Shown: one piece after another, positions 1 through 32,378 of the stretch | How the letters are laid out: each line of letters starts with the position of its first letter | Position numbering within the stretch: the stretch's first letter is position 1 | Origin: Candidatus Zhuqueibacterota bacterium | GTDB taxonomy: Bacteria; Zhuqueibacterota; Zhuqueibacteria; Residuimicrobiales; JAFGEC01 | Assembly: GCA_016931775.1 (NCBI GenBank) | Contig: JAFGEC010000286.1 | Span: forward strand, 1 to 32,378 | Direction: 5' to 3' | DNA: 32,378 nt | Program-made: the position numbers and the translations under genes | Notes under the pieces: model-generated | The model's database searches: none | Seen by the model: only the letters and a program-made list of their open reading frames with translations | What the model was told of the DNA's origin: nothing

Positions 1-393
1 GGTGAAATTGTATCAATAAATGAGGAATTTGCGACAGTTAAGTTATTTAAAGGTGAACATTGCAAGGGCTGTAAAGGCTGCGATGCCCACGGTGTTCGCG
101 ATATGACCGTTGTTGCAGAAAACGACATTCAGGCTCAGGTGGGGGATTCGGTCATTATCGAAATTTCACCAAGGCATATTATCGGTTATTCCTTTTTAAT
201 TTTTATATTTCCTGTTTTTTGTATGATCGCCGGATATTTTGCCGGACATTTATTTGACCGGGAAGGAGAAATTATCGGTGCGGCAGGTGCGTTTATCGCA
301 TTGATTTTTGCGTTAATTATTATCAGATTGACGGACAAGTTATTCGGATCGAAAAATTCAAACATTGTCAGAATTTCACGTTTTGTGAAATAA
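1..393 (+). CDS. rseC: RseC/MucC-family membrane redox protein, 5' end cut by window edge
   Basis: The reading frame is open from base 1, so the N-terminus lies outside the window; 130 residues are visible against about 150-160 for typical RseC. A cysteine cluster C-x2-C-x2-C (EHCKGCKGCDAHG, visible residues 19-31) matches the cysteine-rich cytoplasmic segment of the family. Two hydrophobic segments follow (about 61-82 and 92-114), the usual RseC hairpin, then a short basic tail. Family knowledge: RseC takes part in reducing SoxR together with the Rsx/Rnf electron-transport complex in E. coli and modulates sigma-E signalling. In many bacteria it is encoded next to rnf genes, so an rnf cluster upstream is plausible but not visible. 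An ATG at 103 lies in frame but would exclude the cysteine cluster, so I do not take it as the start. The 28-base gap to the next gene shows no terminator. Confidence 0.8.
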   Translation, partial: GEIVSINEEFATVKLFKGEHCKGCKGCDAHGVRDMTVVAENDIQAQVGDSVIIEISPRHIIGYSFLIFIFPVFCMIAGYFAGHLFDREGEIIGAAGAFIALIFALIIIRLTDKLFGSKNSNIVRISRFVK

Positions 394-421
394 TCCACTC
401 AAAATAAACGAACGGAAAAAT

Positions 422-3400
422 ATGAGAAAATTGTATTATTTTTTGTTTTGTAGTTTTTTAGTTTTTACAATCCCGGCAACGGCTGAAAAGTCTCCGGATA
501 TTGTGGTTTTACCCGGCGAAAACAGTGTCGATATCAGTTTCTCTCCTCAGGATTGGCGGCAGGAGAACAAGACAATCGATTCAAAAAAGTATACCACTTT
601 TACATTTACCGGATCGAGCCTGTCAGGTGAACCGGGATCGCCCAAAATACCGAGCAGAGTCGTCACGGTTGGCATCCCCTCATCCGGTGACGTATCGCTG
701 GTTATCACGGAAAGCGACTTTACAACGATTTCTGATGTTTATATCACACCAACGGCCGGCGTTCAGCGTCGTGGTAAGACTCTGATCAAGGTTCAGCATG
801 AGGACGAAAAATTTTATACCCGTCAATCCTTCTATCCGCAGCAACTGGTTACTATGGAACCGCCCACCTTTTTCCGGTCCCAGCGGGTGGTTCGATTGAT
901 CTTTTATCCATTACTTTATAATGCTGCGGCTAACAAAGTGCAGCAATATAACAAAATATCGGTTCGGCTCTTTTTAAGTGGTACAAATAGCGGGCAGATT
1001 TTAAAAACGAGTCAAAAAGATGAAAGTTTATATGAACAATTATTGATCAACTATAGACAAGCCTGCCGCTGGCGTATTGCCAGGCCGGAGTTGGCGAAAA
1101 AAGCCACGGCTGCATTTCCGGGGGAAAACTGGTATAAGGTGATTATCAGTGGTAACGGACAGGGTGGTAAGGAAGGTATTTACAAGATTGACACGGAGAG
1201 ATTGAACTCGGCCGGAATACCGGTATCTTCTATTGATCCGGCGACAATTCAGTTGTTTTATAACGGCGGCAGAATTTTGGATCCTGATGTGCTGGCGTCG
1301 AGACCGGACAGCCTGATAGAAATACCCATCGAACTGGTTGACGGTGGTGACGGACGGCTGGGCGGTTCCGATTATTTTTTGTTTTATGGCGAGAGCCTTG
1401 AGGGAAAAATCTACAAACCCGCACCCTTCGATACGGTCATGGGGGATATAAAACATTATATCAATCCCTACAGTTTTGAGAATGTATTTTGGCTCACATT
1501 CGGCCAAAAGCAGGGAAAGCGAATTCAGTCGATGCCGTCGGAGGACGGACAATTATTATCTCCCGAAGCTTCTTTTCGTGATCTGGTCTTTCTGGAAGAG
1601 GAGCGTTATAATATCCTCAATTCGGGAATAGACTGGTTCGGATTTGAGCTGGCATCAGACAAGAGCAGTTACAGTCATGTATTTCAGATGCCCGGTGCCA
1701 TTCCTTCCAGTGATGCCGATGTGCGTATTAACATGGCTGCGGCCACAGGTGGAACGCATAATTTTGATTTTTACCTGAACGGATTTAATATCGGTACGGA
1801 GAGTCAAAGCGGCAGTTACAATGGTTATACACTGCGTACACTGGAATTTTCAGCGGAAGGTATTATGGAAGACGGTGATAATACACTTCAGGTCGATTAT
1901 AATATGACCTCGGAATTTTCATTTGCTTATATAGATTGGATCGAGATCGAGTACGACCGCCGGTTTAAGGCAGCAAACGACCAGTTAATTTTCAGAGCAC
2001 CGTTAAAGAGCGGTCCGGCTAAATACCAGATCAGCGGTTTTTCGCGAAATGATTTGCTTGTTTACGACATCACCGATCTAACGCAGATGAAAAAAATAAC
2101 CGGCACATCCATAAATAATGGAACACTCAGTTTTACCGCCCAGGCTCAAACCGGAAATTTACGCCGTTACATCGCACTCAGTCCAGGCGCTTTTCGAACA
2201 GTTAACCGGATTGAAAAGGATGAAGAATCGGATTTAAGGCGGGATCGTGACGTTGATTATATCATTATTACTCATGATGATTTTTATCAAAATGCGAAAG
2301 AGCTGGAAACACTCCGCGAGAGCCGTCCGGAACCTGACCGCCTCGAGACGGAGGTTGTAAAAATTTCCGATGTTTTCGACGAGTTTGCCTGCGGACTGTA
2401 CGATCCTACAGCTATTCGTGATTTTCTGGTTTACGCGCAGAGCAAGTGGGGAGCACCCGGGTATGTTCTTTTGTTCGGTGATGGTCATTACGATTATAAA
2501 GACATTCAAAAATACGGCACGGCGAATTTGATCCCGCCTTATGAAACGGATGACCGTTATGACAACAGCACGAGAACCACGGATGACTGGTATACCTATA
2601 CACGAGGTACATCGGCCGGTATGCAGATGGCCATTGGCCGGCTTCCTGTACAATCGGTGGAAGAAGCAAAAAGCATGGTGGAAAAAATTGTAACTTATGA
2701 ATCCAATCCCGAATTCGGCGAATGGCGAAAAACAATTACCATAGTGGCCGACGATGAACTGGCCCAGGTCGGTACGGAAAACGAGACCATACATACCTCA
2801 CAGGCTGAGACGCTTGCCGAGAATTACACCCCGGAGGAATTTAACATTTCAAAAATCTATTTGGTGGAATATCCTGTTGTGCGTACCGCAAGCGTTTCCG
2901 GCCGGCGCAAGCCGCTGGCAACGGATGCGCTGATCGAGCAGATCAACCGTGGTACGCTGGTATTGAATTTTATCGGGCACGGTAATGACGAGTTGTGGAC
3001 TCATGAACAGGTTTTAAACGGTCCAACGGATTTCGAACGTATTCAAAACGGCAACCGGATGGCGCTGTGGGTTGCCGCCACATGTGAGTTTGCCCATTGG
3101 GATCAGCCGGACAACCAGAGCCTGGCGGAGCAGATTCTCACTGTCGGCGGCCGAGGGGCGGTTGCCATGATCTCTTCGGCACGGCTGGCCTATTCTTCAC
3201 CCAATGCGGATTTTAACTATTCTTTTTTCAGCTATCTGTTTAATAATTTTGATTCGACAGGTTTAACTCAACGGTTCGGCGATGCGGTGATGCTGGCAAA
3301 AAGGGCGTCGAACGATCGTACAAATAGTGAAAAATTTGGCGTTTTCGGAGATCCTGCCATGCGCCTGGGGGCGCCAAGATATAAAGCCGTTATTGAGAAA

Positions 3401-4426
3401 ATCACACCGGATAGTATTCAGGCCCTCCGAAGGATTTCCTTATCAGGACATGTAAAAAAGGATGGAGTTTTCTGGAATACTTTTAACGGCAATGTGCTCG
3501 TGCGGGTTCTGGATTCAAAAAAGAGAAAATCCTATGTGACCGACAAAAATTCCACTATTAACTATTACCTGCCCGGAAACAGTATTTTCCGTGGTGTCGT
3601 CGATGTGACCGATGGCCGGTTTGATGTGGAATTTATCGTTCCCAAAGATATTTCCTATGGTGGTACAGACGGCAAAGTGAGCATCTATTTTTGGGACGAC
3701 AAGAACGAAGGACTCGGCCAGCGTGGCGGCCTCGTTGTCGGTGGTACCGCCGTGGACCTGGTGGATCATGAAGGCCCGCAGTTAAAAATACATTTTGGTG
3801 ATGAAAAATTTTCAGCCGGTGATTATACACCGGACGATCCGTTGCTTCATGTGGAGATCACCGATTCTTTAAGCGGCGTCAATATTGCCGGTGATATCGG
3901 CCATCAGATTACGATGGCAATGGACGATGATTATGTCAATTCCAGGGATATTACGGAATATTTTCAGTACAACAAGGGCAGCTATGTATCTGGGATGCTT
4001 AAATATCCCATGTATAGTCTGTCAGAAGGAACCCATACCATTCAAATAAAAGCATGGGATAATTCCAATAATTCCGCTATTACCGAAACATTTTTTACCG
4101 TCGTAACGGAAAAAGAATTAACAATTAGAAATTTACTGACTTGGCCAAATCCCATGACGGAAGACACCCGATTCAGCTATGAGTTGAGCCAGGATGCGCA
4201 GGTTTTATTGAAAATTTTTACGGTCGGTGGACGGTTGGTGCGGGATTTTTCACCCGTTTTTGGGAATGTAGGTTTCAACGTTTACCCCGGCAAGTGGGAC
4301 GGTACGGATGCCGAAGGTGACCGACTTGCCAATGGCGTTTATCTTTATAAACTCACCGCTCGCAAGCAGGTAGATGGTGAAAACAAAAGTGTGGAAAAGA
4401 TCGGCAAGCTTGTGATTGCACGGTGA
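422..4426 (+). CDS. porU: PorU-like T9SS sortase / C25 (gingipain-fold) cysteine peptidase, copy 1
   Basis: Exported 1334-residue protein. A signal peptide (MRKLYYFLF... cut near ATA|EK, residue 21) is followed by a long propeptide-like beta region (about 25-600) with the FFRSQRVVRLIFYPL element typical of PorU. The C25 peptidase domain spans about 611-985, starting VDYIIITHDDF. The catalytic pair is H853 in NFIGHGNDE and C888 in AATCEF, spaced as in gingipains. A beta-sandwich follows, and the protein ends in a FlgD/Por-type sorting domain (about 1236-1334, NLLTWPNPM ... GVYLYKL). Family knowledge: PorU is the outer-membrane sortase that removes T9SS sorting tails and attaches cargo to the surface, and it keeps its own tail. 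Its length exceeds P. gingivalis PorU (about 1160). It could instead be a secreted C25 protease rather than the sortase. The stop codon overlaps the longest possible frame of the next gene (GTGA), so the two are probably co-translated. Confidence 0.85.
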   Translation: MRKLYYFLFCSFLVFTIPATAEKSPDIVVLPGENSVDISFSPQDWRQENKTIDSKKYTTFTFTGSSLSGEPGSPKIPSRVVTVGIPSSGDVSLVITESDFTTISDVYITPTAGVQRRGKTLIKVQHEDEKFYTRQSFYPQQLVTMEPPTFFRSQRVVRLIFYPLLYNAAANKVQQYNKISVRLFLSGTNSGQILKTSQKDESLYEQLLINYRQACRWRIARPELAKKATAAFPGENWYKVIISGNGQGGKEGIYKIDTERLNSAGIPVSSIDPATIQLFYNGGRILDPDVLASRPDSLIEIPIELVDGGDGRLGGSDYFLFYGESLEGKIYKPAPFDTVMGDIKHYINPYSFENVFWLTFGQKQGKRIQSMPSEDGQLLSPEASFRDLVFLEEERYNILNSGIDWFGFELASDKSSYSHVFQMPGAIPSSDADVRINMAAATGGTHNFDFYLNGFNIGTESQSGSYNGYTLRTLEFSAEGIMEDGDNTLQVDYNMTSEFSFAYIDWIEIEYDRRFKAANDQLIFRAPLKSGPAKYQISGFSRNDLLVYDITDLTQMKKITGTSINNGTLSFTAQAQTGNLRRYIALSPGAFRTVNRIEKDEESDLRRDRDVDYIIITHDDFYQNAKELETLRESRPEPDRLETEVVKISDVFDEFACGLYDPTAIRDFLVYAQSKWGAPGYVLLFGDGHYDYKDIQKYGTANLIPPYETDDRYDNSTRTTDDWYTYTRGTSAGMQMAIGRLPVQSVEEAKSMVEKIVTYESNPEFGEWRKTITIVADDELAQVGTENETIHTSQAETLAENYTPEEFNISKIYLVEYPVVRTASVSGRRKPLATDALIEQINRGTLVLNFIGHGNDELWTHEQVLNGPTDFERIQNGNRMALWVAATCEFAHWDQPDNQSLAEQILTVGGRGAVAMISSARLAYSSPNADFNYSFFSYLFNNFDSTGLTQRFGDAVMLAKRASNDRTNSEKFGVFGDPAMRLGAPRYKAVIEKITPDSIQALRRISLSGHVKKDGVFWNTFNGNVLVRVLDSKKRKSYVTDKNSTINYYLPGNSIFRGVVDVTDGRFDVEFIVPKDISYGGTDGKVSIYFWDDKNEGLGQRGGLVVGGTAVDLVDHEGPQLKIHFGDEKFSAGDYTPDDPLLHVEITDSLSGVNIAGDIGHQITMAMDDDYVNSRDITEYFQYNKGSYVSGMLKYPMYSLSEGTHTIQIKAWDNSNNSAITETFFTVVTEKELTIRNLLTWPNPMTEDTRFSYELSQDAQVLLKIFTVGGRLVRDFSPVFGNVGFNVYPGKWDGTDAEGDRLANGVYLYKLTARKQVDGENKSVEKIGKLVIAR

Positions 4427-4458
4427 GTATGTTATATTTTTTTGAAAATATAGCACGC

Positions 4459-7400
4459 ATGGATTTGCGAGACAAGTTTTTTTATCTTTTTATTTTATGG
4501 ATTTCCGCCGCTTATTCCGGTCAAATGAAAAATGATATGATTGTTACTCCCGGCAACAATCAACTTTTGATCAATTTTTCTCCGAATCATTGGGATATAA
4601 AAAAAATTGACGGCGCTCACTTTCCGATGGACATTTATTCTTTTGACGGTGCCGCATTTCCCGGCGAACCCGGGTCACCTCATATTCCGTGCCGGTCGGT
4701 CACTATTGGTATCCCTCAAAACGGTGAGATCGGGATCGAGATTATTGATGCGGAATTTGTCCAGTTGAATAATTCTTTCATCGCACCTGTCGCGAACATA
4801 AAAAGGGATGAAGGCATACTAAAAAAAGCCTATCTGCAAGATCCGAACATTTATCAACTCACCTCATTCTACCCGGTCGAGGTTGTAAAGCTTGAATCGC
4901 CGGCATTTTTCCGTAGCCAGCGCGTGGTGCAGCTGATTTTTTATCCGTTACAATTCCGTCCGGATTTGAGACAAGTCCGGCAATACAAGCGGATTGCCGT
5001 CCGTATAAATTTTAGTGGTGGCGAAATCAGCCAGTCAAAAATCCGCCCGCAAAAGGATGAGAATTTGTATAAAAATCTGCTGGTTAACTACCGGCAGGCC
5101 CAAAAGTGGCGGGTAAAGCAAAAATCGGCTTTAAAACGATACAAAAAAGTTTTTTCCGGCCAAGACTGGTACAAGGTTTTCATTGAGGGAAACGGACGAG
5201 GCGGCAAACAGGGAATCTACAAGATCGGCGGATCCGGATTGGCTTCAGCAGGTATCAACCTTTCGGGGGTCGATGCCAAGACAATCCAGATGTTTTGTCA
5301 CAGCCGTCAATTGAATGTTTTTAATACATATACAGCCTTACCCGACAGTTTGGTTGAAATACCGATTGAAGTGGTGGATGGGGAAGACGGCCGGTTTGGA
5401 TCCGGCGATTATATTCTGTTTTACGGATCGAGCCTCGAAGGTGTAAAATTCGAAACAACATATGATTCGACCAGGGTTAAATTGCGGCATTTTATTCATC
5501 CTTTCAGTTTTGAAAATGTTTATTGGCTGACCTATGGAAAAAAAACGGGTAAAAGGTTGGCAGTGCAGAAATCTTTGGATATCAACGGATTAACGCCGGA
5601 AAAGTCTTTCCGGGATTTGATATTCATCGAGGATGAACGGACGAATCTTTATCACTCCGGTGTCAATTGGTTTGGTTTTGAGCTCGCGCCGGACAAGGAC
5701 AGTTACAGTCAGAACGTACAATTGCCCGGTGCCGTAACGTCGGGTGATGCAGAGGTTCGGTTTAAATTGGCTTTAGTAACCGACACGGATCACGGATTAG
5801 AATTTTTTTTTAACGGATTCAGGTTAGGGACTGTAAAAGATGACGGCATTTGGGGTGGATATAAAGCTTTGGAATTAAACTACCCCACCCGCGGCATGCT
5901 TGCAGATGGTAACAACACGGTGCAAATTGATTATACAGTGAATTCCGGATATTCCTCCGCATATGTCGATTGGATAGAGATAGAGTACGACCGGGCTTTT
6001 CAAGCTAAAGAGAATCAGTTACTTTTTCGTTCGCCCTTGCGAGATGGACCTGTTAACTATGCAATATCTGGCTTTAGCGAAAATGTGCGAATTTTTGAAA
6101 TTACCGACATGTCGGAAGCTTCGCTTATTACCGGCGCGGCAGTTCAAGACGGGATGGTTAATTTTACCGCACCGGCGAGGATTGATATTCCCCGGAGTTA
6201 TATTGCCGTGACGCCTGCAGCGTATCGAGCAGTCAGCCGGATCGAAAAAGATCAAACGACAGATCTGCACCGGCCGCGGGAGGTGGATTATATCATTATC
6301 ACTCATGATAATTTTAAGAAACCTGCTGAGGAACTGGCAAGCCTGCGGGAAAACTGGTCTACGGAAGACCGGTTGGAAACGGAAGTGGTCAATATATCAG
6401 ACGTGATTGATGAATTCGGCGGAGGCGTTCAGGATCCTGCTGTAATTAAAAGTTTTCTGACTTTTGCTCAAGAGAACTGGGGTCAACCGGCGTATGTATT
6501 ATTGCTGGGTGACGGACATTATGATTATAAAAATATTTTAAATTATGATACGCCAAACCTGATTCCACCATACGAGTCTGCAGACCGGTATGAATCCAGC
6601 ACCCGCACGACGGATGACTGGTTTACCTACACTTCGGGATATTCAGCAGGTATGCAAATCGCTATCGGCCGGCTTCCGGCTCGTAACATTGAGGAAGCAC
6701 AATATATGGTGGATAAAATTGTTGCTTACGAAACTAAACCGGACTATGGAGAATGGCGTAAAACCATCACCATTGTCGCTGATGATGAGCTTTCACAAAC
6801 AGGAACCGAGAATGAACCCGAACATACGAATCAGGCGGAAACTCTAGCCGATAATTTTACGCCGGATTTTTTTAATATAAATAAAATCTACCTGGTCGAT
6901 TATCCGGTGGTTCGTACGGCAAGTGTGGCCGGGCGGCGCAAGCCCCTTGCCTCAGAAACAATTTTGGAACAAATTAACCGTGGTACGATAATATTTAATT
7001 TTATCGGCCATGCCAATGATGAATTATTGAGTCACGAACAGGTACTTTACGGACCCACCGATTTCGATCGAATTCAGAATGGCGGCAAGACGGCGTTTTG
7101 GGTTGTGGCTTCGTGCGAGTTTGCCTACTGGGATCAACCGGACGAAGAGAGTTTAGGGGAGAAAATAATGACCGCTGCTGGCCGGGGTGCGGTTGCCATG
7201 TTTGCCTCGTCACGAGTCGCTTATGGTATTGATAATGCACCTTTGAATTGTAATTTGTATCAGCATCTTTTTTCCGACCTTGAATTTTCGGGAAAAACGG
7301 CCAGAATCGGCGATGCCGTGCTGCTGGCTAAAAAAAGCTATTCTAACCGCGTGAACAATGAAAAATACATACTGCTCGGCGATCCGGCCATGCGGTTGTG

Positions 7401-8457
7401 CGTTCCTTATTACCGGGTGGTTATTGAGCACGTTTCTCCGGATAGTATATCGGCCTTGACAAAAATGTCCATAAAAGGCAGCGTACGTAAGGACAGTTCG
7501 CTATGGACCGGGCTGGATGCCAGTGTTTTAGTCAGGGTTCTCGATTCTGAAAACCATAGAACATATGTAACGGCGAAAAATACCAAAATTGATTACACGA
7601 TTGCCGGCAACAGCATTTTCAGAGGTGTGGTAAAAATCAATGATGGCCGGTTTAATGTTTATTTTATCGTGCCCAAGGACATCTCTTATGGTGGAACGAA
7701 CGGAAAGATCAGTCTGTATTTCTGGAATGAATTTTATGAGGGAGCCGGATATCGGTGCGGTTTACCGGTCGGGGGAACCGCTGTAAATCTTGTGGATAAT
7801 GACGGACCGGACATCCATCTGCATTTTGGGGAGCAGGATTTTGTTTCCGGTGATTATTGTTCACCGAATCCCGTTTTACACGTCCAGATCACCGACTCAT
7901 TGAGCGGCGTTAATATTGCGGGGGATATCGGACATCAAATCACGCTGACGCTGGATGAGGATTATGTAAACACGTGTGATATAACGGAATATTTTCAGTA
8001 CAATCAGGGCAGTTATGTGACCGGCCAACTCAAGTACCCGATGCATGAATTATCCGAAGGCTTACATCAAATTTGTTTAAAGGCATGGGATAATTCCAAT
8101 AATTCTGCGATTTGTGAAACCTATGTGAACGTTGTTGCCGATCAGGATCTTAGAATTCGTAATTTGTTAAACCATCCGAATCCCATGAGTGAGGAAACTC
8201 AATTTTGTTTCGAATTGAGCCGGGATGCCCAGGTGAGAATTAAAATTTATACGTTGGGGGGTAAAATTGTTAAAGAATTTCCACCCGTTTCCGGCCATAT
8301 TGGTTTTAATATTTATCCGGATAAATGGGATGGCAGGGATGACGACGGTGACAGGATGGCCAACGGTGTATATTTATATAAACTTTTAGCCCGCAAAACC
8401 ATAGATGGTGAAAATAAATATGCGGAAAAAATCGGCAAGCTGGTTTTAGCGAATTAA
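4459..8457 (+). CDS. PorU-like C25 cysteine peptidase, copy 2 (cysteine-enriched paralogue)
   Basis: It is a full-length tandem paralogue of the preceding gene, collinear from signal peptide to sorting domain. I chose ATG 4459 because it gives a clean signal peptide (MDLRDKFFYLFILWISAAYS); the frame is open from GTG 4423 and ATG 4429, which would add 12 or 10 residues and spoil that n-region. From 4459 it has 1332 residues. The catalytic pair is conserved (H851 in NFIGHANDE, C886 in VASCEF), but the Gly after the His is Ala, against GHG in copy 1. The C-terminal third, after the catalytic Cys, holds eight cysteines (contexts NCN, LCV, RCG, YCS, TCD, ICL, ICE, FCF), whereas copy 1 has none there. 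The sorting domain (about 1235-1332, NHPNPMSEE ... GVYLYKL) is retained. It may be the true sortase, a PorU-derived protease or a disulfide-stabilised variant; the sequence does not decide. Confidence 0.83.
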   Translation: MDLRDKFFYLFILWISAAYSGQMKNDMIVTPGNNQLLINFSPNHWDIKKIDGAHFPMDIYSFDGAAFPGEPGSPHIPCRSVTIGIPQNGEIGIEIIDAEFVQLNNSFIAPVANIKRDEGILKKAYLQDPNIYQLTSFYPVEVVKLESPAFFRSQRVVQLIFYPLQFRPDLRQVRQYKRIAVRINFSGGEISQSKIRPQKDENLYKNLLVNYRQAQKWRVKQKSALKRYKKVFSGQDWYKVFIEGNGRGGKQGIYKIGGSGLASAGINLSGVDAKTIQMFCHSRQLNVFNTYTALPDSLVEIPIEVVDGEDGRFGSGDYILFYGSSLEGVKFETTYDSTRVKLRHFIHPFSFENVYWLTYGKKTGKRLAVQKSLDINGLTPEKSFRDLIFIEDERTNLYHSGVNWFGFELAPDKDSYSQNVQLPGAVTSGDAEVRFKLALVTDTDHGLEFFFNGFRLGTVKDDGIWGGYKALELNYPTRGMLADGNNTVQIDYTVNSGYSSAYVDWIEIEYDRAFQAKENQLLFRSPLRDGPVNYAISGFSENVRIFEITDMSEASLITGAAVQDGMVNFTAPARIDIPRSYIAVTPAAYRAVSRIEKDQTTDLHRPREVDYIIITHDNFKKPAEELASLRENWSTEDRLETEVVNISDVIDEFGGGVQDPAVIKSFLTFAQENWGQPAYVLLLGDGHYDYKNILNYDTPNLIPPYESADRYESSTRTTDDWFTYTSGYSAGMQIAIGRLPARNIEEAQYMVDKIVAYETKPDYGEWRKTITIVADDELSQTGTENEPEHTNQAETLADNFTPDFFNINKIYLVDYPVVRTASVAGRRKPLASETILEQINRGTIIFNFIGHANDELLSHEQVLYGPTDFDRIQNGGKTAFWVVASCEFAYWDQPDEESLGEKIMTAAGRGAVAMFASSRVAYGIDNAPLNCNLYQHLFSDLEFSGKTARIGDAVLLAKKSYSNRVNNEKYILLGDPAMRLCVPYYRVVIEHVSPDSISALTKMSIKGSVRKDSSLWTGLDASVLVRVLDSENHRTYVTAKNTKIDYTIAGNSIFRGVVKINDGRFNVYFIVPKDISYGGTNGKISLYFWNEFYEGAGYRCGLPVGGTAVNLVDNDGPDIHLHFGEQDFVSGDYCSPNPVLHVQITDSLSGVNIAGDIGHQITLTLDEDYVNTCDITEYFQYNQGSYVTGQLKYPMHELSEGLHQICLKAWDNSNNSAICETYVNVVADQDLRIRNLLNHPNPMSEETQFCFELSRDAQVRIKIYTLGGKIVKEFPPVSGHIGFNIYPDKWDGRDDDGDRMANGVYLYKLLARKTIDGENKYAEKIGKLVLAN

Positions 8458-8462
8458 ATAGG

Positions 8463-8490
8463 TTGTGAAAAATTTTAAAAGTCCTATATT
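8463..8490 (+). promoter_or_regulatory. putative sigma70-type promoter for the DUF362 gene
   Basis: TTGTGA at 8463-8468 and TATATT at 8485-8490 are separated by 16 bases, just downstream of the second PorU-like gene and about 42 bases before the chosen start at 8532. Four of six and five of six bases match the TTGACA/TATAAT consensus. No terminator is visible in the 8458-8531 gap, so readthrough from the peptidase genes is equally possible. The region is AT-rich, which makes chance matches likely. Confidence 0.35.
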
Positions 8491-8531
8491 ATTAAAAAAG
8501 ATGTTGGTAATATAAAATGAAGGTGCTTCGG

Positions 8532-9842
8532 ATGCTGAATTTGATAAAAAGAAGACATTTTTTAAAAGGAGTGGGGGGAATGATCGGCTATTTAGCTGTG
8601 CATTCTACATTCGCAGGAAACCTGGATGTTTCGCGGGTCGTCATTGTAAAGGATGAAAAGGTTCTTGATGACCGGAACAGAATTCAGCCCGAAATCCTAC
8701 AGACCATGATGGACGCCGGTATATGCGCCGTCACCGGACAGGAGAATGTGGGCAAGGCGTGGGGCAGTTTGTTTCCCGGGCTGACAAGTGAAAAAATTAT
8801 TTCAATCAAGGCGAGTTGTCTCAACAGTCAGCTTTCAAGTCATCCGGAAGTGGCTCAAAGCATTATAAACGGTCTTGTACAACTGATTGTGGACGGAAAA
8901 TCATTTCCGGAAAATAATATTATTATTTGGGACCGTACTGACGGAGATTTGCGTAACGCCGGATATACCATAAATACATCTTCCAACGGCGTGCGATGTT
9001 ATGGTACAAACAATTCAAAAGGTGGATTGACATCTCAATCCTTCAATATCGCCGGATCAAATCAAAAGCTGAGTAAAATTTTGACCGAGCAGACGGATTA
9101 TTTGATCAATTTTAGTGCTTTAAAAAATCATGGAATGTCGGGTGTGACCTTGAGTATGAAAAATCATTATGGCAGTGTGAACAATCCCGGTGGCTTGCAT
9201 GGCGGAAACTGCGATCCGTACCTCGCGGCTTTAAATAATGTGTCTTTTATCCGCGATAAACAGGTGATAAATATCTGTGATGCTGTTTTCGGTATTGTTT
9301 CCGGAGGCCCGGGCGGCCGGCCACAGGTTACGCCAAAAAGTTTGATTTTTAGCACTGATACTGTTGCCCATGATTATATCGGTATGCAAATGCTGAAGGA
9401 CTACGGCATGGGAAGCGGTTCCGTCAGCCGAGCCAGTCATATTAAAACAGCCGCGTCGTCAGCGTATAATCTGGGCACCGACGATCCGGATAAAATACAA
9501 GTCTTTTCTATCGAAAATCCGGTTTCCGGCGTGGATATAAAAAAAGTAAAAGACCGGTATCCATCCGAATTTATGCTGGAAAGTAACTATCCCAACCCGT
9601 TTAATCCGCATACGACCGTGCCTTTTCATTTGCAGAGGGCTGCCGACATAAAACTGGAAATTTTTGACATGACCGGCAAGAGGATCAGCGTATTGGCGCA
9701 GGGATACCATTCTGCAGGATCCTATGAAGCGGTTTGGAATGGTTTATCGGAATACGGCAGCGTCGTCAGCAGCGGCACTTATATCTGCCGATTGCAAGCC
9801 GGAAAGCGAATACAATCCATAAAAATGCAGCTTTTAAAATAA
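8532..9842 (+). CDS. DUF362 domain protein with Tat signal and T9SS type A sorting domain
   Basis: ATG 8532 is chosen over ATG 8517 because an AAGGTG ribosome binding site (8520-8525) stands six bases before it and would lie inside the longer frame. The 436-residue protein begins with a twin-arginine signal, KRRHFLKG (R7-R8) followed by a hydrophobic stretch ending near AVHSTFAG. The body (about 35-335) has DUF362 hallmarks: NFSALKNHGMSGVTLSMKNH, a GGNCDP segment and the DAVFGIVSGGPGG loop. The last 90 residues (from about 347) are a type A sorting domain with NYPNPFNPHTT, a DMTGKRI turn and a GTYICRLQAG strand. The biochemical role of DUF362 proteins is not established; some occur fused to ferredoxin-like domains. 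Tat export suggests folding or cofactor loading in the cytoplasm before outer-membrane secretion. It follows the putative sortases on the same strand. Confidence 0.82.
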   Translation: MLNLIKRRHFLKGVGGMIGYLAVHSTFAGNLDVSRVVIVKDEKVLDDRNRIQPEILQTMMDAGICAVTGQENVGKAWGSLFPGLTSEKIISIKASCLNSQLSSHPEVAQSIINGLVQLIVDGKSFPENNIIIWDRTDGDLRNAGYTINTSSNGVRCYGTNNSKGGLTSQSFNIAGSNQKLSKILTEQTDYLINFSALKNHGMSGVTLSMKNHYGSVNNPGGLHGGNCDPYLAALNNVSFIRDKQVINICDAVFGIVSGGPGGRPQVTPKSLIFSTDTVAHDYIGMQMLKDYGMGSGSVSRASHIKTAASSAYNLGTDDPDKIQVFSIENPVSGVDIKKVKDRYPSEFMLESNYPNPFNPHTTVPFHLQRAADIKLEIFDMTGKRISVLAQGYHSAGSYEAVWNGLSEYGSVVSSGTYICRLQAGKRIQSIKMQLLK

Positions 9843-9843
9843 T

Positions 9844-10665
9844 TCAATCAAACCACTCAACAGGATCACATCCGTAATAGTCCTCCAGCACCCGGTACAG
9901 TTCCGGGTGTTTGTTTTTTAATGCCCAGGGTCTTTCAAAAAACAATTCTGTGACGACGGCAAAAAATTCCGCCGGATTCACACTGCCGTATTCATCGATG
10001 ACATGATCGAGATTATGCTGTAATGCCAAAAGTAATTTTTTGTATTCTCTTTGAAAAACTTTTACCCAAATTGCATAGCCTCCCGGTTTTAGAATCGGAG
10101 CGCCGTCCGCTTCACCATCTTCCTGATCCAGTTGATGGGCAAACTCGTGGTAAACCACATTATGTCCATCCATATGTTCCACAGCACCGTGTTTTGCATG
10201 ATCCCAGGCAAGAACCAGATCACCCCTGGTCCAGGATTCGCCTAATCGCGCGATTTCTTCGGTAACAATTTTACCAAAGCCGTCATTTCTTTTCGCCTTA
10301 TATGCCGATGGATACACCAGAATGGTTTTCAACCGTGGATAAAAGGTCGGATTGGGATTATTGACCAGCAGCAGACAAGCCTGGGCGGCTATGGTCACGC
10401 GCATTTCATCACTCACATCCTGACCACCGCAGCCCTCAAATTTTTTTTCCGCCAGGAAAACGAGTATGTATTGGTGCAGTGTTTTTTGAATTTCCGGCGG
10501 TAATTTGGAATAAAGTGAAATGTTACTTTCTAAAATTGAAATCCATATGACGGGAAATGGCTCCGACATGATTTTTTTTCGTCTGGCGGAGCGATATTTT
10601 TGTAAAAGATATGGGAACAAAAGCACAAGCAAGGCGACAAGACCAATAATAATAAATGGAAACAT
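9844..10665 (-). CDS. mtfA: MtfA-like zinc metallopeptidase (M90 family), membrane-anchored
   Basis: 273 residues. The zinc-binding HEFAH motif lies at H173-E174-x2-H177 inside VVYHEFAHQLDQEDG, and a downstream NPAEFFAVVTELFFE segment (229-243) supplies the likely third ligand, E233. Both are hallmarks of the MtfA/M90 peptidase family. Residues 2-21 form one hydrophobic segment followed by basic YRSARRKK, so the domain is probably tethered to the inner membrane facing the cytoplasm; E. coli MtfA lacks such an anchor. In E. coli, MtfA binds the glucose-PTS repressor Mlc and has aminopeptidase activity; that partner is not implied here. The ATG at 10665 has GGAG seven bases upstream. The gene starts 14 bases after the lhr stop on the same strand, so the two are probably one transcript. 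Its 3' end faces the DUF362 gene with a single base between stop codons. Confidence 0.85.
   Translation of the reverse strand: MFPFIIIGLVALLVLLFPYLLQKYRSARRKKIMSEPFPVIWISILESNISLYSKLPPEIQKTLHQYILVFLAEKKFEGCGGQDVSDEMRVTIAAQACLLLVNNPNPTFYPRLKTILVYPSAYKAKRNDGFGKIVTEEIARLGESWTRGDLVLAWDHAKHGAVEHMDGHNVVYHEFAHQLDQEDGEADGAPILKPGGYAIWVKVFQREYKKLLLALQHNLDHVIDEYGSVNPAEFFAVVTELFFERPWALKNKHPELYRVLEDYYGCDPVEWFD
9889..9919 (+). terminator. rho-independent terminator for plus-strand transcripts, inside the convergent mtfA-like gene
   Basis: CACCCGG (9889-9895) pairs with CCGGGTG (9903-9909) across a 7-base loop and is followed by TTTGTTTTTT (9910-9919). It lies 47 bases past the DUF362 stop, within codons of the last 25 or so residues of the minus-strand mtfA-like gene (HPELYRVLE region). 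Orientation fits only plus-strand termination, since the U-tract lies on that side. The two genes are one base apart, so there is no other place for a terminator. Confidence 0.55.
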
Positions 10666-10679
10666 AAAAATACTCCAAA

Positions 10680-13600
10680 CTAATTTTCAGCACCCGAAGG
10701 CCATAGAACAATTTTGTTTCTCTCCCGTTCATACCCCGTATTCAATAATATTTGGGTTAGTTTTTCCACATCCTGTCTGATACCGTTAATTTCCGAAATT
10801 TCGATTCTATTTTTCGGTCTTGTTCCGGGAGGCAATTTGAGCCATACTTTGAGCGCGTCTGCGATCGGATGATTCATTTCCGGCCGGTAGTTTTCGGTCA
10901 ACCAGAGCCTGGAAAAATTTTCACTATAAAGTATTATTTTGTCATATTTTAATATAATATGGTTGTTTGGTGAACGGGTTACGGATATTTTCTGTTTCTG
11001 CTGATCCGACAGATTCCAGTCCACCATTCCGCCGAACGGCAATGCCGGATCGATCGTACTGAGCAATGTCATCCCCCCGGGTATAATTGGTTTTGTCTTG
11101 TGAGAATCCTGTATTATCTCAACGGCCTGATGCGTCGCAAATTGTACGCCGGATAATCCTTTAACAAAATAACCCCGCCTTATCTTTCCCTGCCATTCCA
11201 GCCGTTTCAAGATTTTAAAAATTTCATACCAGGGCAAAAAGCCGTTTTCTTTGCGGTAAAATTCTTTGACCAGAATACCGTACCTGTTTAGCAAAATATA
11301 TGCCTGCTGTTCAGCTTTGGTTTCCTCAGGACACGTGCGGCCCATAACGGCAAAGCTCGTTGTCAGAAACCAGTGGCTGGTGAGTAGATTGGCCGCAAAT
11401 TTGAGATTTCTGTGCTTTGTTTGCACCCAAAGCCGGCGTCCCGTTGCGCCGGAGCTGAAGGGCCGGGGCGTTTTGTTCGAGACGTTACGTGTTTGCAGTA
11501 CGTGAAAAAAAGAAAAATAATCGTCACATGAAACAAGGCCGTTAGAAACCAGGGCCTGGAGACCTTGCACTGTCTGTGAAAGAAGTAAATTTGTACCGTC
11601 CCGGATGTCCTGTAATGGACTTTTTCCGTTTTCTTTGAGAAAAAGATATATTGCTTTGGCATCGTGATTTTCCCGCATCAAGTCCGTCTCGTTGATATCC
11701 AAAATTGTGTTGGTTTTTGTCTTCAAACCGGATTGGTCGAGTAGAAAGGCGCCATTACCGCGTTTCATAAGAGATATGTTGACCTTGCCGGAATTCTGGG
11801 GATGGGCACAAAGAATAAACCGGCCTTCAGCAATTTTATTTGTGAATTCTTCAATATCGGTTCCCGTGCGCGGCCGCAAAATTTCACGTTCGAAAATTTT
11901 TTCAGGTAATTGTAACCCCTGATATTTTTCCAGTAGATTTAAAAGATCGGATTTCCCGCCGTTGAGAAAGTGCCATTGTCGTAGAAACCGAAAAAAAATC
12001 GCCCTGTCAGCCGGTTTCTGGGTTTCGCGGCGGATTGAAACTGCGCGCCTATAAAGAAAGGCAAAGTTTTGACGGTCACAATAAAGTTCCTGATCCACGC
12101 CGACCAAGAGGCGGCCTTTTACAATCTGCTTTTTCTGCAGGAGCTGCTCGAGAACGGGTAAAAGTTTTTCCGGTGAAGCCGAAAGATCAGTCCCCGTCTG
12201 ATCTAATGAACGGGGGCCTCGAATCCGGAGATAAGCTGTTACAAGTGCATTCAGGTGTTCCGTTGTTCGCTGCTCCCGGAACAGGGATTTCTTTTCGACG
12301 TTTATCCAGCCGACCGGAATCCTTTCTATTCTTTTATCCTGGGACAGTTTTTCCAGCATTTGTTGCATATTTTCCGGACAGCGTTCCGCCAGATTTTTTT
12401 CATCCACCGGACCCAATTGATCGATGACCTGAAACATGTCCTCTGTGTGCTTGATCCGGCGTTCCGGTGTTAAAAACTGCCATACGTTTTCAGCCTGTTC
12501 CACAATATCGGCTGTTACGAGAGTCGGGATGGATTCCTTGGATAATATTTCAGCCAGCAGTTCGCTGCTCACATCGGCTGCGGTCCCCGCCGCTCTATAC
12601 TGATCGTATTCATACATGTTTTCCGCCAGAAACCGGAATAAAAGTCCCGATGCCATGGGCGAGGGGAAAGTCGTATCAACCAAATGCAACCGGATTTTTT
12701 GATGGTGGATGTCCCGGCAAATTTTCTCCAGATTTGCCAGATCAAAAATATCCTGCAAGCATTCCCGGTATGTCTCTACCAGTATGGGGAAATCTTTAAA
12801 CTCACGCACAACCTGCAAGAGATCAGATGAACGAAGACGTTGAAGCCACAGTGGAATACGTTTATCCAATCGGGAGCGTTGCAACAGCAGGGCCCGGACG
12901 GCGTTCTGCCGGAAACGAATGGCAAAAAGCGGTGTTTTGTCTATATTCTCTATCAAGATTTGTCGAACATCAGTATGCCGCTCAGACAGTATTTTTATTA
13001 TTGGTATTTTTTCTGTGGTGTCCAACAGGCGCAGGATAAAGCCGTCATCATCATAGGAATACTGAACCTGAACCTTATAATCCCGTTCTATAACGGCCGC
13101 CACAATTATGGCCCACGCGCCGTTTATCCGCCCTCCGAAAGGCGCATGTATGATGATTTGTGGTTCGTCGGATTCGTCCTTAAATCTTTCAATTACCACT
13201 GTTTTATCCGTTGGAATAGCTTGGGTTTTTTCCGATTGACGGATAAAGTACTCCTGAATATTTGCCGCTATGGCCAGATCGGCCTGGCAGACGCCGGTCA
13301 ACCAGGCCGTTGCCGTTCCGTCTTTTATTTTTTGAAAAAGCTGTCCCCGAAAAGCGCCGATTTCACGGCTGGTTGATAAATCTCTATACAGTAAATCACC
13401 TTTCCAGAACGGTGCTTTTGGTTTTGTCGATTTGAGCGGAGTGACCATAATACGGTCCCGGGTGATATCCGTGATTTTCCATTCATTGCTGCCAAGGAAA
13501 AAAACTTCTCCAACCTTGGATTCAAATACAAATTCCTCCTCCACATCACCGATTCGTGTATTATCCCCTTGAAGATAGACACCATAATATGCACGATCGG

Positions 13601-15164
13601 GTATTGTGCCGCCGTTTATCAGTGCAGTCAACCGGGCTCCCTTGTGCGCCAAAAGCCGGTCATTCACACGGTCCCAGGTTATTTTGGGTATCAGCGACCT
13701 GATTTCGGTTTTTTCAAAACGGCCGGCAAGCATGTCGACAACGGCATTAAACGTGTTTTCCGTCATATTTCGGTAAGGATAGCTGGATTTATACAACCTG
13801 TAAAGCGCCGGCCGGTCCCAGTCCTGCATGGCCACTTCTGCCAGTATTTGCTGAGCCAGGACGTCCAGACAATTTTCCGGAATGACGGTTTCTTCAATTC
13901 GGGCCTTTTGCATGCACATTGTAAGGGCGGCGGCATCATCCAGGTCGGCCTGATAAAGCGGAATGATGCAGCCCTTACTGGTGGAGCTAACCAGGTGGCC
14001 GCTGCGGCCGATTCGTTGTAGTGCCGAGGCAACGGTTTTCGGCGTTTCCAGCTGTACCACCAGATCAATGTGCCCGATATCGATCCCCAGTTCCAGTGAG
14101 GCGGTTGCGACGACCGCCGGTATATCGCCGTTTTTGAGCCGGGTTTCTGTTTTATACCTCAATTCCCTTGATATACTGCCGTGATGCGCCAGTGCCAATT
14201 CGGCATCCGGATCACCTGTGGTTTTTCTGTGAAATTCGTTCAGCAGACGGGATACCCTTTCCGTCTGTGCGCGCATATTCACAAAAATCAGGGTGGAACG
14301 GTGACTGATGATCATCCCGTACAGCATTTCCGTGACTTTTGGCCAGATGGTCGCTTCCGGGAGATCCGTATATTCGGATACAGGTGACATGACTTTGAGG
14401 TCCATGTTTTTGCGCTGTCCGCAGTCGACTATTTTAACGGGTCGCGGTGTGCTGGTTTCCGGATTCTGTCCACCTAAAAACGCAGCGATTCTTTGCAGGG
14501 GACGTTGGGTTGCCGACAAACCGATGCGGACCGGATCGGAACAACAGATATGGATCAAACGTTCCAATGAAAGACTGAGATGTACACCGCGCTTGCTGTT
14601 GCACACGGCGTGTATTTCATCCACAATAATATATTTGACGTTTCGAAAAATAAGCCGGCCCTTGGTCGAGGTCAGTAAAAGATAGAGCGATTCCGGAGTG
14701 GTGATCAGAATGTGGGGTGGTTTTTTGACCATTTGCTGCCGGACACTTTGGGGGGTGTCGCCGGTGCGCACCGTCGTCCGGATCGCTGGGAATGTCATTT
14801 CGAGTTCTTTTGCTGAACGTTCAATACCCTGAAGAGGCGTTTGCAGGTTCCGGTAAATATCGTTATTGAGTGCTTTCAGGGGAGAAATATACAAAGTATG
14901 TACACCGGCTAAGTTTTGTTCAAATTCAACCGGATCAACATTTTCACCCTGTTTGATCAGATCATCAATACACCATAGAAACGCCGCTAGAGTTTTTCCG
15001 GAACCAGTCGGAGCAAGTATAAGGGAGTGGCGGCCTGCAGCGATGACCGGCCATCCCTTCACCTGCGGAGGACTGGGTTCGGGAAAAGTCCTGATGAACC
15101 AGCGGGCTGTGGCTGGGTGAAAAGGCAATTCAAGTAAAGTGTTTTTTTCGCCGGTGGATATCAA
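10680..15164 (-). CDS. lhr: Lhr-type large ATP-dependent DNA helicase (SF2)
   Basis: 1494 residues, close to full-length Lhr (about 1510-1540 in E. coli and mycobacteria), so both the Lhr core and the long C-terminal domain are present. Motifs in order: Q-motif region FPEPSPPQVKGWP (27-39), Walker A APTGSGKT (51-58), TPESLYLLL (156-164), DEIH (182-185), SATQRP (217-222), and motif VI QRIGRSGH. These precede the winged-helix and Lhr-specific domains; the C-terminal half contains repeated winged-helix-like stretches. Lhr enzymes are 3'-to-5' translocases acting on DNA or RNA:DNA hybrids, linked to DNA repair. The start is TTG at 15164, supported by a strong GGAGG six bases upstream (15171-15175); no competing ATG precedes the Q-motif. 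The mtfA-like gene follows 14 bases later. A small upstream frame (15289-15318) might act as a leader. Confidence 0.92.
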   Translation of the reverse strand: MISTGEKNTLLELPFHPATARWFIRTFPEPSPPQVKGWPVIAAGRHSLILAPTGSGKTLAAFLWCIDDLIKQGENVDPVEFEQNLAGVHTLYISPLKALNNDIYRNLQTPLQGIERSAKELEMTFPAIRTTVRTGDTPQSVRQQMVKKPPHILITTPESLYLLLTSTKGRLIFRNVKYIIVDEIHAVCNSKRGVHLSLSLERLIHICCSDPVRIGLSATQRPLQRIAAFLGGQNPETSTPRPVKIVDCGQRKNMDLKVMSPVSEYTDLPEATIWPKVTEMLYGMIISHRSTLIFVNMRAQTERVSRLLNEFHRKTTGDPDAELALAHHGSISRELRYKTETRLKNGDIPAVVATASLELGIDIGHIDLVVQLETPKTVASALQRIGRSGHLVSSTSKGCIIPLYQADLDDAAALTMCMQKARIEETVIPENCLDVLAQQILAEVAMQDWDRPALYRLYKSSYPYRNMTENTFNAVVDMLAGRFEKTEIRSLIPKITWDRVNDRLLAHKGARLTALINGGTIPDRAYYGVYLQGDNTRIGDVEEEFVFESKVGEVFFLGSNEWKITDITRDRIMVTPLKSTKPKAPFWKGDLLYRDLSTSREIGAFRGQLFQKIKDGTATAWLTGVCQADLAIAANIQEYFIRQSEKTQAIPTDKTVVIERFKDESDEPQIIIHAPFGGRINGAWAIIVAAVIERDYKVQVQYSYDDDGFILRLLDTTEKIPIIKILSERHTDVRQILIENIDKTPLFAIRFRQNAVRALLLQRSRLDKRIPLWLQRLRSSDLLQVVREFKDFPILVETYRECLQDIFDLANLEKICRDIHHQKIRLHLVDTTFPSPMASGLLFRFLAENMYEYDQYRAAGTAADVSSELLAEILSKESIPTLVTADIVEQAENVWQFLTPERRIKHTEDMFQVIDQLGPVDEKNLAERCPENMQQMLEKLSQDKRIERIPVGWINVEKKSLFREQRTTEHLNALVTAYLRIRGPRSLDQTGTDLSASPEKLLPVLEQLLQKKQIVKGRLLVGVDQELYCDRQNFAFLYRRAVSIRRETQKPADRAIFFRFLRQWHFLNGGKSDLLNLLEKYQGLQLPEKIFEREILRPRTGTDIEEFTNKIAEGRFILCAHPQNSGKVNISLMKRGNGAFLLDQSGLKTKTNTILDINETDLMRENHDAKAIYLFLKENGKSPLQDIRDGTNLLLSQTVQGLQALVSNGLVSCDDYFSFFHVLQTRNVSNKTPRPFSSGATGRRLWVQTKHRNLKFAANLLTSHWFLTTSFAVMGRTCPEETKAEQQAYILLNRYGILVKEFYRKENGFLPWYEIFKILKRLEWQGKIRRGYFVKGLSGVQFATHQAVEIIQDSHKTKPIIPGGMTLLSTIDPALPFGGMVDWNLSDQQKQKISVTRSPNNHIILKYDKIILYSENFSRLWLTENYRPEMNHPIADALKVWLKLPPGTRPKNRIEISEINGIRQDVEKLTQILLNTGYERERNKIVLWPSGAEN

Positions 15165-15479
15165 TCTTGGCCTCCAGTGCCAGTTTGTAGATCGTTTTTT
15201 TTGTTAATTTTGTGCTCGGAAAATTGGTAAAAATTCATCGGCAGTAAAATATTTTCGCCGGAAAAACCAAAATATAGGTCATGATCAATTAACGAAAACA
15301 ATTATCTGTTTTTAGCATAATTCCCTCCCTCCGGTCTAAAAAGATTGATCTTTTGACAAGTTATTTTAAATTCGACCAGCTGGGAAAACAGCAATTTTAT
15401 GTACAAATTGTTCGAAAATTTTTAGTGAATTTACTAAAATCCACACATAAAGTCAAAATGAACCTGATGTTGTTATAAA
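15165..15479. other. intergenic region upstream of lhr with two inverted repeats
   Basis: This 315-base stretch has no convincing gene. On the minus strand, GGAGGGAGGG (15323-15332) precedes an ATG at 15318. Two inverted repeats are visible: AAAAGAT-TG-ATCTTTT (15339-15354) and TTTTAGT-GAATTT-ACTAAAA (15420-15439). A TTGTCA hexamer (minus strand, 15354-15359) abuts the first repeat, but I find no good -10 at the proper distance. It presumably carries the lhr promoter and possibly operator sites. The AT-rich composition makes short palindromes cheap, so functional assignment is weak. Confidence 0.4.
15289..15318 (-). CDS. possible 9-codon leader peptide upstream of lhr
   Basis: ATG followed by eight more codons and TAA encodes MLKTDNCFR. 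It has the strongest purine-rich ribosome binding site in the region (GGAGGGAGGG, 15323-15332, four bases of spacing). It lies 124 bases upstream of the lhr TTG on the same strand. No run of regulatory codons is present to suggest attenuation by a specific amino acid, and no terminator hairpin follows it. It could be the translated leader of the lhr mRNA or a chance frame after a purine-rich tract. Confidence 0.2.
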   Translation of the reverse strand: MLKTDNCFR

Positions 15480-15513
15480 AAAAAAGTCCGATGAGTACTC
15501 ATCGGACTTTTTT
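15480..15513. terminator. perfect palindromic bidirectional terminator
   Basis: A perfect inverted repeat is centred at 15496/15497: A-tract, GTCCGATGA, GTAC loop, TCATCGGAC, T-tract (15508-15513). The A and T tracts on both sides allow rho-independent termination in either direction. It lies 18 bases past the stop of the minus-strand LamG surface-protein gene and keeps that transcription from entering lhr. Confidence 0.9.
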
Positions 15514-15531
15514 GAGGATAGCAGTTCAATG

Positions 15532-18500
15532 TTATTTTAAATAAACCATACGGCGTGTTTCCTGATGTTTCCCTGTTTGAATGCGGTAAAAATAGATACC
15601 TGAAGCCGCCATATTGCCTGCGTCCGTTGTGCCGTTCCAGTAGATTTCATGGACACCAGCGGAATAAGAGGTATTGGTAAGGGTTTTAATCGTTCTGCCG
15701 TGTACATCAAAAATATCCAGTTTCACATGGGCATCCGTTTCTTCGACCGGTATAGCGAACGATATGGTCGTTCCGCCGTTAAACGGATTGGGATAATTTT
15801 GCAGTAACTGAAACTTGTCAGGAGCCACAGGTTCGGCGGATAGTTCCGTCTCCAGCGTCTGGGCAAAAGCGGAAGCAAGAGCAGGAGGAGCCGGTGGTCT
15901 GTCGCTGTCGACCCAGAGCGGATCGGCTGCATCGGCACCGGGTGTTGTCCCCAACTGGCCGTTATTAGCAAAGGGTGACAGGTCGCCGGCTGTCTGACCG
16001 GCGCCTTCATCAAAGTTAAAGCATGCGACAAGACCGGCTTCCGAACCATTAGGTTGAGCGTACATTTGGGCTGCAATTTGACCGGGGGTTTTAGCGATGT
16101 TCCATATATGAAGATCGTCCAAAGTACCCTGAAAGTGCGCTTCCGTTTTGGTTCGTCGGTCCACTGCGCCGATAATCAAGTCGCCAAGTAATTTACGCGG
16201 AGCGACCAGTGCGGGTTTTGACGCCTCTTCAACACCGTCCACGAAAATTTTGGCAAAAGTACCGTTATAAGTCACGGCAATATGGTACCATGTGTTGGGT
16301 AGTAATACGGTTTGCGTCGGACCGGCGACAAATTTCATTCGGGAAATGTCACCGGTAACCACTGTTCTTAAAGCACCGGCGATGGTTGCCTGGGCATCGT
16401 AAAAACTGATAAAATATTCATCCCAGTTTCCTTTTTCCAGAATACGGGAATCGGCCTGGAAAGGATTCTCGGTTTTTAACCAGAATTCAATGGTAAAATT
16501 TTGAGAAACGTTGAGACTGGCGTCGTGAGGAACACGGACATAGTCATCGTTGCCGTCGAAGTGCAGCGCATGATTTGGGGCTCCGCCATCCAACACGATT
16601 GTGAAAATATTATCACTTGTGTCCTGCGGATTTCCTCCTACTGCCATAACCTTGACCAGAGCCTGATTCGCCACAATTTGAGGGACAATCCAGTTGAATT
16701 TTCCCGAATGGGGCTGGTTTGTTGCCAAAGTTGTCCAGGTGCCACCGTTATTCAGACTGAGTTCCACGTTGACCAGGCCGAGGTAATTGTCCGAATCCCA
16801 CCAGATATCATAAGCGTTTCCGGCAACAAGAACTTCACCCCCGTTGGGGAAAATGACGGTGATGTTTTCAGGGATGACCTGAGGCACGATTGAAAACACA
16901 TTATCGCTGGTGTCTGAAGGCGCACCGGAGGCGGTGTCGTAAACACGCACCAGGCCTTCATCGGTTTGTACATTGGGGACAGCCCATCCGATGGTTCCGG
17001 TTGACGGCATGTTAAATCCCAACGGATCCCAAGTGGCGCCGCTGTCCAGGGAGACCTCGACGGTGACTTTACCGTTATACAGTAATGAAGTCCAGCTCAC
17101 GTCATAAAAGGTATTTCCATTCAACACCTCGCCGCCGTTCGGTTTTACAACTCGAACACCCGGCTCCGGATCCTTGAAATAGAAACACCAATAGGTTTCA
17201 TCCCACGGGCAACCGCCGCCCCAGCCATCGGATATCCGGAGCCAGCCCGTTTTTTGACCATAATTGGGAACCTGCCACAAAAAGGAACCGTCGTTCGGCG
17301 TGTTTTGAGCGATTGTCACCGGATACGTTTCACCTTCATCAAACGACAATTCAATGGTTATTGTATTGCTGATGTTATAGGATGCCCATCGGATTTCCCA
17401 TGTGTCGCCCCAGGCAATATGTTCGCGATCATAGGGTGAGATCAGTTGAATCCATTGATTGACGGCATTCCACGGTCTTTTATTCAGGTCGTTGGTAATC
17501 AGGACTTGATCCATTTCCGCAAAAGGTTCCCGGCCGCGAAAAGATAATTTGTGGGCTCCGGCCGCCAATGTCACATAAACGGGATCAATGTCGGCAACAC
17601 TTGGTGGAAAACCATTGGGACCCCGGTGTGAAACTATCTGCCAGCGCCAATTCGGACCTTTTTCAAGATCCCACAGCCATTCGGTTCCTCCATCCATAGA
17701 AACCCACCATGAATTGCGGGTACCACCTGGTGCAAACATACGGCCCCAAATGATATAAACACCAGGATGCGTGACAGTAAAATTATACTCTGCAATGGCA
17801 TTAGATCCCTGCTTTACGAAAATGCTCTGGCATTGAAATGCTTTTCCCCGGATGCCGATTTCCATTTGTTCGGTTAACAGATCGGCATCTTCAGCTTCCC
17901 AGAAAAATTCCTGCTGCCAGCCGCCGGGATCGAGGATGGTGACAAGGCCGTCACTGTCGTCAAAAAAAAGTTCGTCGAGTGCATTGCACACTCTAAAACG
18001 TGCGGCCGTTGTCGGATAACCGGGAACATAGGTTTCAAAAGCGCCGTCATTGGGCGTTCGATAGGCGATCATGCGCCATTTAGCGAGATTATCCTGCCAA
18101 AAGTAAACGTTTACCTGAGGAACCGCTGCATCTACGGCCCACAGTACTGTCAAAGGATTGCCGATAACCAGCGCGGGTTCACCACCACCGCCGTTGGGGT
18201 ATATAAGTTTATATCCAATAGGTGCAGATGATGCAACGTGCTGGGGATCTTCGGTCTCGGCTGTATCATTTGTACCTCGAAGTAGAGCCAATCCGGTTAA
18301 CTGCAGATCGCCAAAAATTTGCGTACCAAGGGCTTCATCCAAACTGTAACAGGCAAACAGACCTGGCTCAGCCCCGGTGAGAGAGGTGCCGCGAGTATTG
18401 GCGATTTCCGCATCCGTCCGTCCGGTCGTCCACAAGCGAATTTCATCGATATATCCGTTAACAGAACGGCCGCCGCTCAAATTATTACCCAGTAACAAGG

Positions 18501-18969
18501 GATCTGTTACCGCCGGAAGGGCAAAATTGGCATGTGTGCTGCTGGAGGCACATTTAACACCATCGAGGAAAATGTTGGTGCGAAAAACACCCGCCGTTTC
18601 TTCAAACCGGCGGACAGCGACGTGGTGCCACTGATTCAAGAAGACGCTGTTATTTGGCGTAAATATGCTCTGTGCTGTTCCACTACTATTTTCCTGAAAG
18701 ACTATACTATGGTTTATGGCATCGATGTACAATGCAAATGACAGCCGGCGTTGTAAAATTCGTGAATCGTTGCCATAGGAATTTAACTTGATCCAGACCT
18801 CAAATGTATATGTCGTGGTAAAGTTGGTGTTTAACAGGTTTGTACCCGTTGTGTCCGAAAAAGTTGCGACATCGTTGTCAGCGGATTCGTAAAGAAAGGC
18901 ATTGCCCGGATCCGCCCATAATGAGCAAAAAGGCAAAAGAACCGCAAAAAGTACAAGAAATTTTTTCAT
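15532..18969 (-). CDS. Large secreted LamG/Ig-repeat surface protein with T9SS type A sorting domain
   Basis: 1145 residues, Sec signal peptide at 1-19 (LLPFCSLWA|DPG). Domains in order: LamG/concanavalin-like (about 23-215); Ig-like repeat (254-347); a carbohydrate-binding-like module starting WEAEDAD (357-492); three further Ig-like repeats (506-600, 604-695, 702-793), the last two with PNGGEVL openings and SLDSGATW/SLNNGGTW strands; a second LamG (800-985); a Pro/Ala-rich linker; and a type A sorting domain (1052-1145) with NYPNPFNGGTT and ASGIYFYRIQTG. LamG and CBM-like modules generally bind glycans or act in adhesion; no catalytic domain is visible. It is probably exported by T9SS and anchored or released at the cell surface, with the PorU-like proteins in this window as candidate processors. 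ATG 18969 has a perfect GGAGG seven bases upstream. It appears monocistronic, with its own terminator. Substrate unknown. Confidence 0.87.
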   Translation of the reverse strand: MKKFLVLFAVLLPFCSLWADPGNAFLYESADNDVATFSDTTGTNLLNTNFTTTYTFEVWIKLNSYGNDSRILQRRLSFALYIDAINHSIVFQENSSGTAQSIFTPNNSVFLNQWHHVAVRRFEETAGVFRTNIFLDGVKCASSSTHANFALPAVTDPLLLGNNLSGGRSVNGYIDEIRLWTTGRTDAEIANTRGTSLTGAEPGLFACYSLDEALGTQIFGDLQLTGLALLRGTNDTAETEDPQHVASSAPIGYKLIYPNGGGGEPALVIGNPLTVLWAVDAAVPQVNVYFWQDNLAKWRMIAYRTPNDGAFETYVPGYPTTAARFRVCNALDELFFDDSDGLVTILDPGGWQQEFFWEAEDADLLTEQMEIGIRGKAFQCQSIFVKQGSNAIAEYNFTVTHPGVYIIWGRMFAPGGTRNSWWVSMDGGTEWLWDLEKGPNWRWQIVSHRGPNGFPPSVADIDPVYVTLAAGAHKLSFRGREPFAEMDQVLITNDLNKRPWNAVNQWIQLISPYDREHIAWGDTWEIRWASYNISNTITIELSFDEGETYPVTIAQNTPNDGSFLWQVPNYGQKTGWLRISDGWGGGCPWDETYWCFYFKDPEPGVRVVKPNGGEVLNGNTFYDVSWTSLLYNGKVTVEVSLDSGATWDPLGFNMPSTGTIGWAVPNVQTDEGLVRVYDTASGAPSDTSDNVFSIVPQVIPENITVIFPNGGEVLVAGNAYDIWWDSDNYLGLVNVELSLNNGGTWTTLATNQPHSGKFNWIVPQIVANQALVKVMAVGGNPQDTSDNIFTIVLDGGAPNHALHFDGNDDYVRVPHDASLNVSQNFTIEFWLKTENPFQADSRILEKGNWDEYFISFYDAQATIAGALRTVVTGDISRMKFVAGPTQTVLLPNTWYHIAVTYNGTFAKIFVDGVEEASKPALVAPRKLLGDLIIGAVDRRTKTEAHFQGTLDDLHIWNIAKTPGQIAAQMYAQPNGSEAGLVACFNFDEGAGQTAGDLSPFANNGQLGTTPGADAADPLWVDSDRPPAPPALASAFAQTLETELSAEPVAPDKFQLLQNYPNPFNGGTTISFAIPVEETDAHVKLDIFDVHGRTIKTLTNTSYSAGVHEIYWNGTTDAGNMAASGIYFYRIQTGKHQETRRMVYLK

Positions 18970-19409
18970 TTTATACCTCCATTTATTGTTACTGCTTCTT
19001 TATTGTTATTCCTGAAAATTGGCAAATCCGGAAAATTTCTGGAAGAAATAGAAAAAATTTTTCACTATGGCAAAAACCATAATATTAAATGTAACAATCA
19101 TTTGTAAAATTTATGTGTCTAATGTCAAATAAGTTGAAAATAGGTGCTGGGACCGAGGTTCGGTATGATCAAAACAGCGCCGGTTTTTACGATCACCTCC
19201 TCAAGGCCTTAAATGAGCCTTATAATGCCAAGGTAAGATAAATATCGCTTTTTTGCAAGGAAAAAGTGGATCAGTGGTGATAAACCTCAGCTCTGGGTGA
19301 GTAGAAAATAGAAATACATAACTCTTCATCAAAGACTCCCTGCGTTATCTTTATTTTATCCTTCTCGCTCTCTGGGTTAGTGACATATTACGACTTTTAC
19401 ATTTTTTTC
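18970..19409. other. divergent intergenic region between the surface-protein gene and the TetR operon
   Basis: About 440 bases with no recognisable gene. The half next to the minus-strand gene is AT-rich and holds its ribosome binding site (GGAGG, 18976-18980) and likely promoter (19101-19128). A plus-strand frame, ATG 19122 to TAA 19241 (39 codons), has protein-like composition but no ribosome binding site; it may be a gene remnant or chance. From 19242 to 19409 I see nothing beyond AT-rich sequence leading to the operon promoter. Confidence 0.4.
19101..19128 (-). promoter_or_regulatory. putative promoter of the LamG surface-protein gene
   Basis: On the minus strand a perfect TTGACA (19123-19128) is followed after 16 bases by TACAAA (19101-19106), which matches TATAAT in four of six positions. 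The predicted start of transcription would leave a leader of roughly 120 bases before ATG 18969. The perfect -35 box is the main support. Confidence 0.35.
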
Positions 19410-19443
19410 TTGACATCAATAAATATTTTATATACATTATATA
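19410..19443 (+). promoter_or_regulatory. putative operon promoter with overlapping palindromic operator
   Basis: TTGACA (19410-19415) and TACATT (19433-19438) are 17 bases apart, 47 bases upstream of the TetR start codon. A 15-base inverted repeat, TATATA-CAT-TATATA (19429-19443), overlaps the -10 element. TetR-family repressors commonly bind palindromes of this size over their own promoter, so autoregulation of the whole operon is a reasonable inference. The repeat is pure AT apart from one C, which lowers its specificity. Confidence 0.45.
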
Positions 19444-19484
19444 CGAATATTGTAATTTTATACCATTTTCGTAAGAAATGTCCG

Positions 19485-20057
19485 ATGATAGATAAAAAGT
19501 TTCAGCAAATTGTGCGTGCAGCAACAGAGCTGTTTCAGCGCCACGGTATTCGACGGATTACTGTTGAGGAAATCTGCAGGAATGCAATGGTCAGCAAAAT
19601 GACTTTTTACAAGTATTTCAATAACAAGACAGACCTGGTTAAATATATCGTGAATGATCTCATGGATCGGGCTGTGGATTTGTACAAAAACATAATCCAA
19701 AGCGACCTTCCGTTTTCGGAAAAAGCGGCCGAAATTTTTAAAATGAAAATATCCCAGTCGGAACTATGGGGTGAGGAATTTGTTAAAGATTTTATACATG
19801 CGGACCCAGAACTGGAGGTGGTGGTGCAGAAACGAATGGCGGAAATCAGCCGCCTGGTTTATGAGGATTTTAGGATCGCTCAGGACCGGGGTGAGATTCG
19901 CAAGGATATCAAGCTGGAGCTAATTCTCTATCTCATGAACCACCTGCGCGAACTGATTCAGGACCAAGGGATAATCCAGCTGTATCCCAATCATATTGAA
20001 ATGATCAGAGAATTAATCACCTTCTTTTTTTACGGAATTGTCGAGCCGTCAAAATGA
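19485..20057 (+). CDS. TetR/AcrR-family transcriptional regulator
   Basis: 190 residues. The N-terminal helix-turn-helix (about 1-50) is canonical: IVRAATELFQRHGIRRITVEEI then VSKMTFYKYFNNKTDLV. The C-terminal half is helical and variable, as expected for a ligand-binding and dimerisation domain. The frame is open back to a GTG at 19380, but that would add 35 hydrophobic residues ahead of a complete TetR fold and would start upstream of the predicted promoter, so ATG 19485 is chosen. No clear ribosome binding site precedes it. The stop overlaps the start of the barrel gene by four bases (ATGA). First gene of an envelope-transport operon, it most likely represses that operon and responds to a lipid or other hydrophobic substrate; the ligand is not deducible. 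Confidence 0.88.
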   Translation: MIDKKFQQIVRAATELFQRHGIRRITVEEICRNAMVSKMTFYKYFNNKTDLVKYIVNDLMDRAVDLYKNIIQSDLPFSEKAAEIFKMKISQSELWGEEFVKDFIHADPELEVVVQKRMAEISRLVYEDFRIAQDRGEIRKDIKLELILYLMNHLRELIQDQGIIQLYPNHIEMIRELITFFFYGIVEPSK

Positions 20058-21172
20058 AAAAGATATTTACATTTATTGTTCTTTTTATATCTACGGCCTT
20101 TTGCCGGGAATTTAATCATAAAGGGCAGGTTTCTGGGTGGGGACTTTATGCCGACAAGCAGGTGAGTATAGGGTGCCGTTATATTCCCAGCGTTTTTTTT
20201 GCTTCGGAGATCGGCGGACAGTGGAGTCTGGATAGTGAAATCGCCGCGAAATCTTTTTACGTACAGCAGGGTTTATCACTTTCAAGCCTGCGACCGGATC
20301 ATGACATCTCCCCCTACCGTTTTTGGATCCGTTTAACCTCCAATCAATTTGAGGCGCGTGTGGGATTGCAAAAGATCAATTTTGGTGCCGCAAAATTGCT
20401 CCGACCGTTGATGTGGTTCGATCGTATCGACCCGCGCGATCCGCTGCAACTCACCGATGGCGTTTATGGTCTGTTGTGCAGATATTATTTTCTCAATAAT
20501 GTCAATGTATGGATGTGGGGTTTGATGTATAATAACGAACCGAAAGGAATGGAAATACTCGGAACGGAAAAAAATACGTTAGAATACGGAGGCCGGCTGC
20601 AATTTCCGGTGTCCGGTGTGGAACTTGGGATGACCCTGCATCGACGGAAAGCGGATCCGAACAACATGATCGACATACCGCTTCTATCGTTGGGCACGTT
20701 TTTTGAAAATCGGTTTGCCTTCGATGCCCGGATGGATGTGGGTGTGGGATTGTGGGTTGAAGGCGCTGTGAGCCATTACGATCACGACCTGATATTGATA
20801 CCCTACCGGTATGTGCAGCAGGCCGTGTTGGGCGGTGATTATACGGTCGAATTGGGGAACGGTTTGACTGTTCTGGCGGAACATTTCGTGCAAAATGTCA
20901 CCGATAAAATACTTGACAAAAAATTGACCTACAGCTTTTCCGCAATGTCTTTAAATTATCCTTTGACGATTTTAGATTATTTCGCCGGTATGGTATTCTA
21001 TGATTGGACGGAAAAAAATATATACCGGTTTTTATATTGGCAGCGAACGTACGACTTTTGGAATTTTTACCTGTTTGGATTCTGGAATTCCGAACAAGGC
21101 CTTTTGAACGACACCCTTTCATCAGCCATGCTGGGTAAAGGTGTACAGGTTATGCTGGTATTTAATTACTAA
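20054..21172 (+). CDS. Predicted outer-membrane beta-barrel protein of the ABC/LolA-like operon
   Basis: 372 residues with a Sec signal peptide (MKKIFTFIVLFISTAFC, cut near residue 17). The rest is rich in alternating aromatic/hydrophobic strands (FWIRLTSNQFEARVGLQKINFG, VNVWMWGLMYNN, WNFYLFGFWNSEQ) and ends in an aromatic residue (VMLVFNY), all typical of an outer-membrane barrel. The segment GLQKINFGAAKLLRPLMWFDRIDPRDP resembles the strand-loop seen in porin-like barrels of the DUF1302 type, where a similar motif precedes DP(R). I cannot assign a family with certainty. It overlaps the TetR gene by four bases and lies 14 bases before the ABC ATPase gene, so it is likely the outer-membrane endpoint of that transporter. 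The alternative is an unrelated porin carried in the same transcript. Confidence 0.7.
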   Translation: MKKIFTFIVLFISTAFCREFNHKGQVSGWGLYADKQVSIGCRYIPSVFFASEIGGQWSLDSEIAAKSFYVQQGLSLSSLRPDHDISPYRFWIRLTSNQFEARVGLQKINFGAAKLLRPLMWFDRIDPRDPLQLTDGVYGLLCRYYFLNNVNVWMWGLMYNNEPKGMEILGTEKNTLEYGGRLQFPVSGVELGMTLHRRKADPNNMIDIPLLSLGTFFENRFAFDARMDVGVGLWVEGAVSHYDHDLILIPYRYVQQAVLGGDYTVELGNGLTVLAEHFVQNVTDKILDKKLTYSFSAMSLNYPLTILDYFAGMVFYDWTEKNIYRFLYWQRTYDFWNFYLFGFWNSEQGLLNDTLSSAMLGKGVQVMLVFNY

Positions 21173-21186
21173 ACGTGGGAAAAATT

Positions 21187-21900
21187 ATGGAAAACGACAT
21201 TTTAATCCAAACCAAAGATTTGGTGAAAATTTACCCTATGGGTAGTCAGGATCTGGTGGCGCTGGAGAAAGTTAATTTAACCTTTAAAAAGGGTGAATTT
21301 GCAGCTCTTGTGGGCCCGAGTGGATCGGGTAAAACAACGTTGTTGAATATTATCGGATCGTTGGATACTCCTACAAGAGGCAGCGCCATCGTTATGGGGC
21401 TAGAAGTGGAAAAATTGTCTCATAAAAAATCCGCGGAGTTGCGCAACAAACATATCGGATTCATCTTTCAAACCTTTAATTTACTGCCGGTGTATACGGT
21501 TTATGAAAATGTTGAATTTCCGCTTTTGCTCAGCGATGTACCGGCTTCGGAACGGAAGCAGCGTGTCATGCAGGCGCTTGAATGGGTTAAACTGGCCGAC
21601 CGCCACCGTTCAAAACCCAATCAGCTGTCCGGGGGGCAAAGCCAGAGAGTTGCGGTTGCCAGGGCTATTGTAAAAATGCCGTCAATTGTACTGGCGGATG
21701 AGCCGACTGCCAATCTGGATGCAGAAAACTCCCATAATGTCATGCAAATTATGGAAGGATTGAACAAAGAATTGGGTATGACCTTTATATTTTCCACCCA
21801 TGATGAAAAGGTCGTACAGTATATGCGGCGTATAATCTCACTGGACGACGGCAGGGTGGCAAAAGATGAATTTGTTAAATCCGTAAAAAAGAGGGTATAA
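21187..21900 (+). CDS. ABC transporter ATP-binding protein, LolD/MacB type
   Basis: 237 residues from ATG 21187, preferred over GTG 21175 because GGGA (21177-21180) stands six bases upstream as a ribosome binding site. Motifs are complete: Walker A GPSGSGKTT (43-51), Q-loop IFQTFNLLP (93-101), signature LSGGQSQR (147-154), Walker B SIVLADEPT (166-174), D-loop NLD, and H-loop H205 in STHDE. The FNLLPVYTVYENVEFPL stretch is characteristic of the LolD/MacB/FtsE group, which powers mechanotransmission by FtsX-type permeases rather than moving substrate through a membrane channel. Two such permeases follow immediately. LolD itself extracts lipoproteins from the inner membrane; the downstream LolA-like gene makes a Lol-type role attractive. 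Confidence 0.93.
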   Translation: MENDILIQTKDLVKIYPMGSQDLVALEKVNLTFKKGEFAALVGPSGSGKTTLLNIIGSLDTPTRGSAIVMGLEVEKLSHKKSAELRNKHIGFIFQTFNLLPVYTVYENVEFPLLLSDVPASERKQRVMQALEWVKLADRHRSKPNQLSGGQSQRVAVARAIVKMPSIVLADEPTANLDAENSHNVMQIMEGLNKELGMTFIFSTHDEKVVQYMRRIISLDDGRVAKDEFVKSVKKRV

Positions 21901-21902
21901 AA

Positions 21903-23078
21903 ATGTTAATGTTCAAACTCGCTCTTCGAAATATACTTGGTGCCGGGCTTCGCACATGGTTGAATGTCATCGTGCTGTCGTTTTCTTTTGTAGCGATTAT
22001 TTACATGCAGGGAATTTATGATGGCATGCAGGACCAGGCTTCCCAGGCAGAGATACAATTTGCTTACGGCGGCGGACAATACTGGCATGCGGCATACGAT
22101 CCGTATGATCCGTTTAGTTTGCAGGATAGCCATGGAAAAATCGCCCCGGAACTGCAGGATAAAATAAATGACGGAGAGGCAACGCCTGTTTTAATTGTAC
22201 AGGGTTCCATGTATCCGAACGGGCGACTTAAACCTGTACTGCTGAAAGGCATTGATCCGGCTCAAAAGACTGTGGCTATTCCAAGTGCTGTCCTGGCAAA
22301 AGAAAAGGATGCCATACCGGCGCTGATCGGTGCGCGTACCGCACGGAACAGCGGCTTAAAGATCGGCGACTATGTCACCATTCGGTGGCGGGACGCCAAC
22401 GGGACTTTTGACGCCCAGGAAGTCAAGATTATGGAGATTATGAACACCCTGGTGCAATCCATAGATAACGGTCAGATCTGGATGCCTCTGGAGCAGTTGA
22501 GGCAGCTTTCGGGTATGCCCGACGAGGCCACACTGGTTATTCTGGGGCAGGAGACCGATTCTCCGGCACAGGTTTCCCTGGGCTGGGTTCATAAAGATAT
22601 GGATTTTTTACTCAAGGACTTGAAACAGCTTGTAAAAACCAAGACCATCGGCGCTTCGGTTATGTATATCGCATTGCTCCTGCTGGCAATGCTGGCTATT
22701 TTTGATACCCAGGTATTATCCCTCTTCAGACGGCGTAAAGAGATCGGTACTCTTGTGTCATTGGGAATGACCCGAGTCCAGGTGATAAAGCTGTTTACAT
22801 TCGAGGGTGCCATGCACGGTATACTTGCTGCGGGTGTGGCCGCACTTTATGGGATTCCTCTGTTTATTTACAGTGCAAAAGCCGGATGGAAATTGCCCCA
22901 AGTGACAGAGGGATACGGTCTCTCAATCGGTCAAACCCTGTTTCCGGTTTTTGGCGCCGGACTTGTGGTTGGTACCATATTTCTGGTTATGATCACGGTG
23001 ACGATTGTCAGTTATTTACCCACACGGCGTATTTTGAAACTTAAACCGACAGACGCATTAAGAGGAAAAATGTCATGA
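21903..23078 (+). CDS. FtsX/MacB-type ABC transporter permease 1
   Basis: 391 residues. Topology is the type VII ABC pattern: one N-terminal membrane helix (about 20-37), a periplasmic domain (40-245), then three helices (250-272, 303-323, 346-372). The coupling segment RRRKEIGTLVSLGMT (277-291) is the FtsX-domain signature that contacts the ATPase. The periplasmic part contains LIGARTARNSGLKIGDYVTI, the usual MacB-PCD motif. ATG 21903 has GAGGG seven bases upstream; a second ATG at 21909 is also possible. It starts two bases after the ATPase stop and overlaps permease 2 by four bases. Two different permeases with one ATPase match the LolC/LolE heterodimer arrangement rather than a MacB homodimer. 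Confidence 0.88.
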   Translation: MLMFKLALRNILGAGLRTWLNVIVLSFSFVAIIYMQGIYDGMQDQASQAEIQFAYGGGQYWHAAYDPYDPFSLQDSHGKIAPELQDKINDGEATPVLIVQGSMYPNGRLKPVLLKGIDPAQKTVAIPSAVLAKEKDAIPALIGARTARNSGLKIGDYVTIRWRDANGTFDAQEVKIMEIMNTLVQSIDNGQIWMPLEQLRQLSGMPDEATLVILGQETDSPAQVSLGWVHKDMDFLLKDLKQLVKTKTIGASVMYIALLLLAMLAIFDTQVLSLFRRRKEIGTLVSLGMTRVQVIKLFTFEGAMHGILAAGVAALYGIPLFIYSAKAGWKLPQVTEGYGLSIGQTLFPVFGAGLVVGTIFLVMITVTIVSYLPTRRILKLKPTDALRGKMS

Positions 23079-24349
23079 TAAAATTTTTAATAAAAGGTCT
23101 GCTGCGCGATCGCTCAAAAAGTCTGTTTCCGGTGCTGACGGTAACGGCAGGTGTGACGCTGGTTGTGTTTGCTATCTGTTGGGTCGGCGGTGTGCAAACC
23201 AATATGATGAGTGCCAGCGCACATTTTCGAACCGGGCATGTTAAAATAATGACGCGGGCTTATGCTGAGCAGTCCGATTTGTTGCCAGTCGATCTGGCAC
23301 TGGTCGGTACGGATTCTTTACTTGGGCATTTGAAGGCAAGTTATCCGGGTATGATCTGGACGCAGCGGATTTTATTTGCCGGTTTGCTGGATGTTCCCGA
23401 TGAAAGTGGTGAAACGCGCGAACAGGGCACGGTAGCCGGTATTGCAATCAGTGTTTTGGATCCCGGCAGTCCGGAACATAAGTTTTTGGAAATGGAAAAA
23501 TCCATCGTTCGTGGACGTATGCCGCAAAAATCCTATGACTGCCTGATCAGCGAAACCTTTGCTCAAAAGTTAAAAGTTAATCCGGGGGATGAGGTAACAC
23601 TGATCGGCTCCACGATGTTCGGTGCCATGTCCATGACGAATTTCACTGTTGCCGGCACGGTTCGGTTTGGAATTTCGGCTTTAGACCGCGGCGCTCTGAT
23701 TGCGGATATAACCGACGTCCAAACGGCGCTGGACATGGATAACGGTGCCAGTGAAATACTGGGTTTTTTTACCGATGACATTTATCACCGTGAAAAAGCC
23801 GTGGACCTGGCCGAACAGTTTAATATAAAAAACACTGATCCTGACGGCGAATTCTCACCGGTGATGCTTGCACTGGAACAACAGGAGGGTTTAGCCGGTA
23901 TGCTGGATATGGTTGGTATGATGTCAAGTGTGATCATTACTATTTTCATAGTCGTCATGTCCATTGTACTTTGGAATGCCGGACTCATGGGCAATATCCG
24001 CCGTTATGGTGAAATTGGTGTTCGCCTAGCCATGGGAGAAGCAAAAGGTCACTTGTATCGAAGCTTGCTGTTGGAAGCGTTCGCCATAGGAATATTCGGG
24101 TCATTGATCGGCACGGTGTTGGGTTTAATTGTTTCTTTTTATTTGCAATATCACGGAATCGATATCACAAGTTTTTTAAAGGATTCCACAATCATGCTGC
24201 CGGACGTTATGCGGGCACGAGTGACATCGTCAGCCTATTTTATCGGATTTTTACCCGGTGTTTGTGCCACTTTTTTGGGCGCGGCGATTTCGGGAATTGG
24301 TGTATATAAACGGCAAACGTCACAATTGTTCAAGGAGCTTGAGGTATGA
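23075..24349 (+). CDS. FtsX/MacB-type ABC transporter permease 2
   Basis: 424 residues with the same topology as permease 1: N-terminal helix (about 17-39), periplasmic MacB-PCD-like domain (about 45-285, including LISETFAQKLKVNPGDEVTLI), and three C-terminal helices. The coupling segment is NIRRYGEIGVRLAMGEAKG. The N-terminal GHVKIMTRAY after helix 1 is reminiscent of LolE/LolC-like permeases (GHIxI motif). It overlaps its neighbours on both sides by four bases (ATGA), so expression is translationally coupled to permease 1 and to the LolA-like carrier. The two permeases are clearly different in sequence, which supports a heterodimer with a distinct partner surface on each. Confidence 0.88.
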   Translation: MIKFLIKGLLRDRSKSLFPVLTVTAGVTLVVFAICWVGGVQTNMMSASAHFRTGHVKIMTRAYAEQSDLLPVDLALVGTDSLLGHLKASYPGMIWTQRILFAGLLDVPDESGETREQGTVAGIAISVLDPGSPEHKFLEMEKSIVRGRMPQKSYDCLISETFAQKLKVNPGDEVTLIGSTMFGAMSMTNFTVAGTVRFGISALDRGALIADITDVQTALDMDNGASEILGFFTDDIYHREKAVDLAEQFNIKNTDPDGEFSPVMLALEQQEGLAGMLDMVGMMSSVIITIFIVVMSIVLWNAGLMGNIRRYGEIGVRLAMGEAKGHLYRSLLLEAFAIGIFGSLIGTVLGLIVSFYLQYHGIDITSFLKDSTIMLPDVMRARVTSSAYFIGFLPGVCATFLGAAISGIGVYKRQTSQLFKELEV

Positions 24350-25074
24350 AAAGTCTATTATTTTTGCTGGTTCCTGTTTTTGCCTTTGCTCAAGTACCAT
24401 CGGGTGAGGAGATATTAAAAAAGGTCGATGAAAACAGCTGGGCAAAGACCCGTATTTTTACATCCAAAATGATCGTACAGGGCCGGCGGGCCACGCGAAC
24501 CATAACGTCCAAATCGTGGGTCAAGGGTGATGAGGCCGCGTTTACCGAATACCTTGCACCGGCACGGGAAAAAGGTATCAAAATGCTTAAAATGGAGGAC
24601 CAACTGTGGACGTATTCTCCGCAGACCGACAGGATTATCCGTATCTCCGGACATATGCTGCGCCAGTCGGTTATGGGTTCAGATCTTTCATATGAAGATA
24701 TGATGGAAGATGCCGAAATTGTAAAAAAATATGATGCAAAAGTTGAGGGATCGGAAGTTGTATTGGACTGTGAGTGCTGGGTTCTTCTGCTTTCAGCAAA
24801 GGACAAAGATGCGGCATATCAATCAAGAAAAGTGTGGGTCGATAAGGAAAGATATATTATTTTAAAGGAAGAGAGATATGCTAAAAGCGGTAAATTGTTG
24901 AAACGAACAGAGATACTAAGCGTGCGCCGCATGGGCGGCCGCTGGGTTGCCGGTGAGATTCTGTTTAGGGATTTATTAAAAAGCGGTAAGGGTACAAAGT
25001 TTATCATAGAATCAGTGGAATACAATGCGGATATTCCGGATTATATTTTTTCAAAGGCTTCCTTGCGCAAATAA
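24346..25074 (+). CDS. LolA-like periplasmic carrier (outer-membrane lipoprotein-sorting protein family)
   Basis: 242 residues with a signal peptide (MKSLLFLLVPVFAFA|Q, 15 residues). Features of the LolA_like family are visible: PSGEEILKKVDENSW near the mature N-terminus, RTITSKSWVKGDEAAFTEYLAPAREKG, then LWTYSPQTDRIIRIS and MGSDLSYEDM. The order matches the open half-barrel that carries a lipid moiety in LolA/LolB. Proteins of this family often accompany RND-type lipid exporters; here the partner is a MacB/Lol-type ABC transporter with overlapping genes. Likely role: accept a lipid or lipidated substrate from the permease pair and deliver it to the outer membrane or the barrel. The stop overlaps the start of the pseudouridine synthase gene by one base (TAATG). 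Confidence 0.87.
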   Translation: MKSLLFLLVPVFAFAQVPSGEEILKKVDENSWAKTRIFTSKMIVQGRRATRTITSKSWVKGDEAAFTEYLAPAREKGIKMLKMEDQLWTYSPQTDRIIRISGHMLRQSVMGSDLSYEDMMEDAEIVKKYDAKVEGSEVVLDCECWVLLLSAKDKDAAYQSRKVWVDKERYIILKEERYAKSGKLLKRTEILSVRRMGGRWVAGEILFRDLLKSGKGTKFIIESVEYNADIPDYIFSKASLRK

Positions 25075-26048
25075 TGAATAAAGAAAAAGTTTTACAATTT
25101 GAAATAACCGACGGTCAGCAGAAGATGCGGTTGGATCTGTTTTTAGCCGCAAGATTACCATCCGTAACCCGGGCAAAAATAAAACGGCTTATTGATGAAA
25201 ATTATGTAACCCTCGGTGGTGAACCGTGCAAAGCCGGGCATATCATACGTCCCGGTGAGCTGGTAACCGTTTATTTTCCGATTGTAAAGATTGATCATAT
25301 TGAGCCGGAAGACATTCAACTTGATATCATTTATGAAGATGAGTCACTTTTGGTTGTCAATAAGCCACCGGGTCTGGTGGTGCATCCCGCTTATGGTAAT
25401 ATGAGCGGAACGCTGGTCAATGCCCTTATGGCTCATTGTAAAAATCTTTCAAGCGTTGCAGGCGACAAACGCCCCGGACTGGTACACAGGCTTGACAAGG
25501 ATACTTCGGGACTTTTGGTTGTGGCCAAGGATGATGTGACACATGTTGAATTATCCCGGCAATTATCGCAACGAAAAATCGAGCGTGAATATCGGGCAAT
25601 TGTTTGGGGACACTTGAAAAAGAAAACCGGTACGATTGCGGCATCGTTGGCCCGGAGTCCCAAGGATCGCACCAAAATGCAAATCAACGAGGACGGGAAG
25701 CATGCTGTAACCCATTATGAACTGGTAAAAAAGTTTCATCTCATGAGTTATGTAAAACTTTATCTTGAAACCGGCCGTACCCATCAGATTCGCGTTCATA
25801 TGGCGTCAATCGGGCATCCGGTTTTCTCCGATAAAACATATGGCGGTCGTGGGCACCAGCTGGCCGGCAGGAATCACGAGGACACAATACTGATAAAAGA
25901 ATTCTTAAAAAAATATGACCGGCAGATGCTCCATGCGCGTTCTTTGGTATTTGTGCATCCGCAGCGAAAGGAGCTTGTCCGTTTCGATTCGCCGTTGCCG
26001 GCGGATATGCAAATGCTCATACAAGACCTTGAAACCGCCTCAGTGTAA
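25074..26048 (+). CDS. rluD: 23S rRNA pseudouridine synthase, RluA/RluD family
   Basis: 324 residues. An N-terminal S4 RNA-binding domain (about 17-65: MRLDLFLAARLPSVTRAKIKRLI) precedes the catalytic domain (from about 85). Signature HRLDKDTSG is at 138-146 with catalytic Asp D141; VNKPPGLVVHP (95-105) and RTHQIRVHMASIGHP are the other family motifs. Length and domain order fit RluD, which modifies helix 69 of 23S rRNA, but RluA-family specificity cannot be read from sequence alone. Its ATG overlaps the LolA-like stop (TAATG), so it is transcribed with the transport operon although functionally unrelated; a housekeeping gene at the end of a TetR-controlled operon may need its own promoter. 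None is obvious in the preceding coding sequence. Confidence 0.92.
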   Translation: MNKEKVLQFEITDGQQKMRLDLFLAARLPSVTRAKIKRLIDENYVTLGGEPCKAGHIIRPGELVTVYFPIVKIDHIEPEDIQLDIIYEDESLLVVNKPPGLVVHPAYGNMSGTLVNALMAHCKNLSSVAGDKRPGLVHRLDKDTSGLLVVAKDDVTHVELSRQLSQRKIEREYRAIVWGHLKKKTGTIAASLARSPKDRTKMQINEDGKHAVTHYELVKKFHLMSYVKLYLETGRTHQIRVHMASIGHPVFSDKTYGGRGHQLAGRNHEDTILIKEFLKKYDRQMLHARSLVFVHPQRKELVRFDSPLPADMQMLIQDLETASV

Positions 26049-26091
26049 AATTCCTACAGTATGAAAAACACAGTTGTGTAAAATTCCTACA
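26043..26091 (+). repeat. 16-base direct repeat after the rluD-like gene
   Basis: GTGTAAAATTCCTACA occurs at 26043-26058 and again at 26076-26091, a 33-base period, with CAG just before both copies at slightly different spacing. The first copy includes the rluD-like stop codon. The remaining gap to 26232 is AT-rich and holds a good ribosome binding site (AGAGGAGAT, 26218-26226) for the next gene. It could be a local tandem duplication or paired protein-binding sites. Confidence 0.6.
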
Positions 26092-26232
26092 ATCTTTCTT
26101 GTTTATCTCATCCCCTTATATTCTGTTAAATTACATAAAAACAAAAGTTTGTGCAACTGATTTATAAGAGTGAAGCAGGTGGCACATGTTTTGCTGTTGT
26201 CGTGATAGATTCTGATAGAGGAGATAATCATC

Positions 26233-27954
26233 ATGAACAGTTCACGTACACAATCATTTTTAGTTTATGTCTGGATTCTTGCCGGTGTATTAATATTTTT
26301 TATTATGTTTTTTTTCAGCAACGGATACGCCAGACAAAGAGATCAATTTAAAGGATTATCCGAGTATGAAAGAGAGGTTGTTCAGGAGTCTGAGGAGCGT
26401 TACCTGGCAAACCGGGAAATGTCGCCCTTACGTTTTAACGGCGATGCGGTTATCGAGAAAAGCGAATATATACACGGTGATGTGGTTGTAATGAAAGGTA
26501 CGCTGCTTGTTGCCGGTGAAATTGACGGTAACATCGTTGCAATATTTGGTGATGTTGATTTACAGGAAACGGCCATTGTTTCCGGTGATGTGGTGAGTGT
26601 TGAAGGCAAAATCTGGCGACGAACCGGTGCCTCTGTATCGGGTGATATCGTAGAAACCGACGCTCCTGAAGATCTAACCGGGGGCAGGAATCAGCGGCGG
26701 GTTTACCGTGGCATGCAAGGCAGTGATGACGATGATAGACGGACACCCCGAGTGGTTAGAAAACGCATGAGGGAATATGAAGAAGATGAGATGGAGCCCT
26801 GTTGGATGGACTATACCCGGGTGGACGGATTGACACTGGGGCTTAAAAGTCCGGAGCGCGAATGGTGGCAAGATCATCATCACAGTTTTGCTATACTGGG
26901 TAGGGGCGGATATTCTTTCGCATCGAAAAAATGGCAATATCAGGTCGGTCTGGAGCGCAGTTTGTCTTATGATTATATTTTTTCTTTTGGAGCCGAGTAC
27001 CACAATATGACGGATACCCAGGACCGGTGGATTATCAGCGATCATGAGAACGCTCTGGCTGCGCTTCTGATCAAAGAAGATTTTCGCGATTATTATCACC
27101 GTGAAGGTTATAGTTTTTATGCTATTCAAAAATTGTCCGCCGATATTAATATCCGAGGCGAATACCGCTCAGATGCCTTTAATAATCTGCTGGAAAATAA
27201 GGCGTCTTGGTCTATGTTCGGAAAAAAGAAAAAATTCGGTATCAATCCTTACGCCATCCCACCGGTGGGAGATGTGGAAAACGATTTTTATGCACCCGCA
27301 ATGGACATTCAAAGTATTGCCGCCACATTTACCATTGACACACGTGACAGCCGGAAAAATCCCACACGCGGCTGGTACATACAAGCTTTTGGTGAGCGCG
27401 CAGGATATGAGTTGAAAAGCGATATGGAATTTCAACGTTTTATTCTTGATATTCGCAAGTACCAACCGCTGGGCTGGGATGAAAATTTTAACTTCCGGCT
27501 TCGGGGCTGTACGGCAACGGGACTGCTGCCACCTATGTACTGGTACGATCTCGGCGGATTATCCACACTGCGCGGCTACCGTCACAAGTCCTTTACCGGC
27601 GATCGAATGCTTCTCGGCAACGTGGAATACGTTCTACACACGGATAATACCAACCTGTTTATTCTGGATGACTTTAATATCATTCTGTTCGTGGATTCGG
27701 GTTGTGCCTGGTTTGCCGATGCAGATACGCCAAATAAAATGACTCGCTGGCCGGTTGAAGACACGGAACAGGTTGAGGCAAACGAAGTACCGCCTGAAGA
27801 CAGCTTTGAAACCATTACATGGTCAAGCTTGAAAACCAATGTAGGTATCGGGCTGGCAAGCCGTGACGGTGGTTTTCGGGTGGATTTTGCCAAATCCACG
27901 GAAAGAGGTGAAAACGATTATTACATAACCTTGCGGTTCCAGCATCCGTTCTAG
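26233..27954 (+). CDS. Beta-solenoid (bactofilin-like) domain fused to an Omp85/BamA-type outer-membrane barrel
   Basis: 573 residues. The signal region has a hydrophobic core (about 10-28) and a cut site near NGYA|RQR. Residues about 70-140 are short repeats with hydrophobic periodicity (YIHGDVVVMKGTLLVAGEI, DGNIVAIFGDVDLQ, AIVSGDVVSVEGKI, ASVSGDIVETD), typical of polymer-forming/bactofilin-like or other right-handed beta-solenoids. A charged linker (about 140-190) leads to a barrel whose landmarks fit the Omp85 superfamily: DTRDSRKNPTRGWY, LGGLSTLRGYRHKSFTGDRM (the conserved RGY element), a DSG strand, SSLKTNVGIGLASRDGGFRVDFA, and the C-terminal strand YYITLRFQHPF ending in Phe, a BAM recognition signal. 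No POTRA domains are seen, so the solenoid occupies their place. Function may be membrane insertion, translocation or a structural surface link; none is established. A 7-base spaced ribosome binding site supports ATG 26233. Confidence 0.8.
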   Translation: MNSSRTQSFLVYVWILAGVLIFFIMFFFSNGYARQRDQFKGLSEYEREVVQESEERYLANREMSPLRFNGDAVIEKSEYIHGDVVVMKGTLLVAGEIDGNIVAIFGDVDLQETAIVSGDVVSVEGKIWRRTGASVSGDIVETDAPEDLTGGRNQRRVYRGMQGSDDDDRRTPRVVRKRMREYEEDEMEPCWMDYTRVDGLTLGLKSPEREWWQDHHHSFAILGRGGYSFASKKWQYQVGLERSLSYDYIFSFGAEYHNMTDTQDRWIISDHENALAALLIKEDFRDYYHREGYSFYAIQKLSADINIRGEYRSDAFNNLLENKASWSMFGKKKKFGINPYAIPPVGDVENDFYAPAMDIQSIAATFTIDTRDSRKNPTRGWYIQAFGERAGYELKSDMEFQRFILDIRKYQPLGWDENFNFRLRGCTATGLLPPMYWYDLGGLSTLRGYRHKSFTGDRMLLGNVEYVLHTDNTNLFILDDFNIILFVDSGCAWFADADTPNKMTRWPVEDTEQVEANEVPPEDSFETITWSSLKTNVGIGLASRDGGFRVDFAKSTERGENDYYITLRFQHPF

Positions 27955-28056
27955 TTTACGGAACAAAGTTACGATTTATGCGTAAACCGACTAGATGTAT
28001 ATTTGAAAGGGAGGACGATCAGTTTTCCCTTTGTTCATTCAATCAGGGAGGAAAAC

Positions 28057-28908
28057 ATGATTCGAAAATTTCGATACGTATTTTTGTTATTGTTGCTTTT
28101 TGGGGTTTCCAGCCGGGCTGAAAAAGTGACCATCGATCAACTCTACCCCATTAAGGGTGAACTCTTCAAGCTCACGCTCAAGATTGACGGCGGAGAAGTG
28201 GAAGTTAGCAGGGGAAATCGAGCCCGCGAGTGCTTTTTATATGTGGAATATAACAGCGAGCGGATCGAAACGGATGTACGTTTTCATGAAAACACGGATG
28301 AATTACTGGTAAAGCTGGATATCAAAGATCTGGGCTTTTGGAAAAAGGAAAATAAAGACCGTTCATGGACTGCAAAAGTAAAAATCGAGTTACCGACCGA
28401 TCCGGACATAGATTTACGAACCGAAATTAAAGCCGGTGAAACGAAGCTTGATCTCGGTGATCTGCATATACAAAATTTTATTCTTAAAAACTGGGCCGGA
28501 GAAGTGGAAGTGAATTTTGATCGCCCGAACCTAACGAAAATGAACATTTTCGATGTGAGCGTCAAGGTGGGTGAGATGCGTCTGCGTAATCTGGGTAATG
28601 CCAATTTTGAGGAAGGTGATATTAACGGCGGGATCGGTGAAATGGCCGTTGATTTCAGCGGCTCTGCATTTAAACGTTCCATGGCCAGGATCGATTTGGA
28701 TGTGGGTGAAACCACCATCGTACTGCCACGGCAGGCCGGTGCAAAACTCAAAGTCAGCAAATTTTCGTTTCTCTCCAGTGTTGAATATCCAAACTGGTTT
28801 GAAAAACGAGGTAAATATTATTATTCTGAAAATTATGAAAATGCCGACCAGTCTATTTTTCTCATGATCTCTTCGGGTATTGGAGAATTAAATATAAGGG
28901 TGAATTAA
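28057..28908 (+). CDS. Exported repeat protein with LiaF/toastrack-like (DUF4097-like) beta fold
   Basis: 283 residues from ATG 28057, which has GGGAGGA five bases upstream; the frame is open to TTG 28003 but that start would precede the signal peptide (MIRKFRYVFLLLLLFGVSSRA). The mature part is built of recurring Gly-Glu strands about 20-25 residues apart: AGETKLDLG, AGEVEVNFD, VGEMRLRNLG, IGEMAVDFS, VGETTIVLP and IGELNIRV. The spacing and the VGETTIVLPRQAGAKLKV stretch are reminiscent of the LiaF C-terminal and DUF4097 toastrack folds, which are scaffold-like right-handed beta structures. No catalytic residues stand out. It follows the solenoid-Omp85 gene by 102 bases with a shared terminator downstream, so a joint envelope role is likely. 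Family assignment is by pattern only. Confidence 0.65.
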   Translation: MIRKFRYVFLLLLLFGVSSRAEKVTIDQLYPIKGELFKLTLKIDGGEVEVSRGNRARECFLYVEYNSERIETDVRFHENTDELLVKLDIKDLGFWKKENKDRSWTAKVKIELPTDPDIDLRTEIKAGETKLDLGDLHIQNFILKNWAGEVEVNFDRPNLTKMNIFDVSVKVGEMRLRNLGNANFEEGDINGGIGEMAVDFSGSAFKRSMARIDLDVGETTIVLPRQAGAKLKVSKFSFLSSVEYPNWFEKRGKYYYSENYENADQSIFLMISSGIGELNIRVN

Positions 28909-28940
28909 AAAAAGGCCGGCAATCGCCGGCCTTTTTTTTT
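28907..28940 (+). terminator. strong rho-independent terminator after the toastrack-like gene
   Basis: An A-tract overlapping the stop codon is followed by AAAGGCCGGC (28911-28920), loop AATC, GCCGGCC (28925-28931) and nine T (28932-28940). The GC-rich stem with tetraloop and uninterrupted T-tract is textbook. It isolates the Omp85/toastrack pair from the tricorn gene, which must therefore have its own promoter in 28941-29031; a TTGACT at 28966-28971 is a possible -35 but no matching -10 is clear. Confidence 0.93.
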
Positions 28941-29031
28941 GCATTTGAGAAATTTTATTTTTTTTTTGACTCTATATTAGTAGAGAGTTCATCCAAGGGG
29001 GAGGGATTTCCATTTTAAGGTGGGAGAATGT

Positions 29032-32000
29032 ATGTCCAGAGCAATACATCCAATCATTTATTTTCTTTTTTTATATTCGATTTGTTATTCTGTCGAAGGC
29101 CGGTTTTTGGAAAAACCTGATATTTCCCGGCAATATATTGTTTTTTCATACCGGGAAAATTTATGGCGGGTTGACATCGAAGGCGGCACGGCGATACGCT
29201 TAACTTCCCATCCGGGATGTGAAAACAATGCAAAAATATCACCGGACGGTAAATGGGTCGCGTTTTCCGGTAATTATCACAAGGGATTGAATGTATACCT
29301 GATGCCTATAGAAGGAGGATCGCCGCAACGGTTGACTTTTCGCACACCCGCTCAAGTGGTCACGTGGCATCCGGATAACAACCGTATCATATTCCGCGTT
29401 AATTTCAATTATACTTATCATGCCGTGACAGAGTTGTTTACGGTCGATAAACAAGGCCACTATCCGGAAAAATTACCTGTACCGACGGGTATTTTATGTT
29501 CTTTTTCACCGGATGGCCGGCGACTGGTTTACAACCGAAGGGGCCGCGAAGATTATTATTGGAAGGGCTATAAAGGCGGAAAATATCAGGATATTTGGCT
29601 CTATGATGCTGAAGCGGATAGCTTTAGCCAGGTAACAAAATATATAGGTCAAAACAGTTATCCCATGTGGATAGGAGACGGATTTTATTTTGTATCCGAC
29701 CGGGAGGGGGGTATCGCCAATATATTCCGCTATGATTTTAACTCTCAAAAAATTGAAAAAGTTACCTTTTACCGGGATTATGACGTGCAAATGCCGTCCA
29801 CAGACGGTAAAAATATTGTATTTATGCATAGCGGATACCTTTACGTCTATTATCCGGCTACCGGACAGACAAACAGGATTAACGTGCAAATTCCCGATGA
29901 CCGCTGGGAATTGATCCCTCGAACCATTAATCCAAAAGAATATATTCATTCCATATCTTTATCCAGTCATGGCGATTCCATATTGTTCGAAGCACGTGGC
30001 GACATTTTTATCGTTCCCAAAGATAAAAAGCTGGCGACACAAAACATAACGGCCACACCAGGGTCACGTGAACGATACCCCCAGTTTTCACCAGATGGAA
30101 AATGGGTGGCATTTTTCTCCGATAAATCGGGAGAATACCAGCTTTATATCAGGCCGATAAACGGCGCAAAATGGATAACGTTGACGAACTGTTTAAACAC
30201 CACACCTTACGATCTTGAATGGTCACCCGACGGTAATAAAATTTTATTTAGTGATAAAAATCTCACATTGTATTATGTGGATGTCAAGACAAAGAAATTA
30301 CACATCATTGATCAAAGTAAACAATTAAGAAATGACGAGTTTACATGGAAGATGAGTGATTACGATTGGTCTCCGGACAGTAAATGGGTGGTGTATTCCC
30401 AGGTTCAATACAACCGGAACAGTAAAATTTTTCTATATCACCTGGACAGCGGCGAAACGTTTGCCTTGACCGGTGATTTTTTCGATAATATTAATCCCTG
30501 TTTTGACAAAAACGGTGAATATTTGTACTTTTTAAGCTATCGGGATTATAATGTAGATATGGATCTATTCGAAGATAATCATATCATTTCAAATCCCGTT
30601 CAAGTTATGGTCATTCAACTGCGTGCCGGACAGGTCCCCCCGTTTGAGAGTCGTATTATGGCCGGTCTGCGGCCTTTTACGATCGATTTGAAAGGCATCC
30701 AGGAGCGGATTTTTTTTCTCCCGGTAAAATCAGGTAATTATTTTCATTTGAAGGCCGGCTGCAACACGATCACCTGGGCATCGGTTGATTTTATCTCGGC
30801 AGATGAATTTTATGAAGTGTACCAGCCTCTCGGTAAATCAAAATGGAAATTGCATATATACGATATGCAGAAGAATAAACATGTGGTCTGTAAAGAAAAT
30901 ATGAGCGACTGGCGGGTATCGATGAATGGCAAAAATATTTTGACATGCAGGGAAAAAAATTATTCGATACGTTCTTTAAAGAATATAATGGCCGATTCCT
31001 GTTTTTATCAACCCGTGTGCACGGATAAAATGTATTTCAGCATCGATCCTTTAAAAGAGTGGTCGCAAATATTTTATGAGACCTGGCGCTGGTACCGGGA
31101 TTTTTTTTACGATCCCGCGATGCACGGTAAAAAGTGGGAACAGATTAGGCAACGCTATGAGGGATATCTACCCGATCTGATATCCCGCGATAATCTCAAC
31201 TGGGTACTTTTACAAATGGTCGGAGAACTCAATGTGTCGCATACGTATATATCAAATGGTGACAGCGGTCCCCTGGAACCACCTGAGCAGACGGAGTTCA
31301 CCGGTTTACTTGGGGTCGATCTGGAGACGACGGATTCGGGTTTTTACCGGTTTGCCGCCATTTTAGGGCCGAATGAATATTCACGTGATCTAAAAGGGCC
31401 GTTGGCCAGAGCGGACATCGATCTGAAGGCGGGACATTACCTTGTTAAAATAAACGAACAAATTATCAAAGGGCCGGAAAATCCTTATAAATACCTGCAG
31501 GTTTCAAAAGGTGAAAAGGTGACAATCACTTATAACGACACACCGACATTACAAAATGCACGTTCCGTTACCGTTGAGCCGCTTGTATCGGAACGTGATT
31601 TACGTTATGCCGACTGGCTGACGAGCACGATTTCGCAAGTTTTAGAGAATTCTCAAAATAATATCGGATATATGCATCTAAATGCAATGAATGTGGAAAA
31701 TGTCGGGCATTTTGACAAATTTTGGCGTGCTTTTCGGTATAAAAAAGGCCTGATTATCGATGTAAGAGGCAACCGGGGAGGGTGGACTGAATATTTTATG
31801 ATTGACAAGCTGGAACGGAAAATGGTCGCTCAAAATTGTATTCGGGATATGGTACCGTTCCGGTATCCCGGCAGTGTCTCAAACGCCCATCTGGTTTTAT
31901 TGACCAATGAATATAACCATTCGGACGGCGAACTGTTTGTGGAGCATTTTAAGGCGAGAAACCTGGGTACCGTAATCGGAACCCCATCATGGGGCGGACT

Positions 32001-32256
32001 GGTCGGTATTGTAAACCTGATGTGGACAGTTGATAACGGCAAGGTTTTTCAATCAAACAATTCGTTTTACGGACGTGATGGGGAGTGGTTGGTAGAAAAC
32101 AGGGGTGCCTTGCCGGATATTTACGTCGACAATGACCCGGCGTCGCAAAAAGACGGACGTGACAAGCAGTTGGAAACGGCGATCAGCCTGTTGCTGCAAA
32201 AGATCGCCGAGGACAGCAGTCTGTTTCCTGTCCGGCCGGATTATCCGGTTCGGTGA
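29032..32256 (+). CDS. Exported tricorn-type serine protease (beta-propeller plus S41 protease core)
   Basis: 1074 residues from ATG 29032, preferred over GTG 29020 because GGGAGA lies just before it and the result is a compact signal sequence (IHPIIYFLFLYSICYS). The N-terminal half (about 40-640) is beta-propeller with repeated PDGKWVAF/SPDG blades of the PD40/tricorn type. A helical segment, a PDZ-like domain (about 755-860) and an S41 core follow. The tricorn catalytic tetrad is recognisable: S736-H737 in ELNVSHTYI, nucleophile S964 in NEYNHSDGELF, and E1022 in LVENRGALPD, very close to archaeal tricorn positions 745/746/965/1023. Archaeal tricorn cuts proteasome products in the cytosol; bacterial homologues with signal peptides probably degrade peptides in the periplasm or outside. 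An LYSIC segment does not fit a lipobox. tRNA-Lys follows 49 bases downstream. Confidence 0.93.
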   Translation: MSRAIHPIIYFLFLYSICYSVEGRFLEKPDISRQYIVFSYRENLWRVDIEGGTAIRLTSHPGCENNAKISPDGKWVAFSGNYHKGLNVYLMPIEGGSPQRLTFRTPAQVVTWHPDNNRIIFRVNFNYTYHAVTELFTVDKQGHYPEKLPVPTGILCSFSPDGRRLVYNRRGREDYYWKGYKGGKYQDIWLYDAEADSFSQVTKYIGQNSYPMWIGDGFYFVSDREGGIANIFRYDFNSQKIEKVTFYRDYDVQMPSTDGKNIVFMHSGYLYVYYPATGQTNRINVQIPDDRWELIPRTINPKEYIHSISLSSHGDSILFEARGDIFIVPKDKKLATQNITATPGSRERYPQFSPDGKWVAFFSDKSGEYQLYIRPINGAKWITLTNCLNTTPYDLEWSPDGNKILFSDKNLTLYYVDVKTKKLHIIDQSKQLRNDEFTWKMSDYDWSPDSKWVVYSQVQYNRNSKIFLYHLDSGETFALTGDFFDNINPCFDKNGEYLYFLSYRDYNVDMDLFEDNHIISNPVQVMVIQLRAGQVPPFESRIMAGLRPFTIDLKGIQERIFFLPVKSGNYFHLKAGCNTITWASVDFISADEFYEVYQPLGKSKWKLHIYDMQKNKHVVCKENMSDWRVSMNGKNILTCREKNYSIRSLKNIMADSCFYQPVCTDKMYFSIDPLKEWSQIFYETWRWYRDFFYDPAMHGKKWEQIRQRYEGYLPDLISRDNLNWVLLQMVGELNVSHTYISNGDSGPLEPPEQTEFTGLLGVDLETTDSGFYRFAAILGPNEYSRDLKGPLARADIDLKAGHYLVKINEQIIKGPENPYKYLQVSKGEKVTITYNDTPTLQNARSVTVEPLVSERDLRYADWLTSTISQVLENSQNNIGYMHLNAMNVENVGHFDKFWRAFRYKKGLIIDVRGNRGGWTEYFMIDKLERKMVAQNCIRDMVPFRYPGSVSNAHLVLLTNEYNHSDGELFVEHFKARNLGTVIGTPSWGGLVGIVNLMWTVDNGKVFQSNNSFYGRDGEWLVENRGALPDIYVDNDPASQKDGRDKQLETAISLLLQKIAEDSSLFPVRPDYPVR

Positions 32257-32305
32257 AAAAACACTTGCATATTTGATAAAATTTTTTTAAGTTTAAAATC
32301 TTTTA

Positions 32306-32378
32306 GAGGGTGTAGCTCAGCCGGTAGAGCAGCGGCCTTTTAAGCCGTCGGTCGTGGGTTCGATTCCCGCCACCCTCA
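32306..32378 (+). tRNA. tRNA-Lys (anticodon UUU)
   Basis: Full cloverleaf in 73 bases: acceptor GAGGGTG (32306-32312) with CACCCTC (32371-32377) and discriminator A; D-stem GCTC/GAGC; anticodon stem GCGGC/GCCGT with loop CTTTTAA, anticodon TTT at 32339-32341; T-stem GTGGG/CCCGC with loop TTCGATT. The window ends at the discriminator base, so whether CCA is encoded cannot be seen. It lies 49 AT-rich bases after the tricorn stop. Confidence 0.97.

Follow-up and report, generated by a model that had tools for sequence, protein, structure and literature searches.

The six genes encoded on the forward strand at positions 19410 to 25074 of the window (the whole stretch of 32,378 nucleotides analyzed here) raise the question of whether they form a genuine unit and, if so, whether this unit is the housekeeping Lol transporter of the cell or a separate route across the envelope. 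All six co-directional open reading frames listed in a sequence-only reading were present in the same order, and together with their promoter they constitute one operon. A TetR-family regulator gene (19485 to 20057; TetR_N, PF00440, E 1e-13) is followed by genes for an outer-membrane beta-barrel with a signal peptide (20054 to 21172), a LolD/MacB-type ATPase (21175 to 21900), two distinct type VII ABC permeases, FtsX1 (21903 to 23078) and FtsX2 (23075 to 24349), and a periplasmic LolA-like carrier (24346 to 25074). Four-base overlaps join TetR to the barrel, FtsX1 to FtsX2, and FtsX2 to the carrier, and 2 bases separate the ATPase from FtsX1. The gap between the barrel and the ATPase is 2 bases if the latter starts at GTG 21175 and 14 bases if it starts at ATG 21187; the sequence-only reading had given the second value, and its other junctions held as well. 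Its family calls agree with the domain matches found here (PF00440, ABC_tran, FtsX plus MacB_PCD in both permeases, and LolA_like PF17131). Downstream, an RluD open reading frame (25074 to 26048) shares one base with the carrier stop codon in the window, and an Omp85 gene (26233 to 27954) lies beyond it. Both were considered as further members and rejected, since neither adjoins the operon in relatives.

Across the 82 genomes from the phylum in which co-occurrence was counted, genes for the barrel, the permease, and the carrier occur together nearly perfectly (phi 0.83 to 0.93), and nearly all exceptions correspond to contig ends or incomplete genomes. The order TetR-barrel-ATPase-FtsX1-FtsX2-carrier is kept in about 30 loci across the phylum, and we also observed it in Aminicenantes MAGs and on megaplasmids of Persicobacter (Bacteroidota); judged by gene content and order, the operon is conserved in at least three bacterial phyla. 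Since the co-occurrence is almost perfect and the gene order is the same while the flanking genes vary between loci, the operon is a real unit, and the conserved order excludes a chance grouping of neighbors. The check that had been proposed for this locus, a search of relatives for the same order and for joint presence of barrel, carrier, and ABC genes, thus came out in its favor. The sampled flanks included GH3, an M23 peptidase, a dehydrogenase, a TolC-type OEP, and MlaD, with no common theme, and the sampled neighborhoods held no linked biosynthesis genes hinting at a substrate. The genome itself exhibits FCB-type traits, with T9SS-type sorting tails and C25 proteases.

The ATPase contains an ABC_tran domain (PF00005, 3e-35) in which the Walker A (GPSGSGKT), LSGGQ, Walker B, and H-loop motifs are all in place, and both permeases carry FtsX (PF02687) and MacB_PCD (PF12704) domains; together with the hydropathy segments, these are type VII ABC features. 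FtsX1, whose orthologues occur in 39 of the 82 genomes, has four hydrophobic segments with a large domain between TM1 and TM2, and its comparison with FtsX2 by hhalign gave 97.2 (E 3.4e-11). The best NCBIfam matches were LolD for the ATPase (TIGR02211, 236 bits versus a cut-off of 308) and lolCE for both permeases (57.9 and 45.0 bits versus a cut-off of 362). In an alignment with one Lol permease, the genome's own LolC/E-type protein, a hairpin in the position of the LolC Hook, at most a candidate docking site for the carrier, was present but about 4 residues shorter. With LolCDE-LolA-LolB, the operon shares a LolD-like ATPase, two different FtsX permeases, and a LolA-fold carrier; in contrast, the scores of its ABC subunits fall far short of the Lol equivalogs, its carrier belongs to PF17131 instead of PF03548, and it has a beta-barrel and a TetR gene without LolB. 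The genome owns a canonical set, with a separate full-length lolCE-type pair at G000:C650 (TIGR02212, 345 and 335 bits) and, at G000:C588, a LolA of the canonical family PF03548. Because these genes are located elsewhere, the operon is not the housekeeping Lol system, and the earlier claim of a separate system withstood the result that might have overturned it. A housekeeping transporter is ruled out by the canonical genes and accidental neighbors by synteny and co-occurrence; no point in favor of either was left after testing, and we give this reading next to no probability.

Upstream of the TetR gene lies a sigma-70-like promoter (TTGACA-17-TACATT, 19410 to 19438, 10/12 consensus match). Directly downstream of its -10 element, we identified a candidate operator, TACGA-N22-TCGTA (19442 to 19473), contained in a longer imperfect inverted repeat (19434 to 19481). 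The TetR reading frame can also open at 19380, but this would place the promoter and operator within the coding sequence, and ATG 19485 is almost certainly the true start. The operator is conserved in the upstream regions of relatives: at a match of at least 9/10, it was found at a spacing of exactly 22 in 14 of 33 operon upstream regions and at spacings of 12 to 21 and 23 to 25 in none of the same 33, with shuffles giving a mean of 0.24 and a maximum of 2. A similar TTGAC element lies 5' of the operator in most relatives; where no TetR gene is adjacent, the operator is weak or absent in most loci. In 16 loci, a TetR orthologue (38 to 45%) immediately precedes the barrel gene. The regulator therefore combines a PF00440 helix-turn-helix domain with a conserved candidate operator at its own promoter, which lends support to the previous suggestion that the operon may be inducible; this conserved operator motif at the operon head is new here. 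Genome-wide, exact operator matches numbered 6 versus 5 for a reversed-pattern control, which is background and therefore points to local autoregulation rather than a wider TetR regulon.

The carrier matches LolA_like (PF17131, 1.7e-56) and also MucB_RseB (PF03888, E 4e-7). Its AF2 model (pLDDT 79.5) was most similar to 9tp6 (Porphyromonas gingivalis LolA3), 3buu, 4z48 (DUF1329), and 3bk5, with TM scores of 0.72 to 0.79; 9tp6 (TM 0.77) is the closest solved structure, and 4z48 reached 0.78, placing the carrier in the LolA superfamily. TM scores were about 0.4 to 0.5 against classical LolA structures and about 0.3 to 0.4 against MucB/RseB folds. P. gingivalis LolA3 offers a hydrophobic groove and is without the arginine found in LolA; its binding to LolB is very weak (PMC13103446).

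The barrel showed no match to any Pfam or NCBIfam model. Its AF2 model has 18 strands at moderate confidence (pLDDT 63, pTM 0.57), and Foldseek returned only general porin-like folds (porins, OpdO, and AlgE), as expected from such a pLDDT. A first profile comparison with a smaller set of RND-linked barrels was weak (86%); a larger set of RND-linked, DUF1302-like barrels settled the homology (Prob 97.4, E 9e-12, 243 columns; reversed control 0.2). By profile comparison, then, the window barrel is homologous to DUF1302-like barrels, which does not amount to membership of PF06980 itself. In the same genome, three sister sets, new here, combine a related carrier and a related DUF1302-like barrel with an MMPL/RND pump. 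The sampled loci of relatives likewise pair a PF17131 carrier and a barrel of this kind with a motor that is either RND or ABC, and the carrier phylogeny splits cleanly according to motor type.

Overall, the operon probably encodes a trans-envelope exporter, repressed by TetR, whose substrate would be a lipid or a hydrophobic small molecule. TetR bound to the 32-bp operator at the transcription start would keep the operon, its own gene included, repressed until released by a ligand, which is probably the substrate or a related compound. The ATP-driven type VII ABC would then pull the hydrophobic molecule from the inner membrane, and the carrier would take it across the periplasm and unload it at the DUF1302-like barrel, presumably as parts of one complex; the barrel may insert the cargo into the outer membrane or release it through that membrane. 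Type VII ABCs extract lipoproteins (PMC8333309) and have been proposed to extract hydrophobic molecules (PMC12646458). The earlier ideas that the route is dedicated to lipids or lipidated molecules and that the barrel stands in for LolB as acceptor or exit, both of which we still infer, are strengthened by the RND-driven sets, AmeABCD, and P. gingivalis LolA3. We see an even chance that PF17131 carriers, together with DUF1302-like barrels, constitute a general core for lipid transport across the envelope. Evolution would have fitted this core with different inner-membrane motors, namely RND pumps, type VII ABCs with two permeases (in two gene orders), and what seem to be ABCs with a single permease; each of the sets in one genome would bring its own hydrophobic cargo to the outer membrane. 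The window operon would then serve as the type example for the branch with an ABC motor and TetR control.

Autoregulation by a TetR protein is a usual mark of efflux, and the exporter might accordingly be an inducible clearance pump for toxic or misplaced hydrophobics, such as solvents, terpenes, or lysolipids, rather than part of envelope building. The patchy distribution of the operon, in about half of the 82 genomes, suggests an accessory function, and AmeABCD protects against monoterpenes (PMC6394551). However, no catabolic genes for such compounds adjoin the sampled operons, and sequence alone cannot separate this role from one in envelope lipids; we consider this sub-case possible but rather unlikely. 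The LolD and lolCE best matches and the two nonidentical permeases, as in LolC/LolE, could instead indicate a second Lol-type system that moves lipoproteins, and the authors describing Borrelia BBJ23-29 count lipoproteins among its possible ligands (PMC13078400). This seems improbable given the distance of all three ABC subunits from the Lol cut-offs and a carrier nearest in structure to LolA3/DUF1329, of which P. gingivalis LolA3 hardly binds LolB (PMC13103446). Moreover, homologous carriers and barrels also pair with RND pumps, the RND relative AmeABCD acts on small hydrophobic compounds (PMC6394551), and the neighborhoods compared in relatives revealed no conserved lipoprotein gene beside the operon. 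Transport is not the function of every type VII ABC (PMC12646458), and with the MucB_RseB match of the carrier one could picture the ABC as a sensor or mechanotransmitter in the manner of FtsEX or Bce modules, with an RseB/MucB-type sensor protein and an unrelated porin. The low TM scores against MucB/RseB folds, the strict co-occurrence, and the RND-paired homologues make such an arrangement very unlikely.

Outside Proteobacteria, little is known about how non-LPS lipids and other hydrophobic molecules pass through the periplasm and reach the outer membrane. The operon names a full candidate partner set, namely motor, carrier, outer-membrane acceptor, regulator, and operator, and Persicobacter psychrovividus NBRC 101262 is a culturable strain that carries the whole set on pPP1 (L198, 7428 to 13049). 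It also gives the orphan PF17131/LolA3 carriers of Bacteroidota a concrete candidate role: the LolA3 papers on P. gingivalis and Flavobacterium johnsoniae assign no partner or function (PMC13103446, PMC11885536), and deletion of lolA3 in F. johnsoniae had no phenotype in the assays used. The window carrier shares that fold and comes with a motor and a barrel.

As far as could be found, precisely this set of genes, with a barrel of this family, has not been described. The suggestion of an undescribed system was nevertheless too strong, since carrier, barrel, and pump are known together with RND motors (PMC6394551, PMC10866462) and a Borrelia ABC cluster has been reported (PMC13078400). MacAB-TolC and YbbAP-TesA belong to the same type VII ABC mechanism class, but the operon lacks a MacA adaptor, TolC, and a TesA-like hydrolase, and its ATPase and permeases are separate genes. 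The closest published relatives are AmeABCD and Borrelia BBJ23-29. The latter, published in 2026 (PMC13078400), is alike in gene content, with a type VII ABC ATPase, an FtsX-like permease, a LolA-like protein, and an outer-membrane barrel in one cluster. It differs in an Omp85-family barrel without POTRA, a single homodimer permease, two TPR proteins, and a gene of unknown kind, with no TetR described, whereas the window barrel is DUF1302-like, no TPR gene is present in the operon, and the Omp85 gene lies outside it. AmeABCD of Castellaniella defragrans combines DUF1302, the DUF1329/LolA superfamily, and an HAE3 RND pump, and cells from which it is deleted tolerate monoterpenes less well and accumulate more Nile Red (PMC6394551); PP_0765/PP_0766/PP_2018/PP_2019 of Pseudomonas putida follow the same scheme (PMC10866462). 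Both share with the operon a DUF1302(-like) outer-membrane barrel, a LolA-superfamily (DUF1329-fold) periplasmic protein, and an inner-membrane pump. Their HAE3/MMPL RND motor is replaced in the window by a LolCDE-like type VII ABC with two permeases, and, unlike AmeABCD, the operon has no second periplasmic protein (AmeC) and is headed by a TetR gene and operator. By this analogy, the operon is best read as working like AmeABCD with the RND pump swapped for an ABC transporter, that is, as a putative ABC-powered version of export systems described earlier mainly with an RND motor.

The operon opens with a promoter (TTGACA-17-TACATT, 19410-19438), followed by genes for a TetR regulator (19485-20057), a 372-residue barrel protein with a signal peptide (20054-21172), a LolD/MacB-type ATPase (21175-21900), two FtsX/MacB_PCD permeases, FtsX1 (21903-23078) and FtsX2 (23075-24349), and a LolA-like carrier of family PF17131, also with a signal peptide (24346-25074). 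ORF and family analysis of the window bore out this six-gene content and order, as claimed in the sequence-only reading, and its three 4-base overlaps and gaps of 2 and 14 bases agree with the junctions found (5' to 3': -4, +2 or, from the ATG start, +14, +2, -4 and -4 bases). The TetR ORF can extend upstream to 19380; the ATG at 19485 is the likely start, since the extension would include the promoter. The barrel protein matched no Pfam or NCBIfam model.

Elsewhere, the window encodes an Omp85-family barrel (PF01103, 26233-27954) whose N-terminal stretch is weakly bactofilin-like, an unusual combination; no POTRA match was obtained in this protein, and a LiaF-like protein (28003-28908) comes after it. 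A pair of neighboring genes that overlap (422-4426 and 4423-8457) encodes C25 (gingipain-type) cysteine peptidases with propeptides and FlgD-Ig tails, which suggests type IX secretion in this organism.

That the operon might be the housekeeping Lol system was ruled out from the genome itself (7.2 Mb, 713 contigs, 81% complete). An adjacent lolCE-type pair on contig C650 scored 345 and 335 bits across the full TIGR02212 model, slightly below its cut-off of 362 bits, and a PF03548 LolA is encoded on C588. The window permeases reached only 57.9 and 45.0 bits against TIGR02212, and the ATPase 236 bits against the LolD model (cut-off, 308). The proposed separation from Lol is thus upheld. Two more FtsX permease pairs, on C506 and C336, each with a neighbor of 367 to 394 residues, are neither lolCE nor linked to a carrier.

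In a set of 82 genomes from the phylum, close relatives were found for FtsX1 in 39, for the carrier in 40 and for the barrel in 41, with all three in 36 (phi, 0.83 to 0.93), counts blurred by incomplete contigs; the exceptions are nearly all located at contig ends or come from incomplete genomes. The barrel and carrier therefore co-occur with the ABC genes, and many families retain the order (TetR)-barrel-ATPase-FtsX1-FtsX2-carrier, with differing flanks on both sides in the fetched, annotated loci. Genes of relatives were called by mechanical ORF choice, and overlapping ORFs hid real genes in a few cases. Presence in only about half of the genomes is as expected for an accessory function. The same operon occurs in Candidatus Aminicenantes MAGs, whose carriers nest within the window's clade at two places, and, complete, on megaplasmids in two cultured strains of Persicobacter (Bacteroidota), P. 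psychrovividus pPP1 (NZ_AP025293.1, 7884-25017) and Persicobacter sp. JZB09 (CP012852.1), where the genes are unannotated in PLSDB. Identities between Persicobacter and the window are 33 to 34% (barrel), 57 to 61% (ATPase), 44 to 46% (permeases) and 45 to 48% (carrier). Relatives belonging to one family have an additional TetR gene and a gene for an outer-membrane protein downstream of the carrier (L082 3755-6133, L093 930-2985, L087 and L106); the outer-membrane protein is confirmed as TolC/OEP in L082 and L093.

Aligned upstream regions revealed an inverted repeat, TACGA-N22-TCGTA, immediately 3' of the -10 element (19442-19473), with conserved arms and a diverged spacer. Of 33 operon upstream regions, 14 matched it at no fewer than 9 of its 10 bases, a post hoc count since the motif was spotted beforehand, and 12 of these fall among the 19 loci headed by a TetR gene. 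Mononucleotide shuffles gave a mean of 0.24 loci (maximum, 2). Spacing was exactly 22 in all matches, and no locus among the 33 reached the same score at arm spacings of 12 to 21 or 23 to 25, a specificity that argues against a chance origin. Reading from sequence, we infer that TetR binds this operator and represses the operon. Six exact sites occur genome-wide, compared with five for a control pattern; therefore, the regulator seems to act locally. The repeat was not found in the two Persicobacter operons, in line with their diverged regulator (27 to 28%).

The carrier AF2 model (6 sequences; pLDDT, 79.5) is a LolA-type half-barrel. Among solved structures, it is closest to P. gingivalis LolA3 (9tp6), NE2245 (3buu), the DUF1329 protein 4z48 and 3bk5 (TM, 0.72 to 0.79), compared with about 0.4 to 0.5 for classical LolA and about 0.3 to 0.4 for RseB/MucB. 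LolA3 of P. gingivalis has a hydrophobic groove, lacks the LolA arginine and binds LolB very weakly (PMC13103446); deletion of lolA3 in F. johnsoniae gave no phenotype (PMC11885536). The barrel model (four sequences; pLDDT, 63; pTM, 0.57) has 18 beta strands and matched porins, OpdO and the alginate exporter AlgE in Foldseek. The model leaves residues 107 to 136 unresolved; this stretch coincides with the segment where conservation in the family is highest (QKINFGSAxLLRPLMWFDRxDPRDPLQLTDGV) and may plausibly form an inward-folded loop.

The same genome encodes three more PF17131 carriers, on C12 (L118 1-5239), C223 (L119 2947-7948) and C53 (L120 5531-10041), each in an operon-like set that also contains an MMPL/RND pump and an outer-membrane barrel; TetR-like genes head two of the three sets, one identified by a truncated end alone. 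We then considered 44 carrier loci (38 further loci from relatives and six fetched earlier). The barrel adjoins the carrier in 40, the remaining four (L116, L158, L163 and L177) ending at a contig end, and a motor is present in 41: RND/MMPL, a two-permease ABC (carrier-FtsX-FtsX-ATPase-barrel), or, in three loci, an apparently single-permease ABC. The last three (L181, L187 and L188) are laid out like Borrelia BBJ26/27. Profiles built from RND-linked barrels alone recovered ABC-linked barrels: 30 of the 33 window-type barrels scored E <1e-3, these never having been included in the iterative search behind the membership lists, and the B barrels reached E 4e-31 or better, the B and C values being somewhat favorable since those lists come from that search, and the small C set containing two B loci that ORF calling had split. 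No ORF other than such barrels was matched. Profile-profile comparison of window-type with RND-linked barrels gave a probability of 97.4 (E 9e-12, 243 columns; reversed alignments, 0.2). In the carrier tree, the window, second ABC, RND and single-permease types occupy separate, mostly well-supported branches; those leading to the single-permease type and to two of the genome's own RND carriers are long. Together, the barrel profile matches and the carrier tree indicate that carrier and barrel are homologous across the sets while the motor differs.

Type VII ABC systems extract substrates from the inner membrane, lipoproteins for LolCDE (PMC8333309) and, as proposed, hydrophobic molecules for YbbAP-TesA (PMC12646458). 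AmeABCD, in which an RND pump is combined with DUF1302 and LolA-superfamily proteins, supported monoterpene tolerance and lowered Nile Red accumulation (PMC6394551). Combining this extraction with the AmeABCD role, the operon most likely exports a lipid or a small hydrophobic molecule. Upon TetR release, the ABC transporter would extract the substrate, the carrier would transit with it, and the barrel would deliver it. A lipoprotein route, as for LolCDE, is possible but less likely, being disfavored by the carrier type. A clearance pump would be a sub-case of the hydrophobic or lipid exporter, and confidence in the two overlaps; export might serve either envelope building or detoxification. 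In one relative (L089, G063:C7, 2787-10974), the carrier gene lies behind an mla-like cluster (MlaD, ATPase), apart from divergent FtsX2-FtsX1-ATPase genes and with the barrel on a different contig, an arrangement that may hint at a phospholipid-like cargo.

In a literature search mostly outside subscription papers, we found no description of a TetR-controlled gene set that combines two permeases with a DUF1302-like barrel. The suggestion of an undescribed system thus stands for the exact gene set and not for the scheme. We judge the wider picture to be of most interest, namely a shared core of carrier and barrel whose motor can be swapped, together with a possible role for the orphan LolA3 proteins. 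By its published description, the Borrelia cluster combines an ABC transporter and a LolA-like protein with an Omp85 barrel (PMC13078400). The likeness to AmeABCD is drawn from the protein families given in PMC6394551 and from profile and fold similarity; there, the carrier, barrel and pump scheme is already known with RND motors, whereas the motor in the window is an ABC transporter.

Follow-up and report, generated by a model that had tools for sequence, protein, structure and literature searches.

What does an Omp85 barrel do when the POTRA domains expected in front of it give way to a short beta-solenoid? The question is raised by the gene at positions 26233..27954 of the 32,378-nucleotide stretch analysed here (the window), a single ATG-initiated open reading frame on the forward (+) strand that encodes a 573-residue protein and whose parts, given below, all lie on that strand. 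The beta-barrel occupies residues 190-573 (26800..27951), with 16 predicted strands and a C-terminal Phe, as delimited by Pfam, the structural model and structural alignment. The Pfam Omp85 family (PF01103) matches it at E=2.1e-17, above its cut-off, and the initial annotation had placed this barrel with exact coordinates and frame; the NCBIfam Omp85 family and BamA models match the protein under their cut-offs. In VIA alignments the barrel superposes on Sam50 (Z 23.6), BamA (Z 22.5) and TamA (Z 21.6) across ~290-320 residues. Loop L6, delimited from the alignment (residues 431-457; 27523..27603), carries GG.ST-LRGY, which we take to be the Omp85 VRGF/Y-type motif, equivalent to that of BamA. 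The window protein reads LRGY at this point and 26 of 35 aligned rows read [LIM]RG, the rest showing variants such as LPG, LRA and LHG, and loops L3 and L4 hold many invariant residues in the orthologue alignment.

No POTRA family of Pfam matched the window protein at E<=1. An AlphaFold2 model built from an alignment of 61 sequences (whole-protein mean pLDDT 87.1, pTM 0.73) begins with a helix at residues 3-39, in the region of a predicted signal peptide (residues 1-33; 26233..26331) whose GYA cleavage site was placed by eye and whose hydrophobic segment is shared by the orthologues. A helix ending in a conserved Tyr-Leu follows at residues 44-58 (26362..26406; models and alignment), and then a bactofilin-fold beta-solenoid of about four coils at residues 66-142 (26428..26658), predicted from Pfam, profiles, models and structural alignment. 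Between solenoid and barrel lies a charged, disordered linker (residues 143-189; 26659..26799), recognised by pLDDT, composition and low identity, with 13 D/E and 11 K/R in residues 143-188. The model is confident in the solenoid strands (pLDDT ~93-96), falls below 50 in the linker at residues 149-185 and places the 16 barrel strands between residues 190 and 569. The N-terminus is thus modelled as helix, solenoid and disordered linker and does not have the POTRA domains of BamA and TamA, in keeping with the earlier proposal that POTRA had been replaced; structure prediction returned neither a POTRA-like nor a disordered segment where the solenoid had been suspected. Among 13 close orthologues the mean identity of the solenoid (0.46) is similar to that of the barrel (0.49), with values of 0.74 for loop L6, 0.61 for loop L3 and 0.15 for the linker, and we infer from sequence that the solenoid is probably under selection where it is present.

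The bactofilin-like character of the solenoid, already suspected in the initial annotation, was borne out by the profiles of the relatives and by structural alignment. The Pfam Bactofilin family (PF04519) matched the whole protein at E=3.9e-4 with 21.1 bits and the solenoid alone with 25.0 bits, both under the curated cut-off of 27.9, so that the window protein falls short of Pfam's threshold for bactofilin membership. Across an alignment of 35 relatives (A1), 8 of which are without a solenoid, 21 were matched by PF04519 at E<=0.01 (best E=5.8e-13), as were 39 of 47 isolated solenoid segments. Foldseek with the full model gave only barrels among the best 50 matches listed, and the solenoid was therefore searched alone. 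That search returned nothing at E<=0.001, with 6rib at rank 30 (E=0.77) and with ice-binding proteins and other beta-helices, all weak, ahead of bactofilin. Because the Foldseek matches are weak, the assignment draws on VIA alignment and on sequence profiles. Modelled alone with its preceding helix, the solenoid reached pLDDT 92.9 and pTM 0.85; when 300 chains were re-aligned to it by VIA, the first three ranks went to 6rib (Z 9.4), 6ria (Z 9.4) and 2n3d (Z 7.8), the three solved bactofilin structures, at an rmsd of 2.6-3.5 across 73-78 residues, and the best non-bactofilin chain scored Z 7.2. A profile search of the PDB with the solenoid gave the same bactofilins as top matches (E ~0.001); profiles were needed, a single sequence giving no match there. 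These two lines of support, each modest, favour a predicted right-handed beta-helix of the bactofilin fold.

We then considered how widely this fusion occurs. A contig scan with the single sequence as query confirmed no relative, and an alignment used as query in its place recovered 79 loci. A strong orthologue (best E <=2e-128, profile A3) is present in 65 of 82 genomes of the phylum KSB1/Calditrichota, and the match includes the solenoid in 43 of the 82, all belonging to the window's class. In the other 22 of the 65 orthologues the match starts at the barrel and the solenoid is absent, one of the 22 lying at a contig end. Records of a second collection bore the labels KSB1, Calditrichota, Zixibacteria, Ignavibacteriae, Bacteroidota, Gemmatimonadota, Latescibacterota, Krumholzibacteria and Eisenbacteria, among others; those that bear the solenoid include members of the first five, one Gemmatimonadota and one Eisenbacteria. 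A search for the same fusion in FCB genomes had been suggested, and it does recur, both in the 43 genomes of the phylum, a group of uncultured bacteria in which it is widespread, and in Zixibacteria, Ignavibacteriae, Gemmatimonadota and Eisenbacteria. An assembly chimera or chance fusion was considered and rejected, given the 43 of 82 phylum genomes and the second-collection records. Loci L032-L071 and many of L088-L166 represent the same genomes reached through the two collections. L088, labelled Actinomycetota, has a barrel near that of Calditrichota L093 and probably comes from a mislabelled or mis-binned genome.

The arm in front of the barrel takes several forms. Among 41 loci (L032-L071 and the window) one solenoid is found in 26, three in 7 and none in 8. 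The linker of barrel-only forms is short and in many cases Asp/Trp-rich, and in L064, L065, L067 and L068 the linker is very rich in these residues where the solenoid would be. In a tree of 77 barrel rows (loci L088 and up) and the window, from which we removed identical barrels and those that scored <80 bits or fell short of ~300 residues, the three-solenoid form makes up a single clade (100/98). A clade of Krumholzibacteria, Gemmatimonadales and Eisenbacteria carries AMPK1_CBM before the barrel; AMPK1_CBM/CBM48 arms sit on the same barrel branch in L159, L162 and L164, L161 is assigned to this clade by sequence likeness and the tree, and an Eisenbacteria locus (L142:2930-5383) encodes a single protein that joins a solenoid and a CBM to the barrel. 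As one solenoid, three, none, a CBM, or solenoid plus CBM all occur on one branch, the barrel, judged by its sequence, is a shared chassis and the N-terminal arm is variable. We claim neither a single origin of the solenoid nor a particular ancestral state, because the one-solenoid state requires at least 4 changes on the starred branches. Barrel-only paralogues of ~400-440 aa directly followed by a second Omp85 of ~440-500 aa form tandems in L072-L078, L087, L150, L153, L157 and L163, the second protein having POTRA confirmed by Pfam only for L078. Solenoids outside barrels occur at L080:5932-7805, L081:1808-3533 and L082:6173-7862, each with an ECF-type sigma factor gene (identified by Pfam in L080 and by sequence likeness in L081 and L082) and a multi-pass solenoid protein.

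Which gene accompanies the barrel gene can be read more directly from its surroundings. A co-oriented Toastrack (LiaF-like_C) gene (28003..28908, +) begins 49 bases downstream; PF09922 matches it with 37.5 bits, above the cut-off of 29, and LiaG and NCBIfam LiaF models match under their cut-offs. Its likely start is an internal ATG near 28057 that is followed by a signal peptide, both placed by eye. The window thus encodes what appears to be a secreted stand-alone Toastrack, contrary to the intracellular location argued for in the passages of PMC11237479 cited here. In L032-L071 and the window, to which the neighbour counts refer, a Toastrack gene lies directly downstream in 20 of the 37 loci with room for one and within three genes in 24 of 37. 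By arm, the latter count divides into 15 of 23 loci with one solenoid, 4 of 7 with three and 5 of 7 with none. The remaining 13 of 37 have no Toastrack within three genes, some of them solenoid-bearing (L036, L047-L049, L051, L053, L054, L056-L059). Toastrack genes also adjoin solenoid-barrel genes outside the sample of the window's class and phylum (L083, L084). L064, L065, L066 and L068 are orthologues without a solenoid that keep the same Toastrack gene downstream, and for this reason the solenoid does not determine what the protein does; the earlier suggestion of an outer-membrane organising role conferred by the solenoid is, on the same observation, not supported. What stays constant is the barrel and, in many loci, the Toastrack neighbour.

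Directly after the Toastrack gene stands a strong intrinsic-terminator-like hairpin of 14 pairs with a T tail (28907..28938, +), and by a crude rule (T-run plus stable fold) a like terminator was found in only 2 of 24 relatives. Promoter-like sites are at chance level (8 observed, 6.8 expected). In L067 a gene for a lipoprotein with a longer solenoid (L067:6545-7219) lies between the barrel and Toastrack genes, and a similar solenoid lipoprotein, its lipoprotein signal judged by eye, is encoded elsewhere in the window genome (L177, G000:C269). Upstream, an RluD-like pseudouridine synthase (25074..26048, +) is a conserved neighbour that probably has no functional link to the barrel gene. The two cases scanned in Zixibacteria and the CBM clade (L145, L161) have a DUF4390 gene beside that of the barrel. 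In the window, upstream of the RluD-like gene, 21175-25074 encodes in a row an ABC ATPase, a pair of permease-like proteins and a LolA-like protein of outer-membrane lipoprotein sorting. A Tricorn-type protease with beta-propeller, PDZ and S41 parts (29020-32256) lies directly downstream of Toastrack, with no homologue among the other loci compared. The window also holds two tandem gingipain-type C25 peptidases of 1334 and 1344 aa with FlgD_ig C-termini (422-8457), and two open reading frames with Por_Secre_tail (8517-9842 and 15532-18969), pointing to type IX secretion.

The window genome (G000) contains 13 Omp85 matches. One is a 758-aa frame with POTRA-like repeats that adjoins Skp- and LpxD-like genes (L168), and another a 598-aa Omp85 adjoining a TamB-like gene (L167), all these names being judged from sequence. 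We considered the window protein as the organism's BamA or TamA and rejected both, these loci lying elsewhere in the genome. With BamA and a TamA-like protein accounted for by other loci, the window protein is an additional Omp85. Its relatives point to DUF5686 (PF18939; a CarboxypepD_reg-like domain plus barrel): 32 of 35 relatives hit this profile at E<=0.01, and the DUF5686 proteins L165 and L166 join the barrel tree. In contrast, the N-terminal region of DUF5686 proteins is long and different, and the window protein itself gives no match at E<=1 and so lies outside DUF5686 as that profile defines it.

In order to rationalise these observations, we propose, with a probability of about 0.5, that the protein is an additional Omp85 factor, neither BamA nor TamA, from a DUF5686-related, POTRA-less branch, and that its solenoid would be an exchangeable periplasmic docking arm. 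The constant job, whether assembly, translocation or remodelling, would be done by the barrel at the outer membrane; we infer this activity from the superfamily alone, and the conservation of the L6 motif and the strong conservation of the surface loops would go with it. The solenoid would hang in the periplasm on its flexible tether and recruit partners, docking much as POTRA domains do for BamA, the putative partners being periplasmic beta-helix proteins, that is, the co-encoded Toastrack and/or a solenoid lipoprotein. Such docking would need no filament formation, and the docking on a periplasmic scaffold that the initial annotation offered as one option may be close to this proposal. In its favour we count the swapping of modules on one barrel, the Toastrack linkage even where the solenoid is absent, and the solenoid lipoproteins in the L067 operon and the window genome; against it count the 13 loci without a near Toastrack, the rarity among relatives of the hairpin expected at the end of a two-gene unit, and the split behaviour of DUF5686 between the relatives and the window protein.

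Bactofilins polymerise without nucleotides, and the solenoid could do likewise, end to end, and so line up or cluster the barrels beneath the outer membrane. Bactofilins are its closest fold and closest solved sequences, and one clade has three solenoids in a row. The interface position, in turn, can be read both ways: the passages of PMC12364344 cited here describe the C-to-C polymerisation interface as holding a hydrophobic residue, usually Phe, and Val135, which occupies about this position by counting from the structural alignment range, is V, I or L in all 47 solenoids but is not Phe. About four coils over 77 residues also compare poorly with a bactofilin core of ~110 aa (in the passages cited of PMC12448750). 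The helix in front of the solenoid, a possible N-terminal cap whose Tyr is invariant (in all 27 rows that have a residue at this position), may according to the models block one of the two end faces used in bactofilin polymerisation; in the triple-solenoid proteins its Tyr-Leu is also retained ahead of the third solenoid, and the linker follows the other end. With the solenoid short, a helix conserved before its first coil and some orthologues at the same locus solenoid-less, we disfavour polymerisation and regard it as possible but unlikely, and the organiser function proposed earlier is further weakened by the same coil count and helix.

Two other readings were considered. The N-terminal modules might bind glycan, either peptidoglycan or surface polysaccharide, with the barrel active at the cell wall, engaged in polysaccharide traffic or serving as a tether between outer membrane and wall, as the CBM arms of L159, L162 and L164, the joint solenoid and CBM of L142 and a neighbour of the LiaF family, linked to cell-wall stress in the passages cited of PMC11237479, would suggest. 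No glycan-binding signature was detected in the window solenoid, however, and CBM_5_12 matched only 2 of 47 solenoid rows (A2), weakly, which leaves this reading unlikely. Alternatively, the solenoid would form the outer-membrane part of a sensor of envelope stress, with the signal passing to a similar solenoid on an inner-membrane protein: the nearest non-barrel solenoids (48% identity, L080) are in the multi-pass membrane proteins adjoining ECF-type sigma factor genes in L080, L081 and L082, and a solenoid-barrel gene (L129/L083, 586 aa) is followed by such a sigma factor gene. Yet in a solenoid search that covered 30 genomes chosen from 99, the window genome showed no ECF-linked solenoid, its other solenoid matches being confined to the lipoprotein L177, and the genomes with ECF-type solenoids have barrel-only orthologues, so that we consider a sensor very improbable.

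Compared with known systems, the docking-arm protein we favour belongs to a familiar kind with an unfamiliar arm. Non-POTRA Omp85 types, including WD40-Omp85, metallo-Omp85 and noNterm, are among the ten subfamilies set out in the cited passages of Heinz and Lithgow 2014 (PMC4104836), and share with the window protein an Omp85 barrel in which POTRA is replaced by another domain or by none; the subfamilies described in those passages include no bactofilin, solenoid or Toastrack type. With bactofilins the solenoid shares a predicted right-handed beta-helix, a glycine-rich repeat and the top structural and PDB-profile matches, but it is secreted, fused to an outer-membrane barrel, shorter, preceded by a helix and under the Pfam cut-off. 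The downstream gene resembles the LiaF/LiaG Toastrack of PSP-like envelope stress systems in its LiaF-like_C and LiaG matches and differs in being secreted and paired with an Omp85 barrel. The literature searched, mostly papers available without subscription, yielded no description of an Omp85-bactofilin fusion among the matches listed and no paper using the term DUF5686, and within those limits a bactofilin-type arm on a non-POTRA Omp85 is apparently unreported.

These findings mean that, in orthologous loci, unrelated modules of beta-helix or carbohydrate-binding type can take the place of the Omp85 segment presumed to deliver clients to the barrel, and that this segment can also be lacking entirely. 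The role of the barrel would then be separable from that of the arm, with natural swaps available for testing, and the predicted bactofilin fold is located on the periplasmic side and anchored to the outer membrane. More speculatively, and in our judgement quite unlikely, several FCB phyla would own a modular Omp85 chassis with an arm interchangeable between one solenoid, three, a CBM and none, and the solenoid arms would join the secreted Toastrack and a solenoid lipoprotein in a bactofilin-like skeleton that lines the outer membrane from within; if true, the periplasm would have its own equivalent of the bactofilin cytoskeleton known from the cytoplasm.
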